Shown here: positions 1 through 64,000 of the stretch, in pieces | Layout: each line of letters starts with the position of its first letter | Numbering within the stretch: position 1 is the first letter of the stretch | NCBI RefSeq assembly: GCF_964212655.1 | Contig: NZ_OZ156465.1 | Span: forward strand, 992,001 to 1,056,000 | Direction of reading: 5' to 3' | Origin: Candidatus Thiodiazotropha sp. LNASS1 | Lineage (GTDB): Bacteria > Pseudomonadota > Gammaproteobacteria > Chromatiales > Chromatiaceae | Length of the DNA stretch: 64,000 nt | Notes under the pieces: generated by a model | What the model was told of the DNA's origin: nothing | Seen by the model: only the letters and a program-made list of their open reading frames with translations | The model's database searches: none | Translations under genes and position numbers: made by a program

Positions 1-620
1 GCCGTCCAGCTGTACCGTCTCACCGGCGGCAATTGTCTGATCGATACCCGCATCGGCAACAGGTGGTTGATTGATATTGACCGCACTGCGAACCAGAACG
101 CCATCTCTCGTGACTGCTCCCGAATCATCGATGACAGTCAGTGTAAATGCCAGCTCGGCATTCGCCGGCATCGTAAAACTCGGTGTCGCCGTCCGGCTGT
201 CTTGAAGCACCACCGAGGGCCCGCGGTTTTGGGTCCAGATGTATCTGACGATCGTGCCATCCGCATCGCTACTCGCACTGCCGTCCAGCTGTACCGTCTC
301 ACCGGCGGCAATTGTCTGATCGATACCCGCATCGGCAACAGGTGGTTGATTGATATTGATCGCACTGCGAACCACAACGCCATCTCTCGTGACTGCTCCC
401 GAATCATCGATGACAGTCAGTGTAAATGCCAGCTCGGCATTCGCCGGCATCGTAAAACTCGGTGTCGCCGTCCGGCTGTCTTGAAGCACCACCGAGGGCC
501 CGCGGTTTTGGGTCCAGATGTATCTGACAATCGTGCCATCCGCATCGCTACTCGCACTACCGTCCAGCTGTACCGTCTCACCGGCGGCAATTGTCTGATC
601 GATACCCGCATCGGCAACAG
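1..620 (-). repeat. 279-bp tandem coding repeats in the PKD protein
   Basis: The string CCGTCCAGCTGTACCGTCTC begins at 2, 281 and 560 (one base differs just before the third copy), giving an exact 279-bp period, or 93 codons. Full copies differ by only a few bases, whereas protein modules further upstream in the gene differ much more, so these copies look recently duplicated or homogenised by recombination. The array continues past the left edge. Confidence 0.9.
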
Positions 621-1281
621 GTGGTTGGTTGGTATAAGGTTCCACTCGAATGACAACGCCATCTGTAGCAATTGCACCCGCGTTATCTTCAATCCTCAGT
701 GAAAATCCCAATTCAGCATTAGGCGGCGCTTGAAAGCTGGATACCGCAGTCTGCGCATCAATCAATTGTACATTGGGTCCACGAGATTGATGCCAACGAT
801 ATTTTATGATCGTGCCATCGGCATCACTACTGGCTGTGGCATCTAGTTGCACCAGATCGCCAGTTGCGACTATTTGATCAATTCCCGCATTGGCTTGTGG
901 TAGTATATTATTATAAGGATCTGTTCGGATAACTACCCGATCAGTTGCGACTTCATCCGTGTCACTAACCAATCTTAAGCCAAACTCAAGCTCGGCGTTT
1001 GCCGGCGCTTGAAAGCTGGCAATGGCTGTTCTGGCACTCTCAAGAGTGACTACCGGGCCACGTACCTGATACCAGTGAAAACTGGCAATGGTGCCGTCTG
1101 TCTCGCTACTGGCACTTCCATCCAACTGAACCTGTTCACCTGCTGTAACAATCTGGTCGGGACCGGCGTTTACAATCAGCGCAGCATTTAGATCGCTTTC
1201 AACGATCAATAGGCATGTAAATATGATAAGAGGTAAAGTTATGAAAGAATATGGAGACGATTTTGCGGAATGATTGAGCAT
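1..1281 (-). CDS. Secreted PKD/Ig-like repeat protein, 3' part beyond the window
   Basis: An open frame of 427 codons on the minus strand runs without a stop from an ATG at 1281 to base 1, so the C-terminus lies outside the window. A GGTGA ribosome binding site sits 6 bases before the ATG. Residues 1-34 form a signal peptide with a hydrophobic core. The rest consists of tandem modules of about 93 residues, each with the signatures NAGxDQ, VQLDGSASSDADGTI and W-x-Q-x-RGP, typical of PKD/REJ-like beta-sandwich domains in surface or secreted proteins. The modules nearest the left edge are almost identical in DNA sequence, while the N-terminal ones have diverged. The likely role is adhesion or cell-surface structure; no enzymatic domain is visible in this part. 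Confidence 0.8.
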   Translation of the reverse strand, partial: MLNHSAKSSPYSFITLPLIIFTCLLIVESDLNAALIVNAGPDQIVTAGEQVQLDGSASSETDGTIASFHWYQVRGPVVTLESARTAIASFQAPANAELEFGLRLVSDTDEVATDRVVIRTDPYNNILPQANAGIDQIVATGDLVQLDATASSDADGTIIKYRWHQSRGPNVQLIDAQTAVSSFQAPPNAELGFSLRIEDNAGAIATDGVVIRVEPYTNQPPVADAGIDQTIAAGETVQLDGSASSDADGTIVRYIWTQNRGPSVVLQDSRTATPSFTMPANAELAFTLTVIDDSGAVTRDGVVVRSAININQPPVADAGIDQTIAAGETVQLDGSASSDADGTIVRYIWTQNRGPSVVLQDSRTATPSFTMPANAELAFTLTVIDDSGAVTRDGVLVRSAVNINQPPVADAGIDQTIAAGETVQLDG

Positions 1282-1496
1282 CCTTGTTCACCTACATGAA
1301 ATCCAGTTCATAACTACGACAGTCCGCCAAAGCAGGCAAACTGAGAATGATACTGCTTTAAAGAAAATCAGTGGGGAATCATAACTACGACAATAATAAA
1401 ATCAAAATGACGCAGATCAACAAACCTGCAGTCAATCAATTCAGCATTCTTTTACTGAAACCAGCAGGTCAACCACCGTTTGGTATAAACTATTAA
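1282..1496. other. Intergenic region, no gene seen
   Basis: AT-rich spacer holding the upstream region of the PKD-repeat gene and the downstream region of the small minus-strand gene at 1497. The words CATAACTACGACA (from 1309) and CATAACTACGACAATAA (from 1380) occur twice. I see no convincing promoter or terminator. Confidence 0.4.
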
Positions 1497-1835
1497 TCAC
1501 AGGATTGATTCAAACATGTCATTATCTTTGATTAATACAAGCAGTTGTTCGAGTTGCAAGGTGCCATTTACATCAGCTATCTTCTGCGATTCCTGGATAA
1601 TTCTAGTCCTGTATCCTTTACACAACTCATTCACCTCTTCCCGGCTGTAGCTCTGCTTGACTTGTTGTTTTAGTGCTCCAGATACTGCTCCATCAATGAG
1701 TGTCACCTCTGCCGAACGCCTGATCATAGCGCTGGCGCCCGTTCCCTCTTCAGAGGCAGTCAAAGGGCCTGTCTTGGTATATTGCTTGCCCTGATATTCG
1801 AATTGCTGGCCGATCTTGAGTTGAGGAAAACGCAT
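1497..1835 (-). CDS. Small conserved-looking hypothetical protein
   Basis: A 112-residue soluble protein of unknown function. The ATG at 1835 is preferred over one 27 bases upstream because an AGG motif lies 8 bases before it and the protein then begins MRFPQLKIGQ. The N-terminal half (IGQQFEYQGKQYTKTGPLTAS) looks like a small beta-rich domain seen in other short proteobacterial hypotheticals that describe a value as an input field. The C-terminal half is predicted helical. No signal peptide, membrane segment or catalytic motif is visible. It follows the kinase gene at 1905 on the same strand by about 70 bases. Confidence 0.6.
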   Translation of the reverse strand: MRFPQLKIGQQFEYQGKQYTKTGPLTASEEGTGASAMIRRSAEVTLIDGAVSGALKQQVKQSYSREEVNELCKGYRTRIIQESQKIADVNGTLQLEQLLVLIKDNDMFESIL

Positions 1836-1904
1836 TATTAAAACCTGTATGTCATCTATCAAATAGGTTCATATAAAAAGGGATTACCCGCTACCCACAA
1901 CATG

Positions 1905-3473
1905 CTATCGCATCAATCGTTGCAGCACAGTGGCCAGCAGTCCCGAAGGTGGAAAGTGTTCGCTGTCGACGACAATTGTCCTTTCCAGTTCCGAGGCGGT
2001 TAACGGCTGGCGTTTCTCTTGCTGTAGCTTGAGTACTGCAAGATCGGCTTCAGAGGCGTCCTGCCCGCTGTCACACCTCTCCCGGATACGTTTTTTCAGC
2101 AGCGATTCCTCTGCCTGACAATCGATGATGACCATCGGTGCCTGCTGGCTCTGCGACAATTGAAGAAACAACTCTCGTTGCCATTGTGCCAGACTGGTGG
2201 CATCGATGATCACCGAAAAACCCGATCGCAGCAGCTGTTTTGCCATTCCCGCCAGATGATTGTAGGTAATGCGTGATGCACGTTCGCTGTAGCGCTCAAT
2301 TTCAACACCGGAGCCCTCCCGCTCAGGAAACAGACGCCGGCGTTCCACGTCGGATCTTATCCTGATCGCCATCAACTGCTCTGCGAGCCAGCCACTGACT
2401 GTACTCTTTCCCGAGCCGGAGACTCCATGGGTCAGGATCAGCGAAGCGGGCGGATGGCGAATCACCGACTCCGCCAGGCTGAGGAAACTTCGATACTCTT
2501 CCAGTTGCTGCTCCCACTCCTCATGTTGCAATCCCGACTGCGTAGCCCTGATGGCGCTAACCTTGGCCCGCACGGTGGCGCGATAGAGCAGATAGAAGCG
2601 CAGCAAAGGCAATCCTGCGTAATCGTTCGTTCGCTCCAGGTAGCTGTTGAGAAGCTGGGAAGCCGCAGAATTCATCCCGCGATGCTGCAGATCCATGAGC
2701 AGGAAGGCGATATCGCTGAGGGTATCTATCCAGCGCAGATCGGGATTGAATTCGATGCCGTCAAAGGGTGTGATCTTATTTTCAAACAGTGTGATGTTAC
2801 CCAGGTGGAGGTCACCATGGCATTCGCGGATATGGCCTGCATAATAGCGCTCTTCCATGATGGGTTGCAGAACCGTGCTTTGTTGCTCGGCCCAGGTTTG
2901 CAGGACATTCAATCGTTCGATTTCAAACAGCGGCTGTTTCAAGCCCCGTATGAGCCGAAAGTTCTCCAGAATGGGCTGAATGATATGCTCCGGAGTACCG
3001 TAGGGCATACCATGACTGATCGAGGGTATTGAATGATGGAAGTCTGCAAGTAAGCGGGCCAGATACTCGATCTGTTCTCTGTCCGGCAGCGCGTGACTGA
3101 GCAGATCCTGTTGGCGAAACCGGCGCATTTCTACCGCATACTCGATGATTCCCTCATCCGCATCGATTCGCGGCGAATCCAAAGTGCCTCCAATGCCCAC
3201 CACACCCAGGTAGAGGTCCGGCGCCAATCGGCTGTTGAGACGCAGCTCCTCTTCGCAACACTGTCGCCGTTTTTCCAGGGTTGAGAAATCGAGAAATCCG
3301 AGATCCAGTGGTTTCTTGATCTTATAGACCCGATCCCCCGCCAAAAGCAGGTGTGAGATATGGGTCTCAATATGCTCCACTTCACACTGGGGATCGCCAA
3401 AGCACACCGGACAATGCACCAATCGCGCTATCAAACGATCCTGTATATCTGCTTCTTCATGGTTCAGGGTCAT
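1905..3473 (-). CDS. APH-like phosphotransferase fused to P-loop kinase
   Basis: A 522-residue cytoplasmic two-domain protein. The N-terminal ~330 residues resemble the aminoglycoside phosphotransferase/choline kinase fold, with the catalytic loop HGDLHLGN near residue 220 and a downstream DGIEF metal-binding motif. The C-terminal ~170 residues form an AAA/zeta-toxin-like nucleotide kinase with Walker A GVSGSGKST near residue 350. This matches the family annotated as bifunctional aminoglycoside phosphotransferase/ATP-binding protein; its substrate is unknown and drug resistance should not be assumed. A sigma-70-like promoter lies just upstream. Confidence 0.8.
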   Translation of the reverse strand: MTLNHEEADIQDRLIARLVHCPVCFGDPQCEVEHIETHISHLLLAGDRVYKIKKPLDLGFLDFSTLEKRRQCCEEELRLNSRLAPDLYLGVVGIGGTLDSPRIDADEGIIEYAVEMRRFRQQDLLSHALPDREQIEYLARLLADFHHSIPSISHGMPYGTPEHIIQPILENFRLIRGLKQPLFEIERLNVLQTWAEQQSTVLQPIMEERYYAGHIRECHGDLHLGNITLFENKITPFDGIEFNPDLRWIDTLSDIAFLLMDLQHRGMNSAASQLLNSYLERTNDYAGLPLLRFYLLYRATVRAKVSAIRATQSGLQHEEWEQQLEEYRSFLSLAESVIRHPPASLILTHGVSGSGKSTVSGWLAEQLMAIRIRSDVERRRLFPEREGSGVEIERYSERASRITYNHLAGMAKQLLRSGFSVIIDATSLAQWQRELFLQLSQSQQAPMVIIDCQAEESLLKKRIRERCDSGQDASEADLAVLKLQQEKRQPLTASELERTIVVDSEHFPPSGLLATVLQRLMR

Positions 3474-3495
3474 GATTGGTTATGTCCTTGACTAA

Positions 3496-3524
3496 ATATT
3501 AGATAGTGCTAATATAGCGTCCAA
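3496..3524 (-). promoter_or_regulatory. Putative sigma-70 promoter of the APH/kinase gene
   Basis: On the minus strand TTGGAC (3524-3519) is followed after exactly 17 bases by TAATAT (3501-3496). Transcription would start near 3489, about 16 bases before the ATG at 3473. The boxes are good but not perfect, and nothing else supports the call. Confidence 0.45.
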
Positions 3525-3632
3525 TTTTTCGCAGGCTGTTATCGCGATGGCTGATTCCATGAATGACACATCCTGATCCATCTATTTCAGGTGTGGCTGA
3601 TGGATAAACATAGACAGTTTAGAGGCAAATCC

Positions 3633-3833
3633 ATGAATATCGACCGAATCGTTCTCGCTTTTGCGGGTGTTGTAATCCTTCTGAGTGTAGTGCTTTCACA
3701 CTACCATCACTCCTATTGGCTCTTCCTGACCGCCTTCGTTGGGCTCAATCTTTTACAATCCGCATTCACCGGATTCTGTCCATTGGCTACAATTCTAAAG
3801 AAGATGGGCAGGCAGAGCGGCTCTGCATTCTGA
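3633..3833 (+). CDS. DUF2892-type small membrane protein
   Basis: A 66-residue protein with two hydrophobic segments (about residues 4-22 and 28-46) and the motif [15 protein letters not shown], typical of the DUF2892/YgaP transmembrane family, which often accompanies rhodanese or sulfur-related proteins. The ATG at 3633 has AGAGG seven bases upstream and gives the usual family N-terminus (MNIDRIV); an upstream in-frame ATG at 3591 would add a polar leader and is less likely. Monocistronic, convergent with rimO. Confidence 0.8.
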
Positions 3834-3847
3834 TTTAATGGCCATCA

Positions 3848-3870
3848 CAAATTAAAGGGCGATTCGCCCT
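3848..3870 (-). terminator. Rho-independent terminator after rimO
   Basis: Stem AGGGCG/CGCCCT with a 3-base loop at 3856-3870. Read on the minus strand, it is followed by TTTAATTT. It lies 45 bases past the rimO stop and between convergent genes, so it may act in both directions. Confidence 0.6.
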
Positions 3871-3914
3871 CTCCTTCGGTTGGCATGGCGCATGGATGCG
3901 CCAGATCCACTACC

Positions 3915-5255
3915 CTATTCACTCTCCGATTCATCCACATCCACAGGTTCCACCCGCAGATCGTGGGCCGTCGCGGCAGTAACCCGTACCTCTATAAAAT
4001 CCCCAGGTTGCAGATCCCAGGCGCCGGGAATGAATACCCGACCGTCGATCTCGGGGGCATCCGCAGCACTACGGGCCACCACCTGTTTATCTCTGACCTC
4101 ATCAACCAGAACCACCATCCTGTTACCTATTTTCGCCTGTAATCGTTCACGGCTGATCTCCGCCTGTACCTGCATAAACCTGGCACGACGGGCCTCTTTG
4201 ACCTCGTCCGGCACCGGGTCCGGCAGATCATTGGCCTGGGCTCCCTTAACGGGTGAGTAGGCAAAACAACCCACCCGATCGAGCTGTGCCTCGCGCAGAA
4301 ATGCCAGCAGTTCTTCGAATTCCGCCTCTGTCTCACCGGGAAATCCGACAATGAACGTACTGCGCAGGGTCAGATCCGGGCACTCCCGACGCCAGCGCTC
4401 AATTCTGCCCAATACCTTCTCGGTGGCAGCCGGCCGTTTCATGGCTTGCAGAATCCGTACATTGCCGTGTTGCAGCGGCATATCGAGATAGGGCAGGACA
4501 TGGCCCTCCGCCATTAATGGGATCAGGTCATCCACGTGGGGATAGGGATAGACATAGTGGAGTCTTATCCAGGCCTGCAACTCCCCAAGGGCAGCGGCTA
4601 AGGATGCTAATTTCGTGGCGACCGGCCTGCCCTGCCAAAAATCGGGTCGGTATTTGATATCCACGCCATAGGCACTGGTGTCCTGGGAGACGACCAGCAA
4701 CTCCCTGACTCCCGATTCGACCAGCCGCTGGGCTTCAAGCATGACTTCCCCCAAAGGCCGGCTCACCAGGGGACCGCGCAGATCAGGAATGATGCAAAAG
4801 CTGCAGCTGTGATTACAGCCTTCAGAGATCTTCAGATAGGCATAGTGCCCGGGGGTCAGTTTTATACCCTGCGGTGGAACCAGACTGGTAAAAGGATCAT
4901 GGGGAGGCGGAAGCTGCCGGTGTACAGCATCCATCACCTCCGCATAGGCGTGGGGCCCCGTCACCGCCAGTACCTGTGGGTGTGCATCTCGAATACGTGA
5001 CTCATCCTTGCCCAGGCAACCGGTAACGATGACCCTGCCGTTCTCCTCCAGCGCCTCGCCGATTGCCTCAAGAGACTCCTCCACAGCCGCATCGATAAAA
5101 CCGCACGTATTCACCAGTACCAGATCTGCGCCATCATAACTGGCGGAAAGCTGATACCCTTCCGCCCGTAGACGACTCAGTATCTGCTCCGAATCGACCA
5201 GGTTCTTGGGACAACCCAGGCTGACAAAACCGATCTGTGGGGGTGTTTCAGGCAT
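3915..5255 (-). CDS. rimO: Ribosomal protein S12 methylthiotransferase RimO
   Basis: A 446-residue radical-SAM methylthiotransferase that modifies an aspartate of ribosomal protein S12. The N-terminal UPF0004 domain has cluster ligands Cys15, Cys51 and Cys80. The radical-SAM site is CNHSCSFC at Cys147/151/154. A C-terminal TRAM domain follows (about 380-440). The ATG at 5255 gives the standard [18 protein letters not shown] start; the frame stays open further upstream but there it overlaps the preceding thioredoxin gene. The 10-base gap to that gene indicates co-transcription. Confidence 0.95.
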
Positions 5256-5265
5256 CTTTTTAAAT

Positions 5266-6129
5266 TCAGTAATCGAGCCGATAGAGTTCACGACGATAAT
5301 GTGCAACCTGTTCATCGCCGGCATCGAGTTGATCCAGTACGGCCCGCATGGCTTTACGCGCAATACCGTTACGATAACCAGGATGGCTACGTGCAACTTC
5401 AAGCAACAGCTTGAGGGCTGCCTCTAAATCATCTCCGACCAGGCGTACCGCGGCAAGCTGATAGAGCGAATCGGCATCCTTGGGGTCTGCCTGCAAACGT
5501 TGCATCAGGGTTGTTGGCGGATCCGCATCCTCAGCAGTAACGATGATATCCAGATGCGCCAGCAGGTTGCGCACTTCCACCGCATCCCGGGCCTGCTCCG
5601 GTAGTGAACTCAGCAGGGCATGGGCATCACGAGTGCGTTGCTGACGCATGAGGATCTTGCTCATCAACGCCGGCAAGGCAAGGTTTTCAGGATCGGCCAC
5701 CACCGCTTCGGCTAGCAACTGCAATGCCTTTTCCGGATCTCCCGCCTGCCAGGCGACAATCGCCTCGCGACTGACAGGGTCGGGCTGTCGCTGTACATAT
5801 TCGTCGATAATCCGTGAATAATCGGCTTCCGGCTGCACCCCATGAAACTCCGCCACCATCTCTCCCTGGTGGAAGAGTTTGAATGAGGGCAGACTGCGCA
5901 CAGCGAACCGTTCAGCCAGCGGCTTCTGTTCGTCGGTGTTGATCGATACCAACAGGAAACGCCCCTGGTAACGCTTGGCCAGGTCGACAAAAATCTCACG
6001 CTGTTTGAGGGACGGTCCCACCCAGGGCGCCCAGAAATCGACTATTACCAGACCCCGTTTGGAGTTCTCCACCACCAGCCGGTCAAAGTTGTCAACTGTC
6101 CCCTCCAGGATATAAGCGGCATCGCTCAT
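5266..6129 (-). CDS. CnoX/YbbN-like thioredoxin-TPR protein without active-site cysteines
   Basis: A 287-residue protein with an N-terminal thioredoxin fold (about 1-110) and a C-terminal TPR region (about 115-287), the architecture of the co-chaperone CnoX (YbbN), which protects unfolded proteins during oxidative stress. The active-site loop reads [12 protein letters not shown], so the CxxC of ordinary thioredoxins is replaced by VGPS and disulfide exchange at this site is not expected. It overlaps the preceding small gene by four bases (ATGA) and sits 10 bases before rimO. Confidence 0.85.
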
Positions 6130-6458
6130 GAATTGAGCAGGCCCATGAGGGAGTCACTGGCATAATCCCGTCCCATCTCGACGATAATCGTCTCCGAGAT
6201 CTCCAAATCCCCGGTCTGCAGATGCGGCAACAGCTGTTCTGCGATCTGTTGTACGATCAACATCCCTGCCCGATTGGGATCGCCCTCCGAAAGTGACTCG
6301 ATACTGCGTCCCAGGAGTTGTAGATACTCGACGAAGGTGTTTGCCTGGCCCGATTGCTCAAGCGCCTGAAACTCAGAGGTAAAACTGATATGCAGTTCGC
6401 GCCCCGGTTGTTCAGGATCATCCAGCACGGCAATCTTCAAAGGGCCTTCAATCAGCAT
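6126..6458 (-). CDS. Hypothetical protein upstream of cnoX-like gene
   Basis: A 110-residue soluble, acidic, mostly helical protein that I do not recognise. The ATG at 6458 (MLIEGPLKIAVLDD) has GGAG six bases upstream; an ATG four codons earlier lacks such a site. The last four bases overlap the start of the CnoX-like gene, so the two are translationally coupled and probably work together. No cysteines, signal peptide or catalytic motif. Confidence 0.7.
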   Translation of the reverse strand: MLIEGPLKIAVLDDPEQPGRELHISFTSEFQALEQSGQANTFVEYLQLLGRSIESLSEGDPNRAGMLIVQQIAEQLLPHLQTGDLEISETIIVEMGRDYASDSLMGLLNS

Positions 6459-7071
6459 CCGCTTCTCCATATATCGAGTGAAACCAGGGGATATGTTAAT
6501 ACGATCACAGACATCATCAAAGCGAACCTTCTAAAAACAAATACTTAGATATACCCTGGTATTTTCCGGCAAGACTGCCCACTTCCAACACCTGAGAAAG
6601 TGTGCGACCATGATTGCCGGTTGATTACTGCAACCCAGCGTCGTCCAGGAACACCAGCCACCTGAGCGATCGTGTTGTGCATAGTGGAATAAGATGGGCT
6701 CAATGAGCCATCGCTCAGGCCACCCTGGCCTAAGCAGCAACGGTCGGCTCATCTTATAAAGTAGAGCTGCCGACCTCTGTAGTTTGTGAGGTATGAGAAT
6801 GAAAAACTGCAAGATTTGCCGATTCAGCAAAGTCTGCAATGACCTACCTGGAATCTGTATTCTGTTTCAATACCTGGCGGTGGCGGTGGTCATCGTCTCT
6901 ATAGGTATCCTCTTCGTCACCCAGGAGATACTCGTCTGAATCAGCGGATTGAGAGGATGCATCTGCACAACTCAGCCTGTATTGTTATGGTGATCCAGGC
7001 TGACCAATACGGCAGAATATCACCCTACTCGACCTCCCTACCTTTCTACTGAAACTTGGCCTACTGAGCCT
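6459..7071. other. Gene-poor 0.6-kb region
   Basis: No convincing gene. An open minus-strand stretch at 6531-6839 has an atypical composition (rich in Trp, Cys and Arg, no ribosome binding site). A 46-codon minus-strand stretch ending near 6841 reads as a charged tail but lacks a start codon, and could be the remnant of a lost gene. Confidence 0.4.
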
Positions 7072-7272
7072 CTATGTGCCAGTCATGGGCCAATCTGCGT
7101 TCATCGATCGCGCCTGGCTTCGATGCTTTATCATTTCAGCGGCGCGGGAGATCGACGACTCCCGGGCAGAACTACCCTGCTCTTTCAAAAGTAACATCGC
7201 ATCGAGTAGGGAAACCTCTTGAACTTCATAGAGAGGAAGCTCGTGATTGACAATAATTTCTTTATTTATCAT
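7072..7272 (-). CDS. Possible small hypothetical protein
   Basis: A 66-residue polar, helical protein starting MINKEIIVNHELPLYEVQEV. Composition looks coding, but the only strong Shine-Dalgarno (AGGAGG) lies about 22 bases before the ATG, too far for good initiation, so the start or the gene itself is uncertain. Divergent from the reductase-like gene at 7387. No recognised domain. Confidence 0.4.
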   Translation of the reverse strand: MINKEIIVNHELPLYEVQEVSLLDAMLLLKEQGSSARESSISRAAEMIKHRSQARSMNADWPMTGT

Positions 7273-7386
7273 GGTGCTGCCTATATTTATTAATCCTCCT
7301 ACTTAAGGATATGTTAGACCTTTATAAAAATAATGCAAATCCGCTATGATGCGTCCTGCAAAGTAGAACCAATGGTGAGTAATGAT

Positions 7387-8157
7387 ATGCCGGGAAATGA
7401 GGTTGTTTTAATCGGTGTCGGCGAGATAGGCGGCGTTCTGGCCAAGGGTTTTCTCCGCCTGGGCTTCACTGTCCACCCGGTAACCCGAGAGACCGACAGT
7501 CACCATTTAGCCGCGCGGATCGGGCAGCCGGCGCTGGTGATCGTGGCGGTCGGTGAAAACGCCTTGAGTGGCGTACTCGACGGGATACCCGAGAAATGGC
7601 GATCAGGTCTCTGCCTGCTGCAGAATGAATTATTACCCGACGATTGGCAGGGGGTGGACTCGCCTACTGTCATCTCCATCTGGTTCGAAAAAAAGCCGGG
7701 CATCGACGCCAAGGTCATCATACCCTCCCCGGTGTTCGGCCCTCAGTCTGAATTGATGCTTCGCGCCCTGGCCGCGGTCAACATCCCGGTGTCGGTCCTG
7801 GCGGATGAGGAACAGCTGCTGTTTCAGCTGGTACTGAAGAATCTCTACATTCTCACCACCAATATAGCCGGACTACGCACCGGCGGTAATGTGGGTGAGC
7901 TTTGGCAACACCATCAAACCTTTGCACGGCAGGTTGCCGGAGAGATCATATCCTTGCAGGAAACCCTGACAAACAGAACCTTCGACCGGGAGGCATTGAT
8001 TGCCGCCATGGTTATGGCATTCGAGGGTGATCCGCAGCATCAATGTATGGGACGCAGCGCCCGGGCCAGGTTGCAACGAGCGCTTTCCCATGGCGAGCGC
8101 CTGAAGCTTGATCTGCCTCAACTGCGCGCACTGCAACAGAGTATCCCCGAGTCGTGA
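7387..8157 (+). CDS. Rossmann-fold NAD(P)-binding, ketopantoate reductase-like protein
   Basis: A 256-residue protein with an N-terminal dinucleotide-binding motif GVGEIGGVLAKG followed by a Rossmann fold to about residue 140, then a helical C-terminal domain resembling 6-phosphogluconate or ketopantoate dehydrogenases. The substrate is unknown; it lacks enough family signature to call it PanE. The ATG at 7387 has GGTGAG seven bases upstream; ATGs at 7333 and 7372 are in frame but less supported. It ends 3 bases before fkpB and so occupies the place where lspA is often found beside fkpB-ispH. Confidence 0.7.
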   Translation: MPGNEVVLIGVGEIGGVLAKGFLRLGFTVHPVTRETDSHHLAARIGQPALVIVAVGENALSGVLDGIPEKWRSGLCLLQNELLPDDWQGVDSPTVISIWFEKKPGIDAKVIIPSPVFGPQSELMLRALAAVNIPVSVLADEEQLLFQLVLKNLYILTTNIAGLRTGGNVGELWQHHQTFARQVAGEIISLQETLTNRTFDREALIAAMVMAFEGDPQHQCMGRSARARLQRALSHGERLKLDLPQLRALQQSIPES

Positions 8158-8160
8158 AAA

Positions 8161-8646
8161 ATGGCTGAGTTCAAACCAAAAATCGCTCCCCTTAGCCGGG
8201 TCAAGATGCATTTTTCACTGACCTTGCCGGATGGTACGGAAATCATCTCCACCTACGGCGATGAACCCTTGGATTTCAACCTGGGTGACAACACCATGGA
8301 ACAGATGCTTGAGTTCGCCATTCTCGGGCTGCGTGCAGGAGACGAGCAGGAACTGCTTGTTCAAGGCGACGATGTCTACGGCCCCAGAGACAACAGCCTG
8401 ATCCATTGGCTGGATAAACAAGAGTTTTCGGCAGCTCAACCGCTCAACCCGGGTGAGATTATCGCCTTCACCACCCCTGAAGGCGAGGAGCTTGCCGGAG
8501 CGGTTCTACAGGTCTACGATGAGGGCGTTCAAGTCGATTTCAACCATCCTCTGTCCGGCAAGCAATTCAACTATAAAGTCACTATCCTTGATGTTCAAGA
8601 GGCCCCGGATCCGGATCGGAATGGGAACGGCCCCGGTTCCAATTAA
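8161..8646 (+). CDS. fkpB: FKBP-type peptidyl-prolyl isomerase FkpB (SlpA)
   Basis: A 161-residue cytoplasmic SlyD/SlpA-like isomerase. It has the FKBP start (VKMHFSLTLPDGTEI), the GDNTMEQMLEFAILGLRAG segment and the inserted IF domain with GDDVYGPRDNSLI. It lacks the histidine-rich metal tail of SlyD. Its place directly before ispH is widely conserved in gammaproteobacteria. Starts three bases after the preceding stop and is followed by ispH after 24 bases, so the three genes probably form one transcript. Confidence 0.92.
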   Translation: MAEFKPKIAPLSRVKMHFSLTLPDGTEIISTYGDEPLDFNLGDNTMEQMLEFAILGLRAGDEQELLVQGDDVYGPRDNSLIHWLDKQEFSAAQPLNPGEIIAFTTPEGEELAGAVLQVYDEGVQVDFNHPLSGKQFNYKVTILDVQEAPDPDRNGNGPGSN

Positions 8647-8670
8647 AGACGCGAGACCGGCAAACAACCG

Positions 8671-9630
8671 ATGAACCAAACACCACAGATACTACTCGCC
8701 AATCCCAGAGGCTTTTGCGCCGGCGTCGATCGCGCGATCGAAATCGTCGAACGTGCCCTGGAGCTCCTGGGGGCGCCAATCTATGTCCGCCACGAGGTCG
8801 TACACAACCGTTTTGTGGTAGAGAGTCTGCGTGCCCGAGGAGCCATCTTCGTCGATGAACTGAAAGATGTTCCGGATGGACATACCGTGATATTCAGTGC
8901 CCACGGTGTCTCCCAATCGGTCCGCGAGGAGGCGAAACAGCGGCAGCTCCGCGTGTTCGACGCCACCTGTCCACTCGTGACCAAGGTACATCTTGAAGTC
9001 GCCCGCCGCTGTCGGGACGGTTATGAAGTGATATTGATCGGCCACAGGGGGCACCCCGAGGTCGAGGGCACCATGGGACAGTGCATGGCGGACGACGATA
9101 ACAGCCGCATCCACCTGGTGGTCACCAGCGAAGATGTCGAGGTGCTGGATCTAGGGCATCCAGAGAAAATCGCTTTCGTCACGCAAACCACCCTCTCCAT
9201 CGACGATACACAACAGATCATCAACACCTTACAACAGCGATTCCCGAATATTATCGGCCCCAAAAAGAACGATATCTGTTACGCCACGCAAAACCGTCAG
9301 GATGCCGTCAAGGAACTCGCCAAACAGTGTGACCTTGTACTGGTGGTGGGGTCTCCAAACAGCTCCAACTCCAACCGCCTGAGAGAGATCGCGGAAAAGT
9401 TCGGCCCTTCTGCATACCTCATCGACGGCGCCGAGGATATCGATCCGGGATGGTTGGATGGTAAACACAACATCGGCGTCACCGCCGGCGCCTCCGCCCC
9501 TGAAATCCTGGTTGAAAATGTGATCGATAAACTAAAGGGATGGGGCGCGGAAAAGGTCGTGGAGACCAAAGGTAAAGAGGAGCAGGTTGTGTTTGCCTTG
9601 CCGAAATCGTTATTGGGTGAATCGATGTAG
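8671..9630 (+). CDS. ispH: 4-hydroxy-3-methylbut-2-enyl diphosphate reductase IspH
   Basis: A 319-residue enzyme for the last step of the MEP isoprenoid pathway, producing IPP and DMAPP. The three cysteine ligands of the [4Fe-4S] cluster are present: Cys16 ([12 protein letters not shown]), Cys100 ([12 protein letters not shown]) and Cys203 ([11 protein letters not shown]). The catalytic TQTTLS segment is intact. Length is normal. It follows fkpB and precedes the pilin genes, the order seen in Pseudomonas. Confidence 0.97.
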
Positions 9631-10098
9631 CAATTCGCTGTCATCCTCATATAACAGCTGTTTGCAATAGCTCGAAGACAAATTCAACATGTGGTTGATG
9701 CAAAATAAGGATCATCGTTTTCACACAATGGCAAACGTCATTGACCAACTCAAGATTCGGATATCCCAATAGATAGAGTCGAGGCCTGAATATCCAAGCG
9801 AGTGCCTTTTCTCATCAACAAGCCATTGTTTGAGTGAACCAGACCTAAAAAGAACACAATTCAGCATGTATCACCATTGCCCCAAGGCATTTAATTCCTG
9901 CATTCAAACAAATTTTTAGCACACTATTACTATCTCTCTAATTTTGAGCCGTTTATTGCCGATAAAGTCAGATGATTGGTGCTTAGGGCCCGATATGACA
10001 CTTATTTCCAGACATATGGGCAATCTCTCCCGATAAACGGTATGCCGCTGTGATGGCGACTGAACTAAGCTACTAAGCAGAATAAGCGAGGTTTTATT
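9631..10098. other. 468-bp spacer before the pilin operon
   Basis: AT-rich region between ispH and the minor-pilin operon, presumably holding the pilin promoter. A 10-base palindrome AACAGCTGTT lies about 20 bases after ispH, without a T-run. I could not identify clear -35/-10 boxes or a sigma-54 (-24/-12) site. No gene seen. Confidence 0.4.
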
Positions 10099-10539
10099 AT
10101 GTATCGAGTCCGTGGCTTCACATTGGTAGAGCTGATGACGGCCATTGTTATCGGAGCAATTCTGGTAACTGTCGGCATCCCGAGCTATATAGGATTTATC
10201 CAGAGAAATACTATCTCCACGACCAGCAATGAATTGCTGGGAGCCCTATTATACGCCCGTAGCGAAGCTGTAAGACAAGAAGCCACCGCTACTTTCACCC
10301 CTGAAGCTGACGGGTGGCTGGTGGAATCCGGTGATGTAACGCTGTTAGACCACACCGTGGAAAACGACAATATCGCCATCGACGGTGATGCTGTTACTTA
10401 CAGTCCGAGAGGTAGAGCCAATCTTGTTGCAGAACAATCAATCGATATCAGCTACAAAGGAACACTAGAGAGTCGCATCTGCCTCAGCCTCAGCGGCCGC
10501 CCATTCATCAAAATGGTAGAAGATGGAGAGTGCCCATGA
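10099..10539 (+). CDS. fimT: Type IV minor pilin FimT/FimU (GspH family)
   Basis: A 146-residue prepilin-like protein with the type III leader [30 protein letters not shown]; PilD would cleave after the Gly, and Glu at +5 is present. The C-terminal part matches the GspH/FimT domain (ARSEAVRQ...). In the family, FimU/FimT is part of the minor-pilin tip complex that primes pilus assembly. First gene of the fimT-pilV-pilW-pilX-pilY1-pilE operon; its stop overlaps the pilV start (ATGA). Confidence 0.9.
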   Translation: MYRVRGFTLVELMTAIVIGAILVTVGIPSYIGFIQRNTISTTSNELLGALLYARSEAVRQEATATFTPEADGWLVESGDVTLLDHTVENDNIAIDGDAVTYSPRGRANLVAEQSIDISYKGTLESRICLSLSGRPFIKMVEDGECP

Positions 10540-11114
10540 GGATATCAACACCTATCGCTCATTCCCGGGCAAGGTGTCAAGGCATGACACTGATCGAAGT
10601 GATGGTTGCGACTGTCGTTATCGCCATAGGCCTGTTAGGTGTGGCGGTGCTGCAAGTCACAGCCCTGCAGGGTGCGAGCAATGCGGATTATCGATCCAAA
10701 GCCATCGATTTCGCCTCTGCCCTGTCTGACCGAATGCATGCGAATCTTAGCGCTTTTGATGATGAGGGCGTTCATGACAACGCTTATACACCCTTAATCC
10801 CAATAGATTATTGTGCGGCGCCGCCTGCCGCACTCTGTGCCATGAACCCCAACATGACCAATACCGTAGGGGTCAGCGAGTGCAATCCAACCCAGATGGC
10901 AACCTACGATATGTGGCAGATCAGCTGCGATGGTGGTGTCCAGGGGGCTTTGCCTGATGGCCAGTTAACTGTCACCTGCATTGATAACGATGGTTCTGAT
11001 GCTGATCTCTGTTCCGATCTTTCCCCCCTGTTGATTACAATCACCTGGGCTTTGCAAAGCGAAGACAATGCAACCGAGCAGGTAATCATGACAGCCATAC
11101 CGGGGGCGCCTTAA
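10536..11114 (+). CDS. pilV: Type IV minor pilin PilV
   Basis: A 192-residue prepilin with leader ending CQG/MTLIEVMVATVVIAIGLLGVAVLQ, the GLLG motif typical of PilV. Several cysteines in the globular part (around 92-156) suggest disulfides. The ATG at 10536, in the ATGA overlap with fimT, has GGAG seven bases upstream and is preferred over one two codons earlier. Expected to act in the minor-pilin priming complex with PilW, PilX and PilY1. Confidence 0.9.
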   Translation: MRISTPIAHSRARCQGMTLIEVMVATVVIAIGLLGVAVLQVTALQGASNADYRSKAIDFASALSDRMHANLSAFDDEGVHDNAYTPLIPIDYCAAPPAALCAMNPNMTNTVGVSECNPTQMATYDMWQISCDGGVQGALPDGQLTVTCIDNDGSDADLCSDLSPLLITITWALQSEDNATEQVIMTAIPGAP

Positions 11115-11115
11115 A

Positions 11116-11961
11116 ATGTATCCATCCAAAAAACATCAATCAGGCTTCTCTATCATCTCATTGATGATTGCCAGCGCCATCGGCATCTTTATTATTGGAG
11201 GCGCCGGCAAGATCTATGTCGACAGTAAAAACACCTTTAATGCGAGGACAGCCGTCGCCGCAGCAACGGAAAACTACCGCTTCGCTTTCCAGGATATGCG
11301 CCGTGCACTGGTGATGGCAGGAAGGGGCGTATCCGCATCAGACGATGGCAGTGACTCCTATGAAGGAACCGATAACGGTTCGCGTACTTTTCCCGCTGTC
11401 GACAGAGTGCCTGACGGCATAGTGAGTGGTGCTACAGCTGGAGGTTCGCCCTGGAGTCCCGATCCCGAAGATTCGAGCGTGGTAGCCATCCGTTACGCTT
11501 CCGGTCCCGCACCCTGCGGAGTGGCTGACGCAGAGTTTACAGATACGCTCACTGTACGCTTTTTAGTCAATGATGAAGGCAATCTCATTTGTCAAGTCTA
11601 TCGGGGCGCCGAACGACTTACCTCTCAACCCCTCGTTTCCGGGATTGTGCAGATGCGGGCGCTGTACGGCATAGATACCGACGTTGATGAACCTGATGGT
11701 GTTGCGAATCAGTTTCTCACAGCAAATGAGGTGGGTGAGGCGAGTTGGCCAGCAGTTGTCTCCATCCGTATCGGCTTGGTTGTCCAATCCGGGGACGATA
11801 TAGAACTACCTAACACCTTCCGCCCTGACGACCTTGAGACATTAGATCTTCTCGGCAAAGTATTCACTGCCCCGGACACAAATAACGTTTATAAATCCGC
11901 TAGCACCACGATTTCATTACGAAATCTTCATCATGTGGATCGTCAGCCCTCCGACAATTAG
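11116..11961 (+). CDS. pilW: Type IV minor pilin PilW
   Basis: A 281-residue prepilin-like protein. Its N-terminus KKHQSG/FSIISLMIASAIGIFIIGGAG has the cleavage glycine and hydrophobic helix, but Ser-Leu occurs where most pilins carry Glu at +5 (FSIIS), a deviation sometimes seen in PilW. The globular domain is large, as in the family. One base separates it from pilV and 8 bases from pilX. Confidence 0.88.
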   Translation: MYPSKKHQSGFSIISLMIASAIGIFIIGGAGKIYVDSKNTFNARTAVAAATENYRFAFQDMRRALVMAGRGVSASDDGSDSYEGTDNGSRTFPAVDRVPDGIVSGATAGGSPWSPDPEDSSVVAIRYASGPAPCGVADAEFTDTLTVRFLVNDEGNLICQVYRGAERLTSQPLVSGIVQMRALYGIDTDVDEPDGVANQFLTANEVGEASWPAVVSIRIGLVVQSGDDIELPNTFRPDDLETLDLLGKVFTAPDTNNVYKSASTTISLRNLHHVDRQPSDN

Positions 11962-11969
11962 GACTAGCT

Positions 11970-12494
11970 ATGACAACTTACACCAGATTATATTCAAACC
12001 ATAGAAATAGCCAAAATGGTGCGGCATTGGTTATCAGTATGGTTCTGCTCCTCATCATCACGATGTTAAGTGTAACTGCAATGCGTAACACCAACTTTGA
12101 AACAAAGATTGCAGTCAACCATCAGTTCAAGGAACTGAGCTTTCGAGCTGCTGAGAACGCCCTTGCGATTGTCACCGGTCCCGAATTGGATTCTACAAAC
12201 CTGGACATTCCAAGCACCATCGGCAACACCGCCCATAATGTGGATTTTTTCGAATCTCATCCGGGAGGCACGCCAATCGACCCTACGCTTACAGAACAAC
12301 CTCCGATGTCGGTTGATGTCGACCTTCTGTATGAAGACAAAATCGACCCCAAGGAAGGTAAGGGCAATATGCTCTTCTCCGGCCATCAGCTCGATATCAT
12401 CACTCACCTCTTCCAGGCAGATGCCGTTGGAACGGTCGGCGGTAGCGGCACCAGGACACATAACCGTATGCAAGTCGCGCTGATACGGCAGTAA
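11970..12494 (+). CDS. pilX: Type IV pilus assembly protein PilX
   Basis: A 174-residue PilX-family protein with the N-terminal motif NSQNGAALVISMVLLLIITMLSVTAMRNT, lacking a classic FTLIE leader as is usual for PilX. The central region (ELSFRAAENAL) also fits the family. It belongs to the minor-pilin complex that connects PilV/W to PilY1. Ends 11 bases before pilY1. Confidence 0.87.
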   Translation: MTTYTRLYSNHRNSQNGAALVISMVLLLIITMLSVTAMRNTNFETKIAVNHQFKELSFRAAENALAIVTGPELDSTNLDIPSTIGNTAHNVDFFESHPGGTPIDPTLTEQPPMSVDVDLLYEDKIDPKEGKGNMLFSGHQLDIITHLFQADAVGTVGGSGTRTHNRMQVALIRQ

Positions 12495-12505
12495 GGAGTT
12501 AAACC

Positions 12506-15307
12506 ATGATACGCATGAAACCTACATCGAAACACTGGCATTCCCTTTCTGCCTTGGCATTGACATCGCTGATTACATTTAACTCACCAACAGCCCTCTC
12601 TGACGATATTGAAGTCTATCTGCAGGAGCCGCCGGATCCCGTGCCGCCTAATATCCTGTTCGTATTGGATGAATCGGGAAGTATGGGTTGGTATAATCCA
12701 ACCCCTCGGGATCAACTCGTTGACGCATTGCAAACAGTTTTCAATGATGATGCCATGAGTAATGTCAACACAGCCCTACTGGGTTATTCGACACGGGGGA
12801 ATTTTGCACACTCAGGTGCATTCAAAGTCATCTCGGAGGGTACCAATCAGAGTTCATTCAATACCGAGATTGAAAATCTTACAGCTAGTGGCGGCACACC
12901 CACTGTAGATGCGTTGAATGCCGCTGTCGATTGGTTCAGAACCGATGCCACATTCACTGACGCTGATAATCTAACCTTAGAATCTCCGCTTGAAGAAGAT
13001 GGGGTGCGCGCAGAGGATATGCGGTGCGCACCGAATCACATCGTCTTACTATCAGATGGTTCTCCTAACTCCAATACATACTCAAGCTATAATGGAAATC
13101 AGTGCACTATAAGCACTCTCTTTACTAATTCACCGCCTGGTGATCTTTGTGCGTATGAGATTGCTTCATACGCAAACACTGTTGATCTCATGGAAAGCAC
13201 TGGATGGGATGGTGATCAGAATATCACTGTCAGCACAATGGGCTTCAACACATCAGGTAATACACGTACATTCCTGCAGCGAGTCGCGGAGTTCGGTGGT
13301 GGAACCTATTATGACTCCGACGGTGGTTCACTGGTTCAAGACCTGACTGACATCATCACGAGTGCACAAACCAATATCGACTACGCCTACAATGCACCGG
13401 CCATCCCGTTTAACTCGGACAATGCCGCAGTTAGTGGCGATGAAATCTACGTCCCCATGTTTCTTCCCGAAGATCGCACCTTTTGGAAAGGCAATCTAAA
13501 GAAATACACGATTACCGTCACAGAAGAGGATGTGGTGCTGACAGCTTTGAATAACGAGCGCGTACTGAATGAAGCTCAGGAGTTTCAAAGCACGAGAGAC
13601 CTGTTCTGTGATGATGACGCGTGTGATCCCGATGAAGGATACCCCCTTGCGGGTGGCGTTGCACAGGATATGACTGAAGTCAGAAACCTCTATACCTACC
13701 TCGGCAGTGATCCGGTACTGACCAGTGCCGCGAATCGAGTCAGAAATTCAAACACCGCTATTACCACCAGCATGTTAGGGGTAGCGACTGATGAGTTACG
13801 GACCGAACTGCTGAATTGGGTTACCAGGGATCCCGCTTATGTCGCAACGGAGGATGATCCATCACATTCAGGCGTGATGGGCGCACCTATTCATACCCAG
13901 CCTATCGTGGTCAACTACAGCGATGGAGATGTGGTACTGATCCCTACCAGTGAAGGTGTGCTCGAGGCCATCGATGCCAGATTAGGAGAAGAACTCTGGG
14001 CCTTTATGCCGCAAGATCTCTTACCCGGTATACACACGATAAAGAACAACGATGCTTCCTCAATACCCTACTACGGTTTGGACGGTCCCATGACCTATTA
14101 TGAGGTTGGCAATGAAAAAATGGTCATATTCGGAATGCGACGCGGTGGAAGAAAATACCACATTATCAATGTCACCGAGCGGCTTGCCCCCGAGTACGTT
14201 GCTGAAATATCCAGTGACGCCTCCAGCCATTTCAGCAAACTTGGCCAAACCTGGTCAAAGCCGCTTTTCGTAAAAATGGAAATCGGCGGTACGGTTCGAG
14301 AAGTCCTGGTTTTTGGTGGTGGCTACGATCCCGATCAGGATAACGCCACCCCACCCGATGCAAGTTATTCCGACGATGAAGGTAATGCCATATTTATCGT
14401 TGACGCAGAGGATGGCACCCTGTTGAGATCTATCTCGGATACGGGAGCCAATGTGAATATCCCCGAAATGACATTTGCCATTCCCAGTGATCTTGCTACA
14501 GTCGACTTGAACGGGAACGCCGTAGTTGAACGTATCTACGCCTCTGATGTAGGTGGCAGAATCATTCGTATCGATATCGATGAAGATGACGCGACCAATA
14601 CAATCACTGGCGGTATAATTGCCGACATCAATGATGGCACTTCTGCTCACCGCAAATTGTTTAATACCCCTCAGATCGGTTACTTCTCCAAGTCGGGTAT
14701 ACAGTTCCTTGCCATTATGATCGGTACCGGCGATATCGCGAATCCACTCGAGGATGTAACGGATCGATTCTACATGATCAAGGACACAGCTCTCTGGCAT
14801 ACACCAGATTGGGATACCTACGATGCAATCGCTGATGGCGACTTAGTTGATGCTTCAGATACAGTCGTAGCTGGTCTTGATCCAGAAAACAGGGGTTGGT
14901 ATATCGACTTCTCTAATGCCGAGAAATCCTTCTCCAAAGCGATTCTTTACGACTATGCCATCTTTTTCACAACCTACAGCGCAGATACTGTTGAGCCAGA
15001 TAGCCTCTGCGAAGCCGTTGGTACGATTGGTACGGGAAGGATCTATGGGCTCAACTTGCTAACAGCGAATGGCGCCATTCATTGGGATGGTTCAACCGAA
15101 GGTGCGCTAACTATCAGTGACCGAACCTCACAGTTAGAACTGCAAGGCATCCCGCCATCACCTCAGCTCTTATTCCCGGGTGGCACAGACGAAGATGGCA
15201 ATACTGTGATAGGCAAGAAGATCTTCCTGTTCTCCGATCTCAAGAAAAAACACGAGTGGAGCGATCGCTTCCGTCCCATTTATTGGGAGGAGGTGATTGA
15301 TGAGTAG
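12506..15307 (+). CDS. pilY1: Type IV pilus tip adhesin PilY1
   Basis: A 933-residue secreted protein. A signal peptide covers about residues 1-32. A von Willebrand A-like domain follows (about 45-290) with the MIDAS motif DESGSMG. The C-terminal half is a PilY1 beta-propeller (about 470-850) with a calcium-loop-like segment [18 protein letters not shown]. In other species PilY1 is the pilus-tip adhesin and mechanosensor and counteracts PilT-driven retraction. The protein is shorter than the P. aeruginosa one (about 1160 residues). Start chosen by GGAG seven bases upstream. Its last bases overlap pilE. Confidence 0.93.
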
Positions 15308-15728
15308 CAATCTGAAAAGTACTGGATTCACCTTGGTGGAATTGATGGTGGTTATACTCATTGTTGGTATTCTGGCGGCGATAGCCTTCCCCAGTTACGA
15401 TGAGTATGTCAAAAGGGCGCGTCGTGGTGACGGTACGGAAACACTCCTTGCCGCCGCCCAGAGCTTTGAGGTCTTTCGTGCGCGCACTGCAACTTATCCT
15501 AACGATATTGCTCTGGTGAACCTCAATGATGAAAGCCCCGATGGGTATTATGGCAACCTAACCGTTCTTGATCCAACTGTGGATTGCCCAATCGTCAGCT
15601 GTTATATTATCCAAATCCAGGCCCAGAATCAGCAGGCAAATGATGACATAACAGCCTTCCGCCTCAGCTCATCAGGTGTAGAAGAACGGTATGAAGATGG
15701 GGCTTGGCATACCAACTGGAGAGAGTAA
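15300..15728 (+). CDS. pilE: Type IV pilin PilE (PilE-like minor pilin)
   Basis: A 142-residue prepilin with leader [39 protein letters not shown], including Glu +5. Two cysteines (in [10 protein letters not shown]) probably form the disulfide loop. The ATG at 15300 follows a near-perfect Shine-Dalgarno AGGAGGTGA placed inside the end of pilY1. The position at the end of the fimT-pilV-W-X-Y1 operon corresponds to P. aeruginosa PilE, a minor pilin, so it may not be the major subunit. Confidence 0.92.
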
Positions 15729-15745
15729 TATCCCTGTGCTGATGC

Positions 15746-15772
15746 GCGCCATTCCGTTACTAGGAATGGTGC
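15746..15772. terminator. Hairpin after the pilin operon
   Basis: A 10-bp stem GCGCCATTCC/GGAATGGTGC (one G-T pair) with loop GTTACTA, 18 bases past the pilE stop. No T-run follows, so it may be a processing or stability hairpin, not an intrinsic terminator. Confidence 0.4.
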
Positions 15773-16021
15773 CCATCAGCTGATCAATAGCTATATGGCT
15801 CGGCTGCTTCTAGATCAGCACTAAATCGAACTCCATATACCTGACACCGACTTCATTGCCATCTTTGCTTCATCCCTAGCCAATCTTTTTTCCAATCCTA
15901 CATACTGAATCATTACTTTAGTGGTATAAATATACTCAGATATCAACTGAGAGACTCTGGGTTACTACCGACTGCTAATGTTCGACCCTGTTAAATTTAG
16001 CTTTCTTAGAAAAAAATCATC

Positions 16022-17107
16022 ATGATAGATTGCTTAATCGTCGGCGGCGGCATCATCGGCATGCTCACGGCAAACGAACTGCACACCGCGGGAATGGCTG
16101 TCGCGTTGGTTGAAAAGGGACACCCCGGCCGCGAATCCTCCTGGGCGGGAGGCGGCATCGTTTCGCCGCTCTATCCCTGGCGCTATGACGATTCCATCTC
16201 CAAGCTCGCCCAATGGAGCCAGGCCCACTACCCCGCAATCGCCCGGATGTTGATCGATGCGGGTGGGCCCGATCCAGAATATCTAAAGAGCGGGCTGTTG
16301 ATCCTGGAGCCTACCGATACCGATCGCACAACGGCATGGTCAGGACGTTTCGAGCAGCCGCTCCATCTCATCGACCGAAAAGGCATCGCTGAATGCCAAC
16401 CCGGATTGGATACCGAAGCCTCAGAGGCAGTCTGGCTACCCGATGTTGCCCAGATACGCAATCCCAGGTTCAGCAAATCCCTCTATCACGCCATCCGGCA
16501 GAAGATAACCATTCACGAGCAGACCGAGGCCACTGAACTCATGAACGAGCAGGGTCGGGTACGTGGCGTCAAGACTTCAACCGGCACCCTCGAAGCGGAC
16601 AAAGTGATCGTCTGTGCCGGCGCCTGGAGCGGCAACCTACTGAGCGACATCGTCACGCCCCCGGCCATCGAACCGGTGCTGGGGCAGATGATCATTTTTC
16701 GCCACCAACCGGGCGCGATCACCAGCATCGTCCTGCACAACGACCGTTACATCATCCCCCGCAAGGATGGCAGGGTATTGGTCGGCAGCACCCTGGAGTA
16801 CAGAGGTTTCGACAAGCACACCACTGAGCAGGCAAAGCAGGAACTCAAGGCCTTCGCCCTCGCCCACTTCCCCAGCCTGGGCGAGGCAGAAATCGAGCAC
16901 CACTGGGCCGGCCTGAGACCCGGCTCCCCCAGCGGCATCCCCTATATCGGACCGATACCTGAGATCGGCGGCCTCTACCTCAACGCCGGACATTTCCGCA
17001 ACGGCGTGGTGCTGGGGCCGGCATCGACCAGATTGCTGGCGGATATCGTGCTGGGACGTACCCCGATCCTGGATCCTGAACCCTATACTATTGATGCTAA
17101 AAGATAA
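16022..17107 (+). CDS. thiO: Glycine oxidase ThiO
   Basis: A 361-residue FAD-dependent amine oxidase of the DAO family that makes the iminoglycine used for the thiazole ring of thiamine. The N-terminal dinucleotide motif DCLIVGGGIIGMLTANEL binds FAD; the GRESSWAGGGIVSPLYPW segment and the C-terminal GLRPGSPSGIPYIGP and GHFRNGVVLGP motifs are typical of ThiO. No other thi genes are nearby. Ribosome binding site is weak. Followed by a tRNA gene. Confidence 0.9.
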   Translation: MIDCLIVGGGIIGMLTANELHTAGMAVALVEKGHPGRESSWAGGGIVSPLYPWRYDDSISKLAQWSQAHYPAIARMLIDAGGPDPEYLKSGLLILEPTDTDRTTAWSGRFEQPLHLIDRKGIAECQPGLDTEASEAVWLPDVAQIRNPRFSKSLYHAIRQKITIHEQTEATELMNEQGRVRGVKTSTGTLEADKVIVCAGAWSGNLLSDIVTPPAIEPVLGQMIIFRHQPGAITSIVLHNDRYIIPRKDGRVLVGSTLEYRGFDKHTTEQAKQELKAFALAHFPSLGEAEIEHHWAGLRPGSPSGIPYIGPIPEIGGLYLNAGHFRNGVVLGPASTRLLADIVLGRTPILDPEPYTIDAKR

Positions 17108-17181
17108 ATTTGAGGCATGATCGAATTCCGTTATATCTGCGTATTTGCCTGCGGACTACAGTTTGAAACACCCCAAAAGAC

Positions 17182-17211
17182 TAGACCGGAAATCAGCTCA
17201 GCGTCTATAAT
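17182..17211 (+). promoter_or_regulatory. Putative promoter of tRNA-Thr
   Basis: TAGACC (17182-17187) and a perfect TATAAT (17206-17211) are separated by 18 bases and would start transcription a few bases before the mature tRNA 5' end at 17223. Confidence 0.55.
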
Positions 17212-17222
17212 TGCCCGCTTTG

Positions 17223-17298
<76 letters not shown>

Positions 17299-17376
17299 TC
17301 AAATATATAAATTATATAATTAGGAAACACATCATAAAGTTGTTGCGCTCCCTCTCAACCTGCGGTGTATCCAGCT

Positions 17377-17850
17377 TTAATAATCCGGACCCTGCAATAC
17401 GATCAGCACAAATCCGAGATTCCGGTAGTCACGGATCTGTGCCGGCCCCGAGGGTGAAACATCCACGTAAGCGGGGTAATCTTCTGGCGTGTAACCATCC
17501 CACCCGGCATGTACACCGCAGACATGCAGATCGATGTCATCGTCTCGCAGTTGCTGTGCCTTATCATGGATCGGCGCCATAAGACCCTCGGCCTCATCAG
17601 CCAGCAGACCGAACTGCTCACGGCCATGTGACACCACGGCGATCGGCAGCTCAGGAAAACGCTTGCGTAACTGGGCGCTGAGCCGCGCGATCTTGGGCAG
17701 TGCCCAGCCTAAGGCGTCGTCATCATCCTCTATGATCTCGAAGACCACGCCGACAGGCTCTTCATCAGCCTCAAGCAGTCGATCGACCTGGGTATCGGCC
17801 ATGGATAGGCTCGATAAAGAGAGAAGTAATATCAGAAAGAAAAGACGCAT
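17377..17850 (-). CDS. Secreted DsrE-like family protein
   Basis: A 157-residue protein with a clear signal peptide (MRLFFLILLLSLSSLSMADT) followed by a DsrE/F-like domain: an N-terminal VVFEIIEDDDDALGWALPKIARLSAQL, a central VVSHGREQFGLL, and CGVHAGWDGYTPEDYPAYVDVSPSGPAQIRDYRNLGF, which follows the family pattern of a conserved Cys before the last strand. DsrE proteins carry sulfur or handle thiols. Most are cytoplasmic, so the export signal is notable. The ATG at 17850 is preferred (GGGGAG ten bases upstream) over an in-frame ATG at 17880. Monocistronic. Confidence 0.7.
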   Translation of the reverse strand: MRLFFLILLLSLSSLSMADTQVDRLLEADEEPVGVVFEIIEDDDDALGWALPKIARLSAQLRKRFPELPIAVVSHGREQFGLLADEAEGLMAPIHDKAQQLRDDDIDLHVCGVHAGWDGYTPEDYPAYVDVSPSGPAQIRDYRNLGFVLIVLQGPDY

Positions 17851-18182
17851 GCTGCAAACACTCCCCGGATTCGTTATCAATAGATGACAGCTAGCCTAGT
17901 ATTCAAGTTTCAGTTTCACCTATCAAAAAGTAAATAATAAAAAATATGGACGATCACCCTCCGGTATCACCGGTTATATTGATTGTCCGCCAAGCCTCCT
18001 ACCTGCAATTTCTGTCAGAATTTTGTTCTTATTGCGTTCTTTTTATCTTTTTTTCTAGTACATACAGTTAGTTGTGTCATTTAATGAGCGTCAAGTTGTC
18101 AGTTGATTGTGTTGCTAAAGTTACACTGGCACAGGCCGTTATAGACTTCAGAAGCAAGTAATAATTTGCTTTTTAACGTGTT

Positions 18183-18275
18183 CGAAAAGGCAAACCTGCC
18201 GAAAGGCAGGGACGCAAAATCACAGTCTAAGGGTTGTTTCATTGCCTAAGACCGATGGATTACCGAAACCGTGAC
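18183..18275 (+). promoter_or_regulatory. Cyclic-di-GMP-I (GEMM-I) riboswitch
   Basis: The sequence carries the conserved GEMM-I core in order: GGCAAACC, a P2 hairpin TGCC-GAAA-GGCA with GNRA tetraloop, GGGACGCAAAA, a CTAAGG segment, then CCTAAG, ATGG and TTACCG that close the three-helix fold. In the family the aptamer binds cyclic di-GMP at the three-way junction, with the GAAA loop docking on a receptor in P3. It lies 106 bases upstream of the small secreted-protein gene at 18381, on the same strand. Confidence 0.88.
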
Positions 18276-18315
18276 TCACAACCGACTCCCTGCTGGTTGG
18301 CGTCATATATTCACA

Positions 18316-18373
18316 ACTGCACTCCCCTGCAGTACGCGTCTCGTCGATTCGAACTCCTATAACCGGATAGGAG
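18316..18373 (+). promoter_or_regulatory. Expression-platform hairpins; ribosome binding site sequestered
   Basis: Two hairpins lie between aptamer and gene. ACTGCA-CTCCCC-TGCAGT spans 18316-18333. CTCCTAT-AACCGG-ATAGGAG spans 18354-18373. The second buries AGGAG, the Shine-Dalgarno placed seven bases before the ATG at 18381, inside a 7-bp stem. No T-run follows, so control of translation is more likely than control of termination. The CTCCCC loop could compete for the same AGGAG. Confidence 0.6.
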
Positions 18374-18380
18374 AATTCTG

Positions 18381-18767
18381 ATGCGCGTAAGGGCCAAATC
18401 AACTTTAATCATGCATGGGCTGATGCTGATAATTTTCAGCTTCTCAATGAATTTAATGGCCAGTGACCCTTTCAATGAGTTGTCTGCCAATCACAGTAAT
18501 CGACAGCAATGGGTGTGCGATTACAGCCGGGCACACAATGACGTGTTGTATTTGCGCTGTGATGACCTGGCACATGTATTGAATGATTCGTTGATTGTGG
18601 AAGGCGAGAATCAGGAAAGTTCAACAAAATTTATCCCTATTTGGCGACGCCCTGACAATGAAAGCTCAGCAATCAAACTGGTAGAATCAGTATTATGTCA
18701 CCAAAAGTTCCAGTGTAGCGTGCAACTTAAATCGATGTTTTCACCTCGACTCGTTGTCAACCGATAG
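18381..18767 (+). CDS. Small secreted protein controlled by cyclic-di-GMP riboswitch
   Basis: A 128-residue protein with a signal peptide (about residues 1-27, ending LMAS). The mature part has four cysteines (in WVCDYS, YLRCDD, VLCHQKF and QCSVQL) that could form two disulfides. I do not recognise the family and see no enzyme motif. The riboswitch upstream implies that its amount follows cyclic di-GMP, the second messenger of surface life and biofilm, so a role in matrix, adhesion or pilus-related behaviour is plausible but unproven. Confidence 0.75.
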   Translation: MRVRAKSTLIMHGLMLIIFSFSMNLMASDPFNELSANHSNRQQWVCDYSRAHNDVLYLRCDDLAHVLNDSLIVEGENQESSTKFIPIWRRPDNESSAIKLVESVLCHQKFQCSVQLKSMFSPRLVVNR

Positions 18768-18862
18768 TGTTTTCAATCAGTTCGATCTGATGTGTGATTT
18801 GTAAAAGCTGCCATTATCATCAGTAACAGGTAAAACTGCTGTTGATAGTGTTGTACGGTCTC

Positions 18863-20020
18863 CTAATTATTTAGTTTATATGTGCCTATTTCTTCATATT
18901 CATTTTCACCCATAGGCATTAAAACAAGGAAATAGCCCTCTTCGAAAGGCTGGAAGGACAAAGTGCTTATATTTGATTCGTGGGTCACAATAACAAGGTT
19001 GCCATTGCCGGAGAATGACCCAATCTTGTCCTCTAATTGTGATATGTATAACTCTGCTTGATCCTCAGCAAGGTTCTCACCTGAAATTAAGTATTCCACA
19101 GATTCCGCCTGACCGAACGCAAAAGTCGCGGTTTCCTTTGCCAGGCAGTGCGGACTTGTCAGGACATGTTCTATCGGCACACCCCTCGATTTGAACTGTT
19201 TTCCTATTCTGATCGCTCGCGCCTTACCCTTTTCGGATATATTATCTTCGCTTTTGCAGGATGTGTCGCGAAGCAATGAACGTGTACTGTCTTCATTTGT
19301 CTCCATGGTTGGCGATCTTAGAACAATCACTAAGCCGCCTGCTTCTAATTTCCCCCACACTTGATAAAGCAGTCTGATATAACTGACGAGGCCGTCAACC
19401 TCGCTTTTAGTTAATATGTCTCGCCACGCCGGCATGAAACGCCCCTTTCCATCAAGGATACTTCTGGCAAGATCATCATTAGCAAGTTTGTCCGTCTTAT
19501 GTGGATTGGTGTGATCGATAGGCTTGATTCCAATGAGATTCGTCATGGTTCCATTTCCATCACCCTCCTTGCCGTGGCAGATCGAACAATATTTTCGGTA
19601 AACACGGAAGCCGAGTTCAGGGTCGCCGGTTAGAGTGTGACTCGAAGTACTGAGGAAACGTAGATAAGCAATCAATGCCTTGATCTGATCAGGACTGAAA
19701 ACATTTTTCCATTTGGGCATGTCTTCACTGATCTGGCCGTGGCCTGCGCTATCAGATACGGTATCTCGCGCTTCTCCTGTGATAATTTTCTGAAGTGCGC
19801 TGTCACTTCTGGAAAGAATGGCAGACGTCAGGTCTTCAGCCTTGATTTGCATCTTTTTCGCCAGAGGTCCGTTGCCTTTGCCATTGATACCATGACACAG
19901 CAGACAATGCGAAATGTATAGCTTTCTACCTTCAAAGGCGGGAGGAAGTGCGGCAGTAACGTCAGGGATTAATAGTATGAGTAGAGCGATTGATGCCACC
20001 GATTGGATCATGTGTTTCAT
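18863..20020 (-). CDS. Diheme cytochrome c fused to a histidine-phosphatase-like domain
   Basis: A 385-residue exported protein. Signal peptide 1-23. Two class I cytochrome c domains follow, with heme sites CLLCH (39-43) and CSICH (145-149) and likely axial Met ligands near 101 and 196. Residues 228-385 resemble a histidine phosphatase of the SixA/periplasmic type (VIVLRSPTMET, LTSPHCLAKETATFAF, VIVTHESNIS). The catalytic RHG of that family reads RSP here, so the nucleophilic His is missing although the second His (347) remains; phosphatase activity is doubtful. Divergent from the monoheme cytochrome at 20245, with a shared palindrome between. Confidence 0.8.
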   Translation of the reverse strand: MKHMIQSVASIALLILLIPDVTAALPPAFEGRKLYISHCLLCHGINGKGNGPLAKKMQIKAEDLTSAILSRSDSALQKIITGEARDTVSDSAGHGQISEDMPKWKNVFSPDQIKALIAYLRFLSTSSHTLTGDPELGFRVYRKYCSICHGKEGDGNGTMTNLIGIKPIDHTNPHKTDKLANDDLARSILDGKGRFMPAWRDILTKSEVDGLVSYIRLLYQVWGKLEAGGLVIVLRSPTMETNEDSTRSLLRDTSCKSEDNISEKGKARAIRIGKQFKSRGVPIEHVLTSPHCLAKETATFAFGQAESVEYLISGENLAEDQAELYISQLEDKIGSFSGNGNLVIVTHESNISTLSFQPFEEGYFLVLMPMGENEYEEIGTYKLNN

Positions 20021-20082
20021 GTATCTACCCTCTAATTACATATCATTAATAAATGGAATAATTTAAGAATTAATAAAGGCAA

Positions 20083-20102
20083 TCTTAAGGTTTCTTTAAG
20101 AA
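20083..20102. promoter_or_regulatory. Near-palindrome TCTTAAGGTTTCTTTAAGAA, candidate operator
   Basis: An inverted repeat (TCTTAA...TTAAGA) in the divergent region between the cytochrome-phosphatase gene (63 bases away) and the monoheme cytochrome gene (143 bases away). It matches in 18 of 20 bases the palindrome at 27307-27326 ahead of the multiheme operon. The shared spacing and location suggest a common regulator. Confidence 0.5.
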
Positions 20103-20244
20103 ACCATCGATAAATATATGGTGAATTCTCTTTTTTTGCTTGAAAGCTTGACCGCATGCAAGAGTCCCGATATTTTTTGTTATTCCAGAGCCATTTAATC
20201 CCGAATCAGCAGAATAGGTTTTCTTACAACAGGAGTCTGCATTT

Positions 20245-20574
20245 ATGTTGATCATGAAGTTGATTCCGGTAGTTGCGGTCATAATTTTGTTCCCGGTGTC
20301 AGTTGCCCAGGCGGATGGCGATCCTATCAGAGGTAAGTTGCTTGCTGAGACGGATTGCGCGGACTGCCACGGCGATGATGGTTTGGGTGATTACGACAGG
20401 CCTCCCATTGCCGGCATGAACCCTAAAGAACACATTAAAGAACTTATGAATTACAAGACGGGCAAGCGAAAGGATGAGAACGAGGACATGGATGTGGCTG
20501 ATCTCAGTGAACAGGATATGGCTGATGTCGCCGCCTACTATGCCTCGCTGCCACCGCCGCCTCAGAAGAAATAA
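20245..20574 (+). CDS. Monoheme class I cytochrome c
   Basis: A 109-residue periplasmic cytochrome. A signal peptide (1-23) precedes GDPIRGKLLAETDCADCHGDDGLG, with one CADCH heme site, and PPIAGMNPKEHIKELMNYKTGKR, which supplies the distal Met, as in half of a cytochrome c4/c553. AGGAG lies nine bases before the ATG at 20245. It converges on the multiheme operon at 20621 and may shuttle electrons between the inner membrane and the multiheme proteins. Confidence 0.88.
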   Translation: MLIMKLIPVVAVIILFPVSVAQADGDPIRGKLLAETDCADCHGDDGLGDYDRPPIAGMNPKEHIKELMNYKTGKRKDENEDMDVADLSEQDMADVAAYYASLPPPPQKK

Positions 20575-20620
20575 TTTTTTCAGTGTATCACTCCAAGAAT
20601 GCTGGAAAGAATTCTTGGTA

Positions 20621-22414
20621 TCAATAATCAAAACCATCGTGTACTTCCCCATGGCAGTTGAGCCAGCATGTGCCATTGTGCAGGCCATTGTCTATCCAGG
20701 TGGGTTCTGCAAAGATACCAGCGCCTGTAATCTCACGAACTTGCCCAGCCACATTTGAAAAGGTGAGAAAATTGATCAGGTGCTGGTTCGATGCTGAGCC
20801 ATGAGGATCATGGCAGTTGATGCAGGCAAGGTTTTCACCGATCACGTGCTTGTCGTGTGGAAAGGACTGGTCAGTGTATAAATTACCTGAATCATGGCAT
20901 TTAAAGCAGAGACTGTTTGAGAGCGATGTGGCATTCAATGGGTCAAAATCATAAGCCTGTGACAGGATACCCTCATGTGTAGATCCATGAGGGCCCGATG
21001 GACCAGAGCCTCCACCGGCAGGAGACGCATTGCTGCTGTGACAATCACTGCAGTAGATTTGTCCACTGATCGTACTCAGTGGAATATCGTTGCGAAGACT
21101 GGGCACCTCGTTGTTGTTACCGGGATTATTGAGTTCGATAGGATGATAGGAAACCAGAGCGGGATTTCCTGAATTCACTTTGTCTCGGATATTATAGACA
21201 CCGTCTTGACGCACCATATCGTAGCTGTTGGCCGTCGAACAACGCTGATTGTCGCATGCGCTCTTTCCAGGTACACCATGACACTTGAAGCAGACTTCGT
21301 ATTCGTAATCCACTTCAGGTTTTACACTCCCATTGATATCGATCCCTGTCACACCCACCATGCTGCCATTGACGAAGGGTGCAGTTGAGTGGTTCGTGCT
21401 CATTGGACTGATCGGATCGAATGAGATCATAGGGGGCGAACTGAACATGGCATGTGGATTATGGCAGTCTTCGCACTCAACATGCAGTGTCATGGTAAGC
21501 GGATTCTCCTCGCGTGTGTTGTCATGGCCAATGCTGGGTGTCTGCTCCACCGGATGGTGATAGAATTTTTGTTGTTCGGCCTGTATATCGGTCTGTGCCA
21601 CCGTTCCGTTATGGCAGAGGTAACAGGTATTCTCTTCCTGCTCCTTGATAAGTCGCTCCGGTGTCGATGCATTGTGGGGTGTATGACAATTCATGCAGGC
21701 ATTCTCCTGCACCGTCAGTCCCACCCATGCGGGCTTCCGATCTGACCATGGATTTGTACCCTGCGGTGTGGCGGTAGAGGTGGCATGAGAGCTGCCCGTC
21801 CAATCCCAACCGGTGCCTGTCGGAATATGACAGGTAGTGCACAGTTCACCGTTCAATGTTGATTTGTGAAGAAAGGGCGGATGCATATCTTCATGCGCAT
21901 CGTGACACGAGGCGCAGTGAAGTTCGTTGTTTCTCAGCGGCAGATCAACGTTGTTGGGATGGATCAGATCCGGGTCGGTCGGCAACAGATTTTGATTGTA
22001 TAGAATCGATACCGGATGATCATCTGAAAGGTCTGTGCCCACAAGTGCACGTCCTGTCACAAAAGTACTGCCGAGGTCATTGGTTACCCCGGGATTGATC
22101 ATGTTCCCCAGGGCAATGGTGCCGTCATGGCAGGAGAGGCAAAGCACTGATGAGGCGCTCATGGTGCCTGCTTCCGCATCCTTGGTGCTGCTTTGGTAGT
22201 CAATATATCCACCACCTGAATGTCTGTTCCATAACGGTGAATCGGGAGCCGCAGCATGAGGTGTATGGCAGAATATGCAAATTCGATCTTCCGTTTGACT
22301 CTTGACCAGTCCAGGTCCTGTTATCGAAAGATTATGAACAGTATCAGCAACACCAGCTAAAACAGTACTGGAGACAATCATAAGACATATGAAGGGTAGA
22401 GAGATCCTATGCAC
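20621..22414 (-). CDS. Dodecaheme c-type cytochrome
   Basis: A 597-residue exported multiheme cytochrome. Signal peptide about 1-20. There are eleven CXXCH sites (CIFCH, CLSCH, CASCH, CTTCH, CMNCH, CYLCH, CEDCH, CFKCH, CSDCH, CFKCH, CINCH) plus one CXXXCH (CWLNCH) near the C-terminus. The first four hemes, with CHTPH, LWNR, CLSCHDGT and GTDLSDDHP, repeat the layout of the tetraheme protein at 26539, so it looks like that module extended by eight hemes. Start codon GTG, one base after the NHL gene. Last gene of the operon; probably periplasmic or extracellular. Confidence 0.9.
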   Translation of the reverse strand: MHRISLPFICLMIVSSTVLAGVADTVHNLSITGPGLVKSQTEDRICIFCHTPHAAAPDSPLWNRHSGGGYIDYQSSTKDAEAGTMSASSVLCLSCHDGTIALGNMINPGVTNDLGSTFVTGRALVGTDLSDDHPVSILYNQNLLPTDPDLIHPNNVDLPLRNNELHCASCHDAHEDMHPPFLHKSTLNGELCTTCHIPTGTGWDWTGSSHATSTATPQGTNPWSDRKPAWVGLTVQENACMNCHTPHNASTPERLIKEQEENTCYLCHNGTVAQTDIQAEQQKFYHHPVEQTPSIGHDNTREENPLTMTLHVECEDCHNPHAMFSSPPMISFDPISPMSTNHSTAPFVNGSMVGVTGIDINGSVKPEVDYEYEVCFKCHGVPGKSACDNQRCSTANSYDMVRQDGVYNIRDKVNSGNPALVSYHPIELNNPGNNNEVPSLRNDIPLSTISGQIYCSDCHSSNASPAGGGSGPSGPHGSTHEGILSQAYDFDPLNATSLSNSLCFKCHDSGNLYTDQSFPHDKHVIGENLACINCHDPHGSASNQHLINFLTFSNVAGQVREITGAGIFAEPTWIDNGLHNGTCWLNCHGEVHDGFDY

Positions 22415-22415
22415 G

Positions 22416-23423
22416 TCAGTTACCCACCTTCAGGTATTGAAAAACCTGGATGCGTTGATTGTAAGAATCAGCCACGAATATCTTGTCATCCCAGATCGCA
22501 AGACCTGATGGCATACGAAAATTACCAGGGGCATCACCAATGCCGCCGAACTCAAGCAGGAATGCCCCACTCTGGTCGAAAATCTGGATGCGGTTTGCCA
22601 ATGCATCGGCGATATAGATATGCCCGTCGGAGTCAAGGGCAAGTCCCTTTGACTGAGTGAAATAACCTGAAGCATTGCCTTGTTTGCCAAAGGTTTTCAG
22701 ATGACGGCCTTTGTTATCGAAAGACTGAATCCTGAAATTCATGGTGTCATTGACATACAACCGCTGGTCGAAAAATGCCAGGTGACTTGGAAAATTAAAC
22801 TGTAAGTTTTGCTCCCCGCGCTCACCGATCTTATATAAAAGATCTCCGTCAGAATCGAAAACCAATACCTCATGGGCCAGAGTATCCGCAATATAGAGTC
22901 GCTGTAATTTTGGATCGAAAGCCAGGCTGGTAGGACGCAGGAAACCTTTTAACATGTGTAATGTCTTCAGGCCGGAATTGAGGATGAATACTTTGTTCAA
23001 TTTGGAATCGGCGATAAACAGCCTGTTTTTCGCCAGTGAAACCCCGATCGGCGACTCTAATCGATGAATTCCGGCATGATCGATTTTACGATAGGATTTG
23101 CTGTCCAATTCGAACAGATGCACAACTGCTGCATCAGGATCCGCTACCGCTATCCTGTTTTCATTGACGGCAATTGTATATGGACGTGACAGGCTGTGTT
23201 CTTCACTGCCGGTGAGCAGATCGAGAAACCTACGGAAGAAATTTTTTTCAAATCCCAGGTCCTCAGCGTTTTTGAATGCGGATATGAATTTAATTCTTGA
23301 TATTTCAGGTGTTGCCGGCCAAACCAAATGCGGTGTATCACTGGTTTCGTTGAATGTCACCGGTCCGGTCGATGAACAGGCGCCAAGCAACAGTAGAAGC
23401 AGCATGCCCAAATATTTGGTCAC
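22416..23423 (-). CDS. NHL-repeat beta-propeller lipoprotein
   Basis: A 335-residue protein with a lipoprotein signal peptide (LLLLLLGAC, lipid on about Cys16) followed by LVWPATPEISRIKFI and about six NHL repeats (for example IYIADALANRIQIFDQSG), forming a six-bladed beta-propeller. Such proteins often serve as binding platforms and accompany multiheme cytochromes. Start codon is GTG at 23423 with GGAGG five bases upstream, overlapping the barrel gene's stop. Paralogous to the protein at 27665. Likely outer-membrane anchored. Confidence 0.87.
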   Translation of the reverse strand: MTKYLGMLLLLLLGACSSTGPVTFNETSDTPHLVWPATPEISRIKFISAFKNAEDLGFEKNFFRRFLDLLTGSEEHSLSRPYTIAVNENRIAVADPDAAVVHLFELDSKSYRKIDHAGIHRLESPIGVSLAKNRLFIADSKLNKVFILNSGLKTLHMLKGFLRPTSLAFDPKLQRLYIADTLAHEVLVFDSDGDLLYKIGERGEQNLQFNFPSHLAFFDQRLYVNDTMNFRIQSFDNKGRHLKTFGKQGNASGYFTQSKGLALDSDGHIYIADALANRIQIFDQSGAFLLEFGGIGDAPGNFRMPSGLAIWDDKIFVADSYNQRIQVFQYLKVGN

Positions 23424-25435
23424 ATGATCCTCCGTCTAAAGGTAAACATCAGTCTGTCGTCGATGGTCTCTGTCAACCCGTTGTCCTGTGATCTGTCAAC
23501 GGTACGACGATCGTGATGGTAGTTTAATTCAAGATCGACTTTACGATATCGCCAGCGAGCCCAAATACCGGCTGAGATAAACTCATCATCCAATCGACCG
23601 CCTGTGATGACACTACCCTCGTCATGTCTCTTCCAAGCGCTGATGGTCGGTCGGATTGTCAGGCTAGGACGAGGCTGCCAATTGGCTGTAAGGTCGATTC
23701 GGTAGAGATCCGTATCCAAGGATTCCTGTTCGGTGAACGATTGCGTTGCGTTAAGGTTCCATAAAATTCCCCTGGATCGGGTGTTTTCGAAAGTTGTCCA
23801 GGAGAAAAGTTGCCTATATGTGTAACTCGTTGATTCGAATCCGCCGGACAGTGTGAAGCGTCGTTCGGCGCCAACAAGGGCATCGATACCTGCCAGTTTA
23901 AAATGGAATTCCAGATCCGTGAGGGTATTGCGTGTGCTCTGTAGAAAACTCTCACTGGCACCTGAAATGAGCTTGTCATCAGACTTGCTGTCGGAATGGG
24001 AAAAACGTACCCAATCATAGTCGATTGAGAAATTATAGTTTGTAAAGGTGGTGGAAAACTCCTGTGATGGTAATTGCTGCGCATTGTAACTGACCAGGAT
24101 AGTGTCACCGGTATCGATTCTGACACCCGGTATCACTTGGATTTGTGTGAGGTCTCCTGACAGACTCAGCACCGTGTAATCCATCCCCTCATCGTAAACA
24201 ATGGTGCCACTGCTGTCGGTGACGATGATGCTGCCGGTAATTATGAAGCGCCGGTCAAGAATGACCGCACCTGTCAAAGGAACGACGTGACTCTCATCAA
24301 TGACATCCACAAGCCCAAGATTTGAAATACGGTCGGTCTCTTGATAGGTGGCTCCTAGCCCGGCCCTGACATTGGCGCCCAGGAGATTGCTCTTGTTGTA
24401 TTGCGTTTCAAGCCCAAAACGCCATCTGTCTTCATCCACGTTATCAGAGTCTCGAGTATTAATATTCACATGGGCTGTGGTATTTAGATTGTTGTACAAT
24501 CTATGGTGCAATTCGAAATCACCTCCATGCTCCTCATTTTCGATAGTCTGAGTAATGGATTGATAGTGATAGGAGGTGCGACTGTAAAGATTGTCCAGGT
24601 GCTGTATCCGGGCTGTTTCATCCACTGTCAGACGCTCATTGGCGTTGAACCCGGTACGGTCGTAATAGTTGATGAGTGACTGCAACTGGCTATTTCGTCC
24701 CCAATGTAGATTATGCGATATGTTGGCTCTGTCCAGCTCATAATCCTGATCACGCGTGATGATTCTGTCATCCAAGCTGGCATGCTCCAGATGCACGCTT
24801 AATTTACTGCTGCGCCCTTTCAGGATCAAACTCTCGAGGATCTCATCACGCTCCGTCACCGAACTGTTGAGACTGGAGCGGAACTCTTCATCCAGTGACC
24901 TTTCCTCGTATGTCAGACTCATCGGGAATGCCGGATTTTTCCATTGAAGCGTGGCATTCTTAGTATCAATCACCGTATCGTAGCGGCTGCCCAGAGAGCC
25001 TGTGTTGAGGTTTGAGCTTCTTTGTGCGGATAAATTAACGCCCACTGGTCCGGGCGTGCCCCGTAGCAGGTTGGTCTGAAAAAGGTAATTTAGAAGTTCC
25101 CCATCATTTTCCTGCCGGGTAACACTGGAGTCGAACTCACTCCGGGTGTATACAGGCTCGATATCAATCAGAAACCAGGCAATCTCCGGATCCAGTACAT
25201 AACCTATCTGACCCACTCTAAAACCGGCCTCCCACTCAGTTTCACGGGAGTCGGTACCATTTCTCCTATTGGTGCCGTCAAACTTTACAATGGCCTCGAG
25301 TTCAGTGGGATAAAGAACAATATTCTCCCCAAATTGAGCATTGAGGCTACCGGTCCAAAGCATGACGAGTATAAAAAGTAACCATGAATAAACCGGTGGA
25401 TCTGCGATTCTTGGCATGGTCTCTACCGGAACCAT
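23420..25435 (-). CDS. Outer-membrane beta-barrel protein of the cytochrome cluster
   Basis: A 671-residue exported protein (signal peptide about 10-35, ending LNA/QFGEN) made of alternating amphipathic strands with many aromatic residues, as in large barrels of about 20 or more strands. No TonB box or plug domain is visible. One insertion near 400-460 (GSIIVTDSSGTIVYDEGMDYTVLS) looks like a small domain. Lying between periplasmic and lipoprotein cytochromes, it is the candidate porin of a porin-cytochrome conduit. ATG at 25435 follows the previous stop by 5 bases; 25417 is an alternative. Confidence 0.75.
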   Translation of the reverse strand: MVPVETMPRIADPPVYSWLLFILVMLWTGSLNAQFGENIVLYPTELEAIVKFDGTNRRNGTDSRETEWEAGFRVGQIGYVLDPEIAWFLIDIEPVYTRSEFDSSVTRQENDGELLNYLFQTNLLRGTPGPVGVNLSAQRSSNLNTGSLGSRYDTVIDTKNATLQWKNPAFPMSLTYEERSLDEEFRSSLNSSVTERDEILESLILKGRSSKLSVHLEHASLDDRIITRDQDYELDRANISHNLHWGRNSQLQSLINYYDRTGFNANERLTVDETARIQHLDNLYSRTSYHYQSITQTIENEEHGGDFELHHRLYNNLNTTAHVNINTRDSDNVDEDRWRFGLETQYNKSNLLGANVRAGLGATYQETDRISNLGLVDVIDESHVVPLTGAVILDRRFIITGSIIVTDSSGTIVYDEGMDYTVLSLSGDLTQIQVIPGVRIDTGDTILVSYNAQQLPSQEFSTTFTNYNFSIDYDWVRFSHSDSKSDDKLISGASESFLQSTRNTLTDLEFHFKLAGIDALVGAERRFTLSGGFESTSYTYRQLFSWTTFENTRSRGILWNLNATQSFTEQESLDTDLYRIDLTANWQPRPSLTIRPTISAWKRHDEGSVITGGRLDDEFISAGIWARWRYRKVDLELNYHHDRRTVDRSQDNGLTETIDDRLMFTFRRRIM

Positions 25436-25440
25436 GCTGA

Positions 25441-25779
25441 TTACTTCTCTTTGATTAAATGACAACGGTTACAATTTGCGAAACCGTCATCAAAGGCCTC
25501 ATTGCCATTATGACAAGTGGAGCAGACTTTACCTTCTTTCATCAGATCCTTATTGATCGGTGTGGTACCCGTCTTCATTTCAAAGATCTTGTTATGGCAG
25601 GCATCGCATCGATAATTGATGCGGTGTATCCAGTGGGGAAAAATGGATGGCGGAAATGATTTTAATTTTTCCGGGTCCCCTCCCTCGCGCTCATACTGAA
25701 TATCCCCCGGTGCAGCAAAAACAGAAGCATATGTTGCTATCAAAAACAGGAACACCAACTGTGATGGGCATCTTCGCAT
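25441..25779 (-). CDS. Triheme c7-type cytochrome
   Basis: A 112-residue periplasmic cytochrome. Signal peptide 1-22, then FPHWIHRINYRCDACH, FEMKTGTTPINKDLMKEGKVCSTCH and CNRCH: three CXXCH sites and distal histidines, the pattern of small cytochromes c7/c3 that carry electrons through the periplasm in Geobacter-like systems. Second to last three-heme unit before the barrel gene; the genes are five bases apart. Confidence 0.88.
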   Translation of the reverse strand: MRRCPSQLVFLFLIATYASVFAAPGDIQYEREGGDPEKLKSFPPSIFPHWIHRINYRCDACHNKIFEMKTGTTPINKDLMKEGKVCSTCHNGNEAFDDGFANCNRCHLIKEK

Positions 25780-25832
25780 ACACTTACCTTCTGCTTTTTT
25801 TACATCGCTGTGTCGTCACAGCAGATGTATTA

Positions 25833-26519
25833 TCATTCTTCTTCTTCGTCGTCTTCATCGCTGTTTAAATGGCAGCGATCGCATGCTTTGAGAGAGAAGG
25901 AAACTTTCTTTTTACCGTGGCAGGCACCGCAGGAGACGCCTTTTTTCTTCATCTCCTTCATCGTGGCCGGATTTCTTTTGTAGGGATAAAGGGATGGATT
26001 GTGGCAATTCTTGCACCCCAGCCATTGGGTATGAGCAGAGTGAGGAAAGAATGCGTCGTCCTCGGGCTCCTCACCTTTGATAACAAAGTCCCACTGGAAT
26101 GCTGTGGCCCACAGCGCGCGAGGATCCTCACCGGGCCGCGGTCGAATCAATCCCTGTTCCAGTGCGGCTGACCAATCAATATTTTTTTTATAGTCTTTAG
26201 GCAGTAACTTCTTTACCCGATCCCACTCCATGACCGACTCAATCTCCGGTCTTGGCGCCTTATCATCGGGTAGATTGAACAGCATACCTTTCGATCCGGC
26301 TGCATGATTTTGTTGAAGTTCCTTGGATTGGGCTTCGATCAGCGCCGCCTGTTTTTTTAATTCCTGTTCCGCCAGCTCTTTAGCTGTCGGAGGCTGGATA
26401 TCGAAAAACAGCTGCTTGGTCTTTGTGCTGCAGGCAGCGACGATCAGTACCAGTGAAAGGACCAGGGCAATTTTCATTACCCTGGTTCCCAGTCTTAGTT
26501 TTTCCGCCATTGCGCTCAT
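25833..26519 (-). CDS. Triheme cytochrome lipoprotein
   Basis: A 228-residue lipoprotein (lipobox LIVAAC, lipidated at Cys30 of the longest form) with a helical linker (about 45-75) and a C-terminal triheme c7-like domain: FFPHSAHTQWLGCKNCH, GVSCGACHG and CDRCH. The acidic tail ends in a run of Asp and Glu. A shorter start at 26477 (MKIALVLSLVLIVAAC) is also plausible. Anchored to a membrane, it could pass electrons between the periplasmic pool and the barrel. Begins 19 bases after the tetraheme gene. Confidence 0.85.
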   Translation of the reverse strand: MSAMAEKLRLGTRVMKIALVLSLVLIVAACSTKTKQLFFDIQPPTAKELAEQELKKQAALIEAQSKELQQNHAAGSKGMLFNLPDDKAPRPEIESVMEWDRVKKLLPKDYKKNIDWSAALEQGLIRPRPGEDPRALWATAFQWDFVIKGEEPEDDAFFPHSAHTQWLGCKNCHNPSLYPYKRNPATMKEMKKKGVSCGACHGKKKVSFSLKACDRCHLNSDEDDEEEE

Positions 26520-26538
26520 ACGGCGAAACCACTGTGAG

Positions 26539-27165
26539 CTACTTAACGTGACAAGCCAGACACAGGGCGCTTCCAGCGTTACTCATGCGCAGAAAAGGCT
26601 CATTTGTATTGTCATGTACGGAGTGGCAGGTACCGCACTCTACTTGATCACCACCCGTACCGAACAGTTGCAGTCCGTTCACTTGTGAATTCACAGGTGC
26701 AACAAAATCGACGTCCTGTGCGGCATTGTAGGTCAGGGAGATCGGATGGTCATTACTGAGGTCAGTACCAAGGCTGTCGCCCAGACTGAAAATTCCCTGC
26801 CCGGCGTTAACCCCACTTGGAAAGTTGAGAAGTTGATCCGCAGCCACAGTTCCATCATGACAACTCAGACATGCCAGCGAGACGCCCGCTGGCGAGCCGG
26901 CAATGGTCATATCCAGTGAAGGACTGCTGTACATCGTGTACGTTGCCTGCGTGTCCTCATGGTTCCATAGTGGGGTTGTTGTGTTAGTAGTACTGGCGTC
27001 ATGAGGAGTATGGCAGTAAGCGCAGATCTCGGTATTGCCGGCATTTGTCAACAACGTCGTATTACTGGTCAGGTCATGAGATGTGCCGGTGATTTCTGCA
27101 AATGCCGCAGTGCCATAAAGGCCAAGTGATACAAGTAAGGAAGCTAGGATAGCTATTTTTTTCAT
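26539..27165 (-). CDS. OmcE-like tetraheme cytochrome, candidate nanowire subunit
   Basis: A 208-residue exported cytochrome with four hemes: CAYCH (48-52), CLSCH (99-103), CGTCH (177-181) and CLACH (202-206). Signal peptide 1-23. The run CHTPH, PLWNHE, CLSCHDGT, GTDLSNDHPI, CGTCHSVHD, FLRMSN, LCLACH matches what I recall of the tetraheme OmcE family of Geobacter, whose members polymerise into extracellular heme wires. The ATG at 27165 has GGAGG six bases upstream. First gene of the operon; the long leader carries repeats and a palindrome. Filament formation is inference. Confidence 0.82.
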   Translation of the reverse strand: MKKIAILASLLVSLGLYGTAAFAEITGTSHDLTSNTTLLTNAGNTEICAYCHTPHDASTTNTTTPLWNHEDTQATYTMYSSPSLDMTIAGSPAGVSLACLSCHDGTVAADQLLNFPSGVNAGQGIFSLGDSLGTDLSNDHPISLTYNAAQDVDFVAPVNSQVNGLQLFGTGGDQVECGTCHSVHDNTNEPFLRMSNAGSALCLACHVK

Positions 27166-27232
27166 TCCGATCCTCCAGGTACTGATAGGATGATGCACCA
27201 GCTTCTTGTCAGTGCTGTAAGCCGATTTTTTA

Positions 27233-27278
27233 TACTTCTACTGCGTGGATACTTCTACTGCTTGAGTACTTCTACTGC
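27233..27278 (-). repeat. Three direct repeats ahead of the tetraheme cytochrome
   Basis: TACTTCTACTGC occurs at 27233, 27250 and 27267, an exact 17-base period; on the gene strand the unit reads GCAGTAGAAGTA. The array ends beside TATAAAAAAT (minus strand, about 27234-27225), a possible -10 box, so the repeats could be activator sites or part of the leader. Confidence 0.6.
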
Positions 27279-27303
27279 TTTTTGGAGATTATTATTTTTA
27301 TAG

Positions 27304-27328
27304 AATTCTTAAGGTTTGCTTAAGAATT
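27304..27328. promoter_or_regulatory. Perfect 10-bp inverted repeat, candidate operator
   Basis: AATTCTTAAG (27304-27313) and CTTAAGAATT (27319-27328) flank the spacer GTTTG. It is about 140 bases upstream of the tetraheme cytochrome start. The core (27307-27326) is nearly the same as the near-palindrome at 20083-20102 in the same redox island. Confidence 0.55.
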
Positions 27329-27664
27329 GGGACAATATTCCCATAACATCCCAAGGAATATTAAGACAGCTATGTGTAATCGTCAATGACTGTTGGGAAC
27401 TATTTGCTTAATTGTTTTTAATAGTCATTAAATTCCCAGTTTTTATTAACAAACTTTTAGAATTAACTGACGTTAGTAGTAGGAAAATAGATTGGTGAGC
27501 GATTTACTCACTCACCGTTTAACTTTGATGATTGATGTATGTCACAGGATGATAAGCCTTGGCCATCAGAATATTTGAATAGCTCCACTTGAGTCGATGT
27601 TATCAGTGAGACTGAAAGTTCCCCAAGTGCAGTGGCGTGATATCTCTAATAGTAGATTCACCCA

Positions 27665-28762
27665 TCAGGGTAGAGTCGATTCTTCAAGATACTCAAACAT
27701 CTGTATCCGATGATTTAGCTGGTCAGCTATATATATGCGGTTGTTTTGGTCAACATGTGCGCCCGCAGGCAGGTAAAATCCTCCTGGGCCGGTACCGGAT
27801 TTGCCAAGCGACAGCATCAACTGTCCTTTCTGATTAAATATCTGTACGTTATTGAATGCGGCATCCACAGTATAAATGTGTCCTTCACGGTCGATGCCAA
27901 TCCCTTTAAGCCGGCTGAAATGACCACGACCATCACCGAGTTTGCCGAAGCTGCTGATGTGGGTACCTTTTTCATCAAGGATCTGAACACGAAAGTTCAT
28001 AGTATCGGCGACATAGAGACGGCCGTCCTGGTCAATTGCAATATTCGTCGGGAAGTTGAAGTTTCCATGATCGGCGCCACGTTTTCCAATAGTGAAGTCC
28101 ACCCCACCTTCCTGGTTGAACACCACAATCTGGTGTTTCTTCGAATCGACAACGTAAAGCTGCTGTGTTTTATCGTTAAATACCAGCCCTACCGGAGATA
28201 TTAATATCTCGCTACCACCAAGTGCGTTCAGGTAATTCCCTTCACTGTCGTAGACTACCACGCGGTGGTCAATGACATCACTGACATAGACGTTACCTTG
28301 TGCATCGCTAGTCACACCGGTTGGTTTCTTTAGCGCTCCAGGTCCTTCGATGCCCCAATAAGTCATGCCTTTCCTTTCCAGATCAAATACCACCAGACCG
28401 GAGATACCTGTATCGGCAACGTAGACCCGTCCCTTTGAATCGCTGTGTACCCCATAGGGTTTAGTCAGGGCAAGACGTTCTTCATCCTTTTTCCCGAGCA
28501 ACCAATCACGCAGGCTCTGCTTTTGCTTCCCGATAATGGATTCAGTGGATTTCAGGCTGCCAAGGTAGCGGATTCGAGGTTTTGCCGGAGGAGCCGGCCA
28601 TACGAAATTTTCTGCCGTGAGATTTTCAGTAGTTGCGGATGGTGCATGAGAGGCGCACCCTGAAATCACGATGATTATGGCCGTGAGGCCAATTCTCAAC
28701 GCCGGTATAAGACTTGTTAGATGCAAGCGACACGGTGAATACTCTGTCAGCTTAAGGTTCAC
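27665..28762 (-). CDS. Second NHL-repeat beta-propeller lipoprotein
   Basis: A 365-residue lipoprotein (lipobox VISGC) followed by FVWPAPPAKPRIRYLGSLKS and about six NHL repeats, closely parallel to the protein at 22416. The GTG at 28762 is chosen because GGGAGG lies six bases upstream and it gives a normal signal peptide; the frame stays open to 28876 but the extra residues look non-coding. It precedes the multiheme operon on the same strand but is separated by 0.5 kb with its own control region. Confidence 0.85.
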   Translation of the reverse strand: MNLKLTEYSPCRLHLTSLIPALRIGLTAIIIVISGCASHAPSATTENLTAENFVWPAPPAKPRIRYLGSLKSTESIIGKQKQSLRDWLLGKKDEERLALTKPYGVHSDSKGRVYVADTGISGLVVFDLERKGMTYWGIEGPGALKKPTGVTSDAQGNVYVSDVIDHRVVVYDSEGNYLNALGGSEILISPVGLVFNDKTQQLYVVDSKKHQIVVFNQEGGVDFTIGKRGADHGNFNFPTNIAIDQDGRLYVADTMNFRVQILDEKGTHISSFGKLGDGRGHFSRLKGIGIDREGHIYTVDAAFNNVQIFNQKGQLMLSLGKSGTGPGGFYLPAGAHVDQNNRIYIADQLNHRIQMFEYLEESTLP

Positions 28763-29048
28763 ACTTATCCTCCCAATCTTCAGATGCCAACTGTTATTTT
28801 GTATTTTTAGTACTGACCCAGTACGCTTTAATGAATGGTAGCTCAACTCGAGTGAGTTAGAACTCCAGTATGACATTTATCCAATGTGAATAGAATACCA
28901 GTTACCTATAGTATGAAAAGACACTGTAACGTGTAATGACCAATTTTCTGATTGGATAGTTTTAATACATTATTCATTTTTAAAATAGTCCGCCATGGTA
29001 CATGGACCGAATCCAGGAATCGGTATTCAATAACCTAAAGAGAAAACC

Positions 29049-29768
29049 ATGAATATTTTTAAGCTAATAACAATAGGGTTCACTATTATTTTCGCTGTTT
29101 CAACCGCTGTCGCAGATGAAGAAGGATCCGTATCGGGTACAGTAGCGGAGGTTTTCGATGTCGGTAATTACACCTATATGCAGCTCAGTGAGCAGGGAAC
29201 TTGGATCGCAACCAGCCATTTGTCGGTGGCTGTGGGTGATAAAGTTGAATATAGAGGCGGCATTGAGATGAGGGATTTTTACAGTAAGGCGCTGGACAGA
29301 AAATTCGATTCTGTCATCTTTGTACAAGCAGCTAAGCGGGTGGGTGAAAGTGTCAAAAGCAGCCAACATCAGGTGCTGAAAGGAGAAGGCCACGGAAATG
29401 AAAACAGACAAACTCAAATATTGACCACAGTAGAGGTACCCGCACCAGTACCTGGAGAGATTCCTCAACTGGCTGACGGAAAGACGATCGCCGATATAAT
29501 GGCAGACGCGACTCAGCTGAATGAGCAATCGGTCAGCCTGCGGGCAAGAGTTATAAAGATAAGTCCAAACATTATGGGCAAGAACTGGATTACCCTGCAG
29601 GACGGAACCGGCACACCACCCAATGACAAGCTGATTGCGACATCGACAGAACTGGTTTCGCCGGGTGAGCTTGTCATTGCCAATGGCGTGATTCGATATA
29701 ATGTTGATATCGGTTCAGGATACACATATAAGGTCTTACTTGAACAAACGAAATTCGCGCCAAAGTAA
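29049..29768 (+). CDS. Secreted protein with two OB-fold-like domains
   Basis: A 239-residue exported protein (signal peptide 1-22). Two related halves (about 25-95, GSVSGTVAEVFDVGNYTYMQ, and 150-239, VSLRARVIKISPNIMGKNWI) have the pattern of OB-fold/NrfJ-like domains, often found beside cytochrome c genes in metal- and sulfur-cycling bacteria. A linker rich in Pro and Val joins them. Function is unknown; a role in the maturation or binding of secreted redox proteins is only suggested by the neighbourhood. Confidence 0.7.
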   Translation: MNIFKLITIGFTIIFAVSTAVADEEGSVSGTVAEVFDVGNYTYMQLSEQGTWIATSHLSVAVGDKVEYRGGIEMRDFYSKALDRKFDSVIFVQAAKRVGESVKSSQHQVLKGEGHGNENRQTQILTTVEVPAPVPGEIPQLADGKTIADIMADATQLNEQSVSLRARVIKISPNIMGKNWITLQDGTGTPPNDKLIATSTELVSPGELVIANGVIRYNVDIGSGYTYKVLLEQTKFAPK

Positions 29769-30075
29769 CATCATCACACGCTTTACAGAAAACACTTGCG
29801 CAAAGGAATACTGCCCATACCTGAGTCACTCTACACTTACAATGTAAGAGGCAAACGGGACTATATTTATATCTTTTTTAGTGGTTATGTTTCTGGTCGT
29901 CGGTATTCGTGATGATTCTCTATTGTAAAATCATACTCACATGCTCAACGTCAACTAACCGGATCAGCAGCGTATATTTCCAATACCGACAAACACAAGA
30001 ATGGACTGCTGTTACAGGAAAGACAGTATATACTTCCTCTAATGTATCTAAATAACTGATCGGAAGAGATACGGG
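29769..30075. other. 307-bp spacer
   Basis: AT-rich spacer between the OB-fold gene and the cyclase-TIR gene. A short palindrome CTTACAATGTAAG lies at 29836-29848. No gene, clear promoter or terminator seen. Confidence 0.4.
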
Positions 30076-31683
30076 ATGACAGAAAACCTCGACCTCCTGA
30101 CGAGAGATGACTTTCAAGCCTTGGCTCAATCTTCACGGGCACTGACAAAAGAGCTTTCACTTGAAATATTGCTCAACACCATTCTGGACACAGCTGGAAA
30201 ACTAACAAATTCACCCGAAACAAGTATTATCCTGCGAAACGAACGTCAGCCGACACTCTATTTTGCCGCGGCAACCGGCGAAGAGGCGGAGTGGGTACTG
30301 AGTTCATTTGGACTCCACTCGGACCAGCAGGTACCGATCGACGGAAGCAAAGCAGGTGAAGTGTACAAGTCCGGCATTTCGATGGTTGAGAACATTGTCA
30401 AGGATCATTTCGGCGGGGTGGACGATGAGACGAACAAGATCACCAAGAGTATGGTATGCGTGCCGTTGGTGGTCGGCGACAGTCGTCTGGGAGTGATGCA
30501 GGTCTTAAATAAAATCGATGGCGACTATAGCGAGCGGGATCGCATTATTCTGGAATATTTTGCCGATCAAGCCAGTGTCGCTATCCGTAACGCACGGTTG
30601 GTCGAAAGTCTTCTTGCCCATAGCGGTCTTTACGGGTCATCACGCCAAACCGACAAGTTGATCGCGCGAATGAATGAACTCGAGCAAGAGGCTCATTCAG
30701 AAACCTTATCGGTGCTGTTTGCCGACATGCGAGGTTTTACCCAACTTTGCCAATCATTACTCGATCCTGGAATTGTACAAGAGCGACTGAGTGAGTTTAT
30801 TACGATTCTCAGTCATGCCGTACTCGATCACGACGGGATAGTAAATAAGGTTCTGGGTGATGGAGTAATGGCACTGTTTCAGGGGAAAGATTGCAGTGAG
30901 AGGGCCGTGAAGTGTTCATTTTACATGGTGCGGGAATTTGAGCTGATGAAAGCGCGTTGGAATGAAGAAAGCAATCAGCAGCTCGATTTTCTTGATCTGG
31001 GAGTGGGCATAGTTACCGATCAGGTGATATTGGGGGGGATTGGCAGTGGAGACATGCGGGACTATACAGCAATCGGTACTGCAGTGAATCTTAGTGCCGC
31101 ATTTGAAAGCAATGCCCGCAATGGGAAACGAATCTTATGTGACCAAGTCACCTACCGCAATGCGAAAGAGATCATTGTAGCGGCCGATGATGCAGTAGAT
31201 TTCCTGCTACAAAAACCCGGCCAGGATGTCGGCGTTAAGTACAAGTGCTATAACATCCGCGAACTGGATTCGGACAAGAGTGTTTCTGTATTTCTCAGCC
31301 ACAGCCATGAAGATAGTCATTTTATTGAGAAAAAGCTTCTCGAACCACTGAAGAAAAGGGGAATCCGTACCTGGTATTCTACTGCCGATATTCCCAAGGG
31401 AGCACTTTGGACTGCCGAAATTCGTAAGGCGATTTCCGAATCAAACTGGATGGCGGTTGTTGTCTCCAGGAATTCCGCTCAGTCGAAATGGGTCCGGCGC
31501 GAAATTGATCTCGGCGTCGCTTCCGGACACCTGGACAATCGTATCATCCCAATCATAATTGACGACACATCTCCCGGCGACGTTAACGACTATCTTGCCG
31601 CGATGCAGGCCATTGACCTTTCGAGTAGCCCGGATGCGGAAAAGGTACTTGCCGACCGTTTTTCCAAACTCGACCCTACATGA
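30076..31683 (+). CDS. GAF - class III nucleotide cyclase - TIR protein
   Basis: A 535-residue cytoplasmic protein. Residues ~15-180 are a GAF sensor. Residues ~210-395 are a class III cyclase with metal ligands Asp217 (FADMRGFT) and Asp262 (VNKVLGDGVMALF) and the substrate motif YTAIGTAVNLSAAFES. Residues ~402-535 are a TIR_2-like domain (VSVFLSHSHED, IRTWYSTADIPKG, SKWVRREIDLG) with a candidate catalytic Glu476. Thr335 fits class IIIb, but the position usually held by the transition-state Arg is Ala342, so cyclase activity is uncertain. A ribosome binding site GGAAGAGAT is upstream. Monocistronic. It could be signalling or an abortive-infection-type defence. Confidence 0.85.
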   Translation: MTENLDLLTRDDFQALAQSSRALTKELSLEILLNTILDTAGKLTNSPETSIILRNERQPTLYFAAATGEEAEWVLSSFGLHSDQQVPIDGSKAGEVYKSGISMVENIVKDHFGGVDDETNKITKSMVCVPLVVGDSRLGVMQVLNKIDGDYSERDRIILEYFADQASVAIRNARLVESLLAHSGLYGSSRQTDKLIARMNELEQEAHSETLSVLFADMRGFTQLCQSLLDPGIVQERLSEFITILSHAVLDHDGIVNKVLGDGVMALFQGKDCSERAVKCSFYMVREFELMKARWNEESNQQLDFLDLGVGIVTDQVILGGIGSGDMRDYTAIGTAVNLSAAFESNARNGKRILCDQVTYRNAKEIIVAADDAVDFLLQKPGQDVGVKYKCYNIRELDSDKSVSVFLSHSHEDSHFIEKKLLEPLKKRGIRTWYSTADIPKGALWTAEIRKAISESNWMAVVVSRNSAQSKWVRREIDLGVASGHLDNRIIPIIIDDTSPGDVNDYLAAMQAIDLSSSPDAEKVLADRFSKLDPT

Positions 31684-31729
31684 TGTACAATTGTTTTATC
31701 CCTGTGACGGAACCTCTAAATTTTCCTTA

Positions 31730-31994
31730 GGGCCTGTTAACACTAATCCAATCGGCTCTGTTGTGTCTGAAAATGCGCCAATCAAGGCGCGAGGAGTGAG
31801 GTTTGGTGATTCCAAATGAGTGACGAGCAACGCCGAGTGGCGCATTTTCAGGCACAACCCGAAGGGCTGGGGCTGTTTTTCCACCCAGCTGCGTTATCAT
31901 TCGCTCATTTAGCACGGCTAAACCTCGCTCATTCTGCCTTGCTGGGTAAAAAAACAGCTCCAGCAGAGTCGATTGGATTAGTGTTAACAGGCCC
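31730..31994 (+). mobile_element. MITE-like element, copy 1
   Basis: A 265-bp element with terminal inverted repeats starting GGGCCTGTTAACACTAATCC and continuing about 30 bases, flanked by TA on both sides as expected for an IS630/mariner-type TA target. No transposase. Inside are two large imperfect hairpins: one pairs GTTGTGTCTGAAAATG with CATTTTCAGGCACAAC, the other pairs GGCTGTTTTTCCACCCAGC with GCTGGGTAAAAAAACAGC. Short open frames in it are by-products of this symmetry. It lies between the cyclase-TIR gene and the DUF1820 gene. Confidence 0.8.
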
Positions 31995-32083
31995 TAGTAC
32001 CATGCCGCTACAGGGAAACAGTGGAATTCGAGTATGCGGGTTCAGGTAATACAACGATTCAGTCCTGTAATGTAGAGTCGATC

Positions 32084-32419
32084 ATGCGCATATATAAAGT
32101 TGTCTTTCTGAACCAGGGAAAGGTCTACGAAATCTTCGCCAGGACCGTGCGTCAGGGTGAACTCTATGGATTTGTCGAGATCGAGGACCTGATATTTCAG
32201 GAGACCAGCTCGGTAGTCGTCGATCCTTCCGCCGAAAAGCTGAAAGAGGAGTTCTCCGGTGTTCACCGGACACGGATACCCATCCATGCGGTGATTCGTA
32301 TCGATGAAGTGGAGAAGAAGGAACATGGGCCCGGCAAAATCATTGAGATAGACTCCAATTCGAATATCACACCCTTTCCCAATCACCTGTTCGATCCCAA
32401 GAAGACGCCCGAGAAATAG
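32084..32419 (+). CDS. DUF1820 family protein
   Basis: A 111-residue soluble protein beginning MRIYKVVFLNQGKVYEIFAR and containing GFVEIEDLIFQETSSVVVDPSAEKLKEEF and IPIHAVIRIDEVEKKE, the conserved pattern of DUF1820, found across gammaproteobacteria with no known function. The ATG at 32084 gives the usual family start; the frame extends upstream to 32021 without support. Follows the MITE by 90 bases, so the element may have separated it from its promoter. Confidence 0.85.
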   Translation: MRIYKVVFLNQGKVYEIFARTVRQGELYGFVEIEDLIFQETSSVVVDPSAEKLKEEFSGVHRTRIPIHAVIRIDEVEKKEHGPGKIIEIDSNSNITPFPNHLFDPKKTPEK

Positions 32420-32489
32420 ACGTCTGAAAATTTGGTGCCGATTGCGAATCCGCATTGAGCCTTTCTTCGAGCTGGTGAGAATGGAGAGA

Positions 32490-33071
32490 ATGAGAACCAT
32501 TCACACAACACCCGCGCGTCTCTTCATTTGGCTGCTGCCGCTTGCGCTGAGCTGGCACGGCTGCAGCAACGATATGAAGGAAGAGGCCAACACGGATGGG
32601 ACTCCGGCTCCGGCATTGCTGATTGCGGCTGAAAACGGTGACCTCCCTACCCTCACCAGGCTGATCGAAGGTAACGATGCAGTCATCGACGTCAAGGATG
32701 CCTGTTTCTGGACACCCCTGATGAAGGCCGCATTGAACGGCCACACCAAAGTGGTTGAGCGCCTGATTCTGGCCGGCGCGGACATCAATCAGAAGGACAA
32801 AGGGGGTTATTCATCCCTGATGCTGGCTGCGTCGAACAATCACCCGGCTATCATCGATCTGTTGATCAAGGCGGGCGCCGATATCAATCAAGTCGAGATG
32901 ACGCAAGGATGGACTGCTTTGATCTGGGCGGCTAAACGCGGTCACAGAGCGGCCGTGGAGCGTCTGTTGACATACCCGGCAGATCAAGAGATTAACGATT
33001 TTAACGGAAAGCGGGCCTTGGATTGGGCCAGGGAGAATCAGTTTCAGGAAATAGTCTCTCTACTGGAATAA
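32490..33071 (+). CDS. Exported ankyrin-repeat protein
   Basis: A 193-residue protein with an N-terminal hydrophobic signal (MRTIHTTPARLFIWLLPLALSWHG) ending at a Cys, possibly an unusual lipobox. It is followed by four to five ankyrin repeats (for example DACFWTPLMKAALNGHTKVVERLILAGADINQKDKGG). Ankyrin repeats bind other proteins; the partner is unknown. Starts at 32442 and 32481 are also in frame; 32490 is chosen for its cleaner signal peptide and GGTGAG ten bases upstream. Confidence 0.8.
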   Translation: MRTIHTTPARLFIWLLPLALSWHGCSNDMKEEANTDGTPAPALLIAAENGDLPTLTRLIEGNDAVIDVKDACFWTPLMKAALNGHTKVVERLILAGADINQKDKGGYSSLMLAASNNHPAIIDLLIKAGADINQVEMTQGWTALIWAAKRGHRAAVERLLTYPADQEINDFNGKRALDWARENQFQEIVSLLE

Positions 33072-33226
33072 CCAGTTCCCAGACAATTTATACTGAGTTG
33101 TGCTTTGTTTTACCAGAATATGCTAATTAACTGATCTGGATCATCACCCCTGTAGCCCGGCAAATCTATGATATTTAATCAGACAGCTCCTATCTGTGAT
33201 TGAGTGTTTCTCAGGAGGGATCTCTC

Positions 33227-33691
33227 ATGCCTCAAACCATCACCAATGACCACGATCTTCGAGAAGCCATCAGTGGACTTTCACCCGTAGAGCAGCGTGC
33301 TCTGGGTGGTCAGTTTGTTGCCAATGTTGGCCATTTGAGCCAAGACCCGCGTATCAGCCGCGCCATCGATGCGGCTATTGACCCGGATATTTCACCGGCG
33401 GAGCTGGAGCAGATCTATAAGACAGTGAAGGCATTTGCGACGCAAACCTACACCGCCTGCGGCAGTGATGCCGATTGGGCGGCACAGGCCGAGCATTTTG
33501 TCGCAGCGGCCGCGGCAGCCTCCCTCTCAAGCGATGATCAGAGCGGCGCCCGAGGGGCGTGGAAAGCGGCCATGCAGGCCCGAATGGCGAAAAATTGCGA
33601 GATGATTTTGAACGATGACGGCGGTGCCGCAAACGAGTCGACAAACCAGTATCAGATGGTTGGACGCTATCTCGAAGGGTTAGAACAGTAA
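33227..33691 (+). CDS. Hypothetical soluble protein, Ala-rich
   Basis: A 154-residue protein with no recognised family. AGGAGG lies eight bases before the ATG at 33227 (MPQTITNDHDLREAISGLSP). The predicted fold is helical, with an Ala-rich segment (ADWAAQAEHFVAAAAAASL) around residues 84-105 and two cysteines. No signal peptide. Convergent with pilU, 20 bases away. Confidence 0.7.
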   Translation: MPQTITNDHDLREAISGLSPVEQRALGGQFVANVGHLSQDPRISRAIDAAIDPDISPAELEQIYKTVKAFATQTYTACGSDADWAAQAEHFVAAAAAASLSSDDQSGARGAWKAAMQARMAKNCEMILNDDGGAANESTNQYQMVGRYLEGLEQ

Positions 33692-33710
33692 CATCGCCCG
33701 TAAAACGGAT

Positions 33711-34835
33711 TCAGCGTTTACCATCCGACAGGGTGATTCCATCCAGTTCATCGATCAGCGAGTCACTGGTATGGGTGGCGCCCAGTTTGATCATCAAGCG
33801 TACATCATTGGCGGAATCGGCATGGGCCAAGGCATTCTCATAGCTGATGACACCCTCTTCATAGAGCTGAAAGAGATGCTGATCAAAGGTAATCATGCCG
33901 TGTTCCGTTGAACGCTTCATCAGCTCTTTGAGCTTGTGGATTTCGCCCTTGCGAATCAGTTCTGCGGCCAATGGGGTATTCAACATCACCTCGACGGCAG
34001 CCCGCCGACCATTACCGTCCACACGCGGGATCAGTTGCTGAGCCACGATTGCCTTCAGATTCAGGGAGAGATCCATGAAGATCTGATCTCTGGCATCCTC
34101 CGGGAAGAAGTGAATGATACGATCAAGCGCCTGATTGGCGTTGTTGGCATGCAAGGTCGACAGGCAGAGATGGCCGGTCTCGGCAAAGGCTATCGCGTGT
34201 TCCATGGTCTTACGGGTACGTATCTCACCGATCAGGATCACATCGGGCGCCTGGCGCAGGGTGTTCTTCAGCGCAATCTCATAGGACTCGGTATCTATGC
34301 CTACTTCGCGCTGGGTAATGATGCACTTGTCGTGATCATGCATATACTCGATGGGGTCCTCGATACTGACGATATGGCCCTCGCCCCTGGTATTCCGATA
34401 GCCGATCATGGCAGCCAGAGAGGTCGACTTGCCGGTACCGGTGGCGCCCACGAAGATCACCAGGCCACGCTTCACCATGGAGAGATCCTGCAGAATGGCG
34501 GGCAGGTAGAGTGACTCCAGGCTGGGTATCTTGGTTTCGATGCGACGTAACACCATGCCCACGGTATCGCGCTGATAAAAGCTGCTGACGCGGAAACGCC
34601 CCAGGCTTTTCGCACTGATGGCGAAATTGCACTCTCTGGTTTCGTCGAACTCCTTCTGTTGCGCATCGGTCATGATGCTGTAGACCATCTCCTTGGTCTC
34701 TCGGGGTGTCAGAGGGGTCTTGTTGATCGGATGGATCTTTCCATCCACCTTGATGGAGGGTTCCCGCCCGGCGGTTATGAACAGATCGGACGCCTTGTTT
34801 TTGACGACCACGGACAGGAGTGCGTTCAAATCCAT
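33711..34835 (-). CDS. pilU: Type IV pilus retraction ATPase PilU
   Basis: A 374-residue hexameric ATPase that assists PilT in pilus retraction. Walker A GATGTGKSTSLAAM, Asp-box/Walker B VILIGEIRTRKTMEHA, and His-box CLSTLHANNANQALDRI are intact. The ATG at 34835 (MDLNALLSVVVKNKASDLFITAG) is the family start, with AGAGGA about eight bases upstream. It follows pilT after about 126 bases on the same strand, the usual pilT-pilU order. Confidence 0.95.
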   Translation of the reverse strand: MDLNALLSVVVKNKASDLFITAGREPSIKVDGKIHPINKTPLTPRETKEMVYSIMTDAQQKEFDETRECNFAISAKSLGRFRVSSFYQRDTVGMVLRRIETKIPSLESLYLPAILQDLSMVKRGLVIFVGATGTGKSTSLAAMIGYRNTRGEGHIVSIEDPIEYMHDHDKCIITQREVGIDTESYEIALKNTLRQAPDVILIGEIRTRKTMEHAIAFAETGHLCLSTLHANNANQALDRIIHFFPEDARDQIFMDLSLNLKAIVAQQLIPRVDGNGRRAAVEVMLNTPLAAELIRKGEIHKLKELMKRSTEHGMITFDQHLFQLYEEGVISYENALAHADSANDVRLMIKLGATHTSDSLIDELDGITLSDGKR

Positions 34836-34961
34836 AATCTTATCCTCTTCAGTCACATACCGACCTGTAGCAGCAAACAAATAAAGCTATCCATGGCATC
34901 AGGCAGCAACCGCTTTCAGGGCCAAACGGGCGCCATCATACACCCGGAAGATAACTATAGT

Positions 34962-35996
34962 TTAGAACTGATCCTTATTTTGTGCCTTGGCCTTGGCATC
35001 AAGACGGCTTACAACTCCGCGCTGCACCAACTCCTTCAGTGCCTGGTCCATGGTCTGCATACCCGCCGCCTGGCCGGTCTGAATCGCGGAATACATCTGG
35101 GCAACCTTGTCCTCACGGATCAGGTTACGTATCGCGGGTGTGCCGACCATGATCTCCCACGCCGCAATTCGTCCGCCGCCAATCTTTTTCAGCAGAGTTT
35201 GCGCAATAACGGATCGCAGCGATTCGGAGAGCATCGAGCGCACCATCGACTTCTCCCCCGCCGGAAATACGTCAATGATACGGTCGATGGTCTTGGCCGC
35301 CGAACTGGTGTGCAGGGTACCGAATACCAAGTGGCCGGTCTCGGCGGCAGTCAACGCCAGGCGGATGGTTTCCAGATCACGCAGCTCGCCGACCAGGATG
35401 ATATCCGGATCTTCACGCAATGCGGAACGCAGCGCCTCGGAAAATCCCAGAGTGTCACGATGCACTTCGCGCTGGTTGATCAGGCACTTCTTACTGGAGT
35501 GAACAAACTCGATCGGATCCTCGATGGTGAGGATATGGGAGTAGTCATTGTCGTTCTTGTAATCCATCATGGCGGCAAGCGTGGTCGACTTACCGGAACC
35601 GGTCGGTCCGGTCACCAACACCAGTCCCCGGGGTACATCCACGATATCCTTGAAGGTTTGAGGACAACCGAGCTCTTCCAGCGTCAACACCTTGGATGGG
35701 ATGGTGCGAAAAACAGCCGAGGCCCCGCGTGCCTGATTGAAGGCATTGACACGAAATCTCGCCAATCCGGGGATCTCGAAGGAAAAGTCGTTCTCAAGGA
35801 ACTCCTCGAAGTCCTTGCGCTGTTTATCATTCATGATGTCATACACAAGCGCGTGCACGACCTTGTGTTCAAGTGCGGGGACATTGATGCGCCTGATGTC
35901 GCCATCCACACGAATCATGGGCGGCAAACCGGCAGATATATGCAAATCTGATGCGTTATGCTTGACACTGAAGGCCAGAAGTTCAGCGATATCCAT
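34962..35996 (-). CDS. pilT: Type IV pilus retraction ATPase PilT
   Basis: A 344-residue motor for twitching motility. It has Walker A GPTGSGKSTTLAAM, the RVNAFNQARG and VFRTIPSKV segments, Walker B DIILVGELRDLETI, the His-box VFGTLHTSSAAKTIDRI, and the C-terminal AIRNLIRE motif that is diagnostic of PilT. It starts 83 bases from the second MITE copy and is divergent from yggS, as in Pseudomonas. Confidence 0.96.
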   Translation of the reverse strand: MDIAELLAFSVKHNASDLHISAGLPPMIRVDGDIRRINVPALEHKVVHALVYDIMNDKQRKDFEEFLENDFSFEIPGLARFRVNAFNQARGASAVFRTIPSKVLTLEELGCPQTFKDIVDVPRGLVLVTGPTGSGKSTTLAAMMDYKNDNDYSHILTIEDPIEFVHSSKKCLINQREVHRDTLGFSEALRSALREDPDIILVGELRDLETIRLALTAAETGHLVFGTLHTSSAAKTIDRIIDVFPAGEKSMVRSMLSESLRSVIAQTLLKKIGGGRIAAWEIMVGTPAIRNLIREDKVAQMYSAIQTGQAAGMQTMDQALKELVQRGVVSRLDAKAKAQNKDQF

Positions 35997-36549
35997 TCAT
36001 TCCCCCATTAGAAATCTTTAAGACACATGACGAGACGCTATATAGACACTGTAGCGATGTTCCGCGATGATGGCATCTAGGGCCTGTTAACACTAATCCA
36101 ATCGACTCTGCTGGAGCTGTTTTTTTACCCAGCAAGGCAGAATGAGCGAGGTTTAGCCGTGCTAAATGAGCGAATGATAACGCCGCTGGGTGGAAAAACA
36201 GACCAGCCCTTCGGGTTGTGCCTGAAAATGCACCACTCGGCGTTGCTCGTCGCTCATTTGGAATCACCAAACTTCACTCCTCGCGCCTTGATTGGCGCAT
36301 TTTCAGACACAACAGAGCCGATTGGATTAGTGTTAACAGGCCCTAACAATCCCTGGATTTGCGCTTTTCATAGCTATCGTCCTAAAAGTAGATTAGTTTA
36401 GCCGTGTTGAGGTTAAAAATTAAGAAAGCGCTTTAAAAATCCAGGGCGCTTTTACTTGAAATGACATTAACCAGGCCTCATTTTGCAAGATAGTATCAAA
36501 TTCAACCGAACAGCCAGGCCATTCGCACAATTTTAATGACGTATCAAGC
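35997..36549. other. 553-bp divergent region pilT/yggS
   Basis: Contains MITE copy 2 in its centre. The remaining 206 bases on the yggS side and 83 on the pilT side must hold the promoters; an imperfect hairpin (CGCTTTAAAAATCCAGGGCG) lies near 36430. No gene seen. Confidence 0.45.
36080..36343 (-). mobile_element. MITE-like element, copy 2 (inverted)
   Basis: A 264-bp copy of the element at 31730, in the opposite orientation and about 95% identical by eye, with the same GGGCCTGTTAACACTAATCC termini and TA at each end. The two copies face each other across 4.1 kb that holds DUF1820, the ankyrin gene, the unknown, pilU and pilT. It is placed between pilT and yggS. Confidence 0.8.
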
Positions 36550-37257
36550 GTGACAGATCAGACACACAACAGCCTCCAGCAGCACTATCAAAGGGTGTTG
36601 AATCGGATTCATCAAGCGGAAACGGCAGCAAAACGAACACCGGGTAGCGTTAAGCTACTCGCTGTCAGTAAGACCAGAAGTGCCGAAGAGATCGGATTGC
36701 TGGCGGATCTCGGGCATCAATGCTTCGGAGAGAACTATCTTCAGGAGGCGCTGACAAAGATCGAGCAGTTACGAGACAAAGGGCTGGAATGGCATTTTAT
36801 CGGTCGTATTCAGAGCAACAAAACCCGAGCGATCGCGGAAAATTTCGCTTGGGTCCATAGTGTTGCAAGCCTGAAACACGCCACTCGATTGAGTGACCAG
36901 CGCCCCTCCGGTCTGCCGCCTTTGAATATCTGTCTTCAGGTCAATACCAGCGGCGAATCGAGCAAGGATGGTTACAGCGAGGAGACATTGAGAGAACAGT
37001 TCGAGGCCTATACCGCACTCCCCAATGTGCGCATCAGGGGTCTGATGACGATCCCCGCGCCCGCAGCCGATGAAGCCGCTAAACATACCCCCCTAAAGCG
37101 GTTAAGATTGCTGCGTGATGAGCTGAAGAGCGCGAAAATACCGCTGGACACCCTATCTATGGGTATGTCTGACGATCTCGAAGCCGCCATTGCCGAAGGG
37201 ACTACAATCGTCAGAATCGGCACCGCAATTTTCGGCCCGCGGCAGTATAATCAATAA
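36550..37257 (+). CDS. yggS: Pyridoxal phosphate homeostasis protein YggS
   Basis: A 235-residue PLP-binding protein of the COG0325 family, which maintains PLP balance and has no known enzymatic activity. PLP-lysine lies in KLLAVSKTRSAEEI; the sequences FGENYLQEA, WHFIGRIQSNK and LSMGMSDDLEAAI are family hallmarks. Start codon GTG. The next gene is proC, 37 bases downstream, a pairing conserved in many gammaproteobacteria. Confidence 0.93.
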   Translation: MTDQTHNSLQQHYQRVLNRIHQAETAAKRTPGSVKLLAVSKTRSAEEIGLLADLGHQCFGENYLQEALTKIEQLRDKGLEWHFIGRIQSNKTRAIAENFAWVHSVASLKHATRLSDQRPSGLPPLNICLQVNTSGESSKDGYSEETLREQFEAYTALPNVRIRGLMTIPAPAADEAAKHTPLKRLRLLRDELKSAKIPLDTLSMGMSDDLEAAIAEGTTIVRIGTAIFGPRQYNQ

Positions 37258-37294
37258 CATTTGCACCCAATCAACATTAGTTAGCAGCAACGGT

Positions 37295-38122
37295 ATGAGT
37301 AACAACAACATTACATTCATTGGTGGCGGCAACATGGCCACCAGCCTGATAAACGGCTTGATTGCAGACGGCTACGAGAAGCAGCGTATCACGGTCAGCG
37401 ACCCCGACGCTGAGAAGCTCGCCCAGCTGGCTGCCCGTTGCGGCGTTCATACCCAATCAGACAATAACAGCGCTATCAGTAACGCCGAGGTGGTCGTATT
37501 GGCGGTCAAACCGCAAGTGCTTAAATCCGTGGCCCAGGACCTGGCAGCAGCCATACAGCAGGTCAAACCGCTGGTGATATCCATCGCGGCCGGCGTCAAG
37601 GAGTCCAGCTTGCGAAATTGGCTGGGAGGAGAAGTGGCCCTGGTACGCAGCATGCCGAACACCCCAGCCATGATTCAGTCCGGGGCGACAGGCCTTCATG
37701 CCGGCCCGGGGGTGAGCGAGGCACAGCGTAACCAGGCTGAAAGCATACTGCGGGCAGTGGGAGTCACACGCTGGGTTGAGGAGGAGTCGATGATGGACGC
37801 CGTCACAGCGGTCTCCGGCAGTGGCCCCGCCTACTTCTTTCTCATCATGGAGGCGATCGAGTCCTCCGCCCGGCAGATGGGTCTGGATGAGGATACGGCC
37901 CGCCTGCTCACCCTGCAGACGGCCTTGGGCGCCGCCCGTATGGCTCTGGAGAGCAGTGATTCACCTGCGGTCTTGAGACAAAAGGTCACCTCTCCGGGTG
38001 GTACGACAGAACGTGCTCTGGATATCCTCGAGGAGGGCAAGATACGAACCCTGATCGATATGGCCTTACATGGGGCTCAAGAGCGCTCAGTCGAGCTCTC
38101 AGAAATGCTGGGAGAGCAATAA
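37295..38122 (+). CDS. proC: Pyrroline-5-carboxylate reductase ProC
   Basis: A 275-residue NAD(P)H-dependent enzyme for the last step of proline synthesis. N-terminal Rossmann motif FIGGGNMATSLINGL; the C-terminal dimer domain has VSGSGPAYFFLIMEA and VTSPGGTTERAL. The ATG at 37295 gives the normal length; the upstream open frame overlaps yggS and is not coding. Its stop overlaps the yggT start (TAATG). Confidence 0.95.
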   Translation: MSNNNITFIGGGNMATSLINGLIADGYEKQRITVSDPDAEKLAQLAARCGVHTQSDNNSAISNAEVVVLAVKPQVLKSVAQDLAAAIQQVKPLVISIAAGVKESSLRNWLGGEVALVRSMPNTPAMIQSGATGLHAGPGVSEAQRNQAESILRAVGVTRWVEEESMMDAVTAVSGSGPAYFFLIMEAIESSARQMGLDEDTARLLTLQTALGAARMALESSDSPAVLRQKVTSPGGTTERALDILEEGKIRTLIDMALHGAQERSVELSEMLGEQ

Positions 38123-38700
38123 TGGGCGGCAGTTACCTTACCGATCCCGTCGTCTTTCTGATACAGACACTGTTCGGGCTCTACATCCTGGCAGTGTTGC
38201 TGCGCTTCCTGCTGCAGCTGGTAAGAGCGGATTTCTACAACCCGATTTCCCAATTTCTAGTGAAAGTGACCAACCCTCCATTGAAGATTTTTCGCCGCAT
38301 AATTCCAGGTGTTGGCGGTATAGACCTCTCCTCACTCATACTCGCCTGGCTGCTTAAAGCCATCGAACTGTTTCTCATCATTAGTCTTGCCGGAACCGGC
38401 ATCAACCTGATCGCCCCCTTCATCTGGGCCATCCCTGAGCTGGTGGAGTTATTCATCAATATCTATCTGTTTGGGATATTGATTCAGGTTATCCTCAGCT
38501 GGGTGAACCCAGGCAGCTATAACCCGGCCACGGCCTTGCTGTACAGCCTGACTGGTCCTCTGATGCGACCGGCACAGAAGATCCTTCCCCCGATGGGTGG
38601 CATCGATCTCTCGCCTATGCTGGTTATGATTGGCCTTATATTGCTGAAAATGCTGCTGTTGCCCCCACTCCGCCAGGTCGCGAGCAGTCCTTTTCTGTGA
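38122..38700 (+). CDS. yggT: YggT family membrane protein
   Basis: A 192-residue inner-membrane protein with two YGGT domains, each with two membrane spans and the pattern NPISQFLVKVTNPPLKIFRR/NPATALLYSLTGPLMRPAQK followed by GGIDLS. Linked to osmotic or cell-shape functions in other bacteria, but the mechanism is unknown. Overlaps proC by one base and yggU by four. Confidence 0.92.
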   Translation: MGGSYLTDPVVFLIQTLFGLYILAVLLRFLLQLVRADFYNPISQFLVKVTNPPLKIFRRIIPGVGGIDLSSLILAWLLKAIELFLIISLAGTGINLIAPFIWAIPELVELFINIYLFGILIQVILSWVNPGSYNPATALLYSLTGPLMRPAQKILPPMGGIDLSPMLVMIGLILLKMLLLPPLRQVASSPFL

Positions 38701-38981
38701 CCTGGTATCGTTGGGATCAGAAGGATCTGATCCTCCATTTGCGTCTTCAGCCCAAGGCGTCTCGGGATGCCTTTATCGGCCCCTACGGTGAAAATGAGTA
38801 TAAAATCGCCATCACGGCGCCACCCGTTGACGGTAAGGCTAACCGTCACTTGCTGAAGCTCCTCGCCAAGGCATTCGGTCTTCCCGCCTCCCGGGTCGAA
38901 CTGATCGGCGGAAAAAGCTCCCGCAGCAAAACTGTACGGTTAAAGTCCCCCTCCCTACTGCCGATAAAATTTGAAGATTAG
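38697..38981 (+). CDS. yggU: DUF167 family protein YggU
   Basis: A 94-residue UPF0235 protein. The GTG start at 38697 overlaps the yggT stop (GTGA). Diagnostic segments: LRLQPKASRDAF, ITAPPVDGKANRHLLKLLAKAF and VELIGGKSSRSKTVRL. Function unknown; coupling with proC-yggT is conserved. Confidence 0.92.
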   Translation: MTWYRWDQKDLILHLRLQPKASRDAFIGPYGENEYKIAITAPPVDGKANRHLLKLLAKAFGLPASRVELIGGKSSRSKTVRLKSPSLLPIKFED

Positions 38982-39082
38982 GCTAACCGCATATGGCGTC
39001 CCGGGCACTCCTCGCGTATTATGACGTTTAGCTGAAAAAGTTGATAAGAGTCTGTTCCGGCTTAAATTATTGGGGCAATGGC

Positions 39083-41059
39083 ATGGAAAAGGTAAGATTT
39101 CAAGAACAGTTAAAGGCTTACGAACAGTGGAAGACGGATGTCATCAACACCATCGAGGAATATGGTCCCTGGCTGGAAGAGAACGGAATGTCCTCAGCCG
39201 ATGTCGAGCAACGTATCGAAGAAACCTTGACCACCCTCAGGGGTGACAAGCTGACTATCGCCTTTGTCGCCGAATTCTCCCGTGGCAAAACCGAACTGAT
39301 CAATGCCATCTTTTTTGCCGATTACGGCAGGCGCCTGCTCCCGTCCGATGCCGGCCGCACAACCATGTGCCCCACCGAGATCTTCTACGATGACGTGCGT
39401 CATGAAGCCTATGTGCGCCTGCTGCCTATCGAGACACGCCTGCAGGACAGTACACTGAGTCAGTTGCGGCACGATACCAAGCAGTGGGTCCACTACCCCC
39501 TGGAAATCGACTCGGTTGAACAGATGCAGGCCGCCCTGAATGAAGTCATCCAGACAAAAACGGTCACCCTGGAGGAAGCCAAGCATCTGGGTCTCTACAG
39601 TCAGGAGCTGCACCCCCATCAGGATAAGCCTCCGGAAACTGTAGAGATACCCAAATGGCGCCATGCCATGATCAGTTTCCCCCACGATATGCTGAAAAAG
39701 GGACTGACCATACTCGATACCCCCGGCTTGAACGCACTGGGAACAGAGCCAGAACTGACCTTGAACATGCTGCCTGCCGCCCAGGCGGTGCTTTTCGTAC
39801 TTGGCGCCGATACAGGCGTGACCCGCAGTGACATGGAAATCTGGCAACACCACGTGAAGGGTTTCCAGAGTGGTCGCCAGCGTGGATTGATGGTGGTGCT
39901 GAACAAGATCGATACCTTGTGGGACGACCTGCGTGAGCATGAGGATATCCATGATGCCATCCGCAGCCAGCAAAGTGACACGGCCTCAATGTTGGGAGTG
40001 GAATCCAAAGCGGTCTTTCCCATCTCTGCACAAAAGGGACTGCTGGCCAAGATCAAAAATGAACCGGAGCTACTGGATAAGAGCGGGCTGCTGGATCTGG
40101 AAAACTATCTGGGCCAGGACGTGCTGAACATCAAACAACAGATTGTTCTCGACACCATCAGTTCCGATGTCGGTCAGATGCTGGACAACAGTCGCAGTAT
40201 GCTGTCGGGCAAACTTAACGAGACAAAATATCAACTCGAAGAACTGGAGGAGTTGAGTGACAAGAGTGACGATGTCATCAACAACCTGATGGAAAAGACC
40301 CGCAGCGAACAGGCCCAGTACCTGCGCGATGTGGACACATTCCAACAGAGTCGCAAGCAACTTAAACAGCAGGCTGACCTGTTGTCAGAGATTCTCAGTC
40401 TCAATCAACTCGATGAAACCATCACCAAATGCAGAAAGGAGATGACCAACAGCTGGACCACAAGCGGCATGAAGACCTCAATGAAAAATCTCTTTGAGGA
40501 GACACGCCGCACCATGCTCCAAGTGGTCACACAAAGTGAACAGACCCGAAAGCTGATCCGCGCCATCTATCGTAAATTTCAAAACGAACATGGCTTTGCC
40601 GTCGTGCAACCGAAGATGTTCTCAATTGTAAAATACCGGGTTGAACTGGAACTGCTGCATCAGGAGGCAGAGATCTTTCGCAATAGCCCGGTTACTGCCA
40701 TGATGGAACAGAACTTTGTCGTTAAACGCTTCTTCTCCGCACTTGTAAAACGTGCACGCGACATCTTCCAGCGTGCCGACAAAGAGATCAATCAATGGAT
40801 CGTGAGCGCCCTCGAGCCCCTGGTGATGCAGATAAAGGATCACAAGGAGATGATGGAGAAACGTCTCAACAACCTGCAGAAGATTGGACAGTCACGCAAT
40901 ACCCTGCAATACCGCATCCTCGAGTTGCAGGAGCAATATACAGAACTGGCTCGCCAGTTAACTTCCTTGCGCAACATGTCCAACCGGATCAGTAACAACC
41001 GTCCACTGCATCACAGTCAACGCCAGAAACCCAAACTGGTAAAGCAGAATGTCTCCTGA
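39083..41059 (+). CDS. Dynamin-family GTPase
   Basis: A 658-residue protein with an N-terminal GTPase domain (about 55-300): P-loop AEFSRGKTELINA, switch DTPGLNALG and NKIDTLWDD as G4. Long helical regions with coiled-coil character follow (about 345-640), as in bacterial dynamin-like proteins that act on membranes. There is no signal peptide or obvious membrane span. The ATG at 39083 is chosen as the first Met after a stretch of poor coding character. It sits where metX, metW or rdgB often follow yggU. Confidence 0.85.
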   Translation: MEKVRFQEQLKAYEQWKTDVINTIEEYGPWLEENGMSSADVEQRIEETLTTLRGDKLTIAFVAEFSRGKTELINAIFFADYGRRLLPSDAGRTTMCPTEIFYDDVRHEAYVRLLPIETRLQDSTLSQLRHDTKQWVHYPLEIDSVEQMQAALNEVIQTKTVTLEEAKHLGLYSQELHPHQDKPPETVEIPKWRHAMISFPHDMLKKGLTILDTPGLNALGTEPELTLNMLPAAQAVLFVLGADTGVTRSDMEIWQHHVKGFQSGRQRGLMVVLNKIDTLWDDLREHEDIHDAIRSQQSDTASMLGVESKAVFPISAQKGLLAKIKNEPELLDKSGLLDLENYLGQDVLNIKQQIVLDTISSDVGQMLDNSRSMLSGKLNETKYQLEELEELSDKSDDVINNLMEKTRSEQAQYLRDVDTFQQSRKQLKQQADLLSEILSLNQLDETITKCRKEMTNSWTTSGMKTSMKNLFEETRRTMLQVVTQSEQTRKLIRAIYRKFQNEHGFAVVQPKMFSIVKYRVELELLHQEAEIFRNSPVTAMMEQNFVVKRFFSALVKRARDIFQRADKEINQWIVSALEPLVMQIKDHKEMMEKRLNNLQKIGQSRNTLQYRILELQEQYTELARQLTSLRNMSNRISNNRPLHHSQRQKPKLVKQNVS

Positions 41060-41262
41060 GGACAAACGCTGCGGAAAACCATGATGTAGATTCTTATGAT
41101 TCGCAGTCACCATGCTGTTTTACGTAAGGATATACTTTTTGGAAGTGGTTGCGCTGGATTGAATTGAGCTGTGCGGGTCACTGATTCAAGACCTTTACCT
41201 GCATAATCACCGGCCACTTCACCCATGCACACTGATCGACTACACTGTGACTACAACAAAGA

Positions 41263-41279
41263 CCGGCCACCCAGGCCGG
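41263..41279 (+). other. Hairpin in the leader of the DUF4426 gene
   Basis: A perfect 6-bp GC stem CCGGCC-ACCCA-GGCCGG, 24 bases before the ATG at 41304, without a T-run. It could be a leader structure or a weak terminator for the GTPase gene. Confidence 0.35.
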
Positions 41280-41303
41280 CATCATATCAGGAGGGGTTTG
41301 TTT

Positions 41304-41747
41304 ATGTTTTTTACCAGAAAAGTTTTTGTTTTCCTTTCATTTTTTCTTGTGACCGCCACCGGCTGGGCGGAAAACAGCACCGCGATACCCGGATTCACCA
41401 TTCACCACAATGCCATCCCCAGCGCCTCACTGGAGCCCTCAATCGCGAGGCAATATGGCATTCAGCGGAGTAAATACCGGGGTATGTTGAACGTCAGTGT
41501 CATCAAGTCCGTAGAGGGAACAACAGGTGAATCCTCAGAAGCCGTTGTATTGGCCAAGGCCAACAATATACGCGGACAATTGATCAGTATTCCGATGCGA
41601 AAAATCACCGAAGACGATGCTGTCTACTACATTGGAGAGTTCCGTATCGCCGACCAGGAGAAACTCAACTTTGAGATCCAGGTTCAACCAAAAGGTGAAA
41701 CCCGCTACTACACGGCAAAGTTGTCACAGGAGTTTTTCATCGACTAA
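41304..41747 (+). CDS. DUF4426 periplasmic protein
   Basis: A 147-residue exported protein (signal peptide 1-22, ending GWAE). The mature part FTIHHNAIPSASLEPSIARQYGIQRSKYRGMLNVSV matches DUF4426, a family usually located close to proC-yggT-metXW in gammaproteobacteria. Function unknown. AGGAGG lies nine bases before the ATG. The downstream gene is convergent. Confidence 0.85.
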   Translation: MFFTRKVFVFLSFFLVTATGWAENSTAIPGFTIHHNAIPSASLEPSIARQYGIQRSKYRGMLNVSVIKSVEGTTGESSEAVVLAKANNIRGQLISIPMRKITEDDAVYYIGEFRIADQEKLNFEIQVQPKGETRYYTAKLSQEFFID

Positions 41748-41861
41748 TCTCAATCGACTGGCTTTGTTGGATTCTCCTGATAAGGGCTGAGTGTTTTTGA
41801 CCCGGTGACCATATTCGTCGTGTTGATAACGCAGTCCGAGCGGGAGACCGGTTCGATACTG

Positions 41862-42542
41862 TCACAAGGCCCTCGCAAGGGTTACAATTCCAAACAGAAT
41901 GACAATGAATCCGGCGGCTCGCCTGACACGGATATCCTTGAACCACCGTGCAAGGCTGCCCGCCAATATACCCATGACGAAGAGATTGGGCAGGGTACCG
42001 AGTCCGAAGGCAAGCATCAGCCCCGCCCCTTTCGCCACACTCCCGGCCGACACCGTCCACACCAGCATGCTGTACACCAATCCGCAGGGAATCCAACCCC
42101 ATACCAATCCCAGAATCCAAGCCTGACCAGGTGACTTTACAGGTAATAATTTACGGGCGAAGGGTTCAATCTTCGTCCATAACAGGTTTCCCGCACGCTC
42201 GATTCTGGCTAACCCTGTCCACCATCCACCCAGATAGAGACCAAGCAGGATCATAAAAGCACCCGCAATCACCAACAACACCCGTTGTGCGACATAGACA
42301 GGCACTGCCTGTGTCAACAAAACACCCAATCCGCCCATGATAGCGCCGGCGGCCACATAGCTGGTGATACGTCCAAGGTTATAGCCCAACTGATAGGGAA
42401 AGGTATTGAGCAAGCGGCTCTGCACCGAGGCGGGAAGACCAAAAGTGAGTGCGCCAACAATTCCCCCGCACATACCGACACAGTGCCCGCCACCAAGCAA
42501 TCCAACTACAAAAGCGGCCAGATAACTGCTTTGTTCAATCAT
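41862..42542 (-). CDS. Sulfite exporter TauE/SafE family (COG2836) membrane protein
   Basis: A 226-residue inner-membrane protein with about six spans. The first span carries GLLGGGHCVGMCGGIVG, and a later one has GWIPCGLVYSML, the cysteine pattern of the COG2836 family. Relatives are often beside cytochrome oxidase assembly genes and are thought to move copper or sulfur compounds. Separate from the ampG gene by 39 bases on the same strand. Confidence 0.88.
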   Translation of the reverse strand: MIEQSSYLAAFVVGLLGGGHCVGMCGGIVGALTFGLPASVQSRLLNTFPYQLGYNLGRITSYVAAGAIMGGLGVLLTQAVPVYVAQRVLLVIAGAFMILLGLYLGGWWTGLARIERAGNLLWTKIEPFARKLLPVKSPGQAWILGLVWGWIPCGLVYSMLVWTVSAGSVAKGAGLMLAFGLGTLPNLFVMGILAGSLARWFKDIRVRRAAGFIVILFGIVTLARAL

Positions 42543-42581
42543 TCACACATCCTCAGCGGCAGTTTATTGCATAGTGGATTA

Positions 42582-43985
42582 TCAAGTGACCGCTCCTTCA
42601 TGATCGGGCAACTGGCTAGGAGGCAGATGGTGCATTGCCAGCAGAATCAGGATCAATACAGGTATACCCATAGACGCGGTTATGAGAAAGAAATTCACAT
42701 AACCCAAACCGTCGACCATAACACCGGAAAAACCACCGACAAACTTAGGCAGCAAAAGCATTACCGAGCTGAAAAGTGCGTATTGAGTGGCCGAGTAGGA
42801 TACGTTGGTAAGGCTGGATAGATAGGCCACAAATGCCGAAGTAGCAAGACCGGCACTGAGATTGTCCGCTGATATCACCAGCGTCAGCATGGCCAGGTTA
42901 TGACCAATGCCGGCCAACCATGCAAACAGCAGATTGGTGGATGCGGCCAAAATACCTCCCAATAACAGGATACGCATCACCCCCACCCGGGTCACCATCG
43001 TTCCCCCAAGGACCGCTCCAAGCAGGGTCATGATCACCCCGAGCAGATTGGCTACGACCGCAACCTCACGTTTACTGAATCCCAGATCGACATAAAAGAC
43101 ATTAGATATCACCCCCAATACCACGTCCGAGATCCGGTAGGTGGCGATCAAGGCCAGGATCAGGATTGCATGCCAACGATAGCGCCGGATAAAATCGGCG
43201 AACGGACTGATCACCGCACCGTAGAACCACTCGCTGAAGGCGCGAAACAGCCCCGGCAGCCATTCTTGACGTTCAATGATGCTGTCTACCGCCGCCTCCT
43301 GCTCCAGGGTTGCCCTGGTTGGATGGACATCGGGTTCCCGGATCACTAAAACAGTGACCACTCCCACCAGCATCAAGGCCGCCATGCTTAGATAGGCGAC
43401 CATCCATGCGTTGAGATAGTAGCCGCTTTCAGTCGGGCTTGCCCATTGTGCGATCGCCAGGGCGCCACCCCCGCTCACAATCATCGCTATGCGGTATCCA
43501 ATCATGTAGTTGGCGGCCATGACACCTTGCAATCTGACTGCCGCCCTCTCAATTCGATAGGCATCGATGACGATGTCCTGGGTCGCTGATGAGAAGGCCA
43601 CCAACAGCGCCAATAAGGCAAAGCTGCGCAGTCCCTGCAGGGGATCGGAGAAAGCGAGTCCGCAGAGTCCGGAAATCACCGAGAGTTGCGCCAGCAACAT
43701 CCAGGCACGGCGGCGTCCCAGCCTGGCAGTCAACCACGGGAGTTTCAGCCGATCGACCAGTGGCGCCCAAACCCATTTGAAACCGTATGCAAGCGCCACC
43801 CAACTGAGGAACCCAATGGTAGACCGCGCGATGCCCGCCTCTCTCAGCCAGTACGACAGGGTGCCGAAGACCAATAACAAGGGCAGTCCGGCGGAAAAGC
43901 CGAGAAACAACATACTGCGGGCTCCAGGCTGCCAATAGACCTTCAACGTCTTGAACCAGTCGGAAATCCTGCTGGCTGAATTCAC
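42582..43985 (-). CDS. ampG: AmpG-type muropeptide MFS transporter
   Basis: A 467-residue MFS permease with about 12-14 membrane spans. Residues such as FLGFSAGLPLLLVFGTLSYWLREAG, WAPLVDRLKLP and GRRRAWMLL belong to the AmpG/PAT family, which imports anhydromuropeptides for cell-wall recycling. The GTG at 43985 follows AGAGG by five bases; the frame stays open to an ATG at 44024, so the N-terminus could be 13 residues longer. Confidence 0.88.
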   Translation of the reverse strand: MNSASRISDWFKTLKVYWQPGARSMLFLGFSAGLPLLLVFGTLSYWLREAGIARSTIGFLSWVALAYGFKWVWAPLVDRLKLPWLTARLGRRRAWMLLAQLSVISGLCGLAFSDPLQGLRSFALLALLVAFSSATQDIVIDAYRIERAAVRLQGVMAANYMIGYRIAMIVSGGGALAIAQWASPTESGYYLNAWMVAYLSMAALMLVGVVTVLVIREPDVHPTRATLEQEAAVDSIIERQEWLPGLFRAFSEWFYGAVISPFADFIRRYRWHAILILALIATYRISDVVLGVISNVFYVDLGFSKREVAVVANLLGVIMTLLGAVLGGTMVTRVGVMRILLLGGILAASTNLLFAWLAGIGHNLAMLTLVISADNLSAGLATSAFVAYLSSLTNVSYSATQYALFSSVMLLLPKFVGGFSGVMVDGLGYVNFFLITASMGIPVLILILLAMHHLPPSQLPDHEGAVT

Positions 43986-44400
43986 GCACACCTCTGAAGC
44001 AAAAAGCGTCATTATAAGGGCCAATGGAGCCCAAGTCCCCTATCCCTTAGACAAAATGGCTCTACTCTCAATCAGGTGAATATCAATGGCAGGAATGCAG
44101 GCCGCAAATGGACGCGAATCACCGCAAAAAAACGCAATAAAACATACATTTTTTCAGAATCGAATCGTTCACTGTAATCAAAACCCCTTGATACGTAGTC
44201 GTAATCACAAAGAGAGTTGTGGCTACTGTGCAACAGACACATCATTGGCGTTAATTTTGCGGTGATTCGCGTCCATTTGCGGCTCCATCTTTTTTTCCGA
44301 ATTCAAAGCATTCAATGCTGATCATATAAACTCGCATTTTGCTGAAAGCGTCCTCTCAAAAAGGGTACAATGCGCGATCGATTTTAATAGGTATTCTTAG
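43986..44400. other. Divergent region ampG/pyrE with an inverted-repeat element
   Basis: Holds the 183-bp element described at 44101-44283 and the pyrE promoter region; a possible extended -10 box GGTACAAT is at 44364-44371. No gene seen. Confidence 0.45.
44101..44283. repeat. Inverted-repeat element with 29-bp arms
   Basis: The arm GCCGCAAATGGACGCGAATC (continuing ACCGCAAAA) at 44101-44129 is present as an exact reverse complement at 44255-44283. The 125-bp centre is AT-rich with no gene. The same arm sequence occurs once more near 56706. It may be a MITE or another dispersed palindromic repeat. Confidence 0.75.
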
Positions 44401-45045
44401 ATGCAGGATTATCAACGCGAATTTTTAAACTTTGCCCTCGATGTCGGTGTATTGCGATTCGGTGAGTTCACCCTGAAATCCGGGCGCGTCAGCCCATACT
44501 TTTTCAATGCCGGGCTATTCAACAGCGGTGCCAGCCTGGCCCGGCTCGGCCGCTATTATGCCCAGGCTATCGTCGATTCGGGCATAGCCTTCGATATACT
44601 CTACGGCCCGGCTTACAAGGGTATTCCGCTGGCGGCCGTGACCGCAGCGGCACTCTACGATCAGCACGACATCGACATCCCCTATGCCTTCAACCGTAAA
44701 GAGGCAAAGGATCACGGCGAAGGCGGTGTCATTGTCGGCCATGCGCTGGAAGGAAGAGTCTTGATTATCGACGATGTCATTTCCGCGGGCACCTCGGTCC
44801 GGGAATCCGTCGATATCATTCAATCTCTCCAGGCTATTCCCGCTGGCGTTGTAATCGCCCTCGACCGTCAGGAGCAGGGTCAGGGGGAGCAATCGGCCAT
44901 CCAGGAGGTAGAGAGCGATTACGGCATGCCTGTCAGCGCCATTGTGCGGCTTGAGCAGTTGATCGAATATCTGCAAGAGAGTGATGATAGCAGAGAGTCG
45001 TTGCAGCGTATTATGGCCTATAGGGATCAATATGGCGTGATTTAA
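44401..45045 (+). CDS. pyrE: Orotate phosphoribosyltransferase PyrE
   Basis: A 214-residue enzyme of UMP synthesis. The PRPP-binding motif [17 protein letters not shown] is intact; [16 protein letters not shown] and [11 protein letters not shown] at the N-terminus and [13 protein letters not shown] in the middle are diagnostic. Located near slmA and argB as in many gammaproteobacteria, though here two other genes intervene. Confidence 0.96.
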
Positions 45046-45069
45046 GTTGTAGCGACGCTATCGGCTGCC

Positions 45070-45816
45070 TCAGCCCAGAACCAATTTGGTTCCAATCAAT
45101 AGGGTAACCACCTCAAATCCCCGTTTGATCCAGCGATTGCCCTTGGCGATGGAGAGGTGTGCTCCCAGGTAACCACCAAGCAGCGAACCGATGAGGAGTA
45201 CCGGTATCCATGCCCAATGTATGTCGCCGAGGATACCGAGGGTGAGGGCGCCACTGCCGTTCCAAAAGACCCCGACCAGGACCAGTGTGTGGGCTACCGC
45301 CCGTCGATAGTCGAGACCGAACCAGCGTACCAGCCACAGGGTGACGAAGAGTCCCGTCCCCGATGTGAGAGAGCCATTCAGGATACCGATCAGAAACAAC
45401 CCGGCTCCGCCGATCAGAAAACCGTTTCTATCCCTGTGGATCGCCTGATATTCGATGCCGAGCTTCGGACTCAGGTAGGAATAGATCCCCAGACCTAAGG
45501 TCAACACGCCCAGGGCGATTTCAGCATGCCTGTCCGCCACCTGGAGAATCAGGCTGGCGCCAATCACCACACCCGGCAACCCCGTGAACAGCATAAAAAT
45601 CACAAACTGGCGTTCCAACCCACCCTCGCGCAGATGACGGACCGTAGCCCCTATGCCGAGGGCTACCGAGGCCACTTTATGTGTCGCGAGAGCCACCCCA
45701 AAGGGTAAACCGAGAAAGATCAGGGCCGGTAATTGAACCAGTCCGGCCCCACCTCCAGAGAAGGCTGAGAAGAGGTTAGCCAGAAGAGAAATCACGAAAA
45801 GGGTGAACTGTTCCAC
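45070..45816 (-). CDS. TauE/SafE (TSUP) family permease
   Basis: A 248-residue membrane protein with about eight spans and the repeated TSUP pattern (FSAFSGGGAGLVQLPALIFLGLPFGVALATHKVASVALGIGA ... SGTGLFVTLWLVRWFGLDYRRAVAHTL). The family exports or imports sulfite, sulfoacetate or other small anions; the substrate cannot be read from the sequence. GTG start. Convergent with pyrE; divergent from the DUF4124 gene. Confidence 0.88.
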   Translation of the reverse strand: MEQFTLFVISLLANLFSAFSGGGAGLVQLPALIFLGLPFGVALATHKVASVALGIGATVRHLREGGLERQFVIFMLFTGLPGVVIGASLILQVADRHAEIALGVLTLGLGIYSYLSPKLGIEYQAIHRDRNGFLIGGAGLFLIGILNGSLTSGTGLFVTLWLVRWFGLDYRRAVAHTLVLVGVFWNGSGALTLGILGDIHWAWIPVLLIGSLLGGYLGAHLSIAKGNRWIKRGFEVVTLLIGTKLVLG

Positions 45817-45899
45817 AAAGCAGCTATCTTATGATGTAAGCCACGAAGTATAATCTATCTCTGAGCCCTTTTGACTTAGAACCAGAGAATTTAGCCTGT

Positions 45900-46901
45900 A
45901 TGCGTCCGAGAATCATAATCCTGATCGTCCTATTCATACTTTTTCTGCCGCTTACCACCATGGCCGGCAAGCTCTACAAGTGGGTCGATGATAAGGGTCA
46001 GACCCATTACACTCAGACCCTTCCCCCCACGGATGCCCATCGTGCACGCTCCCACCTGGACGAGCACGGGATTGTTGTCAAAGAGGTGGATGCCGCCAAG
46101 ACTGAGGAGGAACTACGGCAGGAAGCGGAGCAGGAACGGCTGCGCCAGGAACAGCAGCGCCTGGTTGAGCAACAGCAGGCCCAGGATCGTGTCCTGTTGC
46201 GTACCTTCAGAAGCGAGGATGACATTATGATGACCCGCGATGGTCAGCTTCAAGCAGTGGATACATCGGTACGTGTCACCCAGGCGAACATAAGACGCCT
46301 CAAAACGACACTTGAGGAGATGCAGCAAGATGCGGCTAATAGAGAGTTACGTGGACGCAGCGTGCCAAAAAGAATGCTTCAGGATATCGAAACCAAACGA
46401 CAAGCCCTCGAAGCCGCCTACAGTTCCATCATCGAGAGGGAGCATGACAAAAACCGTATTCGTCAATCCTTTGCCCGGGATCTGAAACGTTTCCGGGAGT
46501 TGAAAAAGCTGGAACAATCCGATGACCCGATTAAAGAGGCCAGGGATTCCTTCGACCATGCCTTGCAGAATGTCTATCACTGCCAAAGCGGGGATAATTG
46601 CGAAGGCCCCTGGCAAAGGGCTAAGGCCTATCTCAAGGCCCACTCCACCACCCCCATTAAAATTGAAGGTGACCATATCGTGATCACGGGTGAACCGATG
46701 GAGGACGATGATATCAGTATCTCGGTTTCACGTATCGATGATCGCAAGCGAGGCTACTTAGTGATTTTTATGGATCTTCAGTGCAAGATCATTTCGCTGC
46801 AAAAGAGACTCTGTGCAAACGGTGAGGCTATTAATCGTATAAAGCAGGGATTCCGCAGTGAGCTTGCGAAGGCAGGCGATCTATCCCAATCCCTGCCCTG
46901 A
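45900..46901 (+). CDS. DUF4124 domain protein with coiled coil
   Basis: A 333-residue exported protein. Signal peptide about 1-22. The DUF4124 segment KLYKWVDDKGQTHYTQTLPP is at residues ~24-50. A charged helical coiled coil follows (about 70-215, EELRQEAEQERLRQEQQRL), and a C-terminal part has a CQSGDNC pair. Acts in the periplasm; the function is unknown. Monocistronic. Confidence 0.82.
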   Translation: MRPRIIILIVLFILFLPLTTMAGKLYKWVDDKGQTHYTQTLPPTDAHRARSHLDEHGIVVKEVDAAKTEEELRQEAEQERLRQEQQRLVEQQQAQDRVLLRTFRSEDDIMMTRDGQLQAVDTSVRVTQANIRRLKTTLEEMQQDAANRELRGRSVPKRMLQDIETKRQALEAAYSSIIEREHDKNRIRQSFARDLKRFRELKKLEQSDDPIKEARDSFDHALQNVYHCQSGDNCEGPWQRAKAYLKAHSTTPIKIEGDHIVITGEPMEDDDISISVSRIDDRKRGYLVIFMDLQCKIISLQKRLCANGEAINRIKQGFRSELAKAGDLSQSLP

Positions 46902-47056
46902 AATAGGGTAGGTGAGACAAACCAATGCCAATTTACAGGCGCCCTTCAATATGTTCGAATAGGTGATTCAACCGGGTAATGGATCAGTGTAGCGCCCAAC
47001 ACTGGAATCTAAACAACGCAATGTTAGTCTAAGTTACTATTGATCAGGAACAGCGG

Positions 47057-47661
47057 TCAAATGGATGAGTCAGGTGCGGAGAAGAGCGCAGTCGACAACA
47101 GTCGCCACTGCTCATCCCATTGCTGCAGTGGTGATATTCTAAACCGGCTGCGTAGATATTGATGCATCAGCCCTTCTACAAAACCAGTCATCAAGTTTGC
47201 CGCTACGGTACTGTTGGCAGATAACACGATCTCTCGACGCATCTCCGCTTCCCTGAGTATCTGCTTTAGCTGGGTCTCAACCCGATCAAAAAACTGCCCG
47301 ACACGCACCATCAGGCGTTCTGTCTCGCCCACCAGAGCATCACCCAGCAACACCCGTGTAATGCCTGGATTTCGTTCTGAAAAGGCCAGTATCAGATAGA
47401 GCAGCTGGGCACAACGGGGTTCAACCTGGGATTGTTCCTTAAGAATCTGATTCACCCGGGCAAAGACACTCTCTTCAGCGAAGTCGATCAAGCCTTCAAA
47501 CATCTTGGCTTTGCTGGCGAAATGGCGATAGAGCGCAGCTTCGGAGACACCTACCGCCTTGCCCAAGGATGCGGTGGTGATACGACTACCGGGATTCTGT
47601 TCCAGCTCACTTGCCAGCGCTTCAAGTATCAACTGACGACGGGATGGCTTATCCGCTGCCA

Positions 47662-47662
<1 letters not shown>
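47057..47662 (-). CDS. slmA: Nucleoid occlusion factor SlmA
   Basis: A 201-residue TetR-family DNA-binding protein that blocks FtsZ assembly over the chromosome. The N-terminal helix-turn-helix RITTASLGKAVGVSEAALYRHFASKAKMFEGLI is strongly SlmA-like and the C-terminal domain has the usual length. Its ATG overlaps the argB stop (TAATG), so the two are coupled. Conserved next to argB/algC/coaBC in related genomes. Confidence 0.93.
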
Positions 47663-48576
<914 letters not shown>

Positions 48577-48606
48577 CTAACTATTTAAACTGGTCGGTTA
48601 ACTCAA

Positions 48607-48625
48607 GGCCTGTTAACACTAATCC
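48607..48625. repeat. Solitary end of the MITE-like element
   Basis: GGCCTGTTAACACTAATCC, 19 bases identical to the termini of the elements at 31730 and 36080, with nothing else of the element. It lies between algC and argB, 8 bases past the algC stop. Confidence 0.7.
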
Positions 48626-48632
48626 CGGCATC

Positions 48633-51146
48633 TCAGAACGGCGGTTGCAGATTTGGATCGATTTTCACAAGCATATCACGAAAGATCGACTGGACATGAG
48701 CCAAATCCTCTTCGCTGTTCGCTTCAAAGCGAAACAGGAGCGCAGGAACGGTGTTGGATGCTCGCACCAGTCCCCAACCCTGTTCAAATTCTGCCCGAAG
48801 ACCATCGATCTTGACCATTCTGGCGCCTGGCAGATCCGGTAATTTTTCGATCGCCGCCATCACCTCTTTCGCCTGCCCCTCCTCCATCTCCAAGGCATAC
48901 TCTGGGGTTGAAAGGCTCTCGGGCAGTTCTGCGAACACTTCCGCACTGGTCCTGTAATCGAGCGAGAGGATCTCAAGTAAGCGTGCACCGGCATAGATGC
49001 CGTCATCGAAACCATACCATCGCTCAGCAAACAGAATATGACCGCTGAATTCGCCCGCCAGCAGGGCATGTGTCTCTTTCATCTTCGCCTTCAACATGGA
49101 ATGCCCGCTCTTCCACATCAGTGGGCGGCCGCCATTGGAGAGCACGATATTTGCGAGATGGCGTGAACATTTAACATCGTAGATGATATCGCCGCCAGGT
49201 TCACGGGTCAGTATGTCGATGGCCAAATACATTAACAATCGATCCGGCCAAATCAGTTTGCCGGAAGAGTCAACGATACCGATGCGGTCACCATCCCCAT
49301 CAAAGGCGATTCCCAAGGCGGCTTGATGTTGCACCACAGCCTTTTGCAGATCCTGCATATTTTTCGGATCGCCAGGATCCGGATGATGATTGGGAAAATC
49401 GCCATCGGGAGTGCAGAAGAGCTCTACAACCTCACACCCCAGCTGCCGATAGAGTTCTGGCGCAACCACGGATGCAGCGCCATTGCCGCAATCGACCACG
49501 ACCTTGAGCGGCTGCCCAAGCCGGGTATCGGAAATCACTCGATCAATATACTCATTGATGATCTCTTGAGAATCGAAGGAGCCATCCCCCTGCAGCAGTT
49601 GACCTGCATCGATGAGTCGTCGCAGATCCTGAATCTCATCCTGGGTAGGACTGTCACCACCGACAACCAGTTTAAGCCCGTTATACTGCAACGGATTGTG
49701 ACTACCGGTTACCATGACACCGCACTCCATATCCAGCTCGTGCACGGCATAATAAAGCAGTGGTGTAGGCACAATACCGATATCGATCACATCGCGGCCG
49801 CTTGCCTGTAGGCCCTGTATCAACGCACTTTGCAGGCGTTCGCTGGAATTACGAGTATCGCGAGCCACGATTATTGACTGATAACCTTTCTCGAATATCT
49901 CACTGCCGATTCCCTGACCTAACAAAGCGACAATCTCTTCATTCAGGCTTTCACCTACAACGCCGCGAATGTCATAAGCCCTGTAGATCTCGGAGGGAAT
50001 TTCAACATTGGTGCCGATCTCTATCGCTGTCTCTTCCTGCGGTTGCACCACTACCTTGTCGAGATTGATTCCCAAACCGCCATCACTGGTGGTTATGGCC
50101 CGCTTGGATCTACCTTTTTCCGCCTGAGCAGAGCGGTACTCCCTGATCTGATGCTCCATCACCTCCAGGGTCGATTGCAGATCGCCCAATTGCGCCGGTT
50201 GGGCTTTAGGCGGGCGACCTACGACCAGTGCCTCCACCAAGGAGAGGACCGACTGTTGGTCCCGCTTGAGGGCATTCATCATCTGTTGGCTGAGACGAAG
50301 CAGTAGAAGGGCTGTCACTAAGAACAGCAGCAGACCCGGCACCACCAACAGCAGGTTGTCCATCAAATCAAACTTGAAACCACTACCGCCCCAATAGGCA
50401 ACCTGCCAGATCGATCCTTTGACAGGAATCACCCCATCCGGCTTAACCCCGTCAGCAGGCTTATCCCCCATTCCGATAATCGGAAGCGGGTCTTTGGCTG
50501 AAAGGGCTTGTTGAACCTCGATGCGGCCATGTAGATTATCAACGCCACTCAGCAGTTTTTTAAGCATATCTATTGAATAGGCGACGTGTATCACTCCGCC
50601 GGCTTGTCCGCCATTATCAGAAGCAATACTACTGGCAATTGCGATATGCTGATGTGGTGTACCGAACTGATGTAGCTCTGCGGGCAGTACAGCATCACTC
50701 TTCTCTGCCTTTCTCAGCAGCAGCAACGATGCGTAACCCATATTCGGCATTTCACTGGTGTCCGGCTCATTGAAACCTGTGGGTAACAGCCTTACCCGCA
50801 ACGCTTCGGGTACTAGGCGATTAAGTCTGGCTTGCTCACTGGCCAATCCGACCTCATCGAAACCGATGAATAAGTCCGCCATGGCGGGTTGCCGGGCAAG
50901 GCCCTGAATCAATGCTGAATATTGTTGCAGGATTGTGGAGATGGAGCCGGCAAACATCTGGGCTACGGACTTGACCTGTTGCTTATGGCTTGCCTGTGTC
51001 GTGACCTGATTCTGATAGAAAAGATAGGACCAGGCCGCCACTGTCAGTATCAATAGTCCTAACACCCCCAGTAGCCAATAGCCACGGATGGTGCGACCAC
51101 CACCCTGTTGTTTATCCGTCTCTCCGCTGCGTTTTAAAAACCCCAT
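48633..51146 (-). CDS. algC: Phosphomannomutase/phosphoglucomutase AlgC with membrane-anchored N-terminus
   Basis: An 837-residue bifunctional enzyme for alginate, LPS or other polysaccharide precursors. The N-terminal ~370 residues carry a membrane span (about 20-42), a periplasmic sensor-like region and a second span (about 268-290). The C-terminal ~455 residues are the mutase: TGSHNP with the phosphoserine, DGDGDRIGI for Mg2+, GEFSGHILF for sugar specificity and RASNTVPALLFRF for phosphate. Similar long forms occur in Pseudomonas and Vibrio. The ATG at 51146 has AGGAAT six bases upstream; an ATG at 51194 is less likely. Confidence 0.92.
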   Translation of the reverse strand: MGFLKRSGETDKQQGGGRTIRGYWLLGVLGLLILTVAAWSYLFYQNQVTTQASHKQQVKSVAQMFAGSISTILQQYSALIQGLARQPAMADLFIGFDEVGLASEQARLNRLVPEALRVRLLPTGFNEPDTSEMPNMGYASLLLLRKAEKSDAVLPAELHQFGTPHQHIAIASSIASDNGGQAGGVIHVAYSIDMLKKLLSGVDNLHGRIEVQQALSAKDPLPIIGMGDKPADGVKPDGVIPVKGSIWQVAYWGGSGFKFDLMDNLLLVVPGLLLFLVTALLLLRLSQQMMNALKRDQQSVLSLVEALVVGRPPKAQPAQLGDLQSTLEVMEHQIREYRSAQAEKGRSKRAITTSDGGLGINLDKVVVQPQEETAIEIGTNVEIPSEIYRAYDIRGVVGESLNEEIVALLGQGIGSEIFEKGYQSIIVARDTRNSSERLQSALIQGLQASGRDVIDIGIVPTPLLYYAVHELDMECGVMVTGSHNPLQYNGLKLVVGGDSPTQDEIQDLRRLIDAGQLLQGDGSFDSQEIINEYIDRVISDTRLGQPLKVVVDCGNGAASVVAPELYRQLGCEVVELFCTPDGDFPNHHPDPGDPKNMQDLQKAVVQHQAALGIAFDGDGDRIGIVDSSGKLIWPDRLLMYLAIDILTREPGGDIIYDVKCSRHLANIVLSNGGRPLMWKSGHSMLKAKMKETHALLAGEFSGHILFAERWYGFDDGIYAGARLLEILSLDYRTSAEVFAELPESLSTPEYALEMEEGQAKEVMAAIEKLPDLPGARMVKIDGLRAEFEQGWGLVRASNTVPALLFRFEANSEEDLAHVQSIFRDMLVKIDPNLQPPF

Positions 51147-51427
51147 ATCTATTCCTGGATCATGCTGGGTGCACTGAAAGCCATTCAGCAACAACCATGT
51201 TGGCTAAAATTATAAACTGCTTTACATAAGTTCTTCTTGTACCAGGACTGTTGCTCATAGAGTTCGAACCATTCGAAAGATCCCTATACCGACCAACTCG
51301 AAATACCATACTGGCGCGAGATCGATATCTATCCAGCATAATCCATAGACCCTAGTCTGCCGACCCCGAAATACCGCAACCAGGTAGTGATTTGTTGTAT
51401 CCCTGGCGGCGACAGAATACTTACCCT

Positions 51428-52630
51428 TCAGCTGCGCGCACGATATTGAGCGGCAATCCTCTCGGCCAGCCGGTGAGCCAGTACCGATTTTGTCATCATC
51501 GGTAACTCTTCTCGACCATCCTGCCACAACAAAAGCAGTGCGTTCCGGTCGGATTCAAACCCCCCTTCACGGGTACCGACCCTGTTCGCAGCTATGATAT
51601 CCAGCTGCTTGCGGCGACGTTTTTCATCTGCATACTGCTCGACCTGTTCGGTCTCGGCGGCAAACCCTACTGTGAACGGCGGGCTTTCTGTTGCAGCCAC
51701 TTCAGCGAGTATATCGGGATTCCTGACAAGTTCCAGTGTTAGTTTCTCTTTGTTTTTCTTGATCTTATCAGCGGCGATTTGTATTGGACGGTAATCGGCG
51801 ACTGCCGCAACTGCGATAAAAATATCACAATCCGCAACATGCTCCATGACTGAGGAATACATCTCAAGCGCTGTTTCCACATGGATAGTTGTAATTTTCG
51901 AAGGTATGGCAAGTGATGTAGGGCCGCTTACCAGTGTCACTTCCGCACCTAAATCCCGCATCGATTGCGCCAGTGCATACCCCATCTTACCCGAACTGCG
52001 ATTGCCCACGAAGCGTACGGGATCGATAGCTTCCCGGGTCGCACCCGCAGTCATCAGTACTCTGACACCCTCCAGAATACCCGGACTGAAATAGCTCTCG
52101 ACCATTTGGCACAGGGCCTCGGGTTCCAGCATTCTCCCCGGCCCGGTTTCACCACAGGCCTGCGCCCCATCATCGGGCCCCCAGCAGAGATAACCCCTTT
52201 TCATCAGTCTCTGCAGATTTTCCTGGGTTACTGGATTCAGCCACATCTGCCTGTTCATCGCAGGTGCCAGCGCAATTTGTACCTCGGTGGCCAGGCAGAG
52301 TGTAGCCAGGAGATCATCCGCCTGGCCCGTTGCAGCGCGGGCAATGAAATCCGCTGTCGCCGGTGCAATCAATACCAGGTCGGCCCAGCGGGCTAGAGAG
52401 ATATGATCCATTGCCGCTTCCTGGGCTGGATCGAGAAGCTCGGTATAGACCGCATGACCTGAAAGTGCCTGAAAGGTCAACGGTGTGACGAATGCCCGGG
52501 CCGCCGGAGTCATGACCACGCGCACTTCAGCCCCGGCAGTTTGTAAGGCCCGCAGCAGCACCGCACTCTTATAACAGGCAATACCAGCGGTCACCCCTAA
52601 TAGGATCTTTTTGTTTGATAAACCCGACAT
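51428..52630 (-). CDS. coaBC: Bifunctional CoaBC (Dfp)
   Basis: A 400-residue enzyme that makes 4'-phosphopantetheine precursors for coenzyme A. The CoaC half has GVTAGIACYKS, HISLARWADLVLIAPATADFIA and PAMNRQMWLNP, then the CGETGPGRM flap with the catalytic Cys. The CoaB half has RFVGNRSSGKMGYALA, the dimer/active-site Lys in IKKNKEKL, and a C-terminal NRVGTREGGFESDRNA segment. The gap to algC is 281 bases and holds no dut gene, although coaBC-dut-algC is a common order in relatives. Confidence 0.95.
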   Translation of the reverse strand: MSGLSNKKILLGVTAGIACYKSAVLLRALQTAGAEVRVVMTPAARAFVTPLTFQALSGHAVYTELLDPAQEAAMDHISLARWADLVLIAPATADFIARAATGQADDLLATLCLATEVQIALAPAMNRQMWLNPVTQENLQRLMKRGYLCWGPDDGAQACGETGPGRMLEPEALCQMVESYFSPGILEGVRVLMTAGATREAIDPVRFVGNRSSGKMGYALAQSMRDLGAEVTLVSGPTSLAIPSKITTIHVETALEMYSSVMEHVADCDIFIAVAAVADYRPIQIAADKIKKNKEKLTLELVRNPDILAEVAATESPPFTVGFAAETEQVEQYADEKRRRKQLDIIAANRVGTREGGFESDRNALLLLWQDGREELPMMTKSVLAHRLAERIAAQYRARS

Positions 52631-52686
52631 GGCGTCCCGATCACCTTAGCAAGGAGAGGTAAGAGTACCCCATGCAACTGAAAATG

Positions 52687-54066
52687 TTAACAAATCTCCA
52701 ATACATCGGATAATTTATCCACGCCTGTCACCTGCAGTCCCTGTATCGGCTGCTTGGGTAGATTCAGGCGTGGAACGACAGCCCGTTTAAATCCATGCTT
52801 GGCTGCTTCTCGCAGACGTTCCTGGCCATTCGGTACCGGCCTGATCTCTCCCGTCAACCCCACTTCACCAAAAACAATCAAGCCCAGATCGATCGGCCGA
52901 TCGCGAAAACTGGAGAGCGCCGCCATCAAGACGGCCAAGTCTGAAGCCGTCTCCGTTATACGCACCCCACCAACCACATTGACATAGACATCCTGATCAA
53001 ACATCCCGATGCCGCAATGACGGTGTAGAACCGCAAGTAACATGGAGAGCCTGTTTTGTTCCAGGCCAAGGGTAACCCGGCGTGGATTTGCCAGGGGACT
53101 TTCATCCACCAATACCTGGACTTCCACCAGCAACGGGCGTGTTCCCTCGCGGGTGACCAGAATGATGCTTCCCGGCACCGTTTCGGCCTGACGGGAAAGA
53201 AAGATCGCGGAAGGATTGCTGACCTCTTTCAGTCCTTTATCCGTCATTGCAAAGACACCCAATTCATTGACGGCACCATAACGGTTTTTAATGGTGCGAA
53301 TGAGGCGGAACTGGCTGCCGGCTTCACCTTCGAAATAGAGCACACTGTCCACCATATGCTCCAATACCCGGGGGCCGGCCAGGTTACCCTCCTTGGTCAC
53401 ATGCCCGACGAGAAATACCGCCGTGGCACGGCGTTTGGCGAAATGCACCAGTTGTGCTGCGGCCTCTCTCACTTGGGAAACAGAACCGGGGGCGGACTGC
53501 AACAGCTCTGTATACATGGTCTGGATTGAATCAACCACCAATACTTGTGGACGTTCCCGATCTGCAACGGCGATGATCCTCTCGACACAGGTTTCGGGTA
53601 ACAGCTGCAGTTCGCCAGTGGGAAGCCCCAGGCGCTTGGCACGTAATGATAGCTGACGAGGTGACTCCTCACCCGAAACATAGAGAGTACGCAGGGAATC
53701 GGAAAGACGTGCCAGGGTTTGAATCAGCAGGGTCGATTTCCCGATACCCGGGTCACCACCGATCAGAACAACCGAACCCTCAACAAGCCCGCCTCCCAAA
53801 ACACGATCCAGCTCGGGACTTCCGGTTGAGGAGCGTACCTCCCGCTCACTTTCCACATCAGTCAGGTTGATGATCTGTGGGGATGTCTCTCCCGCGTAGC
53901 CGCTATAGCGGCTGTTCGTGCCGGAGACCGGAGCAGCAAGACTCTCCTCCAAGGCGTTCCAGGCTTGACACTCAGAACACTGCCCGGCCCACTTGGGAAA
54001 GCTGGCGCCACACTCACGGCAGACATAGAGCGATTTCACCTGACGCTTACCACCTTGTGCCATCAA
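52687..54066 (-). CDS. radA: DNA repair protein RadA
   Basis: A 459-residue RecA-like branch-migration factor. The N-terminal zinc finger CRECGASFPKWAGQCSEC, Walker A GGDPGIGKST, the RadA-specific KNRYG (normally KNRFG, here Tyr) and a C-terminal Lon-like domain with DLAVLMAALSSFRDRPI and GEVGLTGEIRPV are all present. Length is typical. Overlaps alr by four bases (ATGA). Confidence 0.95.
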   Translation of the reverse strand: MMAQGGKRQVKSLYVCRECGASFPKWAGQCSECQAWNALEESLAAPVSGTNSRYSGYAGETSPQIINLTDVESEREVRSSTGSPELDRVLGGGLVEGSVVLIGGDPGIGKSTLLIQTLARLSDSLRTLYVSGEESPRQLSLRAKRLGLPTGELQLLPETCVERIIAVADRERPQVLVVDSIQTMYTELLQSAPGSVSQVREAAAQLVHFAKRRATAVFLVGHVTKEGNLAGPRVLEHMVDSVLYFEGEAGSQFRLIRTIKNRYGAVNELGVFAMTDKGLKEVSNPSAIFLSRQAETVPGSIILVTREGTRPLLVEVQVLVDESPLANPRRVTLGLEQNRLSMLLAVLHRHCGIGMFDQDVYVNVVGGVRITETASDLAVLMAALSSFRDRPIDLGLIVFGEVGLTGEIRPVPNGQERLREAAKHGFKRAVVPRLNLPKQPIQGLQVTGVDKLSDVLEIC

Positions 54067-55160
54067 CCCTCCTCATCCCTATTGACGTCCAGAAACTCGA
54101 CACGCTTTTTGACACCACAGAGCAGTTCGTATGCAATGGTCCCTGCCGCTTTCGCAATCTCCTCCACCGGCAATTCCCTGCCCCACAGCACCGCTTTTTC
54201 ACCCACCTTCACGCCGGGCAGACCCCGTGCGTCGACACTGATCATGTCCATGGATACCCGGCCTATCAGGGGCAGGCGTTTTCCCGACACCAATACGGGG
54301 GTACCGCTGGGGGCGTGGCGTGGATAGCCGTCACCGTATCCGATGGCGATTACTGCCACTCGCATCGCCTCGGGGCAAGTGAAGGTGCCGCCATAACCGA
54401 TTCGCTCGCCTTTGCGGCAATCTTTAACGGCAATCACCCGACTCTGCAGAGTCATGACCGGCAACAGGCCTTCGGCGGCGGCACTGGAATCGATGAACGG
54501 GGATACACCATACAACATGATCCCCGGGCGCACCCAATCCGCGAGCGATGCCGGATGTCCCAGAAGACCAGCTGAGTTGGCGATGGAACAGGCATCGAAA
54601 GGGGTATGATCGATGGACTTGAACAAGACGCATTGGGCCTTGGTGGCAGAATCACGCCTGTCATCCGCATTAGCCAGATGGGTCATCAGGTTAAGCTCTG
54701 CGATCGCCGGATTTGCTCGCAGTGCCGCAACTGACCCGGAGAGTTCTTGATCCTCAAATCCCAACCTGTGCATGCCTGTATCAAACTTGATCCAAAGCTT
54801 CAACGATTGCGGCTTAAGGAGCGTCTTTGTCAGTAGATTTAATTGCGTTCCATGATGGAGCACGATCTCAAGTGACGCCTCAGCTGCCTTTTTGAAATCA
54901 TCCTCGCAATAACAGCCACCCAGTACCAGAACAGGCTGGGTAATCCCCGCATCCCGCAGGCCTATAGCCTCATCAAGTCTTGCGACTGCCAACCCATCAG
55001 CCTCAACGAGCGTCTCGGCAATACGCAACATACCGTGACCATAACCATCCGCCTTGATCACAGCCCATATTTTGCGACCTTTTGCGGCCTCCTTTGCACG
55101 CTCTAGGTTATGACGAAGCGCCGCATGGTCGATAATGGCCTGCGGGGCATAGCCCATCAA
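54063..55160 (-). CDS. alr: Alanine racemase Alr
   Basis: A 365-residue PLP enzyme producing D-alanine for peptidoglycan. The PLP lysine is in VIKADGYGHG; LWIKFDTGMHRLG, NSAGLLGHP, RPGIMLYGVSPF and the catalytic Tyr segment RIGYGGTF are intact. Overlaps dnaB and radA by four bases each, so the three genes are translationally coupled. Confidence 0.95.
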   Translation of the reverse strand: MMGYAPQAIIDHAALRHNLERAKEAAKGRKIWAVIKADGYGHGMLRIAETLVEADGLAVARLDEAIGLRDAGITQPVLVLGGCYCEDDFKKAAEASLEIVLHHGTQLNLLTKTLLKPQSLKLWIKFDTGMHRLGFEDQELSGSVAALRANPAIAELNLMTHLANADDRRDSATKAQCVLFKSIDHTPFDACSIANSAGLLGHPASLADWVRPGIMLYGVSPFIDSSAAAEGLLPVMTLQSRVIAVKDCRKGERIGYGGTFTCPEAMRVAVIAIGYGDGYPRHAPSGTPVLVSGKRLPLIGRVSMDMISVDARGLPGVKVGEKAVLWGRELPVEEIAKAAGTIAYELLCGVKKRVEFLDVNRDEEG

Positions 55161-56563
55161 TAGCCCTCATCACCGTAAATCTCGTCGGTGTAGTTTTCGA
55201 ATTTTGTATATTTACCAAGAAAAGTCAGACGGGTCGTACCAATCGGACCATTACGTTGCTTACCGATGATAATCTCCGCAATGCCCTTATCCGGACTGTC
55301 TTCGTTGTATACCTCATCGCGATAGATAAAGACGATCAGGTCGGCATCCTGCTCGATGGCGCCCGACTCACGCAGGTCAGACATGATGGGGCGCTTGTTG
55401 GTGCGCTGCTCCAGGCTCCGGTTAAGCTGGGAGAGGGCAATCACCGGAACATCCAGTTCTTTGGCCAGGGCCTTCAAGGAACGGGAGATGGCGGAGATCT
55501 CAGTAGTACGATTCTCCCCTTCGCCCGGAGCCTGCATCAATTGCAGATAATCAATCACGATCAGGCCCAGGTCTTTATTCTCACGCTTGAGTCGTCGCGC
55601 GCGGGCACGCACCTCGGTAGGTGACAGTGCCGGTGTATCATCGATGTAGAGACTGGTCTCAGCCAGCATACTGACTGCGGATGAGAGTCGGGGCCACTCA
55701 TCATCATCCAGTTTACCGGTACGCACCCGAAGCTGATCGATACGCCCCAGAGAGGACATCATACGCATCGCCAATGCATCACCCGGCATTTCCATACTGA
55801 ATACCGCCACACCCTTGCCTCCTTGAATGGCCACATTCTCAGCAATATTCATGGCGAAAGTGGTTTTACCCATTGATGGGCGGCCAGCCACAATAATCAG
55901 ATCCGCATGCTGCAGACCGGAGGTCATCTGGTCGAAGTCGGTAAACCCGGTACTGATGCCCGTGATCGGTTCATCCTGCTGGAAGAGGGTCTCGATCCTG
56001 TCCACCGCCTTGGTCAGCAAAGCCTTGATCGGCGCGAATCCCCCCTTCCCCTTCATCGTCTGTTCGGCAATTTCGAAGACCTTACGCTCCGCGTTGTCGA
56101 GCAGTTCTTCGGCCTTCCTGCCTTGGGGATGAAAAGCGCTGTCCGAGATATCCGTGCCCACTGATATCAGTTGCCGCATCACCGAGTATTCACGGACTAT
56201 GCCGGCGTAGGATTTGATGTTGGCTGCACTCGGTGTCTCTTCCGCCAGTCGCACCAGATAGGGCAAACCTCCGCCATCCTCCAGAACCTCCTTGCGTTCC
56301 AGGTGTTCTGCCAGGGTTACCACATCGAACGGCTGACTTTCTTCGGCCTGGGCTGCGATGGCGTTAAAGATCAGACGGTGTTCCTTGCGATAGAAATCAC
56401 CCTCTACCACCAGGTCCGCGATCTTGTCCCAACTGGCATTATCCAGCATCAGACCGCCCAACACCGACTGCTCGGCCTGAATCGAGTGCGGCGGCACCTT
56501 GATGGCACGTGTATCGTGATCCGGGTAGGGCGGTATCTCTTCTGGATAGGCGGTTTCTGACAT
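55157..56563 (-). CDS. dnaB: Replicative DNA helicase DnaB
   Basis: A 468-residue hexameric helicase. The N-terminal domain begins PPHSIQAEQSVLGGLMLD, the linker follows, and the C-terminal RecA-like domain has Walker A AGRPSMGKTTFAMNIAEN, Walker B LIVIDYLQLM and ISRSLKALAKELDVPVIALSQLNRSLEQR. No intein. The ATG at 56563 (MSETAYPEEIPPYPDHD) is chosen because it gives family length. Downstream of rplI, with a 310-base repeat-bearing gap. Confidence 0.95.
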   Translation of the reverse strand: MSETAYPEEIPPYPDHDTRAIKVPPHSIQAEQSVLGGLMLDNASWDKIADLVVEGDFYRKEHRLIFNAIAAQAEESQPFDVVTLAEHLERKEVLEDGGGLPYLVRLAEETPSAANIKSYAGIVREYSVMRQLISVGTDISDSAFHPQGRKAEELLDNAERKVFEIAEQTMKGKGGFAPIKALLTKAVDRIETLFQQDEPITGISTGFTDFDQMTSGLQHADLIIVAGRPSMGKTTFAMNIAENVAIQGGKGVAVFSMEMPGDALAMRMMSSLGRIDQLRVRTGKLDDDEWPRLSSAVSMLAETSLYIDDTPALSPTEVRARARRLKRENKDLGLIVIDYLQLMQAPGEGENRTTEISAISRSLKALAKELDVPVIALSQLNRSLEQRTNKRPIMSDLRESGAIEQDADLIVFIYRDEVYNEDSPDKGIAEIIIGKQRNGPIGTTRLTFLGKYTKFENYTDEIYGDEGY

Positions 56564-56705
56564 CAATTTTGGTCTGTTGAAGCGGTGGTGCGAAGTTGCC
56601 GAATCGACCTGTAAGGATACGGGATTGCGCTGGCCTAGGAAAGCTGGTTGACCATGGGAGGGAACCACGCTTCGGTGGTCAAATTCGAAAAAATGAGTGC
56701 ATCGC

Positions 56706-56742
56706 CCGCAAATGGACGCGAATCACCGCAAATGAACGCAAA
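56706..56742 (+). repeat. Third copy of the dispersed GCAAATGGACGCG repeat
   Basis: CCGCAAATGGACGCGAATCA, continuing CCGCAAATGAACGCAAA, matches the arms of the inverted-repeat element at 44101-44283 over about 27 bases, here without a partner arm nearby. Confidence 0.7.
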
Positions 56743-56824
56743 CGAGGAGGTAAGATACGGTTTACCGCACCTCGCCTCCTCTTTTTGAATGCGCATTCGC
56801 AGTTCGGTAGATTATCGTATCAGC

Positions 56825-56842
56825 GGTGCGGCAAGCCGCACC
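56825..56842 (+). terminator. GC hairpin with T-rich tail on the plus strand
   Basis: GGTGCGGC-AA-GCCGCACC followed by CTTTTCTC. It has the look of an intrinsic terminator on the plus strand, where no gene ends; on the minus strand, past rplI, there is no T-run, so it may only stabilise the rplI mRNA end. Confidence 0.4.
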
Positions 56843-56873
56843 CTTTTCTCTACCGAACCTGAAGCTCAACCGC

Positions 56874-57323
56874 TTATGCTTCTGGCACGATCGTCAGTTT
56901 GATAGTGGCATTCACGTCAGCATGCAGATGCAGGTTGACCTCATACTCACCCGCGACGCGGAATGCACCATTGGGTAGCAACACCTCTTTCTTGGCAAGT
57001 TCCACACCGTTGTCAGTGACGGCTTTTGAAATATCAGCGGTACCGACTGAACCAAACAGGCGTCCTTCATCACCTGCCTTGCAGATGATGGAGACTTCCA
57101 TTCCGTCAATTTTCGCTTTACGCGCCTCGGCTGCCTGCAGCTTTTCCGCAGCCTCCTTCTCGAGTTCCGCACGACGCGCTTCGAAGATCTTCAGGTTCTC
57201 TTCTGTCGCCGGTACGGCTTTACCTGAAGGAATCAGAAAATTACGGCCAAAGCCGCTCTTTACATTAACCTTCTCACCCAGATCACCCAGGTTATCCACT
57301 TTTTGCAATAGAATTATTTCCAT
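56874..57323 (-). CDS. rplI: 50S ribosomal protein L9 (bL9)
   Basis: A 149-residue protein with the L9 start [32 protein letters not shown], a long central helix and the C-terminal RNA-binding domain. The ATG at 57323 is the family start; the frame continues nine codons upstream without reason. Member of the rpsF-rpsR-DUF2232-rplI cluster. Confidence 0.97.
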
Positions 57324-57393
57324 TGTAACCACCTTCATATAGGTCAATTCATAGGTTACCGAGCCCTATTTACAGCCTTCCAGTAACCCGCTC

Positions 57394-58305
57394 TTACCCG
57401 CTTTGACGCTGTCTGAAGCGAGCTCGAAAATCTATCCACACATCCATCAGACCGATGACGGTTAAAGCCATCATCATCTGTGGCATGAACACAATCAGCA
57501 ACAGGTAGACCAATACCAACCAGAGCTGCGCCGACTTCATTCCCTTGAACACACCGTGGGCAACAGCCAATCCCTGTAAAAACGGCACGCCCAGAAAAAC
57601 GGCTCCCATGCAGTTGAGGGTAACGGGTACATGCTCACCTGGCATCAACATGAACAGCAAAGCCAATACACCAACCGCTCCCACCATCCGGTGCACCCGC
57701 AGTTGATGGAACTCCTTGGCAAATCCACCCGGGTTGTACAACACTGCCTGCCACCAGCGAGCCAGATAGAGGCTGGATACCAACTGCAGCATATACACCA
57801 CAGCAATCACACCGCACATCACTACTGATATCTGTTCAACCAGTTGCCGGCTTTGCGACTGATCCAACAACCCGGTATCCACAAAGCGCTGTCCCAGCGG
57901 TTGCAGATACTCCTGCCAGAATGCCGCAGGATCACTCAGTACGATGTACTGTATCAACACAACCAACAGGCCAAACCCAATAGCCACCTGTGTAGTGAAT
58001 GCCAGTGACATGGTGTTTCGCAACACCATGCCGAGTACGGCAACCGGCAACCAAAATACCAGCAAAATTCCAACTGCCGGTAGTGGATTACCTATTATTA
58101 CCCCCATCAACAGGGCTATGGCCAATGTCGACAGAAGTAAGGTTTTAATCCCGGCCGATATCCCCTGACGTAGGAAAACCAACCCTGCGCAGGCACTGCC
58201 CAGAATGCCGATAAACGGAAATATCAGAGACAGCATGGTCAGGCCCGTCGTAGCCATTGCAGACTGGGACGTCCCGCGCATCACAAAGGATGCCAATGCT
58301 TTCAT
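57394..58305 (-). CDS. DUF2232 membrane protein
   Basis: A 303-residue inner-membrane protein with about eight spans; the position between rpsR and rplI is that of the YybS-like DUF2232 protein in Pseudomonas. Starts MKALASFVMRGTSQSAM; segment YLARWWQAVLYNPGGFAKEFHQLR is conserved in the family. Function unknown. Confidence 0.85.
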   Translation of the reverse strand: MKALASFVMRGTSQSAMATTGLTMLSLIFPFIGILGSACAGLVFLRQGISAGIKTLLLSTLAIALLMGVIIGNPLPAVGILLVFWLPVAVLGMVLRNTMSLAFTTQVAIGFGLLVVLIQYIVLSDPAAFWQEYLQPLGQRFVDTGLLDQSQSRQLVEQISVVMCGVIAVVYMLQLVSSLYLARWWQAVLYNPGGFAKEFHQLRVHRMVGAVGVLALLFMLMPGEHVPVTLNCMGAVFLGVPFLQGLAVAHGVFKGMKSAQLWLVLVYLLLIVFMPQMMMALTVIGLMDVWIDFRARFRQRQSG

Positions 58306-58336
58306 GCTCCGTTACTCCGGAAGGTAAAAACCTCCT

Positions 58337-58561
58337 TTAATGCTGATCTGTGTATGGCAGAAGCGCCAAGTAGCGTGCCCGCTTGATAGCTGTGGCAAGC
58401 TGACGTTGATACTTTGCCTTGGTACCGGTGATGCGGCTTGGAACGATCTTGCCACTCTCACTGATATACGCCTTGAGCAGATTCAAATCCTTGTAATCGA
58501 TCTCGTTGATACCCTCCGCAGTAAAGCGGCAGTATTTCTTACGTCGGAAAAAACGTGCCAT
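58337..58561 (-). CDS. rpsR: 30S ribosomal protein S18 (bS18)
   Basis: A 74-residue protein with [69 protein letters not shown] (pattern only, summarised), the complete S18 fold. It binds S6, whose gene is 25 bases upstream. Normal length, no oddities. Confidence 0.97.
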
Positions 58562-58586
58562 GTATAGTACCTCTCAATCCACTCGA

Positions 58587-59024
58587 TTAATCTTCGACCG
58601 AAGGTTCGGTTTCTTCTTCGGGCTCGTCGGAAGCTTCATCATCATCCGCTGTGACAGCATCATCATCGCGGTTACGTGAAGATGCGCCTTCTCTCTCTTC
58701 ATCTTCCTGGGACTTGGCCAGTTGAGAGATTTCGCTGACAGCTTCGTCGCGACGAATAACCAGGTTACGAATCACGGCATCATTGAAGCGAAAGGCGCTC
58801 TCCAGTTCGGACAATGCCTCGGCATCACACTCGATGTTCATCAGAACATAGTGTGCCTTGTGGATCTTATTGATGGGATAGGCCAGCTGACGGCGGCCCC
58901 AATCTTCCAGGCGATGGATCGCACCACCCTTGGTTTCGATACCCGAACGATAACGCTCGATCATAGCGGGTACCTGTTCACTCTGGTCGGGATGGACCAG
59001 GAACACGACTTCATAGTGCCTCAT
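58587..59024 (-). CDS. rpsF: 30S ribosomal protein S6 (bS6)
   Basis: A 145-residue protein with the S6 fold ([48 protein letters not shown]) followed by an unusually long acidic tail of about 40 residues rich in Asp and Glu. The tail is often variable in S6 because it receives post-translational glutamates. The ATG at 59024 is the family start. There is no priB between rpsF and rpsR. Confidence 0.95.
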
Positions 59025-59237
59025 TGTCTCTCCTTTCGGGTTAGGCAGCCTCCCGCAAATGCGGTAAGGCAAGGAGTGATGCCCGGTCCAGTCGCCATGC
59101 CGTCCTTACGAGACGTCACCAGCGGCAGTCGGGCACCGGGAAGCGGCGGATTCTACCGATTTGCGGGGAAATCTGCAACCTGTGGAGGCGGGACCTGCAT
59201 CGATCCCCCCTATTCAGCCAATAATGTGGGAAACAGC

Positions 59238-59987
59238 TCAGAAATCTGCCTGTACCCCGAGGAAGGCACCATCGAAATCCCAATCCGTGTAGATGCCGTC
59301 CAGGTCATCAAGCTCCAGGGAGATGCGATGATAACCGCCCCTGAGGCTGATATCGACAGCCAGGCTTTCCACCAGTTTGAAGGCGACCCCTGCGGTATAG
59401 TCCTGCAGGGTGTGATCGCCCACACTCAATAGGTTAAGGTCACCGAAAAACGAAAGACGCGTGGCGGGCACACCCACCTGAACAGCACCATGAAACATCG
59501 GCACATAACCGTCGAAGGTCTCACTGGCCCGCTGACCATTGCTCTCAACCTCGATATCGCCATCCAGGTATTTGACATTCAATCCCAGGTCGAAAGAGAT
59601 CGTATCGTTATCGAAAATCTCATAATAGAAGATAAAATCGGTGTTTTGCGCCTCGAAATCCACATTCACATCGAGCCCTGCCGGAAAATCGGTATCCGAA
59701 AAGCTGAAGTCGTCCGTCAGACGCTGATCACCCGAAGAGCTGAGGTCATTGGTTCTGATCTTTAAATTCGGCACCAGTGGCAACGGGTGCTCAAATGCGA
59801 GTGTCAGGATGGCGTTGCGTTCGCTGTCGAGGTCGAAAGATTGCAGATCACTGCTATCTGCGAAGGAACCTGACGATTCCATGTTCCAAAAATCCACATC
59901 GGCAGTCATACCCAGCACGGTGTCGGCATAGACGGGCGTAACCATCAAGCCGGCAAACAAAGACATGCAGGTTAGTTTTCTGATCAC
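59238..59987 (-). CDS. TIGR04219-type outer-membrane beta-barrel protein
   Basis: A 249-residue exported protein. Signal peptide 1-21 (ending VYA/DTVLGM). The mature part consists of alternating amphipathic strands (for example FIFYYEIFDNDTISFDLGLNVKYLDGDIEV) and ends in Phe, the usual outer-membrane insertion signal. The GMTADVDFWNMES start resembles the TIGR04219 family. Function unknown. Monocistronic between rpsF and rlmB. Confidence 0.82.
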   Translation of the reverse strand: MIRKLTCMSLFAGLMVTPVYADTVLGMTADVDFWNMESSGSFADSSDLQSFDLDSERNAILTLAFEHPLPLVPNLKIRTNDLSSSGDQRLTDDFSFSDTDFPAGLDVNVDFEAQNTDFIFYYEIFDNDTISFDLGLNVKYLDGDIEVESNGQRASETFDGYVPMFHGAVQVGVPATRLSFFGDLNLLSVGDHTLQDYTAGVAFKLVESLAVDISLRGGYHRISLELDDLDGIYTDWDFDGAFLGVQADF

Positions 59988-60068
59988 AACACTCTCCTCT
60001 ATTTAGAGCCCGACAACACTGATGATAGGCCCTGGATATAGCCTCTCGGCTGTCAATCCCTCGTAAAA

Positions 60069-60815
60069 CTAAAAGCTACCACGCTGACGAACCGCTTCAT
60101 AGAGAGCGATACCGCTGGCTACTGAAACATTGAGGCTCTCCACATTTCCCGCCATTGGCAGCTTTACCAGCAGATCGCACTGTTCCCTCGTCAGCCTGCG
60201 CAATCCTTTGCCCTCTCCACCCATGACAATCGCCAAGGCGCCACACAGATCGGTTTCATACAGCGTTTGAGTCGCCTCACCCGCAGTGCCGATAAGCCAT
60301 ACGCCCTCCCCTTTCAACCACTTCAGGGTTCGAGCCAGATTGGAAACCTGAATGAAAGGCACCGTCTCCGCCGCCCCGCTCGCTACCTTTCTGACCGTCG
60401 GTGTCAATGACACCGATCGATCCCGGGGTGCGACAACCGCATCTACACCCGCGCCATCGGCACTTCTTAGACACGCCCCTAAATTGTGTGGGTCCTGAAC
60501 ACCATCGAGTATGAGCAGAAACGGTGGCTCCTCAAGCCTTTTCAACAGCGCCCTGAGATAGGGCTCATCCTGTGTCTGCCGTTGCCTGACGCGTAGCGCC
60601 ACACCCTGATGATTTTCCATATGGACCCTCTGGTCCAACACCTTGCCCGGTATTCGGTGGCATGGGATACCCGCTGTTTCGGCAAGCCCTACGATCTCTT
60701 TAATACGACCATCCCGCCGCTTGCTGTCGACCAGCAGTTCTTCCGCCCCCTCCGCTTGTTGCAGGGCTGATTTAACCGCATGCAGACCCATTACCCATGC
60801 ATGGTTATCCGACAT
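60069..60815 (-). CDS. rlmB: 23S rRNA 2'-O-methyltransferase RlmB
   Basis: A 248-residue SPOUT methyltransferase that modifies G2251 of 23S rRNA. N-terminal L30e-like domain (about 1-80), then ILDGVQDPHNLGACLRSADGAGVDAVV and IVMGGEGKGLRRLTREQCD with SLNVSVASGIALYEAVRQR closing the knot. Its ATG overlaps the rnr stop by one base (TGATG), so it is co-translated. Confidence 0.95.
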   Translation of the reverse strand: MSDNHAWVMGLHAVKSALQQAEGAEELLVDSKRRDGRIKEIVGLAETAGIPCHRIPGKVLDQRVHMENHQGVALRVRQRQTQDEPYLRALLKRLEEPPFLLILDGVQDPHNLGACLRSADGAGVDAVVAPRDRSVSLTPTVRKVASGAAETVPFIQVSNLARTLKWLKGEGVWLIGTAGEATQTLYETDLCGALAIVMGGEGKGLRRLTREQCDLLVKLPMAGNVESLNVSVASGIALYEAVRQRGSF

Positions 60816-63178
60816 CAGGTCTTCTTCGTGCCGGTTTTGGATCGCCTTTTCCGTGCCTTCTTCTTACCTGACTTTTTGTTTTTGCCAGCGGTTTTTTCTT
60901 TTTCAGTCCTATTGGGTTTATCAGACTCAGGTCTGCCGGCAGCGCTGTTTCGGCTACGGCGTGATTTTCTTTTTGCCTCCGTTGCCTGTTCCACTCCCTT
61001 GGCAGGCACGAAATCGATCTTACGATCGTCCAGGTTGACGCTGGCCACTATTATGCTCAACGGATCACCCAGGCGCAGTACCTTGCCGGTACGCTCCCCG
61101 GTCAGGCGATGCCCCACAGGATCGTAGTGATAGTAATCGTTATGGAGTGCTGAAATATGCACCAGGCCATCGACATAGATCTCGTCGAGTTCGACAAATA
61201 CGCCAAATGAATTGACACTGGTGATAATCCCGTTGAAGGTCTCGCCAACCTTATCCTGCATATATTCACACTTCAGCCAATCAAGGGCATCCCGCGTTGC
61301 CTCATCGGCTTTCCTTTCGGTGCTTGAGCAGTGTTCACCCAGGGCTTGAAGCTCGGCCTTGGTATATTCGAAGTCATCTGCACTACCCTGATCTATTGCA
61401 TGTTTGAGGGCACGATGGACAATCAGGTCGGGATAACGTCGTATCGGTGAGGTGAAGTGGGTATAGGCCTGATAAGAGAGACCGAAATGGCCCACATTGT
61501 CCGAACTGTAGAGTGCTTGAGAAAGAGAACGCAATAGAACAGTCTGGATCAGGTGTCTGTCGGCGCGTTCTTTGATCTGTTCCAGCAGTATCGCATAATC
61601 GGAGGCCTTGGGTTTCTTACCCCCGGGCAGACTCAGCCCCAGTTCACCCAGGAACTCCCTCAGATCGGTCAGTTTTTCATCCGCTGGTCCCTCGTGGATG
61701 CGATAGAGCGCGGGTTGCTTATTTCGCAGCAGGAAGCGTGCTGCCGCCACATTCGCAGCCAACATACACTCTTCGATCAGGCGGTGCGCATCGTTCCGTT
61801 CTACCGGTATGATCCGCTCAACTCGTTTCAGCTCATTGAATTCAATCCGGGTCTCGGTGGTATCGAAATCGATGGCGCCCCTTGTCGACCGCTGTTCCAG
61901 CAGCACCTGGTAGAGTTGATAGAGATGGTGCAGATGAGGCAACAGCTTGGCATGTTTTTTACACAATTCGGATTCGCCTTCGAGCATTGCCGCCACATCG
62001 TCATAGATCAATCTCGCATGGGATCGCATCACGGCGGGAAAGAACTTCGATCGCGTCACCATGCCGCTCTTGTCGATATAGAGTTCACAGGTCATGCAGA
62101 GCCGGTCGACCCGTGGGTTGATGGAGCAAAGGCCATTGGAGAGTTTTTCCGGCAGCATGGGTACCACCCGGTCCGGAAAGTAGACCGAGTTACCCCTGTT
62201 ACGCGCCTCACTGTCCAGCGCGCTGCCCGGTTCGACATAGTGAGAAACATCGGCGATACAGACCAGCAGGCGCCAGCCTTTCGGTTTGGGTTCGCAGTAG
62301 ACGGCATCATCGAAATCCCTGGCATCTGCACCATCGATGGTCACCAGCGGAAGATGGCGCAAATCGACCCTGCCCTTTTTGTCCGGTTCGACCACTTCAG
62401 ATTTGACGGCCTTGATCTGATGCTCCACTTCATCCGGCCAGTCGACCGGTATACTGTGGGTGCGAATGGCGATATCGGTCTCCATTCCCGGTCCCAGATG
62501 ATCCCCCAAAACCTCTGTGATACGGCCGATGGGAGGCGTGCGCTTGGTGGGTTGATCCAGAATCTCTGCAACCACCATCTGTCCCTGTCTGGCGACACCG
62601 ATCTCGCTGCTCGGGATGATCACATCCTTACTGAGCCGCTTGGAATCGGGTACCACAAAGCCCACTCCAGTCTCCATGTAGAGACGGCCGGCGACATTTC
62701 GTGTATTACGCTCCAATACCTCTACCACCGCCCCTTCCAGACGGTTGCGGCGATCCATCCCGGTCACCCTCACCACGGCCCTGTCGTCATGAAATACGGA
62801 ACGCATCTCTTTGAAGGAGAGGTAGAGATCGTCACCGCCGTCATCGGGCCTGAGAAAACCGAAACCATCCGCATGCCCGATAACCCGCCCGACAATCAAG
62901 TCGCGCTTATTGACCAGACAGTAGTTGTCATTACGGTTACAGACCAGCTGTCCGTCACGCTGCATGGCGCGCAGGCGTCGACGCAGTGCTTCGAATTGAT
63001 CTTCCGAAACGAGTTCAAGACGATCCGCCAGAGAGAGCATGTCCATCGGGACACCCTCTCTTTCCAGGGTCTCCATAATGAACTCCCGGCTTGGGATGGG
63101 ATTCTGGTATTTGCGTGCCTCGCGTGCATGGTGCGGATCCTTCACGCTGGATCGTCTGCTCTTTTTTCTGTTTGCCAC
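60815..63178 (-). CDS. rnr: Ribonuclease R
   Basis: A 787-residue 3'-5' exoribonuclease. Two cold-shock domains lie N-terminally. The RNB catalytic domain has TIDGADARDFDDAVYC and IADVSHYVEPGSALDSEA with the metal aspartates. The S1 domain (about 645-720, VGETFNGIITSVNSFGVFVEL) precedes a Lys/Arg-rich tail, all as in RNase R. The start codon is GTG at 63178; ribosome binding site is weak. First gene of rnr-rlmB, divergent from the antiporter. Confidence 0.95.
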   Translation of the reverse strand: MANRKKSRRSSVKDPHHAREARKYQNPIPSREFIMETLEREGVPMDMLSLADRLELVSEDQFEALRRRLRAMQRDGQLVCNRNDNYCLVNKRDLIVGRVIGHADGFGFLRPDDGGDDLYLSFKEMRSVFHDDRAVVRVTGMDRRNRLEGAVVEVLERNTRNVAGRLYMETGVGFVVPDSKRLSKDVIIPSSEIGVARQGQMVVAEILDQPTKRTPPIGRITEVLGDHLGPGMETDIAIRTHSIPVDWPDEVEHQIKAVKSEVVEPDKKGRVDLRHLPLVTIDGADARDFDDAVYCEPKPKGWRLLVCIADVSHYVEPGSALDSEARNRGNSVYFPDRVVPMLPEKLSNGLCSINPRVDRLCMTCELYIDKSGMVTRSKFFPAVMRSHARLIYDDVAAMLEGESELCKKHAKLLPHLHHLYQLYQVLLEQRSTRGAIDFDTTETRIEFNELKRVERIIPVERNDAHRLIEECMLAANVAAARFLLRNKQPALYRIHEGPADEKLTDLREFLGELGLSLPGGKKPKASDYAILLEQIKERADRHLIQTVLLRSLSQALYSSDNVGHFGLSYQAYTHFTSPIRRYPDLIVHRALKHAIDQGSADDFEYTKAELQALGEHCSSTERKADEATRDALDWLKCEYMQDKVGETFNGIITSVNSFGVFVELDEIYVDGLVHISALHNDYYHYDPVGHRLTGERTGKVLRLGDPLSIIVASVNLDDRKIDFVPAKGVEQATEAKRKSRRSRNSAAGRPESDKPNRTEKEKTAGKNKKSGKKKARKRRSKTGTKKT

Positions 63179-63327
63179 GTTTTGTCTTATTTGTTTGCTG
63201 AAAAAAGGGATTTTAACATTTAACCGTTTAATACCCCATGACTTATCCCATCCTATCTCAATTGGGATTGGATTTATTTCATCGATATCATCAAACTTGA
63301 TGCACTATCGGCCCGGCTTGACCCGAA

Positions 63328-64000
63328 ATGAACATTCACACGTTGCAGATCATCCTCATATTACTCGCTGTTGCCGTTTTGACAGTGACTCTGTTCAAAC
63401 GATTTCACCTGCCGCCCATACTCGGTTATCTGATCGTCGGCATCCTGGTCGGCCCGTTCGGCACAGGTGTGATCGCATCCAATGAGGAGACCCGCTTCCT
63501 GGCCGAATTCGGGGTCGTATTTCTGCTTTTCGCGATTGGGCTGGAATTCTCCCTGCCGCAGATGATCGCCATGAAAGGCGCCGTATTCGGTCTCGGCGGC
63601 AGCCAGGTCTTGATCACCGGTATTGTCGCCGGCGGCATTGCCTGGTTGTTGGGACTCGAGCTGGCTGCAGCATTCGTTGTCGGCGCCATTCTGGCGCTCT
63701 CCTCGACCGCCATCGTGATTAAACAGTTATCAGAGCAGGTTGAGCTGAATACGGCACATGGCCGTGTCGGGGTCAGTATTCTGCTATTCCAGGACCTGGC
63801 GGTAATCCCGTTACTGGTGGTGATTCCCATACTTGTCAGCGATGCGGAGCAGGGGCTGCTGATACCGCTCTCCTGGGCCTTGATCAAGGCCGCAGTGGTG
63901 TTTGCGGTTATCATGGCGATCGGTCACTGGGCACTGCGTCCGCTGTTTCATGAGATCGCACGCGCCCGATCGGCGGAGTTGTTCACGCTGACCGTACTGC
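63328..64000 (+). CDS. Monovalent cation:proton antiporter (CPA2/KefB type), 3' end beyond the window
   Basis: The first 224 codons of a membrane protein, open to the right edge. It has about seven spans in this part, with LPPILGYLIVGILVGPFG, FGVVFLLFAIGLEFSL, ALSSTAIVIKQLSEQ and LLFQDLAVIPLLV, the signature helices of CPA2 antiporters such as KefB/YbaL. The NAD-binding domain expected in Kef proteins would lie outside. The ATG at 63328 is the first in frame. Confidence 0.92.
   Translation, partial: MNIHTLQIILILLAVAVLTVTLFKRFHLPPILGYLIVGILVGPFGTGVIASNEETRFLAEFGVVFLLFAIGLEFSLPQMIAMKGAVFGLGGSQVLITGIVAGGIAWLLGLELAAAFVVGAILALSSTAIVIKQLSEQVELNTAHGRVGVSILLFQDLAVIPLLVVIPILVSDAEQGLLIPLSWALIKAAVVFAVIMAIGHWALRPLFHEIARARSAELFTLTVL

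Follow-up and report, generated by a model that had tools for sequence, protein, structure and literature searches.

Introduction

Homologues of OmcE and companion operons of nanowire genes are already known in print, and the closest described systems share several parts with the locus analysed here. In OmcE, one axial histidine must come from the neighbouring subunit (PMC9473688). The osc (omcS companion) operon, as described in PMC13194489, joins a nanowire gene to a beta-propeller, channel-type partners and a prolyl isomerase. A 2025 review counts the anchoring of cytochrome nanowires, and their electrical connection to the cell, among the open questions (PMC12307469).

A preliminary description of this locus had not recognised its gene order and barrel as a described cluster. 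This may be true of the precise combination of genes, but comparable proposals have been published, namely the osc operon of OmcS, the OetABI conduits and the porin-cytochrome clusters of Verrucomicrobia. A limited literature search found no report of nanowires or multiheme conduits in Thiodiazotropha. New here are the recognition of a 12-heme protein as an OmcE-like domain joined to an eight-heme part, the co-occurrence of this fused cytochrome with a barrel family at OmcE-type loci, a second diverged copy of the unit in the same genome and, in the genus, the association of the unit with a small secreted protein and a c-di-GMP riboswitch and its en bloc absence from one genome of the same species.

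Results

Gene content of the locus

Within the window (the whole stretch of 64,000 nucleotides that was analysed), ORF coordinates and CXXCH counts bear out the six close-packed minus-strand genes with the heme numbers first assigned to them, and the flanking monoheme cytochrome and second NHL lipoprotein both lie where they had been placed (Table 1). Spacing between the six core genes runs from a 4-base overlap up to 53 bases; the longer ORF start of the barrel gene gives a 25-base overlap with the c7 gene. The unit also extends to the left, to about position 18033, and there comprises a diheme cytochrome, a 128-aa secreted protein and a c-di-GMP-I riboswitch, all overlooked earlier.

Table 1. 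Features of the unit and its surroundings, in window coordinates.
Feature	Position	Strand	Properties
c-di-GMP-I (GEMM-I) riboswitch aptamer	18179-18267	+	RF01051, 72.1 bits, cut-off 35
Secreted-looking protein behind riboswitch	18381-18767	+	128 aa
Diheme cytochrome c	18863-20020	-	PF13442 E 4.4e-24
Monoheme cytochrome c	20245-20574	+	109 aa; PF00034 E 2.7e-9
12-heme cytochrome	20621-22414	-	597 aa; 11 CXXCH and one conserved CX3CH
NHL beta-propeller lipoprotein A	22416-23423	-	PF01436 E 3.1e-27; lipobox-like LGAC
Outer-membrane beta-barrel	23420-25435	-	671 aa, heme-free; ORF start 25465
c7-type triheme cytochrome	25441-25779	-	112 aa, 3 CXXCH; PF14522, TIGR04257
Triheme c7-type lipoprotein	25833-26519	-	3 CXXCH; lipobox-like VAAC; N-terminal stretch heme-free
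OmcE-type tetraheme cytochrome	26539-27165	-	208 aa, 4 CXXCH, signal peptide-like start
NHL beta-propeller lipoprotein B	27665-28762	-	PF01436 E 7.1e-31; longer ORF from 28876
Conserved neighbour of unit	29049-29768	+	239 aa, signal-peptide-like start

Both triheme proteins match Cytochrome_C7 / TIGR04257 'nanowire_3heme', and in the lipoprotein PF14522 and TIGR04257 fall at residues 153-217 (Pfam/NCBIfam). The C-terminal region of the diheme cytochrome shows a weak likeness to histidine phosphatases (NCBIfam, below cut-off), and the 239-aa neighbour has no match in Pfam or NCBIfam. The genes read from 18.4 to 29.8 kb include no prolyl isomerase by Pfam/NCBIfam. The gammaproteobacterial host proposed from the letters alone agrees with the relatives of Ca. 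Thiodiazotropha. This host oxidises sulfur and is a relative of clam symbionts.

Two proteins with OmcE-like domains

The 208-residue tetraheme protein, suspected from the start to be OmcE-like, is homologous over its full length to the OmcE structure 7tfs (E 2.8e-34, residues 18-219) and to 9yuq (E 6.5e-30). All eight ligand histidines, four in CXXCH motifs and four further invariant ones, are kept in 16/16 alignment rows. From this homology we infer that the protein would polymerise into a filament.

The 12-heme protein, which like the tetraheme protein matches Paired_CXXCH_1 (Pfam), begins with an OmcE-like domain (roughly residues 1-200), to which an eight-heme part is fused; residues 6-196 match 7tfs at E 5.2e-24. 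The OmcE-like character of these first 200 residues had been overlooked in the preliminary description. No lipobox was seen by eye at the N-terminus of either protein. Structures of the barrel and the 12-heme protein were predicted with AlphaFold2, whose models carry no haem. The model of the 12-heme protein was set aside (mean pLDDT 66.9, low across most of the first 130 residues); it gave zero Foldseek matches at E<=0.001.

The barrel

The large outer-membrane barrel is predicted as a pore of 26-28 strands (counted from the strand list of the model, pLDDT 88.9), in line with the initial assignment; a conserved beta domain is inserted in it at roughly residues 375-453. In a second structural look (VIA), MtrB of the Mtr conduit is its top match. 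PF11854 (MtrB/PioB) is absent from the barrel and from the whole genome in a profile search; the barrel has no match in Pfam and one weak match below cut-off in NCBIfam. Searches with Pfam, NCBIfam and a PDB profile linked the barrel by sequence to none of the known conduit barrels that they cover. The single PDB profile match of the barrel alignment (E 0.97) was disregarded, and chance was taken to explain a weak resemblance of the inserted domain to a phage tail tube family (NCBIfam E 3.7e-4, below cut-off).

HHalign comparisons with the barrel alignment were read against controls from the same genome, namely LptD and four TonB receptors (E 0.01-0.26), and against the group profile of these TonB receptors (E 0.025). 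Barrels of loci L062, L068, L071 and L072 reach 2e-11 to 3e-14, those of L032, L033, L037, L096 and L097 9e-11 to 3e-7, and that of the second copy 0.004 alone and 1.6e-17 in a group of six. The large ORFs of Geobacter-type loci, nine of them grouped, give E 5.4e-10, and taken singly 0.0006-0.14, scarcely above the controls. Because the single-sequence values are hardly better than the controls, we make no claim of kinship between these ORFs and the barrel.

Conservation and loss in the genus

The order tetraheme-c7-c7-barrel-NHL-12-heme is complete at 9/11 further genus loci, and the remaining two (L117 and L121) show the same order as far as their contig ends. Since the core order is kept, the grouping is more than chance, and the related genomes, to which the preliminary description had pointed as a check, agree with the window. 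A diheme cytochrome adjoins the cluster at ten of these eleven loci, the eleventh (L121) being too short, and the monoheme cytochrome is found at part of the genus loci only. The 128-aa secreted-looking protein is encoded in 12/22 genus genomes, the same 12 that carry the barrel; in the L117 genome its gene lies on a different contig.

A riboswitch was detected with Rfam at 9/10 further genus loci scanned. The same scan found none in L117, L006 (second copy), L132 (G401 junction contig), L026, L048, L058, L019, L021, L022, L027, L030, L031 and L071. A role of the riboswitch in driving the cluster is not supported: from the opposite strand it leads into the 128-aa gene, convergently with the cytochrome genes.

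From the same-species genome G401 the whole unit is missing as a single block. The 239-aa neighbour lies outside that block, and G401 as well as the 12 genomes with the barrel encode a close copy of it. In other genomes this neighbour goes with the cluster, so its retention in G401 weakens the idea that the unit was inserted in the present genome, and loss from G401 fits better. The second, diverged copy in the genome of the window (L006) carries a prolyl isomerase (PF00639).

Distribution of the set

By a strict count (barrel E<=1e-20, exactly 11 CXXCH), which is the figure we report, the barrel family occurs at 45/80 OmcE-type loci; 44/45 of these encode the fused cytochrome, 45/45 an NHL protein, and 42 all four parts. 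A looser count (barrel E<=1e-3; an ORF with both cytochrome matches and >=11 CXXCH) gives the barrel at 49/80 loci, the '12-heme' protein at 48/49 and all four at 45, and includes 5/6 Verrucomicrobiota loci with the barrel family. Many bacterial phyla share the set, in lineages from Planctomycetota to Gammaproteobacteria. A barrel with no link to cytochromes in other genomes had been named as evidence against a conduit; instead, the link is present at the genus loci and at 44/45 barrel loci.

Discussion

We conclude that the unit is probably an outer-membrane electron conduit ending in an OmcE-type cytochrome filament, because the tetraheme protein has full-length homology to OmcE with its eight histidines, a second OmcE-like domain is encoded nearby, the barrel has MtrB as its top VIA match, the linkage is conserved across loci, and the second copy carries a prolyl isomerase, as the osc operon does. 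The conduit proposed in the preliminary description thus stands as regards OmcE homology, barrel and linkage, whereas the filament, the location of each protein and the direction of flow, most likely outward, are what we infer. Counted against this reading are Foldseek, which puts MtrB fourth, after an S-layer barrel and the PapC usher; the profile searches, which link the barrel to MtrB nowhere by sequence; the barrel-lumen candidates (c7 and lipoprotein), with three hemes each, fewer than MtrA; the barrel family and fused protein found at 0/5 Geobacter-labelled loci; and G401, which manages without the unit.

In the proposed mechanism, periplasmic carriers (the c7 and the flanking mono- and diheme cytochromes) would pass electrons to the triheme proteins, placed at the barrel or in its lumen. 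On the outer side, the eight-heme portion of the 12-heme cytochrome would accept them. The OmcE-like domain of that cytochrome would offer the first subunit-like surface for stacking tetraheme subunits, each of which would donate a histidine to the next; the fused protein is thus a candidate filament-to-membrane adaptor. The NHL lipoproteins may be assembly or shaping factors. With oxygen and nitrate scarce, outward flow would let the cell discharge the electrons of sulfide oxidation. A bolder reading, which we put forward tentatively, is that the fused OmcE-octaheme cytochrome is a nanowire socket in a portable 'wire plus socket' module of ancient origin, spread across at least 11 phylum-level groups. 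Jointly with this, the N-terminal domain would be the permanent end subunit of the filament, the eight-heme part would join the filament to the barrel conduit, and the module would have spread to relatives of clam symbionts, among others, being tied there to c-di-GMP signalling.

An usher-like role in secretion and assembly has reportedly been proposed in print for OscEFG, and the barrel here could likewise be mainly a pore for the tetraheme filament, with electrons entering the filament elsewhere. We regard this as a serious possibility but a doubtful one, since a small multiheme cytochrome lies immediately upstream of the barrel at 36/49 loci (looser criteria), as in electron conduits, and MtrB leads the VIA matches. 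A plain porin-cytochrome conduit without filament, in which both the tetraheme and the 12-heme cytochrome would sit as monomers on the outer surface, draws on the likeness of the triheme and barrel genes to conduit clusters and on the fact that sequence cannot reveal filament formation; it is unlikely in view of the eight OmcE histidines kept, including the one for the neighbouring subunit (PMC9473688).

The weak resemblance of the 12-heme protein to the DmsE, NrfB and NrfH families (NCBIfam, below cut-off) would suit a periplasmic multiheme oxidoreductase beside an uptake porin, with no extracellular electron transfer; this is very improbable, given that OmcE-type proteins are the best solved relatives of both the tetraheme and the 12-heme protein and that the barrel accompanies cytochromes across phyla. 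As for direction, such conduits can in principle run both ways, which counts for an inward flow that draws on external donors such as Fe(II), minerals or partner cells. Orthologues of Cyc2, a porin-cytochrome, are also reported in lucinid symbionts (PMC12442345), yet lucinid sediments are argued to be donor-rich and acceptor-poor (PMC13137333), and we consider inward flow somewhat unlikely.

If the unit is a conduit ending in a filament, a cytochrome that is in part a filament subunit and is encoded beside a barrel would be a concrete candidate for nanowire anchoring, which few proteins suffice to test, and a nanowire-type system would be placed in relatives of clam symbionts.

Comparison with known systems

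Like the Mtr and Pcc/Oet conduits, the locus sets a large barrel beside multiheme cytochromes, and the 26-28 predicted strands agree with the roughly 26 of such conduits. It differs in that the barrel lacks PF11854, the lumen candidates have only three hemes, and the outer-surface multiheme cytochrome lipoprotein of those conduits has no counterpart here. In the Verrucomicrobia clusters, too, a porin adjoins multiheme cytochromes, a likeness drawn by description, whereas the periplasmic partners described there carry eight hemes (PMC5615132).

Likened again by description, the osc operon shares a nanowire gene with beta-propeller and channel-type partners, and the NHL lipoproteins and barrel are of the same kind as OscD and OscEFG; here, however, the filament protein is OmcE-type and the window's copy is without prolyl isomerase. 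At Geobacter-type omcE loci, eight-heme and mostly also nine- to ten-heme cytochromes replace the c7 and the fused protein, and the large ORF is without significant likeness to the barrel as a single sequence. These loci are nevertheless alike in the adjoining NHL lipoprotein and in a heme-free ORF of 738-806 aa nearby, and the tetraheme protein is like OmcE of Geobacter sulfurreducens (7tfs) in its full-length homology and its eight histidines.

Tetraheme and fused 12-heme cytochromes

The window comes from a 4.75-Mb genome assembled as a single contig. Its best matches that carry a name are to 'Candidatus Thiodiazotropha', lucinid-clam symbionts that are reported from seagrass roots too (PMC13167027). 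All genes of the preliminary description were found in it, with the heme counts stated there.

Features of the window and its genome (window positions unless a contig, C1, is given)
Feature	Position	Content
Window	G000:C1:992001-1056000	
Type IV pilus-type genes, left	12506-15728	
Core unit (minus strand)	20621-27165	
Retained neighbor	29049-29768	239-aa secreted-looking protein, no family match
Protein near cluster	30076-31683	GAF, nucleotide cyclase and TIR domains
Repeat	31727-32000	about 270 bases, ends partly self-complementary
Type IV pilus-type genes, right	33711-35996	
Diverged second unit	C1:3.68-3.70 Mb	tetraheme (279 aa), parvulin prolyl isomerase, 593-aa barrel-like protein, c7 and triheme genes, two heme-free proteins, NHL, 798-aa 11-CXXCH protein with OmcE-like N-terminus

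Among PDB sequences the tetraheme protein has two matches, OmcE (7tfs, E 2.8e-34) and 9yuq, a 16-chain 'putative multiheme cytochrome c' (E 6.5e-30); its profile recovered the same two and no other PDB entry. Across 19 aligned proteins including OmcE, the four CXXCH motifs and another four histidines do not vary, and the same eight histidines are present in 16 of 16 rows of an alignment that includes N-termini of 12-heme proteins. In OmcE, a histidine of the neighboring subunit is reported to ligate one heme (PMC9473688). Judged from its sequence, the tetraheme protein agrees with the OmcE-type family in all features tested.

The 12-heme protein carries 11 CXXCH motifs and one CX3CH, in which C583 is nearly invariant and C587 invariant (63-sequence alignment). 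Its OmcE-like stretch spans residues 1-200 (7tfs, E 5.2e-24; profile, E 9.6e-49); its predicted structure was of too poor quality for use. A 131-row tree puts 46 of the 47 N-terminal domains from 12-heme proteins in one group with modest support (96/60), the 47th (locus L062) lying on a long branch outside it. The group also takes in two free-standing tetraheme proteins, L033_t2 and L037_t2. At their loci, both from Acidobacteriota, the 12-heme protein is split into a tetraheme gene and then a separate seven-heme gene, whose product matches the C-terminal portion and starts with a signal-peptide-like stretch of its own. This arrangement suggests joint function of the two halves. With 13 of 369 genomes of the class positive at E<=1e-60, the 12-heme protein is uncommon there.

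Conserved linkage across genomes

The barrel, whose fold is predicted, is encoded in 12 of 21 genus genomes (the window's own counted) and in none of 35 other relatives. The core order is complete at nine of 11 further genus loci, and the remaining two agree as far as the contig end.

Genome contigs were scanned with an OmcE-led alignment, and the best 80 of at least 567 confirmed matches were scored with profiles, strict criteria being E<=1e-20 for the barrel family and exactly 11 CXXCH for the fused 12-heme protein. Among these best 80 loci, a separate tetraheme gene occurs in 73, NHL in 78 (by a loose profile that may also take other propellers), the barrel in 45, the fused protein in 52, and all four together in 42; the 45 barrel loci include NHL in 45, the fused protein in 44 and the tetraheme gene in 43. 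Under looser criteria, a small multiheme cytochrome (5, 6, 9 or 3+3 hemes) lies directly upstream of the barrel at 36 of 49 loci in this set. Because the search key was a tetraheme-type sequence, possibly the N-terminus of a 12-heme protein, independent evidence comes only from the linkage of barrel, NHL and eight-heme part. Going by their record titles, loci with all four genes fall under eleven labels at phylum level: Planctomycetota, Desulfobacterota, Pseudomonadota, Bacteroidota, Verrucomicrobiota, Nitrospirota, Calditrichota, Chlorobiota, Gemmatimonadota, KSB1 and Ignavibacteriota. None of the five Geobacter-labelled loci in the set has all four.

Four loci of sulfur bacteria (L062, L068, L071, L072) show another arrangement: NHL, tetraheme, a barrel-like protein of about 600 aa, a 364-379-aa protein, and lastly cytochromes with eight and seven hemes. 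The 364-379-aa protein is a PQQ-type propeller by Pfam in L071, the single locus tested. Two genus genomes, G006 and G017, have eight and five OmcE-like matches and no copy of the window's barrel; the genus may hold other nanowire-type loci.

The tetraheme proteins of the window and of the second unit in the same genome do not group closely in the tree. In its gene content this second unit is like the osc operon, where prolyl isomerase, channel and propeller proteins are reported to adjoin the nanowire gene (PMC13194489).

Loss as one block

The tetraheme protein has no match in G401, a genome of the same species. One of its contigs joins window position 18033 to 28770 with 18 bases between. 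Gone as one block are the riboswitch, the 128-aa gene, the diheme and monoheme cytochromes, and the core as far as the beginning of the second NHL lipoprotein gene. The neighbor at 29049-29768, which elsewhere accompanies the cluster, is kept. The c-di-GMP-I riboswitch within the block (72.1 bits) ends its aptamer 113 bases before the 128-aa gene and recurs at nine of ten further genus loci scanned, L121 lying outside the scan. In GGCAAA, the G before the C favors c-di-GMP over cGAMP. In Geobacter, GEMM-I riboswitches control genes for electron transfer. The 128-aa protein is found in 12 of 22 genus genomes, the same 12 as the barrel, and is absent from the other ten (nine of the barrel survey and G401); genus genomes are related, so that these presence and absence counts are not independent trials.

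Dozens of near-identical copies of the repeat occur in G401, often at contig ends, and one breaks the sequence just to the right of the empty site. The pilus-type genes on both sides of the cluster encode a VWA-domain protein, which we take to be PilY1-like, a pilin-like protein and two ATPases of the PilT/PilU family. Pilin is reported to be important in Geobacter for exporting OmcS and OmcZ (PMC12307469).

Electron flow and comparison with known systems

We infer that the unit would form an outer-membrane electron conduit ending in an OmcE-type filament, in which the tetraheme protein would polymerize outside the cell and the 12-heme protein may be the filament-to-membrane adaptor. Outward flow is preferred, because in lucinid sediments donor is thought to be in excess and acceptor scarce (PMC13137333). 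Inward flow is a less likely alternative, with the report of Cyc2 in lucinid symbionts in its favor (PMC12442345).

OmcE homologues across bacteria are already published (PMC12307469). The available text of open-licence papers, a set outside which the principal papers on OmcE, the nanowire survey and osc lie, yielded no description of the fused OmcE-octaheme protein, the cross-phylum gene order or this system in Thiodiazotropha; given that scope, an earlier description of any of them is possible.

By sequence the window's barrel is not MtrB-type. Unlike porin-cytochrome conduits, the window's unit has no outer cytochrome lipoprotein that we could see, and unlike nanowire companion clusters, the window's copy lacks a prolyl isomerase. 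For these reasons we assign the unit to neither class; as a whole it would function in the manner of a nanowire companion cluster coupled to a porin-cytochrome conduit.
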